Positions 1 through 64,000 of a stretch of 64,000 nt of DNA are shown one piece after another. The translations under genes and the position numbers were made by a program. Position 1 is the first letter of the stretch. Each line of letters begins with the position of its first letter. Below the pieces are notes generated by a model. It was given only the letters and a program-made list of their open reading frames with translations, made no database searches and was not told the origin of the DNA. Source of the stretch: Cladocopium goreaui (Eukaryota > Sar > Dinophyceae > Suessiales > Symbiodiniaceae); the NCBI GenBank assembly GCA_947184155.2, contig CAMXCT020000446.1, forward strand, positions 303,280 through 367,279, read 5' to 3'.

Positions 1-517
1 TAGAAGAATCTTTTTGGAAACTTGAGGCATTCATGTTCTGGGTGTCGACCGGGCACTGTTCAGTTCCACAAGCACCGCAGATGCATCAAGCAAGTGGCTT
101 TGCACATTGGGATCCCAAAGAACATCGGAGAAAACCATTCTTTCCAAATGCGAATAAATGAATCCACTTTTGATGGACCATATCTTCCAGAATAGATGGT
201 TGTACTATAAAATCTATATGTTATAATTACTCAACCAATTTCGAAACGTGCAAGCGTTTCAGTGAAATGTTGCCAGGAAATTTCAACATCTTCTGGTTAA
301 ACATGGCTAGCGCACTGGACTCGTCCTTCAAGACACCTAGCTTGGCTGCCCATCGGTTGCCTTCGAGTGATGGCATCCATCAAGGTCCAGCCTGGGCCGT
401 GGCGCTTGGACAATGTGTGGCGTTGGCTGCACGGCGAAGTTGGGATGGGCAACATATTGCGAAACAATTGGAAGTTTCGATGGCAGGGGAAAAACAAACC
501 ACAATAATGAAGCTCTT
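1..517. other. no supported gene
   Basis: I see no coding stretch or clear repeat that I can defend here. The open frames are short and lack splice context. The AT-rich part around 180-260 looks intronic or intergenic. Confidence 0.4.
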
Positions 518-616
518 TCAAAACGACAGCTGACCCTTTTCCCAACCGGCGCTCACGATCTTCCTCATGAGGATTTCCCCATAAGAACCCACTTGCCATC
601 TTTGGATGGGCCCCCA
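518..616 (-). CDS. terminal exon of a dinoflagellate-type gene (unknown)
   Basis: On the minus strand an acceptor (CAG at 617-619) is followed by an uninterrupted frame reading WGPIQRWQVGSYGEILMRKI and ending at a TGA at 518-520. The length is exactly 33 codons and the composition is compact and protein-like, unlike the flanking sequence. It may be the last exon of the same minus-strand gene as the exons at 1044-4575, with a further possible exon near 810-945 reading KMLDHSVALALDVGVQAGVG. I do not recognise a function. The frame and splice site are seen; joining it to its neighbours is inference. Confidence 0.45.
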   Translation of the reverse strand, partial: WGPIQRWQVGSYGEILMRKIVSAGWEKGQLSF

Positions 617-1043
617 CTGCTAAGTCAAAAATGGGTAGTGGCCCCAAAATACCTACAGGCAGGGTAAGCTCAATGGCACTCATCCAAATAAGTTAGAAAA
701 ATAGATATGGGTGAACCAAATCCCAGATGGTACGGCACAACTTATGGAAACCTCAAATGACTGAACCTATATTCGATAGGTACTATCTTTTGAGCCCACC
801 ATTGCATAAGATTTATTCAAGCCCACCCCGGCCTGTACTCCCACGTCCAAAGCTAAGGCAACGGAATGATCCAGCATCTTCAACTTTGTATTTGACATGG
901 ACGGATGCTGGTCTGCATTGACTGTCGAATCATTACACCAAGACTTTAGCCCAGCATGATGTAAGACCAGTTTTTTGTCAGAAAATAAATCAACTGTGCA
1001 GACCACCTACACATCATCCAAAAAAGATTCCTGTTTGAAATCA

Positions 1044-1187
1044 CTACTTCCCAGACATTTTCTGGGCAAATTTGCTCGCTGCCAAATTGGCATTGTATTT
1101 GAAAAACATGACCTTGGACTGAACCTTTCCCTTCGGATCGTTGTAGTTGTCAATGTCGTCCTTGGAGATGTCTGCCGACCATGAGGC
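1044..1187 (-). CDS. exon of unknown gene
   Basis: The minus strand has a pyrimidine-rich acceptor ending CAG at 1188-1190. It is followed by an open frame reading ASWSADISKDDIDNYNDPKG and continuing to FAQKMSGK with a TAG at 1044-1046. The frame is hydrophilic and rich in D and K, in line with the large basic exon just upstream at 1355-2599. It could be a 3' exon of that gene. The TAG may be the true stop or lie just past an unseen donor. Function unknown. Confidence 0.5.
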   Translation of the reverse strand, partial: ASWSADISKDDIDNYNDPKGKVQSKVMFFKYNANLAASKFAQKMSGK

Positions 1188-1354
1188 CTGAAGACGAGGG
1201 GACATCTTAAGATCAAAGGAAATTGTTAAAAGATGTTAAAAGGGTTTTAGTATCTTGTAGCTACTTTGCACATCTTCAGCAATGGTCAGGAGGTAGGGAA
1301 GACCTTCAACATTTAAATGCGGGGGATAGCCATGACAAGTGGTACAGGGTTTCA

Positions 1355-2599
1355 TCATATTTCATCTACAAAATATTGTAATTTGTTTGAACTATATAAG
1401 TCATTCAGCCAAAAAGCCATCAAATGGCCAGAGACATAGGCAGTCACCACGCTGGCATTGAACGAGTTTGCCGTTCCGCAGCGCCCAAAGTAGACAATCT
1501 CAGTGAGCTTGCCAGGCTTCCCGGTCTTGAGATCCACTTGCACACCACAAGCTGGCCGGCTGAAGTAGGGATTGAGCTTGCCATGATTGAACTGGTGTGG
1601 CAAGTTCTTGTAGAGATACTCCTTCAAACCGTCATAGGTAAGATCCTTGCACTGCTTCATGTACTGCAAGAAAACCCCTTGGACCTGAAGATCTTCCTGC
1701 GGGCTCTCCTGCATGGTGGCAAGTTCTGCCTGCTTGCGGCGCTTGTTCTCCTTCTTGGCAAAGGGAGATAGCTCTTGCTTTGATCTCTTCGTACCCTTCC
1801 CCTTTGCCTTTGCTGCTTTGCCCCCTGCTTCGTTGCTGCTGGCTGCTGCTGCTGATGCTGCTGAAGTTTGCACGGTCTTCTCCGCCTTCTTCCTGCGAGG
1901 GCGGGTGGCAATCCACTCAGAAGGCTTGTCCTGCTCAAAGATCATTCCCAAAGGCTTCACCTTACCCGTTTTGGAGTCCAAACGCTCATGGGGACTGTCA
2001 TGTCCACCCTCATCACCATTCTCCTCATCTGACTCGAAGAGCTTCTTCTTGGGCGTGGGGGTGTCAGTCTCACCGGCAACACCCTCATCCTCCTCATCCA
2101 TGTTCTGCTCCGCATTGATGTTGGCATCGGCAAGTGCCTTGGCCTTGCGACCTGGCTTTGACTTTGCAGCAGAGCTCTTTGCCTTGGCTTTGGCTAACTT
2201 GCCATCTGCATTCTTAGGTGCTTTCTTGGGTTTGGGATCCTTGGGCTCAGCTTTGGACTTGGATCTGGCCTGGCGCTTGCCTGGCACTGCCTCATCAGGC
2301 ATGGCTTCAGGAACATCAGCCACAGCCATCTCAGGTTCAGCTGCGGGCTTGGGGGCAGCCTTGCCTCTGGAGACTCTCTTGGACGGTGGCTTTGACTCTT
2401 GGGGCTCCTTGTTCTCCTCAGGCTGGTTTGCATCAACCTTCGGTTTCCGTTGTCTGCGTGGTTTCTTCTGGACATGTTCTGGTTCCTGATCTCCACCTTC
2501 ATCTGTCTCAGCTTCTTTGGCCTTGCTCTTGTCCTTCTTGGCCTGCTTCTCTGCCTGCTTCGATTCCTTGAGTTTCAGCTGGTCCCGGCGGGTCAGCAC
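1355..2599 (-). CDS. large Lys/Ala/Glu-rich exon with a folded C-terminal part
   Basis: This is a single 414-codon open frame. It starts right after an acceptor (CAG at 2600-2602), so the first in-frame codon GTG is internal rather than a start. Residues 1 to about 300 are low complexity: repeated K, A, P and E with basic clusters such as KPKKAPK, and acidic DEEDEG patches, suggesting a nuclear or nucleic-acid-associated disordered region. Residues from about 310 onward look folded, with FLQYMKQCKDLTYDGLKEYL and a cysteine pair in a VYFGRCGTAN segment. The last 15 to 20 residues before the stop at 1355 may already be intron. Neighbouring minus-strand exons at 2748-2947 and 1044-1187 probably belong to the same gene. 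Long basic exons of this kind recur in Symbiodiniaceae gene models (general knowledge); I cannot name a function. Confidence 0.7.
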   Translation of the reverse strand: MLTRRDQLKLKESKQAEKQAKKDKSKAKEAETDEGGDQEPEHVQKKPRRQRKPKVDANQPEENKEPQESKPPSKRVSRGKAAPKPAAEPEMAVADVPEAMPDEAVPGKRQARSKSKAEPKDPKPKKAPKNADGKLAKAKAKSSAAKSKPGRKAKALADANINAEQNMDEEDEGVAGETDTPTPKKKLFESDEENGDEGGHDSPHERLDSKTGKVKPLGMIFEQDKPSEWIATRPRRKKAEKTVQTSAASAAAASSNEAGGKAAKAKGKGTKRSKQELSPFAKKENKRRKQAELATMQESPQEDLQVQGVFLQYMKQCKDLTYDGLKEYLYKNLPHQFNHGKLNPYFSRPACGVQVDLKTGKPGKLTEIVYFGRCGTANSFNASVVTAYVSGHLMAFWLNDLYSSNKLQYFVDEI

Positions 2600-2747
2600 C
2601 TGCAGTGGAATGGTTGTGCTTGGGTCACCATGGGTGACTTACCCGCTTAGATTCCCGGTGAGGGGGGGTTGGAAAGGTAAGAGATAAAGAAAACGGGGAA
2701 CCCTTTTGGAATGAACATCATCTGGCAATTTGGGGTACGTGCCCAAC

Positions 2748-2947
2748 CTTCTGTTCAGGCTGATCAGGCAAGTCCTCCTCGGGCTGGGTCAAGGGAATGC
2801 CACCATCGTCAGCCAAAGCCTCTGGACTGCCACCATCCTCATCCACAGGCATCTCAAGGTTGAACTTGGCAGTAGCTGCGGCAACTACGTCTTCATCCAT
2901 GGGCTGGGTCTCATCATGGTCACGTACAGGTGGAAGAGGCTTGAAGC
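2748..2947 (-). CDS. acidic exon upstream of the basic exon
   Basis: The minus-strand acceptor TTGCCACAG lies at 2948-2950 and a GT donor follows an AAG codon at 2746-2747, giving a 200-nt exon. The frame reads FKPLPPVRDHDETQPMDEDV, then an acidic stretch rich in D, E and P ending in EEDLPDQPEQK. It is open throughout and the splice sites match the general pattern in this window. It sits just 5' of the 1355-2599 exon and is probably part of the same transcript. No domain is recognised. Confidence 0.55.
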
Positions 2948-3420
2948 CTGTGGCAAAGCCCAAATGTGACATGTTACTGTTACCGATGTACTTGCGTAGG
3001 CTGACTACTTTAGGATTTTAGCATATATGGGAAACAACCATGCCCTACCAATCGGATGGGCATTGCTGTACAGATAAGATACCCTTTGTTGACAAATTAA
3101 GGTTAAAACCAAGAACCAGATCTTCTAACTACTGTTTGTTTTTTTTTGCGACGTTTTTCCCTTTTTTTTGGACCAAAATTTCAAACAAATATGCGGACGG
3201 ATAACTCATGTCACCATTTTGATTTAAAGTCCCGACCTTTCTTGGGCACTGGTTCTGCTTTGGGAAGCGCTTTGCAGCTTCCAAGATCGTTCCTGAGAAT
3301 TCAAACGGTGGGGTTGGTAGGTCATCACAAAAAATAATAGCCATTGCCGGACCATTCCTTTTAATGATGATATGGACTTTAAGTTTTGGGGGTGCATCAC
3401 CATCACCCTGGCCCTGGCCA

Positions 3421-3532
3421 AACTAAGAAGAGCATCGGCTTGGAGTTCTGCAGACGCTGCTTCTTCTCGGCAATCTGCGCTTTGAGCTCCAGCATGCGCT
3501 GTTGGATTGCGGCACCTTGGCATGGAGCAGGG
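3421..3532 (-). CDS. coiled-coil exon
   Basis: After an acceptor (TCTTCCAG, 3533-3535 on the minus strand) one frame reads GAAIQQRMLELKAQIAEKKQ followed by RLQNSKPM, a heptad-like amphipathic helix typical of a short coiled coil. The 3' boundary is uncertain (near 3425). It lies between other minus-strand exons of the 1-4.6 kb gene. Confidence 0.5.
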
Positions 3533-3659
3533 CTGGAAGAGTAAAGGACTGGAGTGGAATACCTTTTGGAGGCAAAACTAGATATTGTATAGGTGAATTA
3601 TTTACGGATCAATATATAAAATATACGGTGCTAAACTGTTGATCTAGAAGCATTTGCAT

Positions 3660-3826
3660 GGCACCCACCCACACTTATCACATTTCACCGGTTTCTGGCG
3701 ATCAAGCCAACGTTTGAAGTCAGCATAGTCCGCATGATCTTCCTCATCCCCTGAACTATCTTTGTCATCATCAACACTGCCAGATGAGGACCGCTTGCAT
3801 GAAGACATGTACTGGTCAATGTACTC
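3660..3826 (-). CDS. acidic exon ending in a CxxC zinc-binding pair
   Basis: The minus-strand acceptor (AG at 3827-3828) is followed by a frame reading EYIDQYMSSCKRSSSGSVDD, then an acidic DSSGDEEDHADYADF segment, then FKRWLDRQKPVKCDKCGW. The CDKC pair could bind zinc together with cysteines in a neighbouring exon. The donor side is uncertain. The order along the minus strand (4575 to 3898, 3826 to 3660, 3532 to 3421, 2947 to 2748, 2599 to 1355) supports one multi-exon gene. Confidence 0.5.
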
Positions 3827-3897
3827 CTACGGGTTTGAGAATTCTGGCCATGAAAACTAACCAAGCATAAGCAAACAGTGTTGGATCACCACCACTT

Positions 3898-4575
3898 TCA
3901 CTTTAGAAACAATGATCCATTGGGCCCGCTTTGAAAACGTTGGTCCTTCAAGTTGGGGTCCAACAGCAGAAGCAACTCATGGAATGCGGTGTCCTGGCTG
4001 GCAGGGGCAGAGCAAACAAAGAGAACGGATGTAACCAGAAAAATTCCCCTTATGGTGGATGCTATCATGAATGGGCAATAAAGATAACATAAAACAAATT
4101 TCACGGGATACCGTTGAATATTAAGAATAAAGTTTAGTATCAGATTTGGTTTGGCAATACCCAAGTCCTTCGTAACTTCCTTTCTCTGGACTCTCCTCTT
4201 GATGAAACTTGTCAAGCGCTTCACTTCCACACTTGACGTGTAGACAAGTTTGTCCCCTGGAGTATGGCCACACTTCTCATAGACTGTTTCAACTTCTACT
4301 TTTAGGTCATCTAGGTGTGGCAGGCGGCGGCTCTGCTCACGCATACGAACCAAAACTGGACGAAGCACCATGGCATTCTGCACCGCATTCAAACGGCATG
4401 CGGCGCAAAATTCCTCCCCATCCTGGTTCTTTAAGAGTGATTTTTCCGTCCGGATATGTTGGCGTAGCTCACTATCTTGCTCCCATTGTTGCGCAAGCCC
4501 AAAACAATCTAAACCTTTTCCACCAGCTGCCGACATGGCCGCAAAGATAGATGGGTCTGGTTCACCAAGCCTTTG
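3898..4575 (-). CDS. two exons with a CxxC motif, dinoflagellate-type gene
   Basis: The frame is open across 227 codons but probably contains an intron. The first part (about 4575-4150) reads like protein: SIFAAMSAAGGKGLDCFGLA, EEFCAACRLNAVQNAMVLRP and a basic VKRLTSFIKRRVQRKEVTKD segment, with a FCAAC cysteine pair. The middle (about 4150-4005) is AT-rich and hydrophobic and is likely intron read in frame. The last part reads SQDTAFHELLLLLDPNLKDQ (about 3995-3905). Function unknown; it is likely a 5' part of the gene whose 3' exons lie at 518-3826. Confidence 0.5.
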   Translation of the reverse strand, partial: QRLGEPDPSIFAAMSAAGGKGLDCFGLAQQWEQDSELRQHIRTEKSLLKNQDGEEFCAACRLNAVQNAMVLRPVLVRMREQSRRLPHLDDLKVEVETVYEKCGHTPGDKLVYTSSVEVKRLTSFIKRRVQRKEVTKDLGIAKPNLILNFILNIQRYPVKFVLCYLYCPFMIASTIRGIFLVTSVLFVCSAPASQDTAFHELLLLLDPNLKDQRFQSGPNGSLFLK

Positions 4576-5126
4576 AAGCAAAAGGCTATGTAATCACAAA
4601 CCCGACATTGAGACATCCAGCCAAGCTTCCCCCTATGGATAAGATACCTAGATAGTGGTACTTGGAAAACTGATTGAAAAATAATCTTAACAGCTGATTC
4701 CTTGAAACATCTTGGCTACCCAGATCTGAAGGGGTTCAAGATTCTGAGCCAAGGTATCATGAGTGGCACTTGCATCAGACATCCCAGCGGAGAAAATCGA
4801 GGGTCCCGGCGGATTCATCATCTGTGTAGCGCAAGTCCATCACCACATGGTCAGTTGGATAGCAGGAGTATTGGTATCCCAGCAAAGGATGGTTGGGAAA
4901 TAATTGGATAATCCTTGATGGAAGCCTTTATTCAAAGATTAAATTTTCAGCAAGTTAGTGACATCGCAGTTTATGGTGATTTTGGGGTTTGGCTGTGTCA
5001 TAATAACAAGTTGATAGATTGGAATGGTCCTAATTGTATTCATTGGATTCCACACTTTCACCTTTGGAATGTACCCTGAGCCACTCCAAGCCGGAACCAA
5101 GCTGATCGTTTGCATCAGGAATGAAT

Positions 5127-5293
5127 GCCTACTGAACCATTACCCACTTAAGTCATTATATATAAAGCATAAATGGGGTATACCAAAAAAACCTAGGTTT
5201 TTTAAAAAAAACCTAGGTTTTTTTGGGATTACGCAAAATAACCAGGTTATTATTTTTCAACCCTAAAAAAAGTGGGTAAATGTTTCAGTAGGT
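5127..5293. repeat. inverted-repeat element with CCTACTGAA ends
   Basis: The left end CCTACTGAACCATTACCCAC and the right end (the reverse complement, with one small gap) flank an inner palindrome built from two CCTAGG cores bordered by A and T runs (5187-5225). The structure is that of a foldback MITE with no coding capacity. Confidence 0.65.
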
Positions 5294-5463
5294 ATATATA
5301 TAATATATGATGTACATACATATATACATATATTCGCAAGTGTTCCATGGTTCACAACTTCAAGTGTGTTTTTCCTTCGCCGCATTTTGTCGGGTCTGAA
5401 AATCACGCATCCATAGCGAAGCGTGACCGATGGTGTCGTGTCGGCGTGGATGGTGTCAGCGTG

Positions 5464-5860
5464 TACCCTCTGGTAATTTGTTACATAGATAGCTATTGAA
5501 AATTGTCCATTTAGTTCGTGGATTTTTACCCATTAATAGCATGGTGATTTTCTATAGTTCTGTTAACTATATCCCATTGAAAATGCTTGAAACATGGTGA
5601 TTTACCCATTAATAGCATGGTGGATCTTTCCAGTTCGTTATGTTAAACCCGTTGACCAGCGGGCAAGCCGTCAAAACACCGAGTAGATGTAATTGTCCAG
5701 AGGCACCTCAAGGCAGAACGCGAAAAAAACTTCTGGCCGACTCGCGGCCGACTCGTGTCATCTCGTGTCAGCCGTTTTTTAGTGTTGCGTTGTACCGGAG
5801 ACCCATAATATGGATATATATATATATATGGAAATATATATGGAAATATATGGTTCATAA
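5464..5860. repeat. partial MITE family A plus unrelated insert
   Basis: Begins with a family A end (TACCCTCTGGTAA) and contains the family's internal blocks (the CCATTAATAGCATGGTG motif twice) up to about 5640. The remainder, about 5640-5860, is not family A and ends in AT dinucleotides. It reads as a broken copy joined to a second, intact copy. Confidence 0.5.
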
Positions 5861-5971
5861 TACCCTCTGGTAAACGTTTATATAACGAACTGGAAAATCA
5901 CCATGCTATTAATGGGAAAACTCACTATAAATGGACCATTTTCAATAGCTATGTTAGTTTGCCAGAGGGTA
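5861..5971. repeat. MITE family A copy
   Basis: Intact 111-bp copy: TACCCTCTGGTAA at the left and its inverted match GCCAGAGGGTA at the right, with the family's CATGCTATTAATGGG and AATGGACCATTTTC interior. Confidence 0.75.
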
Positions 5972-6109
5972 TACACTACGAACTATTGTCGAAGTATATG
6001 ACCGAAGTCTAGGGCCTACAGGTTCAAAACTTCATGTTCATTCGTTTTCCCATTAGAAAGTGGCCAGAAATTGGCCATAAAACCTCTAGTGTCGCATTTA
6101 AGTGGCCAT

Positions 6110-6310
6110 AATTTGCGGACCCCATTGTATCTCATTATATCCCAATTATATATCCTATTATACCCCATAATATCCCATAACGGCCATAACTTGGTGCCAT
6201 TATATCCCATTGTATCTCATTATATCCCAATTATATATCCCATTATATATCCCACTGATTATATCCCATTATTATATTATACCGCCATTATATCCCACTG
6301 ATTCTTATGG
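6110..6310. repeat. degenerate CCATTATATCCCA tandem array
   Basis: Repeated CCATTATATCCCA, CCATTGTATCTCA and CCAATTATATATCC units in irregular order. Low complexity with no coding potential; the same phrase recurs near 62210 and 62465. Confidence 0.6.
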
Positions 6311-6574
6311 CACCAATTTATACTTGGTGGGTCACCACATGAATCGTGGTGGAAGAGTTAACCCCAGTTCTGAACTATGTAACTCTACTTCTCCTAGATA
6401 TAACTGCGCTTGTAACTTCCTTAAATAATGGTGAACCAATAAAAATATCAATTTATGGCAATATCTCTATTATTCCCTATTCAAAAAATATTCAAACAGC
6501 TCATCTTCCAACATGTTCATTCAATTTTCCGATATTTTCCCCATTTCAATGGCCATTTTCTGTCGCTGTTCCAC

Positions 6575-9500
6575 ACATGGATCGACTCCTCCCAAGGGAG
6601 GCCCCGGGGGCTCCGGACGTCGGGGCCGTTGGTCTCCCAGTCATAGGGAAGCCACTCCAACTGCACCGGCCTCAGGGCCCGGTGCAGTTGGATTAGATGA
6701 TTGGATGGGTTGTTAGATGTCTGGTTGGTGGTTGACCTACCAACCAGTGGTTAATATACTGTTAATATTAATGGTTAATGATGATGGTTGTTCTATGGTT
6801 AATGATGGTTAATACTAATCTGGTTGGTGGTTGCTGCTAACCCATTAATAGCATGGTGATTTTCCATAGTTATGTAAACGTTTACCAGTGGATCCGTAAA
6901 TATTGACTATGATAGAATAACTGGTTGGTGGTTGCTGCTAACCCCTCTGAAAAATATGCGAGTTCGTCAGTTGGGATGATGACATTCCCAATATATGGAA
7001 AAATATAAAACAGTTATAAAATGAGAATTTCATCATCCCAACCATATTGATATATGGGATCATATAACTGATTGGGATGATACAAAAATCCAAATGTTCC
7101 AAACCACCAAGCAGTATAAGTAGTTATAGCTCGATGGATCTGTGGGAAAAGATGGCTCTGAAAATTAGTTTATAGCTGCATCTGTGGGGGGAAAGGATAG
7201 GTTTATAGATGTTTTTCTTTCTACATCTGTGGATTGGGATTGGAAAATCCACGATTCCCACCGCAGTCGCGCGGAAATCACATTCCAACATCTACCCGGC
7301 CTGGTAAACATACAAAAAGCTATTGAAAATGGTCCATTTAGTTCGTGGATTTACCCATTAAAAAATGGTGATTTTCCATAGTTATGTAAACGTTTACCAG
7401 GCCGGGTAAATCAGAAATTCACAGTAAGTGACAGGTCCCATTTTTCAACTCCTGAACATCCACCCTAAATGAAATGGGAGTTTTTAATCTCCAGAAAGTA
7501 CATCAAAAACAGGTGACATGAACCAAACAGGACACATCCAACCAAACAGGACATTCACTCCAACCCGTCATCCAGATTCAATTCCCCCAATTTGCTCAGC
7601 CGGGAGTTAGTGAGGCTCCGTCAAAATGTCTTGGTGAAATTGCCAATCGAGGCTAACATCAAGCGCTAACTCACAACAACATTCACATCGAGGGTTCGGG
7701 TAGAGAAGCTGTAGATGTCTGGAGATGTTGTTGTTGCTGTAGTAATGCCATGTTTACCATCCCCCAGTCATCACTGGTTGGTGGTTTCAAGCCCTCTGAA
7801 AAATATGAAAGTGTTGGGGTTATTCTTCCCAATATATGGAAAAATAATAACTTCATGTTCCAAACCACCAACCAGATCACCATTTTTTGGTTGGTGGTAT
7901 ATGTACAAACCATCTCCAGTCGACATGGGTCGTTTACAGCTGGATGTAGATGTCAGGCTTGACCATGACACAAGATCACTGAAACCTGAAGCCTCGATAA
8001 AATCCATAAAATCCTATGGTAAAACCAAAAGATCGTGGCTTAAAATGCCCTTTTTTATGGGTAAATCCAGAATCTGAGATTGCTGGTATGGTGAATCAAA
8101 ACTAAAGGTAACTCATTCACAATCGACCACTTGTTGGCATGTTGTTTGACCATTTTGGGGCAAAAGGAAACATCTCGGATACAATCGATTTTTCTAGATG
8201 GAGTTAGATGGTTATTATAAGCAGCCAACATACACAAAACAAACATAGTATACGGGAAAAAGAAAAAAGCACAACAAAAAGTCCGGGTAAACCACCAGTT
8301 TTTTTCATGGGAAAATGTGAGCCGCCAAGACTGACACCCAAGTTGCTCCTTCGTGGCCCTTTCCAGCAGTGTCTTCTTCTCACCCGTCGCATAGGGTAGA
8401 ATCCACTGCCTAGGCGTTAAATGGGCATGTTTCAGGCGGAACCAAACTGGCACTTCTTGGCTGGGTTGATTGTTCCATATATTTCCATATAGTATGATTT
8501 TGTCTTTGTTCACTATCATTGTCATATACCTTGCTTCTTTGTTATGCATTCTATTGCTATGATAATTATGGTTACATCATGTCTAATACTATTGTGAGTT
8601 CTATGGTTATTATGAATTCTATTATGATTATTATCATGATTATGATTCATTGCAGTGTTTAACATACACTACACTGTAAATCTGATGGATGGCAGTTGGC
8701 TTACTTCAAAAAGTAAGCAATAACTGAGAATGTTACATCCATTCACATCAAATTCACATGCAGCAAACTGGTCGCATGTGCATGCATGTCCTTGAAAATA
8801 TCTCCAGCACGCTGCAACGCTATCATTATCCCGGATGAATAAACCTTGACATCGCCATGAAAAATTGTGTTCCCCCCATTATGAATAAGCTCTTCAGCTT
8901 GAACGCCGATGTAGGGCCGTACATGGCCCTGCTGCAGAGTTTCCTGCCCTGCACAGTACATAGCCGCTATAGCCCTGGGCTCTCCAACGCAAGAGCTTTG
9001 CCGGTGTCCGAAACCTCCTCCCCGATGAAGTCCTGATTGGTTTAGCTGATGATGACATGAAAAAACGTCGTGAACCATCCCCCCAGTCATCACTATAGCT
9101 GGTGTAAACAACGGTGGTTTATGACATTGGTTTAGCAACATGAAACTGTTGATATACTGGAGATATTTCATCATCCGTGTTGCTGGTGATATCCTGGTAG
9201 TGATATAATGGGTGATATACTGTTCTCATCCACATCCCTTTCATCTTGTTGGTTCACTACAGAGTTCAGTTTTACGTAATCACTGATTGATCATGGTTCC
9301 CAGATTGGGAGTAGTAACTAGCTGCTTCTCTATCAAACCTACTCATCAACACAAGCTCTGGCTGAAGTGTGCTTCTTCACCAACCTCACTGTACAATTCT
9401 CATCAGTTATCTGGTTGGAAAAATTATGAGTTCGTCAATGGGAAGGATTATCCCATATATGAAATGGATTTAAAAAAAAAAAACATGGTTTAAAACCACC

Positions 9501-12500
9501 AAGCAGTTCTCCATGATATCAACATATTCCCCGAAAAAATCATGGCAAATCCCTCCATCACCCATCTCGACACGGTTTCCTCCAGATACATCTTGAAGAG
9601 CTCAGTGACTCCAAGTTGCAGTGGCCTGTCCTGGGAAGACACTTCCAGGGGGGGTGAACTGTCTTCTTTTTCTCATGGGATGGCTTGATGTTACCACTGA
9701 ATGATTTGTTTGACATAAAATATGCAAACAATGGGATGAACATCTGTTTTTATGGGATGCTTGGGAGTTGGAAGGAAAAAAAAACTCACCGTTTTATCAA
9801 ACAGCAGATGTTTTAATGGATGGTCTGCCGCTACTGTATGGATGATCGACAATGTGAAAGATTGACCAATGTCCACATGTCTCGAGCTTTGCACATCGAA
9901 ACCTTGGTTTAGAGTCAGAAACGTAACTAACGTGGCAATTCCCATGGAATTGCCACATGATTTTGCACTTCAACCGGGTTTATAACAGACTCATATTCCC
10001 ATAATTATGGTGATTGGGTATTATAACAGACTAATATTCTCATAATTATGGATACAATCCAAAAAACACTAATATTCTATGTGCTAAATGTCCATAATAC
10101 CCAAAAATTGTGTTTTTTGCGGATTGAATCCCTGGTTTTCCAAACGCACGCCATGATCTGCTGGACTCGACTCTTTTCGATGCAGACACTTGCGATGTCT
10201 CTATGTTGAGAGGGTCCCCAAAAATCCATGTCTGTTATGTTTAATTTGTGGAAAATACCCTCTGGTTATGTCAAAATAGCTATTGAAAATGGCCATAGAA
10301 ATAGTGAGTTTTCCCATTAAAAATGGTGATTTTCCATAGTTATGTTAGTTTACCAGAGGGTACCCTCTGGTAAACTATCAGCCTTTGAATAGCTAAATCA
10401 GCTAGAAATGGTCCATTTTCCAGTTCGTTATGTAATCGTTGACCAGGCCGGGTATGTTTTCAATCATCCTCTTCCCCACAGGGTATCCAACACATCGTAT
10501 CCCCTGTTGGACAAACCCCTCGTCATATCGTTGGCTCGTTGGCCATACACAAGAAACCATGGATTATCCATCATTAAAACCCATGAAAATCTTATCCCTA
10601 TGTTCTATCCCTCTTACTATTTTTTGTTTATCCATTTGAAAATGAAAAAAAATCATTGCTTGCCCAATGATATTGGTGATAAACCATTGATCCAGTTTGG
10701 CTTTTAACATGATTGTCCATCATTGTAATTTATCATAACTCTATTTTCTATCCCTATGTTCTATCCCTGTTACTGTTGCGTTTATCAAATGCTTCATTTC
10801 CAATTTTTGGAACCCAGGTGTCGGAGAAAACCTAAGGCTCCTGGCGCTAATGAGGACATTGCCATCATCTGCCACGAAGCCAGCCTTAGCATATCATACC
10901 ATCACAGATTATCTATGTTTATAGTCATCCAATTATTTGTTTGCTATATGTATAATATGTATATATATATATATGTATACATACTTGGTGGCTCATCCCA
11001 CTTAGTAAGTGGGTTATAACCCCAGTTATAAGTGGATTAACCCTACTTATCCCATTTATAACTGGGGTTTATAACCCACTTACTAAGTGGGATGAGCCAC
11101 CAAGTATAATATACATACAGTATAATGATCATAGAAGTGAAAAATACGTATCATTTTAGCTAGGAAACAAGCCCAATCAAGACACTCCCAGACACTCCCC
11201 TGAGACCATGGGCAGATCCATGGTGGATCATTTGGCAAGTTGATCTCCTAAGTCTGTTGACTCATTTCCTATGGAAAAAAACGAACCGAAAAACCATAGC
11301 GTGTCTCTGCAAATGGGGATGGGCCCCTTAAATGGCCATATGGGGGAAATGATGAGAAACTCTGATAAGAAATCTGTTAACATGTCGTGTTTAGTTTCAC
11401 AAATCAACTTCAATCTGATTGACATCTTTTCTGGTTGGCGGTTTCAACCAACCCCTCTGAAAAATGATGGAGTTCGTCACTTGGGATGATTTTCCATTCC
11501 CAATATATGGAAAGTCATAAAATTTCATGGTTCCAGTCACCACCAATATATATATATATATTTAACTATATAATGTTATATAACTATACTATAGTTGGTT
11601 AGATATGTCATAAAATATCCCCATGTTTTGAATCCCCATGTTCCAGTCACCAAGCAGTTTTTTTGAGCTCCAAAACTGCCATCGCTGTGGCACCACACCA
11701 CGGCTGTGTCCAGCTCTGAACCTGGGGACTTAGTGGACCCAGGACCGACTCAGTGCAGCCTGGATTGGAACAGTCTCAGTGCAACTGGACATCGATTCGT
11801 CCTGGAGTTCTTCAAGGGAAAATATGGGAAAATGCCCCCCATTTTTCCATCCAAATGGTCCAAATCCCATGGTTTATGATGAGTTTTCCCATGAAAATAT
11901 ATGAAAATTGGCTCAATCTCCAGACATGGATCATTGGGGGCCCGGTGGAGTGAATGGTTTGCCGATCAGGGTACCATCTGCCAAGTCAACACGTCAACAC
12001 TATAAGGCTGACAGTAACGAAAATACCGAAGATATGTCATAAGCAATATCTGAACATGGCAATGTCACCAAGAAAAGGTCCAGAAAAGTTGCTGGTTCTA
12101 TCCCAAGTCTTGCCCATAAAATCACCATTCCTATGGGAGAACATACGGCCACCATCAACTGAGATCTCTGGCTCAGGTCCTTTCCACTGTAGACTGCAAT
12201 GGCAGGACCTCAAAAATCTGTGGATAAAAGGCTGATCTGGATTTTATTAGGATCCAACTCACACTGAGACAAAAACAATCTGGAGATGGATTAGAGATTC
12301 ACCCTCTGGTAAACGTTTACATAACGAACTGGAAAGATCCACCATGCTATTAATGGGTAAATCCACTATTTCAATGGCCATTTTCCAGTTCGCAAACTGT
12401 GAAAGTTTACCAGAGGGTAAGTCAGATTTCTGGTAACAACTTACTTGAAGGGGAGCTTTCCTTCGGTTTGTCAAAAGGTCGAGATTTCTGGTGAGACATG

Positions 12501-14915
12501 GGCAGATTTGAGCAGCAATTCACAGGCAGTTTGCTGCGATTCATCGTTGGTCAAATTCCAATCTTGTTGCTAAATTCCTGAAGATTAAAACCACGTACAA
12601 CTTTGGTTGGTTCAAATTCCTTGCTTCTGTGGATTTCTGGGTAAATTCCGGTCACTAATCATCATAATGGTCCCAGATTCCGGTGAAGAATCCCGATTTT
12701 GGGATCTTTTCTAACCTTCATCATCTGTATTAAAAAAATCAGGACTAAAATGTGGATCTGTTGGCGAAAACATGTTCAATCATTGAGATTCAGAATCTCA
12801 AAACAGATTTTGGGATCCAAAAAACCAGGTCATTCGGTCTAACTCTGGTGATTCTATGGGATTCTCTGGTGTTTCTATCGCATATTTCTGGGATCTGCGG
12901 GATACGGCAGGCGGCATCTGAGGCATCCTGCAGCTCTTTGCTCCGCAGTTCAATGCCATATGGATCCGTGGATCCACCTGGGGCCTCGTAAGGGAAAACC
13001 ATGGCAGGAAACAGCTCATTTTTTGGGGGTTAGAAAGGTTAGAAAGGCCATAAAAATATCTCAATGGTGATGGGAGAAAACAGTTATACCCTCTGGTAAT
13101 TTTCCATGGGCTAAAAATGGTACAAAAAAAAACTATGGTATACTATTATGGTTTTCCTTGGGTTTATTATAAACCAATTTATACCATAGAAATATCCCAA
13201 TCTATTATATACCCTCTGGTAATTTGTTACACTTTGCGAACTGGAACATGGCCCAGTCGAAATAGTTGATTTACCCATTAATAGCATGGTGGATATGTAA
13301 ACGTTTACCAGAGGGTAACAAATGGCAATATTGTTCCTGGCTGGTGGTTGACCAACCCCTCTGAAAAATATGCTCGTCAGTTGTGATGATTGTTCCCAAT
13401 ATATGGAAAAATAATCCAAATGTTCCAAACCACCAACCAGATATATATATATATGTGTGTTTATTCCTTGAATCCCAGGCTCAAATTGTTGAATGATTTA
13501 TGTTCTTTGGAAACAGATGGCGTCCGGTCGCTTTGTTACTGGTTCCACATTATGGTTCCACATTATATAGCTCTATAAACTGATAAGTACGTAGTATGCA
13601 AATCATTGATAGTTGTTGGGTTGTTTGGTGCTTAACTGAGAAGTATATAGTTCTGTAGATTGTTACATAAGTATTGGAAGTGAGGGGCAACCCCTCTGTG
13701 AATCATGACTGAGCTCCTGACATGCGCAGTTCCCGCTGAAGCTCCTGCCCTTCCTCCTCATGGCAGCCAAGCATCCATGATGGATTATGGATTCTTTGGC
13801 AATCCTTCCCCAAGAAACTGCAGTTTTCCCAAAGGGACAATCATAATGGACTTGAATAAATTATTGGTTCTTAGGTGTGTGTGTGTGTGTCCCATTTTTA
13901 GGCCGTTCCCATTTTGCTTTGTTTTTTATGACCCCATAATTGGGCCAATGGTGTTGACTTCTTGGGGGAGCCACAACCAAGGTTGCTGAGCCGGTTTTCG
14001 ACGTATCTTTACCCACACTTGCTGGCCCAATCAAGGAGAAACGTTCCAGGAAAGGTTCAAACCTACTAAAACAACATCAGAAGATCTAACCTATATCCCA
14101 TCTGGTTGGTGGTATACCTATCCCTCTGAAAAATATACGAGTTCGTCAGTTGGGATGACTATTCCATTCCCAGCTGTTTCTGGAAAGTCATGATCCATTC
14201 CATGGTTCCAACCCACCAACCAGCAATGAATTACTATATAAATCACCATTTTCCCATGGTTTTCCTATGGTTTTCCTATGGTATTCCACCATTTTTCCCC
14301 TAAAATCGGGCACCTCAAAGTACTTGGGCCGGGCTCGAAGCAGGCCATGCTCAATGTCGTCCAAACTCATCTGCGGTCAAGGGGTATGTCTCAAGAAATT
14401 TCCGAAGCTCTATGTGGCTATGGATCAATACCTTGTACCCCTTTTTAGTTCACATCAAAATTTAGCTGGGATTTATGGATGTGAATAACCCACTAAAAAT
14501 GGTATTAATAGGTATTGATCCATACCCATGTAGTAAATGTAGTAAAAATAGATTCTAGTAAATTGTAAGTCTATGGTTTGTGAAGGATGATATGATGTTT
14601 GGCATTTACCCTAAAAACCATTTGATTATTCTTTGGGACATCAATCGCGGTAAATCCTTAACCTTGTATCATCATTTACTTTGGGGTACATGTGTTTTAA
14701 ATGACCATAGATGAGGGTAGATCAGATCATGGTAAATCCATGTAAATCCCCTTTCGAATTCAGACAAGTCCAACATGTTCATCACAAGCATATGGCAATT
14801 TTGGCAAATAGCAGCAGTTTCTTCGACACACCCAAATGCATCCATTCTTCGTGGCACGTGGAGGTCTGCCAAAATCTTCTGCCAGAATCTCGGGGGCCGC
14901 TTGTTCCACCGGACG
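6575..14915 (-). CDS. unidentified multi-exon gene(s) in a MITE-rich interval
   Basis: Short GC-richer islands on the minus strand read as protein and mostly follow AG acceptors. In transcript order: about 14915-14750 (FWQKILADLHVPRRMDAFGC), 14370-14313 (MSLDDIEHGLLRARPKYFEV after CGCAG), 12984-12890 (APGGSTDPYGIELRSKELQD), about 11740-11640 (SELDTAVVWCHSDGSFGA, weak), 10868-10800 (weak), 9630-9545 (LGVTELFKMYLEETVSRWVM), about 9020-8760 (AEELIHNGGNTIFHGDVKVY), 8452-8310 (LTPRQWILPYATGEKKTLLE) and 6690-6575 (RPVQLEWLPYDWETNGPDVR). Introns are filled with MITE copies. I do not recognise the protein. One gene or several cannot be decided; the exon islands are seen, their joining is inference. 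Confidence 0.45.
6921..7114. repeat. MITE family B, long copy
   Basis: Starts CTGGTTGGTGGTT and ends AAACCACCAAGCAG. The interior is extended by an extra inverted TTGGGATGAT / ATCATCCCAA segment, making it nearly twice the usual length. Confidence 0.7.
7293..7408. repeat. MITE family A, GGCC-end subtype
   Basis: Both ends carry TACCCGGCCTGGTAA (inverted at the right) instead of TACCCTCTGGTAA, but the interior is the standard family A sequence. Confidence 0.75.
7774..7875. repeat. MITE family B copy
   Basis: CTGGTTGGTGGTT at the left, AAACCACCAACCAG at the right, with the ACCCTCTGAAAAATATG-like and TTCCCAATATATGGAAAAA interior. Confidence 0.75.
9411..9506. repeat. MITE family B, degenerate copy
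   Basis: CTGGTTGG start, GAGTTCGTCAATGGGA interior and AAACCACCAAGCAG end. Confidence 0.6.
10256..10454. repeat. two abutting MITE family A copies sharing one end
   Basis: The first copy (10256-10362) ends ACCAGAGGGTA. Its last bases double as the start of a second copy (10361-10454) that begins TACCCTCTGGTAA but ends in the GGCC-type CCAGGCCGGGTA. It is a mixed-end, head-to-tail pair. Confidence 0.7.
10981..11107. repeat. long near-perfect palindrome
   Basis: Two arms of about 50 bp (from ATACTTGGTGGCTCATCCCA, and its inverted match ending CCACCAAGTAT) flank a short centre around CCCTACTTATCCC. Foldback element; no coding frame. Confidence 0.75.
11431..11543. repeat. MITE family B copy
   Basis: CTGGTTGGCGGTTTCAACC start, CCTCTGAAAAATGATGGAG interior and GTCACCACC end lacking the last bases. 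Confidence 0.65.
12300..12420. repeat. MITE family A copy
   Basis: ACCCTCTGGTAAACGTTTAC start, ATGCTATTAATGGG interior and TTTACCAGAGGGTA end. Confidence 0.75.
13210..13317. repeat. MITE family A copy
   Basis: TACCCTCTGGTAATTTGTTA start and GTTTACCAGAGGGTA end. A second family A start lies at about 13086 without a matching end. Confidence 0.75.
13337..13440. repeat. MITE family B copy
   Basis: CTGGCTGGTGGTTG start and AAACCACCAACCAG end with the family B interior; separated from the preceding family A copy by only about 20 bp. Confidence 0.75.
14102..14223. repeat. MITE family B copy
   Basis: CTGGTTGGTGGTAT start, GTTCGTCAGTTGGGATGA interior and ACCCACCAACCAG end. Confidence 0.75.
14418..14528. 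repeat. short inverted-repeat family C
   Basis: ATGGATCAATACC at the left and GGTATTGATCCAT at the right, with TTCACATCAAAAT and AGCTGGGATTTATGGATG inside. A second copy with the same interior lies at about 58935-59030. Confidence 0.6.
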
Positions 14916-14945
14916 AATCAGCAATTCTCAGGACTTTGATCATGA

Positions 14946-15105
14946 CTGGTGGTTGATCCCTACCCCTCTGAAAAATGATGGAGTGAAAGTCAATTGGGAT
15001 GATGACATTCCCAATACTAGTATATGAAAAATATCAGTCAGCTGGGCTTACCATTCCCAACTGAATGTAAGTCATAATCCATTCATGTTCCAAAGCACCA
15101 ACCAG
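14946..15105. repeat. MITE family B, long copy
   Basis: CTGGTGGTTGATCCCTACCC start and AAGCACCAACCAG end. It has two successive CATTCCCAA blocks, suggesting an internal duplication. Confidence 0.65.
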
Positions 15106-15841
15106 ATGAAGTTGCAAAAAATGATCCAATTCCAAACCCACGTCGTGTCATCCCCATTTCCCCCGCCAGCCTGGGTTCCGGCTACGCGGTAAGACACAGC
15201 AGGTGTGATGAAGAAGCAATAAAGATACCTGGATCTTGTTGAGAGCATTTTTCCCGGTTAATCGGTTAGTCATGGTAAGCGTATAATCTCTAATACAGTA
15301 TATATATATATAATTTTATATTATATACTATATATATATGTAGTACTGGTACAATATGGTATCATATAAATATAACCTTATTAATTTTGATACGAATTAT
15401 AAGTAAATCAATCATCAACCAACCATGTTCTGTCAACTTCACCGGTGAAAATGATGATAAACCAGTGGATTTGTTGGGTGATTTCCAGTGGATCCTACCC
15501 TAAATTTTCAGACTCACAAAATTTATTTCCCCTAAACAAAAGCGCCACCAAAAAGATAGAACAAATATGAACAAATCAACCTCTGAAATAGATTGAAATA
15601 GTCGTAAACTTCAAGTTCACCTTTTCTGCATTGTTTTGGGGGGTACTAATGGCTACAGATATAATGTCCGTTGATTTCCCCTAACATGTGCCACTCCTTG
15701 CCTTGTTAGCTACGAGTACTTCAACTTCCCAAAGTTGCCAAGTCGCCAAACTCCCGAGCGTCGGCCAAAGGTGGTGACACCATGGAAAGTCCTGATCAGT
15801 GGAGGTTTGACGCCACAACGCATGGAGAGTTGACTCATTGA

Positions 15842-15956
15842 TACCCTCTGGTAAACGTTTACATAGCTATGGAAAGATCCACCCATTTTTAATGGGAAAA
15901 TTCACTATTTCGACTGGGCCATTTTCAATAGCTATGTAACAAATTACCAGAGGGTA
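15842..15956. repeat. MITE family A copy
   Basis: TACCCTCTGGTAAACGTTTA start and AAATTACCAGAGGGTA end, with the GACTGGGCCATTTTC interior. Confidence 0.75.
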
Positions 15957-16109
15957 CTCATTGGAGGGACAAAACTCAGGTTAAACCAGACAATTTTTGT
16001 GACTTGATGAACACTTTTAAAACTGGGGCGACCACACCGGAAACTCGTCACATTCCACCGGCCATTCTTGGAGTTTTGTGGGCCAATATGGATGAAAATG
16101 ATAGATGGG

Positions 16110-16140
16110 AAAAAAATGGTAAAAGGGGGATGCTAGGACA
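16110..16140 (+). repeat. left terminal inverted repeat
   Basis: Pairs with 27285-27315 on the opposite strand with three mismatches (positions 5, 13 and 22). Directly preceded by the target duplication ATGGG at 16105-16109. Confidence 0.85.
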
Positions 16141-16373
16141 TCCCAAGGGTTTATGTTGGTTGTTATGGTTTTTATGTTATTGTTCAATGTTTCTTCCCTA
16201 CCTTTGATGTTTTATGTGGTGGGGGTTTTGGGACTATTTTACCCCTACCTTTCACTGTTGATGTTTGGATTGAAGGGGGGTAGGATTTGTTTAGACTGTT
16301 GGGGTTTTGTGTTTGTGTTTGGGCGGGTGATTACTTCATAATATATTTTGTTAAGATATTATGAATTAATCAT
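16141..16373. other. non-coding left terminal region of the viral element
   Basis: G/T-rich on the plus strand with repeated CCTACCTTT words (about 16197 and 16242) and an inverted GGGGTAGG (about 16276). From 16329 an imperfect palindrome is formed by GATTACTTCATAATAT and its near inverted copy ending 16371. The 16-mer also occurs inverted at 26500-26515. It could hold end-recognition or 3'-processing signals; no gene seen. Confidence 0.5.
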
Positions 16374-16850
16374 TTATGCTTTCCACTTTCCTATTCCATC
16401 CCACCAGTGTTCAATTATCCTGACTTGACTTGTGATAGGTTTGTCTGTATCATTCAGTTCATCTATTGCTAATGCTAATAGAGTTTGATATATTGCCATA
16501 GCATCCCATTTTCCATCACGGTTAAATTCCTTACCACAATCAACGATGACCTTTTTATCAGTGAGGTTTTCATACATCTTTTTCATAATGTCAAAATTTA
16601 CAAACGAATATATTATCATAGCATTTATTCCTTGGTCGTTGTTCAATCTGTTAATTACTTTCTTCCAAAATTTGTCTCCTTCCTCATCATCTGGTGAAGG
16701 CATAGGATGACACCTTACAAAGTCTCTAATCTCTTCATCTTCTTTTTCTATTGCTTTTCTTTCCCAGTCATCGTCTTCGCTTTCACTACCAAAGTCAGCA
16801 TATAAACCGATATTACCTATATCTATAACCTCAATTTTTGCTCTACTCAT
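16374..16850 (-). CDS. viral protein of unknown function, 158 aa
   Basis: Intact ORF of 158 codons. The ATG at 16850 lies just downstream of the element's minus-strand promoter motif, which supports this start. The N-terminal third is acidic (FGSESEDDDWERKAIEKEDE). The rest looks globular, with INAMIIYSFVNFDIMKKMYE and a W-rich tail (RIIEHWWDGIGKWKA). No signal peptide or membrane segment. It is the last minus-strand gene before the left end. I do not recognise a family. The AT-rich codon use matches the other viral genes and not the host exons. Confidence 0.75.
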   Translation of the reverse strand: MSRAKIEVIDIGNIGLYADFGSESEDDDWERKAIEKEDEEIRDFVRCHPMPSPDDEEGDKFWKKVINRLNNDQGINAMIIYSFVNFDIMKKMYENLTDKKVIVDCGKEFNRDGKWDAMAIYQTLLALAIDELNDTDKPITSQVRIIEHWWDGIGKWKA

Positions 16851-16857
16851 TTTCTCT

Positions 16858-16887
16858 TATTATATATAGGTATTTTTTCTTTAAGTA
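16858..16887 (-). promoter_or_regulatory. viral minus-strand promoter motif
   Basis: Read on the minus strand: TACTTAAAGAAA, a short A/T spacer, then CCTATATATA, then the ATG of the 16374-16850 gene about 8 bp later. The same arrangement precedes the genes at 17534 and 18013, so it is probably a shared viral promoter. Confidence 0.7.
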
Positions 16888-17534
16888 TTTATCACTTTTT
16901 GTAGGTGTTCTTTTATTTCTTCTTGATTACTGTATTTCTCATAGCCATTGAACAGTTCTTCGGTGTATTCACGCAAGAAAATTTCCAAAATGTCTTTTAT
17001 CTTGAACTCCCTGTTTCTAAACATAAAAGTTCGTTCAACATTAGGAAACCACCAGCATCTTCGTTGCTTACTGTGATTGATGAAATTAAGGTCGTGAAAG
17101 TTCTTTAGAATATGATAAGTGTATTTCCAATGGTTTTTGACATAAGACTTAATCGCTTGAAGATATATCTTATCTTTTTGAAATTCTACCTTCAGTTTAT
17201 AGGTGTCCATTAAAGCATCTATTTTTCTCTTCATTACTCTAACATTTGTTCGGTCGGTGTTGGATAAATAGATAGGTGATTTCTCCATCCTTGTTTTAAA
17301 GAAATGCATTTGTTTTTCAATTTTTGTTAGTTCTTTCTCTTCAAAATGGTCAAAATGATAGTTGAATGTTATATATCAGCGTTCCTTATCATTCAACTCT
17401 TTACATTTAGAACAGTGAAGGTTGTAATTACATATCTCATCACAAATTCCAGCAGGAAAAATGTTGTTCAATAAAACCTTAATGTCAGTCATTTCTTTCT
17501 TACAACATCCACAGTTTTTATAAGTAAATAGCAT
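16881..17534 (-). pseudogene. zinc-finger viral protein interrupted by one in-frame TGA
   Basis: One reading frame runs from an upstream ATG at 17555 (or, better placed behind the promoter motif, the ATG at 17534) to the stop at 16881, interrupted only by a TGA at 17376-17378. Before the stop it encodes about 52-59 residues with a cysteine pattern NCGCCKKE...CDEIC...CSKC, fit to bind zinc. After it come about 165 residues, including SPIYLSNTDRTNVRVMKRKI and QRRCWWFPNVERTFMFRNRE. The frame is identical on both sides, so a single base change (or stop readthrough) separates the halves. The N-terminal cysteine arrangement resembles that of the neighbouring 17642-18013 gene. Family unknown. Confidence 0.65.
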
Positions 17535-17540
17535 CCTCTT

Positions 17541-17570
17541 ACTATGTATAGTCATTTTTTCTTTAAGTAG
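17541..17570 (-). promoter_or_regulatory. viral minus-strand promoter motif
   Basis: CTACTTAAAGAAA followed by a CTATACATAGTAAGA block, aligned base for base with the motifs at 16858-16887 and 18026-18054. Because an ATG at 17555 lies within the motif, the next in-frame ATG at 17534 is the more likely start. Confidence 0.65.
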
Positions 17571-17641
17571 TTTTTGGGGGCTCGTTCAGTTTTCGGGTTC
17601 GGGTTGGTTTTTATTTTCCCTTTCCTCCTCTTCCAGTTCTC

Positions 17642-18013
17642 TTATGACCATACTGTATCTATTTCACTCATTCCTTCGTTGGGGTCTTGTCCATTGGCGA
17701 GGTTTCTTAACCTCTCAAAATCCTTCACTTTGTGTCTTTCATTGGGTGGGAGGGTTTTGAGATGTTCCTTCAACTCTGTCAGGTCAAAGTATGTGTCTTC
17801 CTCTTCATCCTCATTTTCCAAAAACATTTCCATTTTTTGCTTTTCCATCTCCATAAGTTTGTTTTCCATATATTGGAATTTCATTTGCTTCTTGTAGCAC
17901 TTGCCACAAACATTCACGAAGGTTTTGAGCAAGTAGTTCCAATTAGGTTGGTTTCTATCGTTCAGGGTTATAACATCTGTCATTATACGACATCCACAGT
18001 CAAATTTTGTCAT
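17642..18013 (-). CDS. small zinc-finger-like viral protein, 123 aa
   Basis: The open frame extends further upstream, but the ATG at 18013 is chosen because it follows the promoter motif at 18026-18054 and gives a sensible N terminus, MTKFDCGCRIMTDVI. Cysteines DCGC and later VCGKC form a likely zinc site (residues about 6-8 and 36-39). They are followed by a charged helical region (MEMEKQKMEMFLENEDEEED) and a tail with LPPNERHKVKDF. It is similar in cysteine layout to the interrupted gene at 16881-17534, suggesting paralogues. It is divergently arranged with the integrase gene, with only about 85 bp between. Function unknown. Confidence 0.7.
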   Translation of the reverse strand: MTKFDCGCRIMTDVITLNDRNQPNWNYLLKTFVNVCGKCYKKQMKFQYMENKLMEMEKQKMEMFLENEDEEEDTYFDLTELKEHLKTLPPNERHKVKDFERLRNLANGQDPNEGMSEIDTVWS

Positions 18014-18098
18014 CTTATTTAGTCTTACTATATATAGGTATTTTTCTTTAAGTATATTTTTTATTGCTGATAATTTTAAAAATCTAATATTATAATAT
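18014..18098. promoter_or_regulatory. divergent viral promoter region
   Basis: Leftward: TACTTAAAGAAA (18043-18054 inverted) plus a TATATATAG block, driving 17642-18013. Rightward: AAAATCTAATATTATAATAT ending at the integrase ATG. A related AT-rich phrase (AAAATCTCAACTATTAATAT) precedes the 19857 gene and AATATTAATAT precedes the 19064 gene. Confidence 0.6.
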
Positions 18099-19040
18099 AT
18101 GGCAAGGAGACTATCAAGAGATGACATCATAAGCAATGTCTATTACAATCTGGAAACGGGCTTCGGCTCAATCAATGAGACCCTCAAGAAAGCCAAGGAA
18201 CAAGACCAGACCATCAACAGGGTGGATGTGGAAAACTTTATGAGGAAACAGCCCAACAAACAGATTAGAAAATACAGGGGTTCAAACTCCTACACCGCGC
18301 CCTTCGCAAGGTTTGAATATCAGATTGACATAATGGATATGAAACCCCTTACCAAAGAACCAGAGACGAAAATTCCCATCAAGAACGACGAACCGAGATA
18401 CGGGTTGGTGGTCATTGACATCTTCAGCAAGTTGGCAAACGTCGTCCCTATGAAAGAAAAATCCAGACCAATTACATTGTCGGCGATGAAAGAGAGTTTC
18501 AACAAAATGGGTTTTCCAATGTCCGTTTATAGTGATAATGACCGTGCCTTCCAAGCAGGGGTTAAAGAGTTTTTTGAGAAAGAAGGCATCACTCACGTCG
18601 TCACCCTAACACACGCTAATGTTGTGGAGCGTTTCATAAGGACAATGAAAAATATAATACACGATAGAGTTAGGTTTAATCGCGGTAGTTGGACTGTGAT
18701 GTTGTCCAAAGCGTTAGATAAATACAACGACACCGTCCATTCATCCACCAAAATGAAACCCAAGGATGCACACGACGACAAGAACCATATGGACGTCAGG
18801 GTGAATTTGACAAGGAGGGAAAAGAACACTCGCAAATATCCAGAGGTCAAAGTGAATGATATGGTCAAGGTCTTTGAGAAGGAAAAAGACAACTACACCG
18901 AGAGGAAGGAGTATAACTCAAAATGGAGCAATCAATCCTACAAAATCGTCAAGATAGAATACGATGATGTCGGAAACAGAACCTTCAAACTGGAAGGATT
19001 GAACAAACCGTATTTGAGGCACGAGATTTTGAAAGTATAA
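18099..19040 (+). CDS. retrovirus-type DDE integrase (rve), 313 aa
   Basis: It would join element DNA to host DNA by strand transfer. An N-terminal helical part (residues 1-70) is followed by the RNase H-fold core, in which D77 (YQIDIMDM), D146 (VYSDNDRAF) and E177 (HANVVERFIRTMKN) fit the catalytic D-D-E triad. The segment LVVIDIFSKLANVVPMKEKS is the classic second strand of the fold. D146 to E177 is 31 residues, slightly shorter than the D-35-E spacing of retroviruses. The last about 70 residues (VKVNDMVKVFEKEKDNYTER onward) resemble the small beta-barrel or chromo-like tail of Polinton integrases. An N-terminal HHCC zinc domain is not evident. The ORF is intact, 313 codons. The TSD flanking the element is what this enzyme class leaves. 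Confidence 0.93.
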   Translation: MARRLSRDDIISNVYYNLETGFGSINETLKKAKEQDQTINRVDVENFMRKQPNKQIRKYRGSNSYTAPFARFEYQIDIMDMKPLTKEPETKIPIKNDEPRYGLVVIDIFSKLANVVPMKEKSRPITLSAMKESFNKMGFPMSVYSDNDRAFQAGVKEFFEKEGITHVVTLTHANVVERFIRTMKNIIHDRVRFNRGSWTVMLSKALDKYNDTVHSSTKMKPKDAHDDKNHMDVRVNLTRREKNTRKYPEVKVNDMVKVFEKEKDNYTERKEYNSKWSNQSYKIVKIEYDDVGNRTFKLEGLNKPYLRHEILKV

Positions 19041-19063
19041 AAAATTATCTATAATATTAATAT

Positions 19064-19381
19064 ATGACAGAGGTAGTCGTAAAAGAGATTGATAATGAAG
19101 AACCAAAGGAAGAAACAATACCAGAACCAATACAGGAAGAAGCACCGAAAGAAGAGGGGAAACCAGAAGAAACAATTGAACCACCCGTTGAAAAGAAACC
19201 GCAACCAGCGCCAAAGCCCAAAAGGGTAAGACCGTCAAGGGCGAAACCACCTTTTGACCCAGAAGCATTCAAAAACGACCTTGTAAAGCAACTGAAGGAA
19301 GAACTACAGAGTGCAATGACCGCCAGAGACACCTACAACAAGCCAAAGAGGAAAAGAACAAAGCGACGAGAGAGAAATTGA
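19064..19381 (+). CDS. Pro/Glu/Lys-rich viral protein, 105 aa (possible C-terminal frame switch)
   Basis: Starts 23 bp after the integrase stop behind AATATTAATAT. Residues 1-45 are acidic and proline-rich (PKEETIPEPIQEEAPKEEGK), residues 46-65 are basic (KPKRVRPSRAK), then a helical segment DPEAFKNDLVKQLKEELQSA. The last 16 residues in this frame are unusually basic. In the +1 frame the same DNA reads QAKEEKNKATREKLKSLAST, a better amphipathic helix, up to a TAA at 19405-19407. A one-base indel near 19330 is therefore possible. Function unknown; it could be a virion or nucleic-acid-binding protein. Confidence 0.6.
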   Translation: MTEVVVKEIDNEEPKEETIPEPIQEEAPKEEGKPEETIEPPVEKKPQPAPKPKRVRPSRAKPPFDPEAFKNDLVKQLKEELQSAMTARDTYNKPKRKRTKRRERN

Positions 19382-19419
19382 AATCTTTAGCATCAACAAT
19401 TTTGTAAAGTAATATAAAA

Positions 19420-19790
19420 ATGAACATCAAGGAACAGAAAACGGAACTCAACAAAAAAGACATCTACGAAAACGGTCCGCAAGGATATCAACAGAAGACA
19501 AACCGTCCATTCAAACAAAAGTGTATAGTAGTTATGACCACTACGTAACCACAACGACAGCAACACGGAACACGGCAAGGATACCAACTCACAACCATCA
19601 TCTTTACCTAAAGCGTCTTCTTGAATATCACACTGAGCACGATTACAAGGTCTTACAAGTAAAGCAGAGGATGAAGGAAGAGAATGAGATGCTACAGAAC
19701 GAAATGACAAGGTTGAGGGAGGTGAGGAAAAATCACAGATTGGAAGATTACGGGGCGAACGTCCAGAATATGAAACAGAGAATTGATTAA
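19420..19790 (+). CDS. small viral ORF in two overlapping frames
   Basis: An ATG at 19420, after an AT-rich leader, opens 42 codons (MNIKEQKTELNKKDIYENGP...) ending at 19546-19548. In another frame, open from about 19410 and without its own ATG, the DNA reads TRIPTHNHHL-type sequence. It continues as a clear coiled-coil (KQRMKEENEMLQNEMTRLRE) to the stop at 19790. The two halves look like one gene of about 120 residues broken by a single indel near 19515-19525. No known domain. Confidence 0.5.
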
Positions 19791-19856
19791 TACAAACAGT
19801 GGTTGAGAGGCGATACACAAGATTAATATAAAAATCTCAACTATTAATATATAGCA

Positions 19857-20240
19857 ATGACAGCAGAAGTAATCAACACAAAACAGGGATTGACACGAAT
19901 ACCCACTTATGCGGAACTCATCAAGGAAATAGACAGGGAAAAGTTCAAAACCAATGACATCAGAAAAATCTTTGATAGGAACGCTTGGTATTTTCACGAA
20001 AGTCCGCAGGGTCAAGCACTGAACACAAACAACATCCACCCAGCAGACTTACAGCAAATGAACTTCAAAAAGATGGCAGAGGAAGCGACCGCGAGGAAGG
20101 AAGAAGAAACACCCAACCTTGACTTTGAAGATATGACAGTCTTGAGGGACGACGCCATCAGCGACTTTGAGATGTCCTTTGACAGAGAGGCAGAGTTGAG
20201 GGAAGAGAACGAAAGGAGAGAGCAGAACAAGCAAACTTAA
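19857..20240 (+). CDS. unknown viral protein, 127 aa
   Basis: Intact ORF with its ATG behind AAAAATCTCAACTATTAATA, the plus-strand leader motif of this element. The N-terminal part looks globular (RIPTYAELIKEIDREKFKTN, FDRNAWYFHESPQGQ). The C-terminal third is charged and probably helical (DREAELREENERREQNKQT). No cysteine cluster, signal or membrane segment. It ends 20 bp before the next gene and is probably co-transcribed with it. Family unknown. Confidence 0.7.
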   Translation: MTAEVINTKQGLTRIPTYAELIKEIDREKFKTNDIRKIFDRNAWYFHESPQGQALNTNNIHPADLQQMNFKKMAEEATARKEEETPNLDFEDMTVLRDDAISDFEMSFDREAELREENERREQNKQT

Positions 20241-20260
20241 GTCATTCACAAGACCACTAT

Positions 20261-21154
20261 ATGGCAAACAAAGGAGCCTACGACGCCGTTGGAGCAACAG
20301 CATCGGCAGGGATACAAGAAAACGAAGAACCGCCTTCAAGCAGTAGAAGCATCTTAAAGAAATTTCTTAAATCATCCAAACCAGTCATCAAAGCAGTCGC
20401 CACAGCAGGAGGAACAGCAAAGGGAGGGTCAATAGGAGGACTAATAGCATCAAAACTGACAGACACCATCATACCCGACGAAGACGAGGAAGAGAAACCG
20501 TCCAAGATAAAACCAACACAAAAACTAATCAACAGACAAGTCAAAAAGGTAAATCACCAAAAGAAGTTAAAGGAGGAAAAATCAAAAATGAATGTAGATG
20601 TAGCGCCCGACACCGCAGAAGCAATGGACACTTCGGCAATACCAACAGCAGAAAAAAGGAAGCCCTTAAGCGTGAGACAGTCCAAAGCAAAGAGGCAGAA
20701 ACCAAAACCGCCAACGCAGGAGAAGAGAGAAATTCAGGAAGACCCATCCACAACCACCAAACCGCCCAAAGCAAGAAGAGTAAGAGGAAAGCAACCCCAA
20801 ACACAAGCATTAGGAGCAACAATCAACATCCCCCCCAAAGACAACAAGACACCCAATGTAGATGAAGCAGAAACAGCACAGGAAGAAACAGGGGCGTCAT
20901 CTTCATCAAAAGCACCAGTCAGGAAACCAACAATGAACAAAGCAATATCACCAAGCAAGGTAGGAATACAAGTGATAAGAGAGAAGTTTGAAGAGATGAA
21001 CAACAGCAAAAGCATAGACACAGGACACTATCAAAGGTTTCAAGAGGTATATGGTAAATGGAAATCAAGCAAGGGAGAGGAAAAGAAACAGCATCTAAAG
21101 GAAGCGAAGGAAGTTTACAAGTCAATCATCTATCCAAAATTAAAATCAAAATAA
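20261..21154 (+). CDS. basic viral protein with Gly/Ala hydrophobic patch, 297 aa
   Basis: Intact ORF; start ATG after CCACTAT. Residues about 33-65 contain FLKSSKPVIKAVATAGGTAK followed by GGSIGGLIASKL, a glycine/alanine-rich amphipathic patch. A long disordered basic region follows (KRQKPKPPTQEKREIQEDPS, KPPKARRVRGKQ), and a helical C-terminal end (YQRFQEVYGKWKSSKGEEKK). Minor virion proteins of some adenovirus-like and Polinton-like viruses combine a membrane-active patch with basic tails, so a virion or core protein is possible. That is inference from composition only. Convergent with the capsid gene that ends 49 bp away. Confidence 0.7.
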   Translation: MANKGAYDAVGATASAGIQENEEPPSSSRSILKKFLKSSKPVIKAVATAGGTAKGGSIGGLIASKLTDTIIPDEDEEEKPSKIKPTQKLINRQVKKVNHQKKLKEEKSKMNVDVAPDTAEAMDTSAIPTAEKRKPLSVRQSKAKRQKPKPPTQEKREIQEDPSTTTKPPKARRVRGKQPQTQALGATINIPPKDNKTPNVDEAETAQEETGASSSSKAPVRKPTMNKAISPSKVGIQVIREKFEEMNNSKSIDTGHYQRFQEVYGKWKSSKGEEKKQHLKEAKEVYKSIIYPKLKSK

Positions 21155-21202
21155 TTAATAAAATTATTCATTATAATCTTACATTTATCCACTAATATTT
21201 TT
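21155..21202. terminator. convergent gene junction
   Basis: A 48-bp AT-rich stretch separates the stops of the convergent 20261-21154 (+) and capsid (-) genes. AATTAATAAAATTATT and ATTTTTTTAG could serve as 3'-end signals on the two strands. No strong hairpin seen. Confidence 0.35.
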
Positions 21203-22609
21203 TTAGTCATAGAAAATGACAGATTGGGCTTTTATCTCCAAGATACATTCGTGTTCAATAACGATATACATTTTGTCAGGCATCAGTCCAGTATCAGTTC
21301 CGTTGTCTGTTGTATATAGGTCTGTTCCATACAATGGCTTAACACGGACAACCATATTTGAATTGTTCTTCAAATTCAGTCCAGTGTAATTGGCACTGTT
21401 GAGTTTCTTGAGGTTGAACCCCGCTAAAAAGGAATTCGTCCTATACATATGAGGTTTGATTGAAACGTGATTGTTTCGTGTTTCTTGTAGATGCTTGTAG
21501 TTGTCAGCAACCCCCATCGTTGGCATTTCGGGTATGACGGTATTACCAATACTCAACTGAAAGGACAAATCAATGTTTTCATAGTATCTTTGAGCAATTG
21601 ATGTTCCGCTTTCCCACGAAAGGGGATGATAAAGAAGGTTATGAGGTTTCAGCACTTCTTGGAAACCACCCTTATAACCAAAATTTGAATAGAAAGATAT
21701 GAAGATGTTATCTGCTTTACTGACATTTCTAACTATTGTCGTGAAGATGTCGGTGCTTCTACTTGTTGTTTGGGTTTGGACGGAAACGCTGTTGAAGGTT
21801 ATAGGTAAAGATTGCTTTTCCAAAATTTCAGCATAATCCGCAAAAAATCCATCATCAAGTCGGTGAATATCACAGGTGATGATGGGTTGCTCTATGTTCC
21901 ATAAGAATGAAGTATTCGTTGTGGTAAATCACCACTTAAATTAACGAGGGGTTCATTAGCATCACTGACCAAAGTTAGTTCAATGACAATCGGACAGTAT
22001 GATAAAGGAATAAAGTTTGATACATTGAAGAAGGGACAAGAAGGTCGGTAATAAACGGTCTTTTTGTTTTTAAACCCTCCGAAATTGTCAGGTTTCGCTT
22101 GGTCAATGACATTCTGGACTGTGTTTGAAACTGGGTTCGTTGCCAACTGCGTATATGTCAAAAATCGGTTTCCTTCATTGTAAAAGGTCTCACCAAAACC
22201 AAGATTGTCAGTATAGTTTCTTGAACCGTCATCTTGTAAAATATCCATCATTGCTTCGTTCGTATCTATTTTTTAAGTCAGGAATTTCAGCAATAACATT
22301 TGAACCCGCCATCACTCGCATTCGTTGAAAAAATGAGGATGGTTTATAGGCAGGTCTCAATTCCTTTGTTCCGTCATTGTCGGCATTGATGAGGGTAAAA
22401 CCTATCAAAAGACTTCGCAGATTTATCCATTCGTTTGCTCCACCCGTTAGGTTAAAGCGGATGACACTGTTTGAGTTGGATGAATAAGTAGAGACCGAAG
22501 AAGGGTAGAATGTTTTAATGCGTTTGTCTCTAATGTAGGACGCTCCACCTTTTAGTCTATACCGAAGGACATTTTCATTGAGAACATCTGTGATTTCCAA
22601 TGCTTCCAT
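21203..22609 (-). pseudogene. Polinton-like virus major capsid protein (double jelly roll), three frames
   Basis: About 469 codons from ATG 22609 to the stop at 21203. The segments fit PLV-type capsid proteins: WINLRSLLIGFTLINADNDG and SFFQRMRVMAGSNVIAEIPD (N part), NFIPLSYCPIVIELTLVSDA (middle), and IIT-C-D-x-LDDGFF followed by SLPITFNSVSVQTQTTSRST (C part), the conserved second jelly-roll entry. It would form the hexon-like trimers of an icosahedral shell. The frame changes twice. At about 22265 the A6 run reads on correctly with five As. Between about 21900 and 21925 the frame switches from ...LPQR to FLWNIEQ. Either indel decay or assembly error explains this. The start follows a weak version of the element's minus-strand promoter. 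The C-terminal ORF (206 aa, 21823-21203) and the N-terminal ORF (126 aa) are individually open. Confidence 0.85.
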
Positions 22610-22658
22610 ACTTGTATATATTCTATATAGATGTTTTTTAAATATCCGATATACTTAA

Positions 22659-23684
22659 TCAAGTTGTATCAAAGTTATATGTTTTAAATGTATGTTTGGT
22701 TTTCTTCCCTTTGTTTTGGGGTTTGTTTTCTATCGGTTTATTTTCGTTGTTCTTTATGTCTTTTCCGCTCCGAGACAACCGTTCAGGATGGTCTTTCTCA
22801 TACACTTTACATATACCGCATTGAAAACATGAGATAGACCATTCACATTGTTATAATATATAAAGTGTTTCAATGTTTTATGTGTTCATCCTGAACGGTA
22901 TGCATCAAAAATGAATACATAAAACACTTGTTGTCTTCATTTTTGATGTTGATACACGCTTTCTTTGAACCCATTTTGGTAAAGGTATGAATTGACCTCC
23001 ACGAGTTGGATTGTATTTGTCAAAGTTAAATTTTATCTTATCCATCTGTGTTAGGACTAATCCACTCTCCGACATTTCTAATACTTCCGCTTGATGTTCT
23101 ATGTCAGTTGCCATCTGGTTTAAGACGTTTGTTATTTCCTCTTCATTGGTTATTTCATATCTTCTGCTCCTAACTTCTCTCCTAACGACTTCGTTGGTTT
23201 TCTTGCTCTTGAAGTTGCTGAAAGTTTGTAATAAAACTTTCATTCCCTTATGTTTTCTCAAATTCTCTTTTATCTTGAAGTCTTGATATTTAAGATATTG
23301 GATTGCCTTGACGCCTTTGACCCTGATGTCGCTGATGGCATAAGATGATGTATAGTTCTTGAAGGCAGATTGTTCGTCGGTGATGGTTGCTTTGTATCTC
23401 TGTTGTATTCCTATTAGTGCTTTGTTCTTGTCTAAATCCACCCATTTTTTACCTTTTTTTTCTTTCAGTTCGTATCTTTTGTAGTCCATAGTTTGCCTTA
23501 TCTTGTTGAACTTGGTTTTCAATCTGTTCGTGATGGGTGTGTTTCTTTCAAAGTTGTAGGTCTTCTCACCTATCTTCAGTTTCTTAAGTTCTTCTCCATT
23601 CCGTTTCAATATCTCGCCTGTTTCACTTGATAAAATGTAATCTAAAACAATCTGGTCTGAGGTGTTCATTATATTATGTTCCAT
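22659..23684 (-). pseudogene. Polinton polymerase-associated N-domain protein, frameshifted
   Basis: The open frame begins further upstream, but ATG 23684 is preferred because TACTTAAAGAAA lies directly before it (23704-23716). The main frame runs to 22905 and includes KYNPTRGGQFIPLPKWVQRK. Just after this, in the next frame, comes KACINIKNEDNKCFMYS. Together these form a motif that I know from proteins encoded just upstream of, or fused to, B-family DNA polymerase in many Maverick/Polinton elements. A third frame piece from about 22840 to the TGA at 22659-22661 reads YEKDHPERLSRSGKDIKNNE, matching the PER[VI]S step that follows in that family, and ends in a basic tail. An inverted-repeat insertion (22778-22899) lies across the break. 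No polymerase domain follows. Confidence 0.65.
22778..22899. repeat. 13-bp inverted repeat flanking a 96-bp insert in a viral gene
   Basis: ACCGTTCAGGATG at 22778-22790 and its perfect inverse CATCCTGAACGGT at 22887-22899. The bases between (about 96 bp) are AT-rich and interrupt the reading frame of the polymerase-associated gene. It looks like a small MITE insertion. Confidence 0.6.
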
Positions 23685-23699
23685 ATTATTATTAGTGTA

Positions 23700-23717
23700 T
23701 GTTTCTTTAAGTAGTTT
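23700..23717 (-). promoter_or_regulatory. viral minus-strand promoter motif
   Basis: CTACTTAAAGAAACATACAC on the minus strand, about 20 bp before ATG 23684. It lies inside the longer open frame, which argues that the upstream 39 codons are not translated. Confidence 0.55.
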
Positions 23718-23917
23718 TTCAGTTGAATTTATCTGTTGAGGTTGTTGAGATTGATTGGATTGTTGGTTGTGTTGGTTTTCAATATTAGTCTGATTTTTCA
23801 AACCTTACACCCTCTCCCATATTCTCTATTCTATATAAGGTAATATTTCTTTAAGTAGTTTTGGATTTTGGTCTCCTGTTGGAATTTCTGGGATTGAGGT
23901 TTGAGTTCAACGTTTCA
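23718..23917 (-). other. remnant leader with another promoter motif
   Basis: The minus strand carries CTACTTAAAGAAATATTACC and a TATATAGAA block (about 23832-23866), then ATGGGAGAGGGTGTAAGG, which stops after 11 codons. Beyond it a Q/N-rich open stretch (NIENQHNQQSNQSQQPQQIN) continues toward 23717. It may be the wreck of a further small gene. Confidence 0.4.
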
Positions 23918-24265
23918 TCAATGGCGTCTGTTGCTCATACAAACGTTGGTTTGACGGTGTTTTGATAGATTTGATTTGCTTGTTATTGTGCGTCCGCAGT
24001 CAGGGCAGGTGAAAGGAGTTGATAATCTCTTTTGATAATACTTTGAAAAATAATTGGGGTCTAACGGTTTCTTGTCGTAAGATTCGTCGGGTTTATAACG
24101 ACTTCTTGAAGTCGTTAAAATAGCCTCTGGCTGTTACCATCTTGTGGATGTTGCTGTTGGTGGATTGTGGGGGTTGCTGGATTGGTGTAGTGCTGCCGCC
24201 ATTTGGTCGAAAAGGTCTTCGTCCATTTCTTGTTTCATACTGTTAATATACATATAGCAGGGCAT
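23918..24265 (-). pseudogene. C2HC zinc-finger viral protein with one in-frame TAA
   Basis: Behind a TACTTAAAGA motif (24290-24306 inverted) and a CTTATATAA block, ATG 24265 opens a frame that is interrupted once, by TAA at 24134-24136. The frame then runs on to TGA 23918-23920, 116 codons in all. The N-terminal part reads MDEDLFDQMAAALHQSS. The C-terminal part contains PFTCPDCGRTITSKSNLSKH followed by RQTNVC, a C2HC (C2H2-like) zinc finger. The frame is the same on both sides of the stop, so a single substitution could account for it. Likely DNA-binding if expressed; family not known. Confidence 0.6.
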
Positions 24266-24309
24266 ATTCAATTCTTAATTATATAAGGCGGTATGTCTTT
24301 AAGTATTTT

Positions 24310-24840
24310 CGGGTTTTATGTTGAATAATGGGGTGTCCTAACAAGTGTCCTCAAATGGTGTCAAAAGGGGTCAAACAAGAGCAGTTCAGGACACTTGTTG
24401 AAATACTGTTCCTACAGGTGTCTCAAAGATTTCATGTCGTGAATGTCTCATAAATTCTATGCCAGATTGCGCGGAAAGTCTCATAGCATTTTATGTCAGT
24501 TGTGTGCCAACCACGTCGTTGATGGTCGAGGTCAGGATTGAAGCGAAGCTGTAAAACATATGGATAAATCTATACAAAGTATAACAATCCGCCACCATCA
24601 ACTGGGAGATATGCTTTTTGGCAACTTCCACACCCCAGAGCGTGTCGCTCCCTCCCAGTTGATGGATTTTTAAAAATGAAACAACAAATTTAAATACATA
24701 TATATATATATACATATATGTTTGAAACCCTTTCCCGTTCCCATATTTTGGTGAGACCGTTGCGACGCTGTCCCTTCTGACAAACAGGGGGGTGAATGAG
24801 TGGGGTAGGGGGGATATAATTACTATATTATATGTGTGGG
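24310..24840. other. non-coding segment with short inverted repeats
   Basis: Contains AACAAGTGTCCT / AGGACACTTGTT (about 24339 and 24388) and a 14-bp perfect pair CCATCAACTGGGAG / CTCCCAGTTGATGG (about 24594 and 24653). An AT microsatellite lies near 24695-24720. No gene seen. Base composition rises in GC toward the NTPase gene, so a junction between viral and inserted DNA may lie near 24720-24840. Confidence 0.45.
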
Positions 24841-25094
24841 ATGTGTGCGCAGGGGAGAGTAGTCCGCCCCCTTCTCCTCCATCATGTCAATACCTCAGCG
24901 CAAGCGCTTCAACTGGTGGGTGGCATGAGGGAACGCAGAAACAAACAATGCGCGAAGATTGAAACTTCTGTGCTACAGCTTTGTTCATTTTGCTTTTTTT
25001 GACAAAATCATCACGTGCTCTGATGCTGATGCTCACACTTTTGCATCTCTCTGCTGTTCACTCTACACCCTGTACCTGTTCAAACTTACAGTGG

Positions 25095-26241
25095 CTACAG
25101 GCCGAACACAGTCTTCGCTGCCTCGGCTACACAATCGAATTGGAACTTGTACACTGCACCTGGTATGGGGGTGAAGAGGTTGGGTCTCACGAAATTCGCC
25201 ATGAAGTTCTGCTCATCTTTGCAGTGCTGGCGAATGTCCCTGTAGTCGACTGCTCCAACAAGCGCTTTGCTGTAGAGAACCTTCGCAGCCCTGAGACCTC
25301 CATCCTTGCCGTTGTGGGAGCAGTGCTCTTGAGATTCCTCTACTTTCTTCATCCACTCCTTCATCTCCTTCTTGCAAAATGCATCTTTGTCCTCCGCTCT
25401 CTTGAACTGTTGAAGGCTCTCGAAGGTTCGCGGGATGTTCTTGAGCATCTCTTCCGTGTGGCCCTTGGCGTGGATGTGCTGGAGGTACTCCTTGGCTTTC
25501 TCGAGTGGCATTTCCTCTGCCATCAGCTTCGCAAGCCTTGGCTCATTCACACTCAGAAGCTCCAAGATCTCGCTGGATGCTATGACTGCCGAAGCCACCC
25601 TCGCGTCGGCACAAAGCCACTTCACATCCTTGACGAGCTTGATGATGTTGATTGAGCTGAAAATTGGAACTGAGCTCGGCGTTGGCAAAAACAAATTCTG
25701 CACAGTCTTCACTGTTTTGTCTGCCCCCTCTACAGGCAATGTCGTGGGGTTCAACACCACATCCACCCCCACCTGCACCGGCGAGCCTGTCTGCTCCCGC
25801 ACCAACTTGAAGACTTCGATGACGATCTTCTCGCTGGTCTTGCTAGCGTCCCACCGGAGATGATGTGCAAAGAAGGGGAGACAAAGGACTGAATCTTTCA
25901 TCTGGCCATACATTGCGTCGTAGACGTTGCCATCCGTGAGCTTGAGGTAGAACGGGTTCGGCTTCTCTCTCAGGAAGTGCGACAAAGTGCTGGACTTCCC
26001 TGTGGATTTTAACCCAACGAGGCCGACCATTGAAGCTTTCTCCATCATGTACCTGTCAAACAGGCAAAACCGGTGGTCGTACAGGAGCCTCTGGTTAGAA
26101 GTATCCTCTGCGGATTTTGTGCGCCATCCGGTGGGTCTCAGTTGCATTCCACGCATAGGAGGCAAAGACGCCGACAACGGGCGTCCCAACGCCCAGCGGT
26201 GCTGCATTAGCGCGAAGCCACGCCCAAGCTCCGGAAGCCAT
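25095..26241 (-). CDS. P-loop NTPase (STAND/archaeal-ATPase-like) nested in the element
   Basis: An uninterrupted frame (25095 to about 26393) encodes a Walker A motif GLKSTGKSS after MEKASMVGLV. A hydrophobic strand with an acidic residue (SPVQVGVDVVLNP) is a candidate Walker B. Then come ASSEILELLSVNEPRLAKLM and MPLEKAKEYLQHIH, a helical layout like archaeal-type/STAND ATPases, and a lysine-rich C part. The first about 95 residues of that frame look like untranslated sequence. The adjacent frame from ATG 26241 reads MASGAWAWLRANAAPLGVGT...VFASYAWNATETHRMAHKIR up to about 26095, just where the NTPase frame becomes plausible, so a frameshift near 26100 probably joins them. It is GC-rich, intronless and unlike the viral genes: host-derived cargo or a later insertion. 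Confidence 0.65.
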
Positions 26242-26499
26242 GAGGAGTTTAGCGTTTTTGTCTGCACATGTTGAGCAACAGCCAGTGCTGCGAAATGCAA
26301 TGAGCAACAGGTCATGTCATGCAATGTGATGCAATGCAACACAAGACAGCAGAAGTCTGGGACTGCAAGAACACCAGTGCTGACGAGGTGCAATGAGGAT
26401 GCTGCTCACGAACTCAAAGGCTGTGATGATGTGCAAGAAGAGTTTGAAGGACATTGAGTCTCTGCCAAAGTCATGAAACAGTGGAACTTCCGATTAAAC

Positions 26500-26515
26500 A
26501 TATTATGAAGTAATC
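26500..26515 (-). repeat. 16-bp inverted match to the left arm
   Basis: ATATTATGAAGTAATC is the exact reverse complement of 16329-16344. It marks the right edge of the GC-rich NTPase segment, where AT-rich viral DNA resumes. Confidence 0.6.
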
Positions 26516-26562
26516 GTTGAGACCCAGACACCCATTTGAAGATATAGTCCCAGAACACTTTA

Positions 26563-26862
26563 ATGAACGAACATAAAGGTAGGAAATGTTCAAAATGTAA
26601 AACGACGCAAACTCTAGAAAACTTTGCTAATGGAAAGGCATTATGTAAAAAATGTTGTGAGTATAAACAGCATTATAAAGAAAATCACCGAGAAGAAGTA
26701 AGACAAAAAGAGCGGGAACGCTATGAACAATACAAACGACAAAAACTTGAGAAACAGAAAGAAAAGGTTGAATGTCCCATTTGTAAAATTGAGATTTCAA
26801 GAAACAAAATGTTAAGACACGAAAGAACCCAACGACATAAAAAAACACTTGAACAAACCTAA
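26563..26862 (+). CDS. viral zinc-finger protein, 99 aa
   Basis: Intact ORF. The N-terminal zinc ribbon CSKCKTTQTLENFANGKALC with CKKCCEY has the layout of small zinc modules common in phage and large-virus endonuclease-type proteins. A basic linker (KERERYEQYKRQKLEKQKEK) and a C-terminal C2H2 finger (CPICKIEISRNKMLRHERTQ, then RH) follow. Its low GC and lysine-rich usage match the left part of the element and show that viral sequence resumes right of the NTPase segment. Probable nucleic-acid binding; exact role unknown. Confidence 0.7.
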   Translation: MNEHKGRKCSKCKTTQTLENFANGKALCKKCCEYKQHYKENHREEVRQKERERYEQYKRQKLEKQKEKVECPICKIEISRNKMLRHERTQRHKKTLEQT

Positions 26863-27152
26863 CCCAAAACATATAGAACAACAAAAGAAAACTGATGAAG
26901 AAATGAAACGAATAAAACACCAAGAAATCATAGACTACCTTAACGCAACATTTCCCTCATATCCAGATGGTAAAATCACAACAACCTCAACAAATCCTAA
27001 CCACATTCAAACAGAAAGCCCCAGAAAAGTTAGCGACCAAAAAAAAACAGAACATACAACACATAAAACATCAAAGGGAAGGAAGAAACATTGAACAAGA
27101 ACATAAACAACATAACAGGCAAAACACCCTCAACAAAACCTACCCTCATTGA
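26849..27152 (+). pseudogene. decayed K/Q/N-rich viral coding remnant
   Basis: Two overlapping frames without ATG near their beginnings read KTDEEMKRIKHQEIIDYLNA (26849-27094) and QKAPEKLATKKKQNIQHIKH (26967-27152). The composition is that of the neighbouring viral genes, so they may be a frameshifted continuation of the 26563-26862 gene. No domain recognised. Confidence 0.4.
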
Positions 27153-27284
27153 AGCCAAACATTATTACAACAACCTAAAACATTTATATATATAGCAATA
27201 TAACCAAGAAGAAACAGTCAAACATTTCAGATTACAAGATTGAACAAAAACATAACAGCCTCCCACCTGACCTACAACCTGTCT

Positions 27285-27315
27285 TGTCCTAGCTTCCCCC
27301 TTCTACCATTGTTTT
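27285..27315 (-). repeat. right terminal inverted repeat
   Basis: Inverted copy of 16110-16140 with three differences. Followed at once by ATGGG (27316-27320), the second copy of the flanking duplication, or ATGGGA if the terminal A is counted to the target. Confidence 0.85.
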
Positions 27316-27324
27316 ATGGGATAC

Positions 27325-30300
27325 TCATGATGCGGCGGCAACACCCTCCATCGCTTTACAAAACAGTTCTGAGCGTTCCAGCATGGCGTTGTAGATGTTG
27401 ATGAAGAAAGCCTCGACGCGACTGGTTTTTCGAACACTGTCGGCCATGGCTTCTATGCCAAGATGAAACATGGCTTTTGGCGACCAAAACGAATGGGGCA
27501 ATGAAAGAAGACCAGAAAAGTGACCCATTTGGGAAAGTCAGGCAACTGCCCAAGGTGGATCATTGATCTGTTCTTGAGAAAATGAAAAGATCAACCAGAC
27601 GTTTTGCATCTGCTATGAAACATTGCCACCAAAAAAGAGGAGTGCTTGATGTTTTCAACCCCCCAGAAAAATCGGAAAGTCATGCGGGACCATCTCATTT
27701 CCACGGTGAAAAACAGCCCGCCTTCCGCTCTTCCGGAGGCATGCTGGTCAGTTGCGACTGCAACCTGGGCCTCGATTTTTTTCGTGTCCCGGACGGAGGA
27801 CTGTTGACCCAGAAAACGGCTGGTCACTTTAGACATTGAGAAACTATAATTTTGAGCCCTTCCCAACTCGGAAAATGATCTTGAAGTGACTCATTTCAGG
27901 TCGCTGCAGATGATAGGTCCTTTTCCCTTGATCGCATCTCTTCATATCTGTGTGAAAGCCTGGATCAAAGTGTCCAAAAACGCTAACACTTCTGGACTAA
28001 TATATTGCCAATATACATATATACATCATATATATATACCCTAGGATACCAGAAGCGGTTTTTAGAATGTCTCTTGTTGAAAAGCCCGTTTCCACTCATA
28101 TTCAAACGTCCTTTCGTCAGAGGTGGCAATTGGCTACTCCAAACCTGTTGTTTAGACATGTTCTAGATTGTTCTAGTGTATACCTGACCACAGGCCCGCG
28201 CAGAGCCATGTTTTACTCGCAGCATCGCACATTGCACATCACACCATGTCCGAACCACAGCTTGGAGTTGATCTCAACCTCTTTTACCTCTTGTCCTTAA
28301 CACAGCAGAGAAGGGGGCCCACTAAAACCCCCAGAAACACAGGCTGGGAAACAAAGTAGTCCAAACACGCATCCCACTGCTATAAAGCTAGATATTAATT
28401 AATTGAAGACCAGGGTCTTCTTCCGTTCCACACGGTGCTTCATAGTGCGAAGCCTCCCACACAAAATGAATCAATCTAAACTATTGCTGCCGGATGATAC
28501 TGATCATTGATCAAACAATGCCTATCCAAACAAGGCTTCCGGCCTGAGCTTGGTGCATTTGAGGAGCCAGATGTGTCGGCGCTTGGGATGTGCTCTGGCT
28601 GCAATGCCTCAGCCAGCACTCAGCAACAAACATCTAGGATGGGCCACCACCCGCCACCACCCCATCCACATCACACATCCACTTTATCCAAGATAAGATG
28701 CACTTAAGCCAGCGCATCGCATCCTCGTCGACAAATGTATGCCACATTCTATAGTTAGCCCCTCAGCACAACACCAAGCACCCAGGTGGGTAAACATGCA
28801 CCCCAACGCGCCCACACATACAATTCGCACGCATGGTTCACCACGCTTTCACATGCCCAGGAACTGTACTTCAGGACGTCTTTGCTGAGATGTAGTAGAA
28901 CCTAAGCTAGGCCAGCAAGTGGGAGAGACAAACACAGGATGAAACACAAGCCACTGACATGTGCTGCACATGTACTATACACGCTATGCAATATTTGCCT
29001 CAAAAGGGAATATCCCCTTAAACACAAGTTTTGTATGCCATGCCAGCTAGCATAGTATGTTGTGAATTTCCGACCTCAGACAGGTTATTCTCCGAGAGTG
29101 GGAAATAAGATAAAATAAGCACAATCAAGCGCTTGCTGAGTCACATGAATTTTTGGTCGCATCAACCATCTGTTTTTGTTCATCCTGCAACACGTGTGGA
29201 TTGATTGGGCTTTTCAACAACAGACATTCTAAAAACCGCTTCTGATATCCTAGGGCAAACATATTGCACATGGCATGCCAGCAGAGTCCCCCAGTCCTGA
29301 TATGTTCTACGCACAGTACCTTGTAGAGGTCCACAAACCGAACCCCGTTGTCATGGAGTTCTTGCGCTGCACTTTCCGGCCTTGGACAGCTGACCGGGAT
29401 ATGGGACTAGCAACCAAGATCAATCAAGTACCCTCCAGCAAATTAACATAGACCCTGCCAGATAGGGGTTGAAAGATTAGTTTCCTCTAAAAAAATGTGA
29501 TTTTCAGGGTCTATGTTAATTTACCAGAGGGTAAGATGTGTAGGGTATAATTTATCCCGAACCCAACAAAATGTGTACTTATATTCTAGCGACATGACAT
29601 GTACTTTTGAGGTTTGGAGTAGCCAATTGCCACCTCTCACGGCAGGATGTGCTAGTCAATAAATGATATAAATTAAATGTTGTATAGCATTCCAGGGATT
29701 GGTAAAATGTCCTATTTATATTATTAGATATCACCCAACTATTGGGGATATAATCTCCAACAGATACTTGAAGGTGATGTTAAAATCACAAAAAAGGGGC
29801 AATTGCCAACCCTGCATCATGACTGTTTCATAAATAGGTAGACCAACCATAGACCAACCTTGGAATAAGAACCACTGTAATCCAATTGCTGCCACGGCGC
29901 AAAAAGCGGCCATGGCTCTCGCTGATGCTGAAGATGTTGGTCATAGAATTCCTCATGAGGACAGCGCCAGGGATTGGGATTGTGCATGGAAATCAAGACC
30001 GGGAATTTGACATAGGCATTTGGTTGATGTACAAAAAGAACAATTAATTGTAAGAGTCCATTGGGTAATTTCACCAACACATTTTTTAAATTTCACCCGA
30101 ATGTTGTACTGTTGGTGAGAAAAACAGGCCCAATACCAGTTCAACAGTTCAACACCCCAGGGAATTCAAACATCCTAGATTCACTGCTGCACTGGTCAAA
30201 TGGAGAATTTGATGATCCGGGCGCTGTGCAAGCACCCCCAGTAGAGTGTGATTCAGCCAGCTCAAGATCACTCTTCCGTTATATGCCTTCGCAGTGAACA

Positions 30301-31958
30301 ACTCGTTGCCATCCTTCTTTTTCACCTGAGCCATCAATCCACCCAGGGCTGATCAGAAGTAAGGGAAAACAGGCAAAAGACACTGGACCCCCAAGACTGG
30401 CCGGCTGAACCAGATTTTGCTAAAATCTTCATCTTTGAACTTATTAGCTTCATAGCCATGAAACCATTCGGGGAAGGAACGGAGGCTGGGAGTGAGGGAT
30501 GCGCTTAGACCTGCAAAATGCTAAGAAGTCTTGGTAGGCCACATCCAACTGCTCAGCAAAGGTCCCTGTACCAAAGTATTCAAAGTCCTCACATAGCAAA
30601 AGCCTTGGCTGGGCCAAGCGAGAGCTGCAGGACCTGGAAGACTGGATGTGACCTTCACTATGATCCCACAATCACAACGTTCTTGGCAAAAGAAACTTTT
30701 CTGCATTTTGACTTGGCAAGTTTCAGGGCGCCAGCGTTGCACACATATAGCAGCCCTAGATTGAGGGTATGCATGGAACAGAATCGAATGATGGTGTGGT
30801 GAAATCCCTTCAGATGTCGGAGCGGACCTGAGCAAAAAAAAGCCCCGGACTGTTGATGATATATCTAGATGATAACGTCTTTTGGGGATATCCGGATGAT
30901 ATTTCTTACAAAAAATATTGTCCCATAAAGTCTAAAACACTTTTAAAACCCATTGGAGTAAGATTGATAGTATGTTGGGTTCTCCATGGAAAACATAGTT
31001 GATAATGATTGGAACAGCCAGATACTCAAACCTCGAAGATTCATTGCTTCAGACATGTGTGCCCCCCACCTTAGTCATCAACATGTGTGGATTTGAGATA
31101 TTTCATCGATCTATATGATATCACTTAAGCGCACAGAAAAAATACAAAATCATATACATCAAGCCCAATCCGTTCGAGGTGCAAAGTTGTCTGTCTTTTA
31201 ATCGGCGGGCTAAAAATTGCTCCAATGAGAACTCTTCATGTAACCAGCGACTGGTTGGGCCCCCATTGTAATAAAGATAGGCCTCATCCCCCTTTGTCCC
31301 AGCTGCACAGCGGTAACAGACCTGTTGGCCTTGCCATGACGCTGTAAAGCGCCACACGTCACGGTGGAACTCCCAATCGCCACGGAGCTCGGTCACACTA
31401 AACCTCATGTTGGAGCGGCACAGTGGCATACCTGCACGGGCAAGGTCAGCACCTGTGAGGGGGCGTCCACCTGGCCCTGAACGTGGGTGGACACCTTCGA
31501 AGGCCCAATTTAGGGACCACACCAAGCGTTCCCATACCACATTGAATGTTCGATTTTTGATGAGTTTGTCCCTCCCAATGGAAAAGACAAGCCACCTAGA
31601 GTGGCGCACGCTTTTGGGTCTAAAGAGTGGAAGATTTACAAAAATCCCCACCATCTTTTCCACCCGGACTTGCGTCCAGAGCCGGGCCGCGTCTCCGTGG
31701 AGCCCGACGGGCATGTGGTCTCTTGAAGCAGGTGAACAGCATGCCCAAGGTTCTTGCATGGCCCGCGCATGGTCCCAATATGAATGCACATCACAAGGGT
31801 CCACCTCCACTCCCACAGTGTCAAACAAGTAGTTTAGTATCCGATGTGGGTGAATGATGGGGAACACCTCCACTTTGGCATTGCCAACTGACTTTTTGTC
31901 GAAAACAGGAAGGCGAATAGTTTCAATTTCCTGGATCAAATGTCTTTCAACCCTGCGA
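27325..31958 (-). CDS. 3' part of a dinoflagellate multicopy gene, several exons
   Basis: In transcript order, minus strand: 31958-31196 (see own entry), about 30830-30700 (HTIIRFCSMHTLNLGLLYVC), about 30640-30490 (LCEDFEYFGTGTFAEQLDVA), about 30335-30230 (KKDGNELFTAKAYNGRVILS), about 29950-29880, 29385-29300 (ELHDNGVRFVDLYK), about 29290-29125 (HAMCNMFALGYQKRFLECLL) and a terminal exon about 27475-27325 (FHLGIEAMADSVRKTSRVEA ... stop TGA at 27325-27327). I associate this exon order with a large gene family of Symbiodiniaceae, possibly transposon-derived; function unknown. The viral element lies 3-4 bases beyond the stop codon. Exon edges are approximate; the chain is inference from order and style. 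Confidence 0.55.
28041..28145 (+). pseudogene. inverted partial copy of the 29215-29260 exon
   Basis: The plus strand repeats almost exactly the minus-strand exon segment encoding LGYQKRFLECLLLKSP (two differences in about 45 bp). It then continues open, and at 28121-28144 has GGTGGCAATTGGCTACTCC, which also recurs inverted at about 29617-29634. The order of the two blocks differs from that in the exon region, so this is a rearranged inverted duplicate, probably non-functional. Confidence 0.55.
29429..29533. repeat. MITE family A variant
   Basis: TACCCTCCAGCAAATTAACA start and ATTTACCAGAGGGTA end, with arms containing CATAGACCCTG / CAGGGTCTATG. A sister copy with the same interior is at 62870-62981. 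Confidence 0.7.
31196..31958 (-). CDS. conserved exon of dinoflagellate multicopy family, CxxC
   Basis: An open frame of about 250 codons follows the acceptor TTCGCAG. Notable segments: PVGLHGDAARLWTQVRVEKM, RNAFEGV-type tryptophan-rich stretch VVWERLVWSLNWAFEGVHPR, SVTELRGDWEFHRDVWRFTA and the zinc-like pair CYRCAAGTKG. The ELRGDW...C-x2-C core recurs, to my knowledge, in many uncharacterised Symbiodiniaceae proteins and has a transposase-like look (an HGD segment and a late zinc pair), but I cannot assign catalytic residues. The frame stays open to 31121; the last about 25 codons are probably intron. Confidence 0.6.
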
Positions 31959-32029
31959 ACTGAATAATATATTAATTGGTATCCCCTTTTGAAACTAGCC
32001 CCCTGCAGTTCACATCAACACAGAAAAGG

Positions 32030-34150
32030 GGTCGGTTTATTCAAAGCAGCATCCAAGGGGCGACAGGGATGTCTGCAAAATTCCAGAAGTCCCGTGCATC
32101 GTTTTTTCCAGATTTGGAACCCAGTTTCATTGTGTCCGGATGAACAGCCGATCCACTTTCCTAAGCCAAGCGGCATGGGCTATCCATGTCATGTATGATT
32201 CTACCTGGAACTTGATTAGGGGGAATTTTGTAGTCAAAACCCAACATCGATCTAAGTTGGTTTGACTATGTTTGAATCGTTTTTTGACCCCATTAAAATT
32301 CAAATGATAGAGATCCGATTTTGCCAAACATTTGAATGCCTGAGTTGTAAGAAGATAGCACCTCATTTGTCACAGTAGTGAAATCAATAGGGACCAATAG
32401 GTGGGAACCCGACTCCTATAGGATTTTGAATTGGCATGTTGATCAATAAGAATCAAGATAGTAAATTTTAGTGAGCAACATGCTAATTCAAAATCATCCG
32501 GCTGCAGACCCTTAACACATCCTGCACGCGCCATGGCCCATGGCCACCTGCCCAGGATCTGCAACTTGATCACGGACTCGTCGCATCGCACGCTTCACCG
32601 AGGTTGCCTTGGCTGCGTTTGGGAAACAAAGCAGAGAATATAGTGGATTGGGGAACCTAAACAGCGTCCAAATAATGGGAAGTCCATTTTGTTTCCACTT
32701 GGAGATTTGCCTGTGGCATGTCATGAAAATTCAAGATAAGCAAAATCAACCGAAAAACCTCATGATGCATGCATGCATATTTTTGCCAAAGGGCACCAGA
32801 AGCGACATCATCGTAGTGCCCTTCCAATGCGACTGGAAGATTCGTATTCACACCTGCGCTGAGGGGCGCACAACAAAAGATAAAAGGCATAAGGGGTCTC
32901 GTTGATGGACCTAATCGGCTAATAAGCTCACATACCCCCATGCATGTGATCATATCACTCATACCACAATTAAATCATATCACCCCAGGTATTTTCCAAA
33001 AATGTTGCTCAAAATATGTTGATCCAAGATATGTCGTATGTGCATGCATGTGTGAAACGGGCTGGCCCATTCTTTTCACCCTTGACAGCTGGTCAAAGAT
33101 TCGGATCCCCGAAGTCCTGCCTCATCTATAGTCACTCCCAGCGTGGCTTCTCACACAAGTCAAATGTCCAAACATGTTTTCCATGGTGGTCGGAAATGTT
33201 GAACCATCAGGAGTTTTCCAGAAAAGTAGTAGCACATAATGGTATATCCTCTACTACAATCCTTGTACCACACACTGGCGCAACAGCTGAGGCTCAGGAC
33301 AACCTACGAAAGCTGCAAAACTACACTGGCCCTTCCAGTTGGCATCGAAAGACTGGCTCCTAAGATGCGTTTAGAAACACACCAGACCGATCTTTTCGAA
33401 ACACAGATCAACCTACTTAATCTTGTAGGCTGAAAGAAACGCTTGGAACTCTGAGCATGCCGAGTTGGCAGCGTCGATCAGGGTGGGCATCTTTCCCAAA
33501 TTGTCCGCCTCAAGCAAGAGCAAAATATATGGGGAATTTATGCTATATGGGAATTTGCTAGATCACACCCACATATCTTGTATGTCTTGTATTTATATTT
33601 TACAATTAAACAATATAGCTAACCTCAAAACCCTTTTCGGTTGAGATCGTGATGTAGGGCACGACCATAGTAAGGAATTGTACTAAGGGACATAACTTAA
33701 CATGTTGATATGTTTGAGCGGCCTTGGCCGCATCCACCGCTTTCTGCAATTTGGATCTGATATCACGAAGCTTGTCCAAGTGGGGCTGAACCTCCAGCAG
33801 GATCGCATCTGCCACTGATTGGCTCCTAGGTGAACATGTGACCACTCACAAGGCCATTCAAGAAAACAATGAAGGGGCATGGCAGGTTATAACCCAGAAT
33901 TTGTATACTAAAAAGCAAATTCACAGGAAACTAGATCATGAAGATTCTTGAATAGCTGGGAATTTCAGTCCTCTAATTGTTGAACAATAATAGAAGGACC
34001 ATGCATACAAATCAGCCCGATGCACATTGAGCCCAGATCACTCGACCCAATTTGCTCCGCCAAGGCTCATCGTGCTGAGCTTGTCACCCAGGCTGGCCGC
34101 AGTGGAGATGTGGTTGCCAAGCTTGGTCACTGCCTCATCGGATGAATATA
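32030..34150 (-). CDS. further exons of the multicopy gene
   Basis: Minus-strand islands: about 34140-34040 (SDEAVTKLGNHISTAASLGD, ending DKLSTMSLGGANWVE before a TGA), about 33830-33650 (LDKLRDIRSKLQKAVDAAKA, coiled-coil-like), about 32860-32765 (VALEGHYDDVASGALWQKYA) and about 32165-32030 (HPDTMKLGSKSGKNDARDFW after CTTAG). They are short, in different frames, and separated by AT-rich introns. Each is plausible alone; joining them is inference. Confidence 0.45.
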
Positions 34151-34409
34151 CCAGGGTATATGCTATCGATGTGTGATATTTTCAGATCATACATTGTAAC
34201 AAATATGATACTGATATAATTATATAATTTTAGATTTCCTTTTGACTGGAGATGGCAGGGAAACAAGACGATGGTATGATAGAATTCAAAAACATCGATC
34301 TATATTATAATTATATTATTATTATGATGCACCTGGAAGCTAGGCCATGAACAAAAACCTTTGCTAGACACTTTTTCCCGTTGGCCCCCCACAAAAGACA
34401 CCCACAAAG

Positions 34410-34470
34410 GAAAAGTGCCAAAAAGGACCCCCCCCCCCCGGGGGGGGGGGGGGGGGGTTCCTTTTTGGCG
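34410..34470. repeat. GC homopolymer hairpin
   Basis: GCCAAAAAGGA, a run of about 11 C then about 18 G, then TTCCTTTTTGGC: a perfect hairpin with a poly-C/poly-G stem. Run lengths are likely unreliable in any assembly. Confidence 0.7.
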
Positions 34471-34589
34471 TTTTTTTGATTCTTGGGCAATTTCAAACCA
34501 ATAGGAAAATCACAAGCCGGAGCATCCAAAGACTGGGGATTGAATCGATATCAGTTGCGCACTAGGCCATTCCAAAAAGTTCTTGCCAG

Positions 34590-34890
34590 ACCATTGACAG
34601 TTTGTCCCGCTGCTCAAAACAATCTGAGCCTGATTTCCCTTTCGCTGCTCCTTCTTGAACTCAGTGTTCTTCTTCTTCTCTTCGGCTTTCCTTTGCGTTT
34701 CAGCTTCCTTCTCCTCACGCTTCTGTTTTTGATCTTCGGTCTCCTCTTTTGGCTCTTTTTCCTTGTCTTCTTTTCGTGTTTTCTTCCTTTCCCTGGTGTC
34801 ATCATCCTTTGCCTTCTGCTTCTTCTCCTTTGCAGTTGCCTTTGAACCTTTCTTTTTCTTCCCTCCTTTTTTGTCCTCTGGCACACTGCA
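34590..34890 (-). CDS. Lys/Glu-rich exon
   Basis: The frame reads SVPEDKKGGKKKKGSKATAK, then alternating K/E repeats (EEKEAETQRKAEEKKKNTEF) to KKEQRKGNQAQIVLSSGT. It is a highly charged, helix-prone or disordered segment typical of the other exons here. Edges are uncertain. Confidence 0.5.
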
Positions 34891-35139
34891 TGGGGAGCTG
34901 GGGAGTGGACACACATGCACTGGCATACATACAGATATTGAATGCATGTATGCAGACAACCACGCACTGCGCGCAGAGAAAAAAATGACAAGAGATGTTG
35001 TAGCTTGACTAGGCGAAGAACATCAAACACAATCATTCGATCCATGGATTGTACCATATCGATATAATACGCAGCTTCCCTGAGGGCATTATATGAAAAT
35101 TAACCATATATGATATAAATGACGTAGAACATATCCATA

Positions 35140-35470
35140 GTGTGAGTTCTCCAGCCTCTGAGCTGGAACTGGAAGAGCTTCCTGAAGAATCTGAGTCAGA
35201 CCCCGAATCCGATTCAGAATCGGAGGAGCTCGAAGACTTCTTTTTCTTCTTTCGTCCATGGTCTTTCTTTCCGCTTGCCTTCTTCTTCTGGTGCTTCTTT
35301 GCCTTCTTTTCTTTGGTGGAAGCCCCCTTGTCACTGCCATCCTGTTCTGCTGCGCGGAAAAGTTCAGCGCAAGTCACATCCTCGCTGTCTTCGGTGCCCT
35401 CCTTATCCCAGATAAGGTATTGGCGGGTCTCCTTAGAATGCGAGGAAAAGGCATTGAGCTGGACAACACA
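35140..35470 (-). CDS. Lys- then Ser-rich exon
   Basis: The frame reads RQYLIWDKEGTEDSEDVTCA, then ELFRAAEQDGSDKGASTKEK, a lysine block (KASGKKDHGRKKKKK) and a serine/aspartate run (SSSSSDSESDSGSDSDSSGS). The ATG-like start assigned by length is a GTG inside the frame, so the exon extends upstream of 35377. Nuclear or SR-like character is only a guess from composition. Confidence 0.55.
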
Positions 35471-35520
35471 CTAGCCACTAGGTATCGATCGATAGTTATC
35501 CAGAATGTCTCAAAATAGGG

Positions 35521-35740
35521 GGGGGCCAAACTTTTTTTAAATATATTATAATGCAGGGGTTTGGGGCACCCTTGGGCACCCTTATTTTGAGATATCCCCC
35601 TATAAAATACCCCATATATTATAATTTTTAATATAAAATACCCCAAGGGACGCTAAAGTGACAATAATGCATAATGGGGGTGTTCCCTAAAAAGATATCC
35701 TACAATGATCCTATTGGAAACGATGCACTGTGTAACAAAA
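35521..35740. repeat. AT-rich inverted segment with CCCC/GGGG edges
   Basis: TCTCAAAATAGGGGGG at 35509 and CTTATTTTGAGATATCCCCC at about 35580 form a foldback; short ATAAAATACCCCA direct repeats follow. No coding frame. Confidence 0.45.
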
Positions 35741-35744
35741 AATC

Positions 35745-36062
35745 TTATCCCAAAACGAAGTGAGAGTCTGGTGTATCTCTCCCGTGACAATCGGGATGCG
35801 GGCGAATCTGATGCACACTTGCATCTGTATCGTTCTCCTTGCTCTCAATTATTGTTTCTGCCACCGTAAGACTTCCAAACTTGGCTGTCATCTCGGACTT
35901 TGTCATCCACACTCTACTTCCATACGACCGGTGTTTGGATTTCTTCTTGCATTCGATCATGAAATCGGAATAAGCCCAATGCCCCTCACATGCGGCCCAC
36001 TGCTCAAGAAGCACTTGCAGCTTATCCGAACTCCTGTAGGCACTTTGGCCTGCGCGGCGCAC
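35745..36062 (-). CDS. exon with MTKSEMTAKFG motif
   Basis: Open frame of 105 codons: SSDKLQVLLEQWAACEGHWA, then GSRVWMTKSEMTAKFGSLTV and AETIIESKENDTDASVHQIR with PHPDC. The order [basic W-x-T-x-x-E-[ML]]...[KFG]...[I-x-x-K]...[RPHPD] is one I associate with recurring Symbiodiniaceae exons of unknown role. It fits between the low-complexity exons on either side. Confidence 0.6.
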   Translation of the reverse strand: MRRAGQSAYRSSDKLQVLLEQWAACEGHWAYSDFMIECKKKSKHRSYGSRVWMTKSEMTAKFGSLTVAETIIESKENDTDASVHQIRPHPDCHGRDTPDSHFVLG

Positions 36063-36494
36063 CTCAATCGGAGTGGACTTGCCTCAGGCCCGGCCGGAAG
36101 CTTTCTGGCTGGTGTTGTGGACTCACACAGATCTTGATATTACTGACCGAATCAATGAAGGAAATCCACTGGTCCATATATAGTTTCATGTTCCTGAAGA
36201 TATGGATGGGAGGAAAGAATGGGTCTACTCTATATTTGAAATTTTCTATGTTAATCACCAGTCCATTGGTATTGTTGATCAAAACAACAGGACAAATTGC
36301 TTTGATGGAAGCATCGTCCCTGGTCACACTGGAAAAAAGCCCGGGTGGTACAACTAGCAAGGAACTCTCATCGACAAAGACATGACCCGGTGTGGGGCCT
36401 ATTGATCGATATGCTGTGTCAAAAATACGGGTTTACCACTGGCATGTTCTATGGATTAAGAACATTAAAAAAAGTGTTGGTGGCGAGATACTTT

Positions 36495-37092
36495 TCAGCG
36501 ACCGGCTGAAGCGCATATATCGCGCGTGTGCCGCCTTCTTCGCTTGAATCCTTCTAGCTTCCTCCTCCCTCTGACGCCGCGTCTCCTCATCATCATCACT
36601 CTCATCATCATCATCATCACTGGGCGGTGGAGAGGGATCAGGCGGAGAGGGAGCAGGCTGAACGCTCTTGGAACTGCTGCGAGTTGAAGGACTCGGGGTT
36701 GTCTTTGGGGTCTCAGTGCTTGGGGTCCCCTTGCTGGACAAGAGCTCTGCAGTTGAAGCCCTAGTCAGGCACTCCTGTACAGCCTTGGAAGTGTCAGGTG
36801 TCAAGGTTCTCTCAAGCTTCGCTTCCACTGAAGGTGGCTTTGCAGGCTTTGCAGCCTTTGCCTTGACAGCTGTTCTTGGTGGCGGTGTTGACTCGGGCTG
36901 GGGCTTGGCATCCTCCAGAACCTCTTTGCTCTGTATCTCTCTGGTTAGCCTGGGTTTGGCCGACTTGGAAGGTGGCGGCGGGTTGACTTTGGGCTGCATT
37001 GCTGCCAATGCTTGCTGCCCTTCCTTGATCGCTTTCTCCACTTCTGAAGGTGTCGCTGGCACAGTCGATGCTAGCGAATCTGGCAGTGAGCG
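36495..37092 (-). CDS. Pro/Ser/acidic low-complexity exon
   Basis: After a CAG acceptor the frame reads WSIRSLPDSLASTVPATPSE, then VEKAIKEGQQALAAMQPKVN and proline/serine-rich sequence (PAPSPPDPSPPPSDDDDDES), then a charged helix (TRRQREEEARRIQAKKAAHA). The (PS)n and D-runs are trinucleotide-like expansions. It is probably a disordered linker of the same large gene. Confidence 0.6.
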
Positions 37093-37474
37093 GATGGACC
37101 ACTGGCATAAAATATTGTATAAATTATAAAAAAAATATCAAATGACCACTCTTTTAAAGTGACAAAGGGCCGAGGGCTCAGTTGTAAAATATAAACTTAT
37201 ATATAGTAGATCTAGATCATATACATGATGGCCTAGGTTGGTTTCCAATATAGACCGGCCCCTACTGATTTGAATTGTTTTGAAGACATCCTGAACTAAA
37301 TCTTAAATCTGGGAGATCAAATTAAGATGCTTTAAGACTTGAGAATTGCAATGCGATTTATATTGATTTACTATATATCATATATTATCATTACAACCTT
37401 GAAAATGCATATAATCCCCAGATTAGATGTTTTGGTGCCACAGGGTGCATGACACCAGCTGATCAGCCCACATC

Positions 37475-37937
37475 AGGCTGAGATGTTGGCGGTTCAACCT
37501 GATTTTGGCATGGCCCACTATGCCACTTGGTTGCGAGCTGGCAGGGTGGACCGGTGCCCTGCAGAGCCTGCATCGTGCGAGTCCATGTGCTGAAGTTCTT
37601 TCCTCTTCAGACTTCCTTTGCCCTTTGGCATTTGAGTCCTGGCAAATACATGGATTAAAACCAAAACTATGCTCGTTCAACTATGGCTGCTATGGTTTTT
37701 TTCAGCATTCATGATCGATCGATCTATCTAGAAACTATATGTTTTCGATTCGTTCTGACAAGATGGACCGATTACAATTTGGGGATGCTGAGTTGCTCCA
37801 CACCAACCCAGGCAATCTCGGGTCTCCTCTCAGTAGTTTGGTCACCATCATCACTTGACTCACATGCGTCCCGAAGGGCTGCCTCTTGAGCCCTCCGGGC
37901 AGCCCTTGCTAAAACGTCTGCTACGTAATCTGCCATG
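37475..37937 (-). CDS. two short exons, one with a candidate start codon
   Basis: About 37937-37800 reads MADYVADVLARAARRAQEAA, then LRDACESSDDGDQTTERRPE. Its ATG follows a pyrimidine-poor leader, so it may be the gene start, though CATGGCAG could instead be an acceptor. About 37640-37528 reads MPKGKGSLKRKELQHMDSHD. If the first ATG is real, the minus-strand gene begins here and the exons at 38.8-46.8 kb belong to another gene. Confidence 0.4.
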
Positions 37938-38672
37938 GTTGCTCACAAAAGAACCTACCAAACCGGCCCCAAATGGCCCCAGAGCCTGCAAATGCTGCTA
38001 TAGATGTACCAAATCATTGATCACCCTGAACCATCAATCTTTTAACACAAAATCATGTTTTTTTGATGATTTTTGGGGTTTGGCCTTTCACGGATAATAA
38101 CGTCCTTTCACGGATAATAACGTCCGTTCACGGTATTTTCACGCTTATTCACGCTTGATTCACGGTAGCATGGTTGTCCAAAATATTTCAAGATGATCAG
38201 TTACGACATGTTCTGTTTGAGAGTCATTACAATGGGAGCTCACATTCAAATGTCGATGTATTTCACCCATCGTATGAGATCAAGCCTTGCACCTACCCCA
38301 GGTTGCCCAAACAAAAGCAGATATCCAGCTAATAGTATAGTTAAAATTCAAATTTTCAAAATTTTGCTATCAACAGGAAATGGGATTCCAAAAACAATGC
38401 GCTTGGACTCCAGGGCATCCTAGGGTAGCATCCATCGGGCTAATTTGGCATCTAATTTTGGCCATGGCGCCGTTTTGGCATGAAGAACGGGGTTGATCCA
38501 TCCTGTTTAATTATAATCCAGGCCTCCACTAATAACCGGGTGATACCGACCAGCTTTTTTTTCGCTGATCAAAAAATCCTGCAACTCACTAAGGCAGGCG
38601 TGTCACCAACGAAATGGTGCCTCCCAACCAACTAAAACACAGTTGGTAGAACTGCATACATGGGGACTCATG

Positions 38673-38781
38673 GCAATGTCTCAAAATGAGGTGGCCTTTT
38701 CTCTTCAGCTTATAAAGTCATTATTTTTTCCTTTAAAGTGACATTTTGGGTCCCAAGAAGGCAACCTCATTTTGAGACATA
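38673..38781. repeat. palindromic element with TCTCAAAATGAGGT ends
   Basis: GTCTCAAAATGAGGTGGCCT and the inverted AACCTCATTTTGAGAC flank a TCATTATTTTTTCC centre. Foldback MITE. Confidence 0.6.
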
Positions 38782-38809
38782 CCCACATGACCACACACTC
38801 GGTTACCTG

Positions 38810-40680
38810 ACCCCCATAAGAGCCTTGGTGGCTTTCTGCACCAGCACCTCGTTCAATCCACCCTGAGGTGGATAGAGAATTTCGCAGAAGGCCTTCAAGT
38901 TGCCAGGCCTCTCCTTGGAGCGCAGGACTTTGGGCGGGGTGTTTGGACTGGAAAATGTATTCATGATGATTCAAATGATATATGACGTTTCCTTGGAATC
39001 AGGGTTTCAGAACTGATAGAAGTTCCCAAATGGATGATTTTGACTCCACATTTTTTTCCTAACAAGGTCAAGCATGAGGGATCGGAACTTCCCTGAAATT
39101 GGGAACCCCCATTGAAGGGAAAAGTTTTTTCTGTTGCACCCCAGTCATGTGGTAATTCACACATTGGATTTGGGAACCTTTTGGCATTTGATGTGATTGC
39201 AAAGCCCTTGGCATGACCATGTTAGTTACTTTCACGAATGGATTGCATGTCCTGGTAAATCCAAAGATTCGGAAGGCCCACCAAACTTCAAGAAATTCAC
39301 TAACAAAGTTTCCTTCCAAGCCATGTGAAGAGATCGGATGGCACGCCCATACCCAATAGGATATACCTGCGACCTTTTGAGCTGCCGAGTGTTTCCACAC
39401 CTGGGCGGGACAATTTCGTATCTTTTCCGTGGCCGATTCTGGTTGACAACAGATTGATAATTGGCCCTATATGTATCTGGACTAAAGAAAGCCACGAGGA
39501 TGGCAAAAATTGGTTTAAGGCTAGCACACTCTTTGACGTCCCTGCTTGTCGATGTACTTTCGAACCATCTTCTTGGATTTCTGAACCCTCCTCCTGACAG
39601 CCTTGGTGATCTTTTTCCGGAGCTTGTAGGACCATGGTCTCAGCGACAAAGCTATCAGGACTGGGGTACAAAAATTCAAATGGATTGACTCGGTTGAATT
39701 GCCCACCAAAATACAATTTGATTTTGAATCAAGTTCAATGGATTGAATTTGAGGGCCCAGCGCTGTTCCAAAGACTTGGGTTGGTTTCATGTTCGGATGC
39801 CCATAGCTCGCCATATGACTCAGTGCCAGCAATCACAAATTTTACAAGGGCATGAATGAAAGGGAAATAAGTTAATAACTGCACAGTGTTTTGTATACAT
39901 CGTAAATCCAATGTGATCTGATAAACCAACAGCCCTCAGCTCATCTAAGGTGATCACAATTTGGTGGTCAGCCAAGGGAATGCATTGCCGATGATTTTGG
40001 CCAACCAGCGCATGTAGGGGAACAATGGCATAAGACTTGAGATAGGTTGTTCTATCAAGACCAAAACGCATCTCACAAACGCCAACAGGAGAAGTAGGCA
40101 AAGACGCGCAGTGATCCTGAGCTGGTAGCTCGCTTGTGGTGGCAACATTAAAAACATATCGAATTTCCTTCTTTAAGAGATGTCAAACACAATTTTTTTC
40201 CACCAGTCGATATCGATATTTGCTGGATTTTGCTCATTTTAGTCATGACCCAAAACCCCTACCTCTAATCAATGGTAATTTCAGGATCCTAAAATGGAGG
40301 TACTGTACCATATAAGGCCATATTTTCTGGGGATTTTCCCTTACATAGGCCTTATATAGGCCTTATATGGTAGGTACCTCCATTTTAGGATCCTGAAATT
40401 CCCATTGATCTAATTGAGATAAAAATCTTGTTGGCCTCCTGAACGTAGGCCCGTCGCCCACCCAAAGGCCGAGATTTGGATCTCTGCGAGGTAAATAGGT
40501 TCAAGTAAATAAACGAGCCACAGGGCGGCCCAGCCGTGGCCAACCCACCTGGCTCCGTTTGCAATATCAATTGCACACTGCGAAGGAAGCCTGGCCTCAG
40601 CACTTCGTGATTGAGCCGCTTGGCAAAAGGATGTGGGGATGATGCTTGGTGATTGGTTGCTACAAAGTGACCTAAGCAAA
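38810..40680 (-). CDS. exons of a dinoflagellate family with GPPCGSF and EQP motifs
   Basis: Minus-strand islands: about 40680-40460 reads SVQLILQTEPGGLATAGPPC then GSFIYLNLFTSQRSKSRPLG and RRAYVQEANK; about 40140-39980 reads ASYQLRITARLCLLLLLAFV then IEQPISSLMPLFPYMRWL; about 39650-39540 is basic (LRKKITKAVRRRVQKSKKMV); about 38955-38810 reads GLNEVLVQKATKALMG. The first two recur together in uncharacterised proteins of this algal group. GPPCGSF resembles the PPCxxFS loop of cytosine-5 methyltransferases, and EQP could stand where those enzymes have ENV. This is resemblance only; other methyltransferase motifs were not found. Confidence 0.5.
40266..40413. repeat. long palindromic element
   Basis: Arms of about 45-50 bp (TTTCAGGATCCTAAAATGGA and its inverse) around a centre with three AGGCCTTATA-type words. 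No coding content. Confidence 0.75.
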
Positions 40681-40749
40681 ACAATTGTAATCTGAGGGAT
40701 CGACGTGGTACAAATATCTCCAAATTGTCCGGAAGTCGCTTTGTCAAAT

Positions 40750-42670
40750 GGTTTCCTTGGGTGTAAATAATATTAATTCATAATATCTAGAGGATGTGAG
40801 ATAGTTTGCCCTGGTCAGCTGATATCATTGATTGGTACATGTGCATGCATGTGTGTTCGTGTGTGTTTCTTCGTGTTGGTGATGATCAAGTTGGATCTCC
40901 ATGTTGATAAGGCCTGCACGAGCCCAGGCCATCTTCAACTTAGCAACAAGACAAAATCTCAACCTTGAAAATTTCAACTAACATACACGGCTAGTTTTTT
41001 TAAACATGCATCATTACACAAACCGGCTTTTGCTGGCCCATTCCTGGCACAAGAACTACTAAGACGTCCACCGAATGCTCGGTTGACAGCACCCTCCCCA
41101 GAAAACAAATCGGCATTGACCAAATCCTGGCAGTCAGGGCGTGTGGAATACAGGTCCTACCCTAAACCCTCGGCAACAATATGCTACTGAGTTGATGACC
41201 CTGCGGCTTTGGGATATGGAAGAAGTCTCCACAACATAGTCCACGCAATGCAAACTCAGTTCTTTGTGCATTAGATCGTTTGTCTCACATCATGATACTG
41301 CCAATTGTGTCTCAACTGAGTCATAACTTGAAAATTAATGGATCTAACACAGATCAGAAATGGGATCGGCTTGGGTCCTCGCTACCACTGCAACCAAGGG
41401 GCAAGATCAACGGAGCACCCAGCACCAAAAGCAGCTGTGCTGCTCTGGCACTCAAGGAGAGAGGGGATGTCTTGGGACGCCCCATGGGGAACGCTGGCAA
41501 CTAGTAGTAGCTAGTAAATCCAAAAGGCTGCATTACTTATACAGAATTGATCATGACAGCAGGGATTGGCTTAATCGCTGCATGCTGCAAACTTGTTGAC
41601 TCGCTCAGCTTTGCAAACAATTTAGCTTTGGCATCTCTGATTTTTCCGTCCCCCTAGGATGTGCATCGAGTCAATGCTAAGTCAGAGACATGGATTGGGA
41701 CTGGAGCTAGCCGGGGCTTGATGCCATTGCAACCGACCCCAAAACATGAGAATTGTGCTAAATTGGTTTCAGAGTGAAATCATAATAATTTCATGAATAT
41801 ATGCGTTTTATCTTTTGGTTATTCTAGAAATATTATATACTCAGCAGTGGCCTCAAATCCCCCTATGCCAACCAGTCGTTACGGCAGCTAACTAGGCAAC
41901 AACTTCTAGTTGCTTTTTCCGCTTCCCTCACTTGAATCCGAATCACATGGCCCAATGGGAATCCAACCAGCCAACTTTTTGGCCATGGTCCACCTAGGCC
42001 CCACTAACTGCCACAGCACCAAGAAGCACAGTGCAAGATGCACATCTCAGGTTTGGTTTTGGGTTGATTTGTTCAATTCATATATAAAAACAATGTATGG
42101 GGATATAAGCTGTAAGGCCAGGGCCCGTTCTGAACTCCATGCTTGGACCATGCGATACTCACTCCCCTCTTCACATTGGCCTTAGATCCAAAAATAAAAC
42201 TGCAAACCACCCAGTAGAACAAAATTGAAAGGGATGGAATACCCATGAATATCCATTAAGGCAGTACAAGAAACATTCAGAGCTGTGCCCATCTCTTCGT
42301 TGAGATCACACACACGCTGCTTGGGCACATTGTTCACAAAAAAGGTGCGAGAATTCAACCTTGGATCTTTTTTTTAAAAATCCCAAAGTTGTTTTATAGT
42401 AGTACGAATATGAGTTAAGGTGGTACTTTGTGTTGCGATGGGGCATGAACCACATTAAATCTTAGCCGCAAAACAACACTCCGATGGTTCCGGTGCTCGT
42501 AGAAGACACATTCTCCGGCGCCTTCAAAGTGAAGGTCCTTGGAATCGATGGGTATTAACCAAGATTGAATGTCATGTCATGGGGCCATGACTAGAGGATA
42601 ATAATTAACCATACGAAGGCAACCATGAGAGTTGGAGCCTTTTTGGAAAATTGTCCGGGGACCCCACTTA
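40750..42670. other. no convincing gene
   Basis: Open frames here are short and lack splice context. I see no repeat longer than a few units except short TGTGTG and GCATGCATG words. It may be intron of the flanking minus-strand gene. Confidence 0.35.
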
Positions 42671-42674
42671 CGTG

Positions 42675-42825
42675 CTAGGTGTAGGCCATCTTGATTTCCC
42701 TCCTTCACCTTCAAATGTGCTGCTTTGAGATCCTCTGGCAACTCAAACGTATCATCCATAGCTTCCAGTTCAGCAGCATTTGCAAGTGACTCTTCCTTGG
42801 CGTGAATTACTAGGAAGGTTGTTCA
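42675..42825 (-). CDS. short exon with clean GTAAGT donor
   Basis: The frame reads EESLANAAELEAMDDTFELP, then DLKAAHLKVKEGNQDGLHLA, and ends at a GTAAGT donor. Acidic, helix-prone; lies between the long K/E exon (42944-45474) and exons further 3'. Confidence 0.5.
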
Positions 42826-42943
42826 TGATGTCCATGTCAGGTTTACATGGGATGGTCAATTCGATATGTAATAGGTTCAATATCGAGATCAAAATAAATT
42901 GATCCTGCTACACAAATTAGATATGTTTTTTGAAGATTGAAGA

Positions 42944-45474
42944 TCAAATTGGCACATGGATACTATCTAAATTATCTACATCCCTTGGAGATGGGGGTCT
43001 TAGAGCCCTGGCTATTTTAGGGGCCCAACCTATAAACCGCACATCCGACCCCAAAGGTTTGGCACCATGCCAAGATGACCAATTTTGAATGACAAGATTA
43101 AACCCAGTATCGGTAACTTCGGGAGCTTGTCTTTTTTTGGCACCCTTTCCTTCACCCTTTCCGTCAACCTTTCCCTCACCTGTCTTCCCGTTCTTTTTCT
43201 CAGCAACATTGTCAAAGTCCAACCTTCTTCTCGCAGAGTCCCCAGTCTCCTCAGCCTTTGCCTTTGCCCGCTCCACAAACCGTTTCGAAGCTGAGTGGGC
43301 CAATTTCATGGGACTCTTGGTGGCTGCCTTATCTGCCTTCTTTTTTTTTTTGGCTGGGCTCTCCTTGTCATCTTCATCTCTCTTCTCACTCTGCGACCTC
43401 TCCTTCTTCGTTGCCTTCTTTGTCGGCTCTGCATCATCCTCTTTCTCCTTTGCATCTGCCATCTCAGATTTCTCCTTCTTCTTGGCTTTCCCTGACTTGT
43501 CTTTCTGTTTCTCTTCCGCTTTATCTGCCGTCTTCTGTCCTTCTGGGTGTTGCTTTTGCTTCTTCTTGGGTCTGTCTTCGGGCTCCTCACTGTTTTCAAC
43601 ATCATCATCTTGCTTTGCATCATCCAGTTTCTTTGATCGGCCTCGTCCTCGTCCTCGTCCTTTTCCTTTGCCGCGTCCTCTGCCTCTAGCTGCTTTTCTG
43701 TCTTCGCTGTCCTCCTCTGCATCACGGAGCAGTCTGTCGTCATCATCTCCAGATTGATGCTCTTCTTCGCCTTCTTGGTCTTCTTTCATCTTTCTTTTCA
43801 TTTTCCGTTGCGCTGCCACAATGTCGTCATTGGTTGTCCAACTCATGGCTCTGTGCGTCTTGTGCATCTCTCTCATGATTGAGTCTGCCTTCTCCTTCTG
43901 TTCTTCTGTGGGCTGCCTTTCGTCTTTGATCAGTGGTTCACCTCGGTCATCCATGAAAGTTGCAGCTTTCTCCGGCTCTTTGTCGTCATCTGAGTCGACA
44001 ATGATGGAGGTACTGCTTGGGACATCTTTCTTGGCAGACTTCTCCTCACCTCGATGCTCCACAGTGTCCTTCTCTTTTTTCTTTTCACGCTTCGGCTTGG
44101 TCTGTTCTTCTCCATCTTCATCATTCTTCTGCTTTTCTTCAGCCTCACCTGCCTCCTCTGCTTTTTCATCTTTGGTCCTTCGCTTCGGCTTCTTTTCCTC
44201 AACTTCTTGGCGACCTTCTTTCACTGTCATGCCCTCTGTCTCTTTGTTTTTGTCTGCATCCTTGAACTTGTTCTTTTCCGAGGGCTCCTCAGCTTTCTTC
44301 TTCGTCTCTTGCTTCGGCTGCCTCTTCCGTTTGCCATCTTCGAACTCATCCTCCTCAACAGCCTCCTCCTCAACCTCATGTCCCTTGTACTCATCATTGT
44401 TCTCGTCCTCAACCAGCGGCATATCTTTCTTCTGTGCTTTTTGCTTCACATTCTCTTCTTCGGCTTCCCTCTTGACACCTTTCCTCTTTGGAGCATCTGC
44501 CACAGTGTTCTGTCTCGTCTTCTCTGCTTCCTTCACAGCTTTCATCTTTGGACCATCCTCTGCTGTGTTCCTTTTAGCCTTCTCCGCATTCTGTTCTTCT
44601 TCTTCCTTCTTTACAGCCTTCCTCTTTGGGTCATCCTCAACTTTGCTACCTCTGGTCTTCTCTGCATTCTCTCGCTTCACCTTCTTTTCCTCAACTTCTT
44701 GGCGCCCTTCTTTCGTTCTCATGCCCTCTGTCTCGTTGTTTTTGTCTGCATCCTTGAACTTTTTTTTTCCGAGGGCTCCTCGGCTTTCTTCTTCGTCTCT
44801 TGCTTCGGCTGCCTCTTCTCTTCGGTTTCTACATCTTGATCTTCGGTCTCCACATCTTCAACCATCGGCGCGTTTGCAACATCATCAGTCCTGTCTTCCT
44901 TCATTTTTTCTGCGGCCTTCTTGGCAACCTTCCTCTTCCCTTCAGTCTTCTCTGTCTCGATCTCCCTTTCAGCCTGTTCACCTTTCTTCTCCTTCTTCTC
45001 TTTCTTGTGGCTCTTGGGCTTGTCCTTCTTTGTCTTGCTTTCTTCTAAGTGCTGCGCCTTTCGAATCTTTTCCTTTGTCTCCTTTGGGCTTTCGTTCTCA
45101 ACCTCTTCGGGTTCATCATCATCTTCTTGGTCTGACCTTTCATAGTGTTGAGTGGCGTTCATATCCTCCTCGTCCTCCTCCTCAGCTTCCCCCCAAACAT
45201 CATCGGGCCAGGTGTCAGGCATGGGGAGTGTCTCCAGGTTGTCGGGGTTTTTGGTACCAGAGTCGGTCTGTTTCTCCTCGCCTTCAAGATCCTCACTTTC
45301 CTCTGCTTCTTGCATCTGCTCCTCTTCATCTTCCTCTTGGTCTTCCCCTTCATCTTGCTCTTTGTCTTCCTCTGAACCTGGTTCTTCCTCTTCCTTCTGG
45401 CCTTCTAGACGCCATTGGCTTTCCACAAAGTCCTGACATGAGAAGGGACACGGTTTTTGCAAGGTGGGATTCAC
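42944..45474 (-). CDS. very long Lys/Glu/Asp-rich exon, internally duplicated, one frame switch
   Basis: Two overlapping open frames (45474-44719 and 44722-42944) together give about 840 codons of charged repeats such as EDEFEDGKRKRQPKQETKKK, with a short RGRGRGKGKGRGRGRGRS tract and a more ordered tail FNLVIQNWSSWHGAKPLGSD. A block ending KKAEEPSEK...ADKN...TEGM..KEGRQEVEEKK occurs twice, about 489 bp apart. Comparing the copies shows the upstream frame loses register in an A9 run (about 44760-44769), so a single-base indel rather than an intron separates the frames. A basic, probably nuclear, disordered protein; specific role unknown. Confidence 0.65.
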
Positions 45475-46199
45475 TCGATGTAAAGTCGACTTTGGGACTT
45501 TGGGATATGGTTTTGGAGCAACTATCTATGATCTAGAATCGGATGTAAAAAATGTCTATAATAGCACACCTAGGCCCCAGCTAAAAAGAGGGTAGTGATT
45601 TTGTGTTGGGTCTCAGGGCTAGTTGGATGTCCTTTGCCGCATGTGGACCTCTGGTAGCCCTTTTTTTCCGTCAGCTCGTAGCATGCCAACTGCCTGCCAT
45701 GGCTCTGTGGGGGTTTGCATACTACATCCTTTCTTTCGTTTTTGGGGATGTGAGGATTGATGGGCCAAAGCCGCTGTGTTAACTCTTTCATGCGATATAT
45801 GAATTTTGGTTTGGTAATATCATGAACAATGTGCTAGCGCATTGTTGCAGGCCTCTAATTTGGCACGAATCACCGACCGGATTTTCTGCATGCCCTCGTG
45901 TCCGCCCCTGGGCACAAGTGGAAAACAGACAAAAACATTTGGGTTACTTGCTGATGGATCGACATACTGTTGGTTTAGTGAAAATTTGCATTGACCTATA
46001 AATCACAATCAGTAAGGAAAGCACCGGGAATTGCTTGACTTTTGAAACCTTCGCATGCAGTAAGCAGCCATGGCCCTTTGAACTCCACTTTCAACACCAG
46101 CCCAAGCCTAGAATGCACAATGGGGTGGAAAGCCTGCTATTGCAAACAATTTTGAAGAAAGTATTCTCTCTCTTGGATCATATGCAGTGGAAGTAGTCC

Positions 46200-46840
46200 T
46201 AATAAAGTTGAGCAGCACGGTGCTCAGCTTCGGAACCAAATTGCGGATTTAGCCCAAAGGTCATGCTGACCCAGGTTAGGGCATCCTGCCACACAAACTG
46301 GTAGGATAAGGAGAACATGAAACAAAATTAGAATATATTTAAGATGTATGGATTTGGAAATTCGCCATGAGCACAACCCCAAGGTCCTCAGACTCCACAT
46401 CCGTTGGCAGCCGCTCGCAAAACTGCCCCAAGTATTCCATCAGGAAAGCTAGGTTTTCTTTTTGCTCCACCTAGCGCACAATTAGGACGCAATGTTTGGT
46501 TCGAACTGAGATATGCATGGGTAAACATGACATGTAAAGCCACCTGTTCCAACCAGCCTCCATCTCAATCACATTATCCCCTTTAGCAAAGCGGGTCACG
46601 AAGGTGAACGGAGGGACCTCAAATTGAAACAGATTGGAACAATTTGGAAGTGAGAACAGATGGAAACCGAATTGATAGATCAGGATAATTGCTGGTGAAC
46701 CACATTGAACTGATTCTGATTGAAATGGGTAGTCAAGATACAGCCTGGTCTCTTTTCCCGAGACCTGCCCTCTGCCGTAAGAGCTTCCTCCTGGACGCAA
46801 TGTAGTCATCGGTGCCAACGATCTCTTTGTAGAATACCTA
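46200..46840 (-). CDS. three short exons, unknown gene
   Basis: Minus-strand islands: about 46840-46765 (FYKEIVGTDDYIASRRKLLR), 46472-46385 after CCTAG (VEQKENLAFLMEYLGQFCER, then LPTDVESEDLG) and about 46305-46205 (FVWQDALTWVSMTFGLNPQF, then GSEAEHRAAQLY before a stop). Compositions are balanced and protein-like. A further possible exon lies near 46635-46550. They may be 5' exons of the K/E-rich gene or the 3' end of the next gene upstream. Confidence 0.45.
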
Positions 46841-47054
46841 GGCAGTAAAATCAGTAGTATATTAATTATATATTGTATGATCCATGATTTATCAGGTCCC
46901 AAAGTGGCAGGCCATATCAAGACCAAAATCATCATCATTCATAATCTATTACCCTGGAAGTCGGGGGAAGTTTTGAAGGTCTTGGCTGGGAGGACGTTAT
47001 ATACACTAATAATCTATTAAAAAAAATGAACTTTGTCAGAATGTGACCATACCA

Positions 47055-47168
47055 GAGGTGACAAGATCCATTATGATCCATTCTATCTTGGGAATTTTCC
47101 AGATTCCAGAACCATTTGCAAAATTCTGTCCCCAAGATAGAATGGATCATGATCCCCAGATCTTGTCA
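47055..47168. repeat. palindromic element
   Basis: GTGACAAGATC, then ATGATCCATTCTATCTTGGG, and their inverses at the right side. Arms about 40 bp, centre CAGATTCCAGAACC. Confidence 0.7.
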
Positions 47169-48534
47169 CATCCCCATCCACAGAGGATCCACCTGCCGTC
47201 CAGCCACCTTCAGGAGAGAGACGCGGTCTTCACTGCAACATGCGCTTGCCATTGGAAAAGCAGCGCTGCGGGGGCGGTGACAACCACCAAGCTAAGTTGG
47301 AAAAGTATGACCGGGAAAGTGTTACATTATCATGATCGCTATGATTTCATTTACCATCATAATCTATAAATTATAAATAGAACCATTTTAATTACCCTAC
47401 GTCAGTGTTGAGACTATGCGATTTGCAATTGTCAGTGCACATGGCTTGAACCCGATCCTGGTGTATCAAACAGATGGGTTCACACGAATAACAAACAACA
47501 TGCATGATAAGCATCTCACTAGAAAGAGAAGGGGGGTGGCACCTTCTGAGTGTGGAAGCTGGGGCTGCAATAGATTCCGATCAGCCACCAATCCTGAAAG
47601 TTGGTATCCCATGTCCAACCAGCGCAGTTTCATCTCCAAAAAGACATACTTTCACTGCTACAATGGATTGATTTCTGAGGCTGCATCTTCTGCGCAATGC
47701 GCTTTTGATCTTCATGATGATGTTGTCCCAATTTCACCTTGGATATGAAAAAACAAGGGAACCTATATAGAATAGGTGAGTTCATTTCAGTTGGTGTAAA
47801 GAGTGGCCACCCATGCCATCACCTGGATGCAGCCCAAGGCACCCAGGCCCAGTTGTCCATGGGTAGAATCAGCCGCCCACAGAAAGCGATATCGATACGG
47901 GGTATATCGGCCAACATTGCCAGCCACGGGCGCCCAGAAAGGCAACCAAAGTTGTTGATTTTGGATCTAATTGGATTGTCATTTGAAAGTTTAATGTGTC
48001 CAAACTAGATATGGTATAATTTGGTATATAACATATATTAAACTGGGGATAAATTGGACAATCATTGAATGATGTTGGATGGAAAAGGTCTGGGTACATC
48101 TCTCAAATGTTTTGCTGAGACATGTTGTGATCCCACATAAATTGTACGATCCCAGTAATTGCTAATTTGAGCACCTGAAAACATCGAAGATCAGCATCCC
48201 TGAAAAGTCATGAAAGGTCTTTCGTGGATAATAACGTCCTCCCAGCCAAGACCCTTTTAAAAACGTCCCCTGACTTCCAGGGTATATATAATATATATAT
48301 ATAGTAATTCATGTAATACTATGTCAAACTCTGTGGCGGAAAGCAAACAGGTGCTAAAATCTTGGGATCAGAATCAAAAATCCAGTGCGCATTTTCTGCT
48401 TTCTGCCATCACATCCTCGGATCAAAAGGGACTTCCTCAGGACTAGGTGTCCGGGCTGACCCAATTCAGCCGCCAAAGCACGGAAGAGGTTCCACCTCAG
48501 CAATTCTGATGTTCAAGTGATGGCAAATAGTGAG

Positions 48535-48642
48535 TACCCTCTGGTAATTTAACAGTTTGCTATTGAAAATGGCCATAGAAATAGTGGATTTTCCCATTAA
48601 AAATGGTGATTTTCCATTGCTATGTTAGTTTATCAGAGGGTA
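48535..48642. repeat. MITE family A copy
   Basis: TACCCTCTGGTAATTTAACA start and TTTATCAGAGGGTA end; interior nearly identical to the copy at 10256-10362. Confidence 0.75.
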
Positions 48643-48767
48643 ACTGGGTTGTAATAGCTTTCCATCCGATATTTCCATATATTTCCGGGGACCCAATTAA
48701 TTACACACCATCTACTGGCTTCAGGAATCCTCCCACAGGGGTGCATCTTGTGGCTCATAAACCAATC

Positions 48768-48882
48768 TGGGCAAATTATAATAATTCACTAACCTGAATC
48801 TTGCGGCCATAAAAGGGGATGATTTCCAATACTAACCATTATTCCAGTGAGGTCGCAATGAGGTCGTTATAATTTACCCAGA
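48768..48882. repeat. repeat family D
   Basis: CAAATTATAATAATTCACTA start and GAGGTCGTTATAATTTACCC end, with CTAACCTGAAT and ATTCCAGTGAGGTCG inside. A relative lies at 63013-63110. Confidence 0.5.
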
Positions 48883-48985
48883 CCAATCATACAAATCATG
48901 CGCCAAGTACACCAATTGAGCATCATTAAAAGCCTGCGAGCCATGGTTCCGATCGGTTGATACGGATTCCCATGGATTCCCACTC

Positions 48986-49153
48986 CCCGGCCTGGTAAAC
49001 GGGCTTACAGTTTGCGAACTGGAAAGATCCACCATGCTATTAATGGGTAAATCAACTATTTCAATGGAAAATCACCATTTTGTATGGGTAAATCAACTAT
49101 TTCAATGGCCATGTTCAAGAATTAGCTATGTAACAGTCATTACCAGAGGGTAG
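48986..49153. repeat. MITE family A, mixed-end copy with internal duplication
   Basis: The left end is the GGCC type (CCCGGCCTGGTAA); the right end is the other type (TTACCAGAGGGTA). AATCAACTATTTCAATGG occurs twice inside. Confidence 0.7.
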
Positions 49154-50254
49154 TGGGTTACAAACATCTCCATGATAATCATTGAAAATCACCTCTATAG
49201 AATGGGTTCCCCAATAGAACTCCGGTCACAATCAACAGGGCAAACTGGTCATCTCGAAAAATTCGGAGACAAAATCACCACACAGTATCGTTTTTGAAGA
49301 CATGTTGATATATGAACCCATTTGGAACTTTCAGATCTTTGATAAAAAATGTTGTTGTATCAAACAAAATGTTGTTGTATAGTCAATAAACTTGAATATT
49401 CTATCTGCTAGTCCGCATACATATAAACATTCGAATTCTGAAATGATCTGAAACGTTGAATTTTCCACAATCCCGACATGGACATTTCTTGGTCCGGAAA
49501 CATGGGAAACAAATGTGTTGTGACTTGGGTTGGTCTGAAGAAAGGGTATCCTGGACTATCCACTGGTTAATAGTTGAGTTATCCCTATCAAAATTGTTTC
49601 CCCCTATTTTTTCAGGTACCAAACACATTTGTAGCATGTTGGTTATCAGCATCCATCTGATATATCAGAGATATCCCCAGAAATCAGCATCTTTGTTGCT
49701 TAAAGTCCCATAACTTAGCCATTGATTTTACTGTTTCGCTCCCCCTATGCGAACTGCTCAACACCCTGAGTTTCCCAACTCGGCAGATTGACGCATGGCC
49801 AGGTAATTCACATCTCCACCTGGGTGGTTTCGGCTGTGGGGACCTTTTTTGGGACCATCTTTGGAGCTACGCAGCTACGCAGATTCCAAATCCAAAGCAT
49901 ATTGAAATCTGAGTTACCGTAAGTGGTAGTTGAACATATTATATCGTCAGTTGGGATGATTTTCCATTCCCAACTGTTTCTGGAAAGCCATAATCCATTC
50001 ATAATCCATTTAACATAGCTATAGCCAAAATTTTCCCATTAAAATCCTAGGTAAATTATCCCACTCAATGGGTACCGCTCTGGACCATGGCTTCCATGGT
50101 CCAAACTGTGAGGAGCACTGGCTTAACCGCGACCTGGGAGACTACCGCTCCATTTCTGCTGAAATTCCCATGACAAATATGTTGAACAATGTAGAAATAT
50201 GTTCAGATATCATAAAATATCGGAAAAGATCATGGTAAGATACAATAATCAATA

Positions 50255-50371
50255 CTGGTTGCTGGTTGGTTTCTACCCCTCTGAAAAATATTATATCGTC
50301 AGTTGGGATGATGACATTCCCAACTGTTTCTGGAAAGTCATAATCCATTCATGTTCCAAACCACCAATCAG
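50255..50371. repeat. MITE family B copy
   Basis: CTGGTTGCTGGTTGGTTTCT start and AAACCACCAATCAG end. A part copy of the same interior, with TTCCCAACTGTTTCTGG, lies at about 49935-50005. Confidence 0.7.
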
Positions 50372-50582
50372 AGAATTTCAGAGCCATTGAAATAGTTAAT
50401 TTACCTATTAAAAATGGTGATTTTCCAGTTCGATATGTTCATTTACCAGAGGGTAAGATACAATAAAGAGTGTAAAGAGTGAAGGGTTATTAACCACCAA
50501 TCAGCTAATAATAGATATTATCCACCTATATATTATCCATATTAAGATACAATAATCAACAAAAAAACTAACCATGATCCTA

Positions 50583-50704
50583 ACTGGTTGGTGGTGCAAT
50601 GTGAGCCCATCTTGAAAAATGATGGAGTAAGTCAATGGGAAGGATGACATCCCATATATGAAATGGAAAGTCATAAAATTCCATAGTTCCAGTCACCACC
50701 AACC
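50583..50704. repeat. MITE family B copy
   Basis: CTGGTTGGTGGTGCAATGTG start and GTCACCACCAACCA end, with a diverged TCAATGGGAAGGATGACATC interior. Confidence 0.65.
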
Positions 50705-50809
50705 AAATATCATTAACCATCATTAAACCATCATTAACCGTCATTAACCATCATGAAATCCCATACTAAACCAATGTTTGAAACCACCAACCAGATAAGA
50801 GTTCAACCC

Positions 50810-53800
50810 CTTCACCTTCCTCAAGCTCCCAGCTCTCTGGATCCGAGAAGTTCTCCAGCAGTTGCAACATGGACTGCCGCAGCAGGGCCTAGTCGGGTGA
50901 AAACCAGACGACTTTCTCTGAGAAAATGGAGGATCTCAGTTTTAATGTGGTTTTCATGGGATTTTAATGGAATTAAACCATTTTATGTGATATACTAATG
51001 GAATGTAATGGGATTATAATGGGATTTTAATGTGGTTTTCATGGGATTTTAATGGAATTAAACCATTTTATGTGATATACTAATGGAATGTAATGGGATT
51101 ATAATGGGATTTTAATGTGGTTTTCATGGGATTTTAATGGAATGTAATGGGATTATAATCTACTTCATGGGATATACTGAGAAAAACAAAAAACTGGTCT
51201 ATTTTGAAGGGGATAATTTACAACACCTGAAAAATGGATGATTTAAAATCTGGTTGGTGGTTGACCTACCCCTCTGAAAAATATGACAATAGCAGGTTGG
51301 GGTGATGAAATTCCCAATATCTGCAAAAATAAAAAATGTGCCAAAGCACCAACCAGGATGATTTAAAATTTGAAATGTCATGTTTTTTTCATGTTCATTG
51401 AAAACCGGCCATGATATCCACCATATCAGAGCCACATGAAATTGTGTTGCTGAAGTATAGCCCATTATATCACCAGTATGGCTGGTTTATATCCCCCAGT
51501 TCAAATGGACCAAGCCATGTCCATCATCCATTGCTGGTTGTAATCACAGTTTTTGATTGCTAAATTGTGTCATATCCGAGCGCAGTCTAACCTAGACTTC
51601 GGAGCTCACAGAAGAAGAAGATTGTGTCATATGGTTTGTCTGAAAATAGGGTACCTCTATGTATCAATCCATTATTTAATCACCATACAATTTGCGTGCG
51701 CATGCGTACACTGACCATTTCCAAACACACCCATATCGAAGTTCTAAGTTGGTTTTGGTTAACCCCAGAAGTACAAGATCTTACAAGTATCATAAACCAT
51801 CATAAACCATAGTTATTGCTTGGTGATACTATTACCCTCTGGTAAACTAACATAGCTATTGAAAATCACCATTTTGAATAGGTAAATCAACGAACTAAAT
51901 GGTATATGTTCAATAGCTATTTTGACATAACCAGAGGGTATTTTATGCTTATGTGATCATAAACCAAAATAACTAATGGTTATTATAAACCGTCATAAAC
52001 CATCATAAACCATAGTTATTATCATAAACCATCCTTATCATAAACCATGGTTTTTTCAACCCCCTAAAATCCCAAAAAAACGCAACATCTGGGCTCTCCA
52101 ACTGCCAGCTCCTCAGCAGAAGCCTCCGGCAGGGACGCAGGGACCTCAGACGCCCCAGGTGCCTCGGCGGAGTGGTCAGGTTTCAATGGGTTTGAAGGGA
52201 AAATCTACAGAAAACCATAGGTTTTTCCATGACATTTAAGGGAACATCTACAGAAAACCATAGGTGTTTCATGGTTTTTTTTCCTGATGAAATTGAGTTG
52301 TTTTTTGTTCCTGGCGATTTTCCCCTGATGTAAACCAATCCATTAAAGGTTAATAAAGGTGAGTTTAAAATCAAACATATGGATTTGTTGCACTTTGTCA
52401 GGATATCTTAAAGTTATCTTATGTGTTTGGTTGGTTTCTATCCTGGTGGATGGTATTCTCCGGTGACAGATTTGATACTATTCATTAGATAGTTCTGGAA
52501 TGCACGTGGATACATGTGGGCATATTGTTCATTATGCCGATGCCTATGGTATGGTATTGGTTGTGAATTGGTATTGCTTTTGGCATAACCAAATCAATGA
52601 AGTATATGACAAATAAAATGATTCGGGAACATGGCTGGTTCTATGCCTAGAACAGGATACGTCCAGTTTTTGGCAGTTGTTGCCACTAAATATTTCATGA
52701 AATTCAAGCGGTTCCCCGTTTCCTTCAAACCAATTCTGGGACAAATGGCAATCACGATTGGTTTGTTAACTGGTGATGTGGACCACAACAAGCCATCCCT
52801 CACAATGATTAAATAACTGCTTAAACAATTCCAAACGTATTTGTCTATTTGAGTGCAATCCATCCATCTATATCCACATATCACTGGTTGGTGGTTTCAA
52901 CCAACCCCTCTGAAAAATATGACAATAGTCAGTTGGGATGATGACATTCCCAACTGAATGGAAAGTCATAAAATTCATGTTCCCAAGCACCAACCAGTTA
53001 ATATCGGTTTACATCGAATATAGGTTGGCATATTGCTGATCACGAAAAAAATGTTGAAATGTATATCGGGAAATGTTTTTTCACCTGTGCAAGACCGTGG
53101 TTTTCTCCCATTTTGTTGCAAATTGGTCATACCCTCTGGTAAACATACATAGCTATCAAAAATGGACCATTTATAGTTGATTTACCCATCAAAATGGTGA
53201 TTTTCCATAGTTATGTAAACGTTTACCAGAGGGTAGATTGGGTAGATTGTTGTTTTCAAACAATCTTCCAGATATCCCAAGTTCTTGATGTCTTGGGATC
53301 CCCTCGCCCTCCCTGAACAAGGACCCTGATCTCCATTACAAAATGATACGGGAACAAAGTGGCAGATAATTCTCCAATGTCACCCTATCCAATATGTTTC
53401 CAAGATTTGGATCTCAGATTTACCCCTCTGGTAAACGTTTACAAAACTTATAGAAAATCACCATGTTTAATGGGCAAATCAACTATTTCTATGGCCATTT
53501 TCCAGTTCGCAAACTGTTAGTCATTACCAGAGGGTAAAGGGTACATCCTATGAATTACTCCCCATTTCATCCCATCAAATTCCATTCAATCACCATTACT
53601 GGTTGGTGGTAACCTACCCCTCTGAAAAATATGCTCGTCAGTTGGGATGATGACATTCCCAACTGAATGGAAAGTCATAAAATTCATGTTCCAAACCACC
53701 ACCCAGATAAGTAATAATAATAAAGTAATAATAATAAAGTAACAATAATAAAGTAATAATAACAACAACAACAACAATGACATAATAAATCCCATTGGAA

Positions 53801-56400
53801 TCCCATTTTCATGCCTCATCGATTACCAGGGTACAGTAGGACCATCAGACCCCCGCTGTGGCGGTATCAAAGCGAGTCACCACCGCCAAGTTCAACGGAA
53901 CGTTCTGGGACTGGTCCTGCGAAACAAAGGACGGCTGGTCCAAAAGTTTGGGTTAGTTACATGGTGTTTTCATATGCAAATCACATTTCGAGTTTTAGAC
54001 TCTAATATGTACTGTCATATAATGTAATATATATATGTATATATACTATACTGTAATATATTTCAGAGATATTCTTGTTGCTTGTGTTGCTTGTCTGTTG
54101 AGAGGTTTGGTTCGTGTTAATACCATGGCCCAGCCTGCCGCGGAGTGCGTGTGATGGCGTAGCGCAGAAAGCCCGACAGCGTCGGCTTGCTACCTGCCTG
54201 GGCCGCGCTTCGAAAGAACGGGAAAGCCTCCCAGTAATTGTTTGTGTATGGAAAATGTCTAGGAAATTCATCATTGGTATGACTCAGCATCAAGAATTCT
54301 GGTGGCCACGTTGGATAAGTTGGTTTAGTTCACTAGCATAACTAGGCTTTATAGCAGTTATAAGTAGAGTGTATGGCTGTTCTGAAACCAAAAAACAAAA
54401 CTGGGGATCTTGTACACTAATCTGACGTGGGAAAAACTGACTTTGTGTAGATGTTCAATGATTTTATATGATTTTGATTTTAGGGAGAAAATGTTCAATG
54501 CTTCTATGATGTTCTTATAAACTGGTTGGTGGTTGACCTACCCCTCTGAAAAGTATGAGTTCGTCAGTTGGGATGATGACATTCCCAACTGAATGGAAAG
54601 TCATAATCCATTCCATGGTTCCAAACCACCAACCAGGTATATAATTAGATAATTAGATATAATCCCCTCTTGATGATGAAATCCCAAACCACCTATCAGT
54701 AAATTTCCCATAAACCAACAGATTCAGGTGCCGAAGACGACAGATTCTGGGTGTTGCTTTGTGTGTCCGCCATCTACGGTCCCAGTGGAAAACTTGGTTG
54801 GAGAAATCTCACATACAAAACATGTTTTGTTCAAAGAAACTTCTGCCCATCTTGCAGAACTGTGGGCAGTTTTAGCCGGTTTTGTTTCATCCCAATGAAA
54901 GAAAGGGCCTGATACTTCAGCTTGCCCATCTCCTGGCGACGATTCTTCATGGAAAGATGATGGAACTAAAACTGTTGATTCTCCAAGCCATGGTTTTTTG
55001 GATTCAAAGTCTCCGTAATTGCGCTAAAATATCAATATATCATGTATATATATATATATATATATCATATATATATATATCATACATTTGGGGAGATAGT
55101 ATGATAGTACTAAAATGTACTAAACACTTATATGATATATGATATATTAAGATATTAAGATATTGAGATGTCGATAGGATGTCTAACTAATTGACTTCTT
55201 ACATCGATTTTTTGTCTCCCCAAACCGTTTGACCATTTTTTCAACCAAGATTGGGTTGAACGAGTCTTGCAACCTGGAAGAACTTTTGAGAAGCTTCCCT
55301 TCCACCAATTGATATTCCGCTATTCAACGCATCCAGTATAGAATCGTGTTAGAGATGTGTTCGATGACTCTAGCATATCAAATTCGCCCACAATGTCAGT
55401 CATAAGTTCTGTGGAGAAATTTAATTGTTAGCTGGTCAGGAAGCATCCCCATTTCTAGCAACAGACTTGTTAATGTTGAACTACATGTCACCATTTGGTT
55501 TACCCACATTTATGATGTCCTAAAGTCTTTTTTTTAGACAACTCCCTATGTGTAATGGTTGAACATCCCAACCAGTCGCTTTACCCAGTAATATATCCCA
55601 TGTACCAAGCACATCGGCGACATTCCCATTTTCACTGCTTGAATCCCCCCCATTTTTCGTTGCAACTCCCCACCTCTGCGCGCTGCAGTAGCTGTTGCTG
55701 AATGGCCTGGTCCGTGATAAAAACACCGACCGCAGGGTCTTTTTGGTACCATTCACCTAGTGGTTAGTCCAAGGACCACCAACTACCCGGCCTGGTAAAC
55801 GTTTACATAACGAACTGGGAAATCACCATGCTATTAATGGGAAAATCAACTATTTCGACTGGGCCATGTTCCAGTTCGCTATGTAACAAATTACCGGAGT
55901 GTATCTCCATTAAATCACCATTAAATCCCATTAAAACCCATTAAATCACCATTTTCCTATGTTAAATTACCAGGCCGGGTATAGTGAATAGTGAAAAAAA
56001 TACCTCCACACAGATCTAGCTGGCGCTGAAAAAAACAAAAATCCAACGCGTTCCGTACTGGGTTTTCGCACACAGATCTCTTTTTGGTGGATTTCCATGT
56101 AGAATTTGAGATGGGCCATTCAACTGTTAGTTGACTGGAGTATTCATCATTAAATCCCATTAAATCCCATGAAATCCATCTAAATATGATAAATCCCCAT
56201 CTGTTGATGCATTAAACATTGTTAAACTCCACTTCAATCCCATTAAAACCCATAAAAATAGTACTAGAATCCATTTTAACAAAAAGTGGGTAATCCCATT
56301 AAAATCCCACGAAAAATCCATGTCAACCAGCGCTTCAAAATCGGCATCAACCAACGCCTCAGGCAAGGCCGCGGCCACGATCTTCTCCGGCGGGGTCGGA
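50810..56400 (-). CDS. downstream exons of the glutaredoxin gene or its neighbour
   Basis: Minus-strand exon islands in transcript order: about 56400-56305 (DKVYITPTPPEKIVAAALPE after CACCAG), 55753-55669 (EWYQKDPAVGVFITDQAIQQ, flanked by CTAG and a GTGGGG donor), about 54240-54120 (YWEAFPFFRSAAQAGSKPTL), about 53915-53850 (DQSQNVPLNLAVVTRFDTAT after TTCGCAG), about 52180-52090 (SAEAPGASEVPASLPEASAE) and about 50895-50815 (ALLRQSMLQLLENFSDPESW). All fall between MITE copies. No domain recognised; continuity with the glutaredoxin exons is inferred from strand and order. Confidence 0.45.
50940..51160. repeat. 85-bp tandem repeat, 2.5 units
   Basis: Units begin TTTTAATGTGGTTTTCATGG at about 50940, 51025 and 51110. 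The first two are nearly identical; the third is cut short. Confidence 0.8.
51250..51356. repeat. MITE family B copy
   Basis: CTGGTTGGTGGTTGACCTAC start and AAGCACCAACCAG end. Confidence 0.75.
51833..51940. repeat. MITE family A copy
   Basis: TACCCTCTGGTAAACTAACA start and CATAACCAGAGGGTA end. Confidence 0.75.
52884..52997. repeat. MITE family B copy
   Basis: CTGGTTGGTGGTTTCAACCA start and AAGCACCAACCAG end; carries the CATTCCCAACTGAATGGAAA interior. Confidence 0.75.
53130..53235. repeat. MITE family A copy
   Basis: TACCCTCTGGTAAACATACA start and GTTTACCAGAGGGTA end. Confidence 0.75.
53421..53536. repeat. MITE family A copy
   Basis: TACCCCTCTGGTAAACGTTT start (one extra C) and CATTACCAGAGGGTA end. 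Confidence 0.7.
53599..53706. repeat. MITE family B copy
   Basis: CTGGTTGGTGGTAACCTACC start and AAACCACCACCCAG end. Followed by a short TAATAATAAAG array to about 53775. Confidence 0.75.
54522..54636. repeat. MITE family B copy
   Basis: CTGGTTGGTGGTTGACCTAC start and AAACCACCAACCAG end; one of the best-preserved copies. Confidence 0.8.
55786..55904. repeat. MITE family A, GGCC-left-end copy
   Basis: Begins ACCCGGCCTGGTAAACGTTT and ends in a decayed ACCGGAGTGTA. A detached GGCC-type right end (ACCAGGCCGGGTA) lies at about 55969-55981. Confidence 0.6.
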
Positions 56401-56479
56401 GTGATGTAGACCTTATCCTGGTGCCGAAGGCACCCAATGGTAGCTGAGAAGCTGTGGATGTTCATACCCCCGAAAATGT

Positions 56480-56785
56480 GTGGAACATCTATGGAACATG
56501 TATGGAAAATCTATAGAAAATCTATGGAACATCTATGGAACATGTATGGAACATGTATGGAAAATCTATGGAACATGTATGAAACATGTCTGGAACATGT
56601 ACGGAAAATCTATGGAACATGCATGGAACATGTATGGAACATGTATGGAAAATGTCTGGAACATGTATGGAACATGTATGGAAAATGTCTGGAAACTCCA
56701 CTATAAACATGGCAAATCTATGGCAAATGTCTGGAAAAGCCACTTGTAAACATGGCAAATCTATGCAAAATGTCTGGAACATTCC
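56480..56785. repeat. 11-bp tandem array (ATGGAACATGT)
   Basis: Repeated ATGGAACATGT and ATGGAAAATCT units with point variants, over about 300 bp. Because 11 is not a multiple of 3, all frames stay open and spell the same W-N-M-Y-G type repeat; I take this as a by-product of the repeat, not a gene. Confidence 0.75.
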
Positions 56786-56920
56786 ATGAAACCTACAACT
56801 TTTGATCCATCCCCAACTGGAGATTTTTTAGCGATTCAAACCCATTTTATTTGGGACAAAGAAAAACGATGGAAAATTACGCCACCCGCGCTGATAAATA
56901 ACAAGAAGGCATTGAACAAC

Positions 56921-58110
56921 TAAATGATACTAAATGTTAATAAATGATACTTAATGTTAATAAATGATACTTAATGTTAATAAATGATACTAAATGTTAA
57001 TAAATGATATTTAATCTTAATAAATGATACTTAATGTTAATAAATGATACTAAATGTTAATAAATGATACTAAATGTCAATAAATGATACTTAATGTTAA
57101 TAAATGATACTTAATGTTAATAAATGATACTAAATGTTAATAAATGATACTAAATCTTAATAAATGATACTAAATGTTAATAAATGATACTAAATGTTAA
57201 TAAATGATACTAAATGTCAATAAATGATACTTAATGTTAATAAATGATACTTAATGTTAATAAATGATACTAAATGTTAATAAATGATACTAAATCTTAA
57301 TAAATGATACTTAATGTTAATAAATGATACTTAATCTTAATAAATGATACTAAATGTCAATAAATGATACTAAATGTTAATAAATGATACTTAATGTTAA
57401 TAAATGATACTTAATGTTAATAAATGATACTATAAATGTCAATAAATGTTAATAAATGATACTTAATGTTAATAAATAATACTTAATCTTAATAAATGAT
57501 ACTATAAATGTCAATAAATGATACTAAATGTTAATAAATGATACTAAATGTTAATAAATGATACTTAATGTTAATAAATGATACTTAATGTTAATAAATG
57601 ATACTTAATGTTAATAAATGATACTAAATGTCAATAAATGATACTAAATGTTAATAAATGATACTAAATCTTAATAAATGATACTTAATGTTAATAAATG
57701 ATACTAAATGTTAATGAAACTTAATGTTAATAAATGATACTTAATGTTAATAAATGATACTAAATGTTAATAAATGATACTAAATGTCAATAAATGATAC
57801 TTAATGTTAATAAATGATACTAAATCTTAATAAATGATACTTAATGTTAATAAATGATACTTAATGTTAATAAATGATACTAAATGTTAATAAATGATAC
57901 TTAATGTTAATAAATGATACTAAATGTTAATAAATGATACTAAATGTCAATAAATGATACTAAATGTTAATAAATGATACTAAATGTCAATAAATGATAC
58001 TAAATGTCAATAAATGATACTAAATGTTAATAAATGATACTAAATCTTAATAAATGATACTGAATGTTAATAAATGATACTAAATCTTAATAAATGATAC
58101 TAAACGTTAA
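56921..58110. repeat. 20-bp satellite, about 59 units
   Basis: Unit TAAATGATACTAAATGTTAA with three variable positions (T/A after ATAC, G/C, T/C). Units remain in register apart from a few short insertions near 57430-57520 and a deletion near 57714. Variant types occur in repeated runs, suggesting amplification of multi-unit blocks. Confidence 0.9.
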
Positions 58111-58171
58111 TGGCCATTTGGGGATGTTTGTTGAATACTAAATGATACGAATAATGAAGACATGGCCCCGC

Positions 58172-58239
58172 CTCCGGTGCACGTTTTGTGGCATCCAACA
58201 GCTTCCCCTGCTTCTCCAGAACTTCCAAGGCGTCGAAAC
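58172..58239 (-). CDS. glutaredoxin gene, C-terminal helix exon
   Basis: After CTCCAG the minus-strand frame reads FDALEVLEKQGKLLDATKRA then PEAG, ending at a possible GC donor (GAG|GCGGGG). The sequence matches the last helix of glutaredoxins (pattern D-x-L-x-x-L-x-x-x-G-x-L), which follows the GG pair of the preceding exon at 59078-59185. It is only 68 bp long and sits at the edge of the 20-bp satellite. Confidence 0.65.
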
Positions 58240-58934
58240 CTGGAGCACGAAAGTCACCAGCCCATGGGGGGTGAAACCTTCGCTGGAAGAATCATCTACA
58301 GTTAACCATGGTTTCTATGGTTATGATCATATGGTTTATATGGGATATAACAGCTATGGAAGACAGTCATTCAACAGTTTGCTCACTAATCTATAAACAG
58401 CTATTAGATGATTAAACAGTCATTCAACAGTTTGCTTATTTTTTTGCATGTTTGGAGTAAGAATGAGGAAAACCCATAAATACTGGCTGGGTATTACTGT
58501 ATATTTAGCCATGACAACATTATTTACTGTTATATTTACCTAGTATTCGCTATATTTGGAGTATTTAATGTTTAATTACGCATTAAGAATGGCGATTTTT
58601 CCATAGCTGTGTTAAACTCATCACATGGTTGGAAAATCACCCAGAAATTCCAGCCAGCCATGTTTGATTACCGAAGGGTACAATCAGTACCAACAACAAA
58701 TGACTATGATGGATATGATTGTCATCTTCACATATAATTTGATTGATTATCAAGTATGGGTACAATTTTACAGTCATTGATTAAACGTAAAGAGATATCC
58801 CAATCATTGATTTATGACCTATATTTATTCAATGAAAACCAAAAACATATACAATTCCAACCATCAATAGTGGTTTTCTAAGCATCAATATTGGTTTTTG
58901 TTAACAATCATGTTGTGATATTGGCAGTGTGTCA

Positions 58935-59030
58935 AAACCCTGGTACCCCTGTAGTTCACATCAAAATAGCTGGGATTTATGGATGTTCATCCCCCTAAAA
59001 ATGGTATTAATAGGTATTGATCCATAGCCA
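58935..59030. repeat. repeat family C, second copy
   Basis: Shares TAGTTCACATCAAAAT, AGCTGGGATTTATGGATG and ATGGTATTAATAGGTATTGA with the copy at 14418-14528. Confidence 0.55.
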
Positions 59031-59077
59031 TTATATGTTAAACCCATCAAAATTCAGAAAATGCCTCGCCTTTTTTG

Positions 59078-59185
59078 GCGTCGATCATGTCGCGCCTCCC
59101 AAACACCTGGAGCCCACCAGGATCTGCGGAAAGGTGGGACCATGCTGCTGGGCCTCCGCTCTTCGGTGCGGCCTCAGGAAGTTTA
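59078..59185 (-). CDS. glutaredoxin gene, cis-Pro/GG exon
   Basis: The minus-strand frame reads RRAEAQQHGPTFPQILVGSR then CLGGAT. T-[FV]-P-Q-[IV] with a cis-proline, followed by VG and GG, is the glutathione-binding half of glutaredoxins. The donor lies close after GGCGCGA and its exact position is uncertain; non-GT donors are common in dinoflagellates. It lies between the CGYC exon (60528-60656) and the C-terminal helix exon (58172-58239). Confidence 0.7.
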
Positions 59186-59942
59186 ACCGGAAATGTCTAT
59201 GAAAATCATATCAGTTTCATGGGATTTAATGGGATTTAATGGGATTTAATGGGACTTAATGGGATTTAATGGATGAAACCTCTGGTTGTTTGACAGTCTC
59301 CTATGGATCTTATGGCCAGTAAAATGATGATGTGCCGTTCTTAAAAGTTGTGATTTTCCAGTTCGCGGCGTTAAATTACCAGAGGGTATCTACCTAATGG
59401 CAATCCAAACAGTGGCATATTCCCAGCACTCCAAACACAATGGGTGTATCAATCCCAATCGTGACCATGCCCCAAGTAATGGGTCATTCAAAATATTCCA
59501 ACTGTTGATCATCGCACATTGCCCCAATAACAACATCATTATAAATTACTGTAAATATGTAATGGTTGTAAACAAAATATTGTAACAATAATCAACATAA
59601 TAAGATGCATAGTTTGATCATAATAATCATACTTATATATCAGCAATAATCATATCACATCATAGAAACCATGGGTGTCAATACTACAATGTTCATCCAT
59701 GACTTGGATGATTTGGGATATCCCCATTTTTAGGAAACCTCCAAATCATAAACATCAAAACATGCATCATAATAAATCATAATAAGACTCACAAACATCA
59801 GCAATAATAATCATATCGTACTATAATAATAATAATGGCTAATCATAATGTATAATAAACATAATAATCATTAACAATAAGCATAATTAATAATCACCAT
59901 CACTGTAAAAAAATAATCATAATTACTATCATACATGAATCA

Positions 59943-60034
59943 CTGGTTGGTGGCTTCAACCCCTCTGAAAAATGTTAGTCAGTTGGGATGATTATTCCCA
60001 ACATATGGAAAGTCAAAAAAAAAACACCAACCAA
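59943..60034. repeat. MITE family B, short copy
   Basis: CTGGTTGGTGGCTTCAACCC start and ACACCAACCA end, with an A10 run replacing part of the right arm. Confidence 0.65.
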
Positions 60035-60398
60035 ATCATCATTGATGCTATCATCATCCCATCATCATCCCACCATCATCTCATCATTAATATCATATAT
60101 CATTAATATCATATATCATTAATATCATATATCATCCTCGTTGATATATATATACATATATGTATCATAAAAGAAACATGGTTTAAAATATCATCCCATC
60201 ATCATCCCATCATCATAACATGGTAGATTCACCTCATGAATCATCATTCATATAATACTATCATCATCCCATCAACATCTCGTCCCCAGAAAAACCATCC
60301 AATCATGTCCTTTTGGTAAAAATCCCATTAAAACCACATTAAACCTATAGATATAGTAAATATATATTTCACTTATTTCACCATATTAAACCATATAT

Positions 60399-60516
60399 AC
60401 AATGTGGGGCCCCCTAGATAGCTAAGTTGGTTTATAACTCCAATAACTATGGTACTTATAACTATAGTTAATAGGGTTTATAAACCAACTTATATCTAGA
60501 GGGCCCCACATTGTAT
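60399..60516. repeat. palindromic element with GGGGCCCC ends
   Basis: ACAATGTGGGGCCCCCTAGA at the left and its inverse at the right (one base different); arms continue through AAGTTGGTTTATAA. Lies directly beside the glutaredoxin exon. Confidence 0.7.
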
Positions 60517-60527
60517 CACCATATGAC

Positions 60528-60656
60528 CCCATCCTCCTTCGCTCCCAGCCACTCCGCTCCAACGTCCACCACCCCGAAGTTCACCTGGCGCCTTCGCAGC
60601 AAGGCCTTCGCCTTGGCGCAGTAGCCGCAGCCCGGCCGACTGTAGACCACCACGTC
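60528..60656 (-). CDS. glutaredoxin active-site exon (CGYC)
   Basis: The acceptor CCCCCAG precedes a frame reading DVVVYSRPGCGYCAKAKALL, then RRRQVNFGVVDVGAEWLGAK and EDG. The strand-turn-C-x-x-C-helix pattern (CGYC, like the CPYC/CGFC sites of glutaredoxins) and the following FGVVDV strand are diagnostic. The cysteines sit at the codons complementary to 60619-60630. The donor is probably GGGGTC near 60527. Glutaredoxins reduce disulfides or glutathionylated proteins with glutathione. The exons at 59078-59185 and 58172-58239 complete the fold; upstream exons supply an N-terminal leader. Confidence 0.8.
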
Positions 60657-61381
60657 CTGGGGGCGGAGCCGTAAGGGACCACCTGGCTATGGCAGAAACC
60701 CCAAGCGTTGGAAAAAGGGATGGAAAATGATGGAAAAAAGTGAGAAATCCATGAAAAATACCTTGAAGCGAGTGAAGAAATATGAATCGACAGTCCTTTC
60801 TTCGATATATGTTGGTTGAAAGTGGGAACTCATTGGTTTATGGTGCCGTTTTCTTCATCAAGAACTTGATGCGCCTGAGGGGAAAACTGGGAGATCGGGA
60901 AAGCCATGGGGTTGTCCAAGGAGGGATGAAACCGGAACAGCAATTGAGATTAAATCAGACCCACGCGGGGTTTGAAACAGCAAATATGCGTAATAACATA
61001 TGTCATAAAAAAGAGGAACATTCGCCTTCTATGATTTCTGAAAATCTTAGAAAATCTTATTGCTAAATTGTTGTCTAGATCAAAAACATGGTAGATTCAC
61101 CTGATGGCTGATGGATGGCCTATTCAGATCAGTTAATGAAATTTACCAAGAGAAGTGGGGATGGAACATGATTAAACCATAAAACATTACGGAGATACCC
61201 TCTGGTTTCGTTAAAGTGTCAATGCAAAATCCCACCATGAAATCTCCCTTTACCGCCGATTTCTCCAATTAAAAATGCGCTACATTGTCAATTGTAGGCT
61301 TTATTGTAGAATTTCCAGTGCCAAGTTTGCCTTAGAAATGTGGAAAAAAAACGAAAAAACATGGGAAAAGTCTCCAAACAC

Positions 61382-62658
61382 CGGGCATCTGGGCTCGCCA
61401 TCGCCACGTGAAACCGGCGCTGGCGACGAAGAGCCAGCCGCGGCAGTGAGGCCACCGAGGCCACCGAGGCCAGCGAGAAAGCGGCGCTGAAAGAGGCGCC
61501 GCGGTGATTCGGTGCGAGAAGGCGCAAAGGTACCTGGCGCTGATTTTTTTGGGGAAATCATCAGATTATGATTTATAGTACCTTTGAAATATGGGGAAAT
61601 ATAGGGAAATCATCAGATAATATGGGGAAATATAGATATGATATAGTGTATACATATAGATTTATAGTATATATAATATCTATATGTATACACTATATTA
61701 TATAATGTATAGTGATTATAATTGATGATTATTATCATGTATATACTGATTATTGTATATAATATATCTATATGTATACACTATATTCATGGAAGCCATG
61801 GTTATTTGTTACATAGCCATGGTGTAGATGGCCCATAGAAATAGATGCTTTACCGTTCTTGAAAATGGTTCTTTATATCATGTATACTATAATCATCATA
61901 TTGAATAGTAATTTTTATTACCCTCTGATTATTTAACAGTTCGCCATGGAAAGAACCATTTTCAAGAACGGTAAAGCATCTATTTCTATGGGCCATCTAC
62001 ACCATGGCTATGTAACAAATAACCATGGCTTCCATGGCTATGTAACAAATAACCAGAGGGTATATATACTATAATCATGTTACAAACCATCCATTTTATG
62101 ACGTTGTTTTAATGACGACAAATTGGATCAAGCCAGCATTTTATGATATTATGTGAGCATAATCACATAAGGTGTCAATGTAATTCACCATGAGATGTGA
62201 TCCCAGAGAGACACCCATTATATCCCATTAATATACAGTATAATGTCAACCCTGGATTAGTAAACCTTAAGGCTGTATAATTGGGGGGGACCATTTAAGT
62301 ATCAGATTATGACTATTAGGGAAGTACCCCCCTAATTAATAAACCATGGTTTATTAATCCGGGGTTGACATTATATATATAATATATAATATATATATAA
62401 TATATAATATATATATATATAATATATATAATATATAATATATATATATACACTATATATATATATTCCCATTATATCCCATAATTATTAAATATATGTA
62501 ATTACTATATTATATCATTAGATATAATCCCCAGTTCTTGGTGATTAAATTCAACTTTGCTTAGATCCCCACAGACATCGTTCCAAAATTTCTAAACGCC
62601 CCACCTGCAGTCTCCCCTTGGCGACGTGCGGCACGTGCGGCAGGTGGCGTGCCAACAT
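61382..62658 (-). CDS. glutaredoxin gene, first two exons (targeting leader)
   Basis: Exon 1 (62658-62605) starts with ATG and reads MLARHLPHVPHVAKGRLQ, exactly 18 codons, ending CAG at a GTGGGG donor. Exon 2 (61533-61382) follows CGCCAG in the same phase and reads VPLRLLAPNHRGASFSAAFS, then LASVASVASLPRLALRRQRR and FHVAMASPDARC. Arg/Ser/Ala-rich, without acidic residues early on: an organelle-type leader, plastid or mitochondrial. The exon 2 to CGYC exon junction is not in an obvious matching phase, so a small exon or an unusual splice site may be missing. The leader call is from composition. Confidence 0.55.
61788..62062. repeat. large hairpin of MITE family A sequence
   Basis: About 85 bp at 61790-61875 (CATGGTTATTTGTTACATAG ... 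CCGTTCTTGAAAATGGTTCTT) is repeated inverted at about 61950-62040. The second arm lies inside a family A copy (61919-62062, TACCCTCTG to CCAGAGGGTA). Confidence 0.65.
62240..62374. repeat. inverted-repeat element
   Basis: TAATGTCAACCCTGGATTAG at the left, inverse (AATCCGGGGTTGACATTA) at the right; centre GGGGGGGACC. An AT dinucleotide palindrome follows to 62465. Confidence 0.65.
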
Positions 62659-62742
62659 CGTCTACCCAATCTGCTGATGTTTCAGAACTATTGCTGGTGG
62701 GATTTGGGGAATTTTAAAACTGAAAAAAGATGAAAACAATAT

Positions 62743-62839
62743 CTGGTTTGTGGTTTCAACCCCTCTGAAAAATATTAGTCAGATTGGATCATCATTCCAA
62801 CTATTGGGGGGGAAAAAAAAGTTCCAAACCACCAACCAG
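62743..62839. repeat. MITE family B copy
   Basis: CTGGTTTGTGGTTTCAACCC start and AAACCACCAACCAG end. Confidence 0.7.
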
Positions 62840-62869
62840 ATATGAAAAAATGAGGGTTCAAAAAATATG

Positions 62870-62981
62870 TACCCTTCACTAAATTAACATAGACTCGACC
62901 CTGGCAGTTGTCGGGATTGGAAGATTAGTTTCCACTCAAAATTGGCTAGTTTTAGAGTCTATGTTAATTTGCCAGAGGGTA
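62870..62981. repeat. MITE family A variant, sister of 29429-29533
   Basis: TACCCTTCACTAAATTAACA start and TTTGCCAGAGGGTA end, with GAAGATTAGTTTCC-like interior shared with the 29.4 kb copy. Confidence 0.7.
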
Positions 62982-63012
62982 AGTTTAAGAAGTCAGAACA
63001 ATCATGTGTCTG

Positions 63013-63110
63013 GGTAAATTATAACTGTTCACTAACCTGAATTAAGGTCATTTGAGGATGATTCCCTTATTAAACCATGATTCCAGGCTTCGGTCGCAGT
63101 GAGGTCGTAG
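63013..63110. repeat. repeat family D, second copy
   Basis: GGTAAATTATAACTGTTCAC start, CTAACCTGAAT and GGTCGCAGTGAGGTCGTAG interior, as at 48768-48882. Confidence 0.5.
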
Positions 63111-63114
63111 ATTT

Positions 63115-63984
63115 GTCTTAGAAGTCATTGGGATGCGACGAACAAATTACCACTATTGTTGGAGACACAGAATAGATATTTCATGATAGTTCATAATAGT
63201 TCATGATTCACGTTCTATTTAAACTATGAATAGAATGATCTGATTTTCAGATGCATGTGATCTGATTTTCAGATGCATGTGATCTGATTTGCGCCCTGGA
63301 CACAGTATCTGAAGTGGAGGATGGGCTGGTGAAAAAAAGGGCAGCTTGAGCTGAGTCAATGCGGCTGCACACAACTTAGCGATATCAGAGGATAAAGAGC
63401 CAGGAAAAAACGCGAAAAAAAATCACTTGGGGGGTTGTTGATCCCCTGTCAACAACTATACTCTTAGAATCTTTTGAATACTTTTAGTATCTTTGGGATC
63501 ATTTGGGGATGATTTCCCAAAAATAAACCTAAACTAACTATACTTTTCCTTGGGTTGTGTTGTAAATCCAACCCAAAAAATCTGAAAACTCGAGAAGCAT
63601 GGATCGCGATCCATCCACATTCCCTGGAGGCTCTGGTCATCAAAATGGCTAAGAAATCACTTCCAAATGGAGCTTTCAATGGGGAAAAAAGCCGTCGATA
63701 GACGATGGATTTTCCATCATGTGTGACCAAAAAATAAAGAATGCATCACGTGCCGACTCCAAAGCACCAAGATTCAGAGACAAGGCGGTTTCTTCATGTT
63801 TCTTCTCTTTCACAAAATCTTCGTCATTGTCACTTGGGATTTGATCCCAAGTTCAATGGAAAATATGGAAAAGGAAAAGCATTTGAAACCGACCAGTGAT
63901 ACCCCCTTGGAATATGTTTTCCCCAAATCCAGTGGTTGCTCTCCTATTATTTGTTGCTTAGCACCCCATCTCTCAATATTTCTA
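63115..63984. other. no supported gene
   Basis: Contains a short triple repeat CTGATTTTCAGATGCATGTGA around 63240-63290. Open frames are short and lack splice context. A family B end (CTGGTTGGTGGTTGAG) begins at 63985 and is cut by the window edge. Confidence 0.4.
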
Positions 63985-64000
63985 CTGGTTGGTGGTTGAG

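Follow-up and report, generated by a model that had tools for sequence, protein, structure and literature searches.

The systems closest to the locus described here are the Maverick/Polinton elements, the PLVs of protists, OmPLV of the dinoflagellate Oxyrrhis marina and the Mavirus-type endogenous virophages (EMALEs). For Polintons, the portion of PMC10045372 drawn on here gives a target duplication of 6 bp, and the excerpts used of PMC8547959 report no sign that EMALEs integrate in a sequence-specific manner. The protist PLV literature, in the extracts available, counts 2,535 MCPs in the dinoflagellate Polarella (Bellas et al. 2023, PMC10120064; PMC12220804) and reports PLVs in Symbiodinium (PMC10120064; cryptophyte PLVs, PMC12220804); the same part of PMC10120064 warns that frame breaks in such elements may be assembly errors.

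The window analysed in the present study, a stretch of 64,000 nucleotides from the dinoflagellate Cladocopium goreaui, carries an element spanning 16110–27315 (11.2 kb) and flanked on each side by ATGGG (Table 1). With a probability of roughly 90%, this element represents an integrating DNA virus of the Polinton/Maverick type, in the form of an endogenous copy with an internal deletion. An endogenous virus of this type had been proposed in an earlier note made from the sequence alone, and the proposal is upheld, as are the integrase, the double-jelly-roll capsid protein and the bounded ends.

Table 1 Features of the element, in coordinates of the window
Feature	Position	Strand	Remarks
Left target-site duplication	16105..16109		ATGGG, from the sequence
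Left terminal inverted repeat	16110..16140	+	Outer 31 bp
158-aa open frame	16374..16850	-	No assigned function; 160-aa frame there in several other copies
142-aa frame	16881..17309	-	Lies within a longer frame in the other copies; no assigned function
164-aa open frame	17642..18136	-	No assigned function; similar frame in other copies
rve/DDE integrase	18099..19040	+	313 aa, open
Two frames (127 and 297 aa)	19857..21154	+	Charged- and proline-rich; no assigned function
Major capsid protein gene	21206..22609	-	Split in three, each piece in another frame (residues 1-120, 116-226, 226-466 of 466)
Deletion junction	22770..22771		About 10.1 kb missing relative to the C1449 copy
PolB gene, N-terminal fragment	22771..23723	-	Catalytic motifs absent
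87-bp stretch	22826..22912		No match in longer copies; inside the polymerase remnant
C2H2 zinc-finger gene	23921..24280	-	78% identity over 120 alignment columns to a 106-aa frame of C346
Cargo: P-loop-containing gene	25098..26241	-	Two frames with a stop
99-aa zinc-ribbon-like frame	26563..26862	+	Inside right terminal region; Pfam matches below cut-off
Right terminal inverted repeat	27285..27315	-	Outer 31 bp
Right target-site duplication	27316..27320		ATGGG, from the sequence

The element had been described in the earlier note as bounded by a 31-bp inverted repeat with three mismatches and a flanking ATGGG(A) duplication, and all of this was recovered: the two 31-bp repeats are 90% complementary with three mismatches, as expected of a Maverick/Polinton with terminal inverted repeats, and the duplication is present at both ends. 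The base A following ATGGG can be counted as common to both copies of the duplication. Weaker inverted repeats continue inward to about 16348 (97 nt at 77%, 39 nt at 79% and 20 nt at 95%), and the outermost 120 nt of the left and right ends are 79% identical in the window element, 90% in copy C2713, 94% in C2066 and 96% in C3646. A genome search for other copies of the left edge, in which 40 of 426 candidates were scored, gave 28 of 39 other places starting at most 15 bp from 16110 (16095–16116 of the window) and 11 starting further inside the element, with none of the 39 extending further into the flank; the family terminal sequence (an A-run, ATGG, then GGGG) was present at 34 of the 50 left ends examined. 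Position 16110 is the left edge of the family, and the edges, together with the target duplications, point to insertion of the window element.

The DDE integrase recognized from the letters alone was corroborated by profile comparison. The single-sequence Pfam match is weak (rve_3, E 0.15), while the profile built for the family hits retroviral integrase cores in the PDB (E 1.4e-6), precomputed PF00665 assignments are found on many relatives, and the NCBIfam IS481 match has an E of 1.7e-12, though far below the NCBIfam cut-off; the integrase is thus of the rve type that characterizes Mavericks/Polintons. With 127 of 833 candidates scored, the genome contains 128 matches to it, many of which are open and of full length, and comparison of the window with eight close copies gave 20–27 synonymous to 3 non-synonymous changes, indicating purifying selection. 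Among the integrase relatives of ~54–57% identity, some are from sources with the labels jgi, lgn or mgnify, presumably metagenomes. The phage collection contained no match to the integrase, PHROGs and PADLOC gave weak matches only, and the search of viral_contigs for free relatives returned pattern matches for the integrase (3), the integrase alignment (144), the capsid alignment (113) and the polymerase (1), 0 of which were confirmed; no extracellular virus was thus found in these collections, the phage collection having been searched with the integrase.

The capsid gene, broken into three frames in the window, is a single 466-aa frame in seven of the eight close copies, the exception being C5693 with a 189-aa frame. 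Its structure model (pTM 0.76) matched the PBCV-1 capsid protein (3e-14), with the Sputnik and PRD1 capsid proteins among the lower-ranked matches, and so confirms the double-jelly-roll type claimed for this protein and common to Mavericks/Polintons. Synonymous to non-synonymous counts of 14:3, 34:3 and 35:5 indicate purifying selection on the capsid gene; the comparisons of C1449 with C4301 (0:3) and with C14 (0:4) hold too few changes to show constraint. The two charged- and proline-rich frames at 19857–21154 correspond to one frame of 434–435 codons in six copies out of the eight close ones.

Ten other copies were fetched at length. Eight of them (C5693, C346, C1260, C1449, C1613, C2066, C4301 and C14) match the window over at least 5.3 kb with 92.8–94.7% identity and one another with 97.6–99.7% identity, and the five longer copies that were sized measure 20.4–22 kb. 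The longer copies hold ~10 kb absent from the window, with an A32-type ATPase, a fibre gene and a polymerase of family B in which six motifs are present. The match to the window reaches 22770 in seven of the eight close copies and only 21880 in C5693. When 40 of 191 candidates for the junction were scored, all 39 other copies stopped at exactly 22770, and the window junction was present in 0 of the 39, so that the 11-kb form shows no sign of spread among them. In our reading, a deletion between the capsid gene and the polymerase at some time removed about 10.1 kb from the window copy.

What the earlier note took for a Polinton polymerase-associated motif is probably a remnant of the polymerase gene, spanning roughly residues 43–342 of 1317; the catalytic motifs are absent from it. 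Six PolB motifs occur in the frame of C5693; the identity of the polymerase rests on these motifs, and the longer-copy polymerase gave no Pfam PolB, PDB or NCBIfam match. The ATPase of the longer copies matches Pox_A32 (E 2e-10), as expected of a Maverick/Polinton packaging ATPase, and has no match in the window. A 276-aa frame of the longer copies, probably the minor capsid protein, presumably resembles PLV penton proteins; it gave no Pfam match and an NCBIfam match only below the cut-off, and likewise has no match in the window. An adenovirus-type maturation protease had no Pfam match among the proteins scanned. Between C346 and C1449, the minor capsid (10:0) and lipase-like (15:1) genes show purifying selection by their synonymous to non-synonymous counts, and the ATPase (1:2) shows too few changes to demonstrate constraint. 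At the same time, the longer copies are not all intact: C5693 is without the lipase-like gene, the match of the C1613 stretch to other copies ends 0.9 kb beyond the capsid region, and the polymerase is disturbed in C14 and C2066.

Two possibilities had been raised for the small size of the element, a cut-down derivative and a distinct lineage without polymerase. The former is supported by the junction search and the collinear 20.4–22-kb copies; the latter fails, since collinear copies in the same genome have the family-B polymerase frame, the ATPase and the probable minor capsid protein. A compact virus lineage without its own polymerase, spreading in 11-kb form, was considered first, and its integrase is open and constrained, both ends are present, and C358, a copy of the same terminal type, is shortened too; however, the C358 breakpoint differs from that of the window, a polymerase fragment persists in the window, neither the capsid nor the cargo gene is whole, the body lines up with that of polymerase-bearing copies, and none of the 39 scored copies shares the junction, which makes this reading most improbable. 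The frame breaks themselves could be assembly errors. That a full-length copy was mis-assembled, with its middle dropped and its frames broken, is conceivable in view of the near-identical copies in the genome and the false frame breaks from near-identical elements reported in the consulted part of PMC10120064, but we regard it as unlikely: reads of the window copy should be separable, as this copy differs by 5–7% from the others and bears an 87-bp stretch of its own next to the junction.

A third explanation, that the element is a mosaic of two recombined elements and that the break at 22770 marks the site of their recombination instead of, or besides, a deletion, is a possibility of some weight, though not the favoured one. 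The body (17100–22500) is 94–99% identical per 300-bp bin to C346, C1260 and C1449, against only 71–87% at the left end, and identity to four copies right of the junction is 50–94% per bin, mostly 67–87%; likewise, the uncorrected synonymous difference per site is 0.45 for the polymerase remnant relative to C5693 and 0.07–0.22 for the capsid pieces. The polymerase, too, is strongly different (0.50) between two longer copies. Against a mosaic, the ends vary among all copies, so that fast-changing ends explain much of the divergence, and the copies compared included no full-length parent of the same type as the window copy. Deletion and recombination at 22770 can both hold.

The window copy as we read it, internally deleted and with broken capsid and cargo genes, should be unable to replicate alone; since the integrase frame and both ends are retained, help in trans is conceivable. 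For the intact virus we infer replication by its own protein-primed polymerase and packaging of its own DNA.

Insertion of the family is strongly biased in sequence. TGGG/CCCA was present at 24 of 28 distinct insertion sites, against a background of 9.3% (binomial P 2e-21), and a 5-bp target duplication was found in nine of the ten copies read at both ends, C1393 having none; that of C346 requires one base of the A-run. A duplication length of 6 bp, possible in most copies through a shared A/T, was considered, but C1260, the one unambiguous case, is compatible with 5 bp only. Staggered cuts around NTGGG would be where the integrase joins the A-run ends, and the window copy would have inserted at ATGGG. 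Such a four-base motif renders integration directly testable in vitro and predicts the locations of new insertions. We read the family as a recently active Polinton with a sequence-choosy integrase, and the long, near-identical copies at different sites, together with the constrained capsid and integrase genes, suggest recent virus activity in the host alga, which is probably a coral-symbiont type.

Host-like DNA rich in GC lies within the right end. One ATPase-like gene region is common to eight copies there, and the window and C346 carry other genes. The window cargo gene, absent from the earlier note, is GC-rich (52%) and host-like and belongs to a family of about 383 aa with named members from Symbiodinium, Effrenium and Cladocopium (Symbiodiniaceae); its structure model is poor (pLDDT 37, pTM 0.29). 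These names and a genome of 1.17 Gb make a dinoflagellate host likely. So far, genes from two distinct P-loop families have been seen at the right end, and one gene that is HNH-nuclease-like. Insertion of cargo after integration was considered, and the cargo region common to the eight copies (~89–99% identity) argues against it in that subfamily; the window copy may nevertheless have gained its cargo in this way. Tentatively, and with the odds rather against it, the family may represent a recently active Polinton lineage that combines a TGGG/CCCA-choosing integrase with a right end serving as an exchangeable cargo slot for host-type genes. By analogy with cargo hotspots of bacterial satellites, such genes may perhaps help the cell or the virus to fight other viruses. 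A cargo zone that a virus carries to new sites would be a route by which host genes move within a dinoflagellate and perhaps from one to another.

Judged by sequence, the family carries an rve integrase, terminal inverted repeats, a double-jelly-roll capsid protein, an A32-type ATPase, a family-B-motif polymerase frame and TGGG/CCCA targets. All but the last are shared with Mavericks/Polintons, as is the 20–22-kb size of the longer copies. The window copy differs from them in having no polymerase domain, ATPase or minor capsid gene, and its 11.2 kb, against about 15–20 kb or more, is due to its deletion. The family as a whole differs in that no protease was recognized among the proteins scanned, in the 5-bp duplication of the unambiguous case against the 6 bp given in the part of PMC10045372 cited above, and in its strong target preference, which, like the host-like DNA of the right end, goes beyond the textbook Polinton. 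Many copies per genome, MCP, integrase and terminal inverted repeats are likewise found in protist PLVs, for which the portions of PMC10120064 and PMC12220804 used here describe neither a target-sequence preference nor a shared host-like cargo zone. OmPLV of Oxyrrhis marina, as presented in the excerpt of PMC12721341, is also a multicopy endogenous dinoflagellate PLV with a GC content lower than that of its host, but it relies on a tyrosine recombinase and lacks both an rve integrase and target duplications. EMALEs share short target duplications and a capsid module, and mavirus an rve integrase; in contrast to EMALEs, for which no sequence-specific integration is in evidence in the excerpts of PMC8547959, 24 of the 28 distinct sites of the present family have TGGG/CCCA.

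The element in the window belongs to a recently active Polinton family, of which it is a degenerate copy carrying a deletion; such elements are already known from dinoflagellates and other protists. Its outer 31 bp form inverted repeats with three mismatches, and a short duplication lies on either side (see table). A left-edge search of the assembly (1.166 Gb, 6202 contigs; query 16060-16400, 40 of 426 candidates scored) returned the window itself, six short secondary matches and 39 other places, of which 28 started at query positions 36-57 (window 16095-16116) and 11 deeper inside the element, at 77-111. None of these 39 extended more than 15 bp into the host flank of the window; the left edge is thus the edge of the family, in agreement with the boundary proposed in the earlier note. 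For the right edge at 27315, support comes from the inverted repeat and the duplication, and from similarity to the right ends read in other copies. Beside the left end there is a hairpin, perhaps a small transposon, and sequence resembling it was also seen in the stretches around two other copies, those on contigs C346 and C2066.

Features of the window, in window coordinates
Feature	Position	Description
Hairpin	15842-15956	34-nt arms, 85% complementary
Left duplication	16105-16109	ATGGG
Element	16110-27315	11,206 bp
Low-GC part of element	16110-24340	GC 38%; flanks 41% and 46%
Deletion junction	22770	between capsid gene and polymerase remnant
GC-rich block	24900-26480	GC 52%
Cargo gene	25098-26241 (-)	split over two frames, with a stop
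Right-end part of element	26481-27315	GC 34%
Right duplication	27316-27320	ATGGG
Pyrimidine skew, + strand	43001-45000	strong; AT skew -0.51 and -0.63, GC skew -0.28 and -0.41
Tandem repeat	50940-51143	85-bp unit, 2.4 identical copies; holds TGGGA words resembling the target site of the element
Satellite	56921-58111	20-bp unit, about 60 copies, 91% matches, within a kilobase of 16% GC

The integrase protein gave 128 genome matches (127 of 833 candidates scored), which do not equal 128 insertions, since some contigs have common flanks and a single gene sometimes accounts for several rows. Six of the 34 left ends read repeated the flank of another, and the identical left flanks on different contigs (stretches L032/L060/L070, L033/L035, L037/L045, L041/L042 and L017/L021) suggest haplotype contigs or segmental duplications; raw copy counts are inflated. 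Ten other copies were fetched at length. Eight of them (C5693, C346, C1260, C1449, C1613, C2066, C4301 and C14) were 97.6-99.7% identical to each other and 92.8-94.7% identical to the window in alignments of 4.2-6.8 kb, which ran to 22770 in seven and ended at 21880 in C5693. The two distant copies were C2713 (L025; 87% in the integrase), a 4.5-kb miniature with integrase, and C3646 (L027/L028; 77%), a rearranged 10-kb derivative with inverted morphogenesis genes, in which the 5' part of the capsid gene is followed by the right repeat. Five of the copies measured about 20.4 kb (C2066), 21.3 kb (C5693), 21.9 kb (C1449) and 22.0 kb (C1260 and C346). Not every copy was intact: in C5693 the capsid gene was incomplete and the lipase-like gene absent, the polymerase was disturbed in C14 and C2066, and the C1613 stretch matched other copies for only 0.9 kb beyond the capsid region. 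A further copy, C358, had the terminal type of the window and was likewise shortened, with a different breakpoint.

With C1449 as reference, about 10.1 kb is absent from the window between the junction and the polymerase remnant. In the longer copies, this region encodes a cytosine methyltransferase (Pfam E 2e-5), an ATPase of the A32 type (2e-10) and a fibre that ends in a Peptidase_S74 domain (3e-11). It also encodes a 276-aa putative minor capsid protein, a presumably lipase-like protein, recognised by a motif and matched in NCBIfam only far below the cut-off, a further protein of 143 aa, and a polymerase (1317 aa in C5693) with motifs that we take to be ExoI, II, III and A, B, C; this last protein had no match as a polymerase in Pfam, NCBIfam or PDB. 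A GIY-YIG gene was found in C5693 (4e-5), C1260 and C346. By tblastn, the window has kept the integrase, a zinc finger, a capsid gene split into three pieces and a polymerase fragment covering residues 43-342, and at E 1e-4 it gave no match to the ATPase, minor capsid, methyltransferase, lipase-like, fibre, 143-aa or GIY-YIG proteins. In a genome search for the junction (40 of 191 candidates scored), it was absent from all 39 other copies scored, in which the match stopped exactly at 22770, so the deletion is private to the window among these copies. Of the two possibilities raised in the earlier note, a distinct lineage or a cut-down derivative, these results favour the latter.

Searches with the capsid sequence returned relatives without names only, and linked it to no known family and no solved structure. 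Modelling of a relative 98% identical in sequence gave a structure (pTM 0.76, mean pLDDT 69.6) that matched the capsid protein of PBCV-1 (E 3e-14, TM about 0.5) and those of Sputnik, iridovirus and PRD1. Among viral models, it matched a virophage major capsid protein and an adintovirus protein that bears the name penton capsid protein. This confirms the double jelly roll previously proposed. The capsid frame was open (466 aa) in seven copies, two of which (C1613 and C4301) have a common flank; C5693, the eighth close copy, had only a 189-aa frame at this position.

Compared with the eight close copies, the window integrase showed 3 non-synonymous changes against 20-27 synonymous ones (dN/dS 0.024-0.033); among the eight there were no non-synonymous and 0-18 synonymous changes, and five copies at four different flanks had identical integrase genes. 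Against the distant C2713 and C3646, dN/dS was 0.12 and 0.09. For the capsid gene, three comparisons gave 14:3, 34:3 and 35:5 (synonymous to non-synonymous changes), and two between very similar copies gave 0:3 and 0:4; the window pieces gave 9:0, 8.5:3.5 and 18:6 against C1449, where frame-break ends may add false differences. The capsid and integrase genes thus look constrained during the spread of the family, which points to a virus or virus-like element that was recently active and is not proof of particles. Between C346 and C1449, the corresponding values were 10:0 for the minor capsid protein, 15:1 for the lipase-like protein, 1:2 for the ATPase, 10:12 for the methyltransferase, 89:167 for the fibre and 281:239 for the polymerase. 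Between two longer copies, L012 and L016, the polymerases differed strongly, by 0.50 synonymous differences per site (uncorrected), and the minor capsid proteins by no amino acid, a combination that suggests that modules have recombined.

Copies differed in the DNA that separates the right repeat from the zinc-finger gene. One GC-rich gene region was common to C5693, C1449, C1260, C2068, C1517, C313, C5723 and C1393 (about 89-99% identity; some read in part only); it contained several exon-like frames with a Walker-A-type motif, and its AAA matches were weak (E 0.003, below cut-off). In its main exon, dN/dS was 0.36-1.29 in 14 of 15 pairs and had no defined value in the remaining pair, so constraint on this exon is not evident. 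The cargo gene of the window also has a Walker-A-type motif, with weak AAA matches in some relatives, and 49 protein clusters of its family were found, the named ones coming from Symbiodinium, Effrenium and Cladocopium. C346 carried an HNH-like gene (E 1.4e-5) and C2066 host-like DNA with no clear gene; the C916 stretch was matched by none of the queries, and the right end of C14 was left out of this reading.

Left ends were inspected at 39 short stretches, at ten longer loci and in the window, 50 in all; the family terminal sequence was present in 34, representing 28 distinct flanks, and was not found in 16. TGGG or CCCA occurred at the junction in 24 of the 28, against a background of 9.3% in the sequence preceding A-runs, counted over the window with the element excluded (n=2191; binomial P 2e-21); three of the remaining flanks had GGG or CCC and one ATGGT. 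Position -8 was A or T in all 28, a feature spotted after the fact. Duplications of 5 bp were found in nine of ten copies read at both ends, including C346, which needs one A-run base; C1393, read at both ends, had no target duplication. In the largely open-access literature searched, including passages of PMC10120064 and PMC12220804, no published Polinton target motif was found. Both the preference for this target and the variable host-like cargo are worth following. EMALEs are reported to integrate without sequence specificity (PMC8547959), whereas the present family shows the TGGG/CCCA preference at its junctions.
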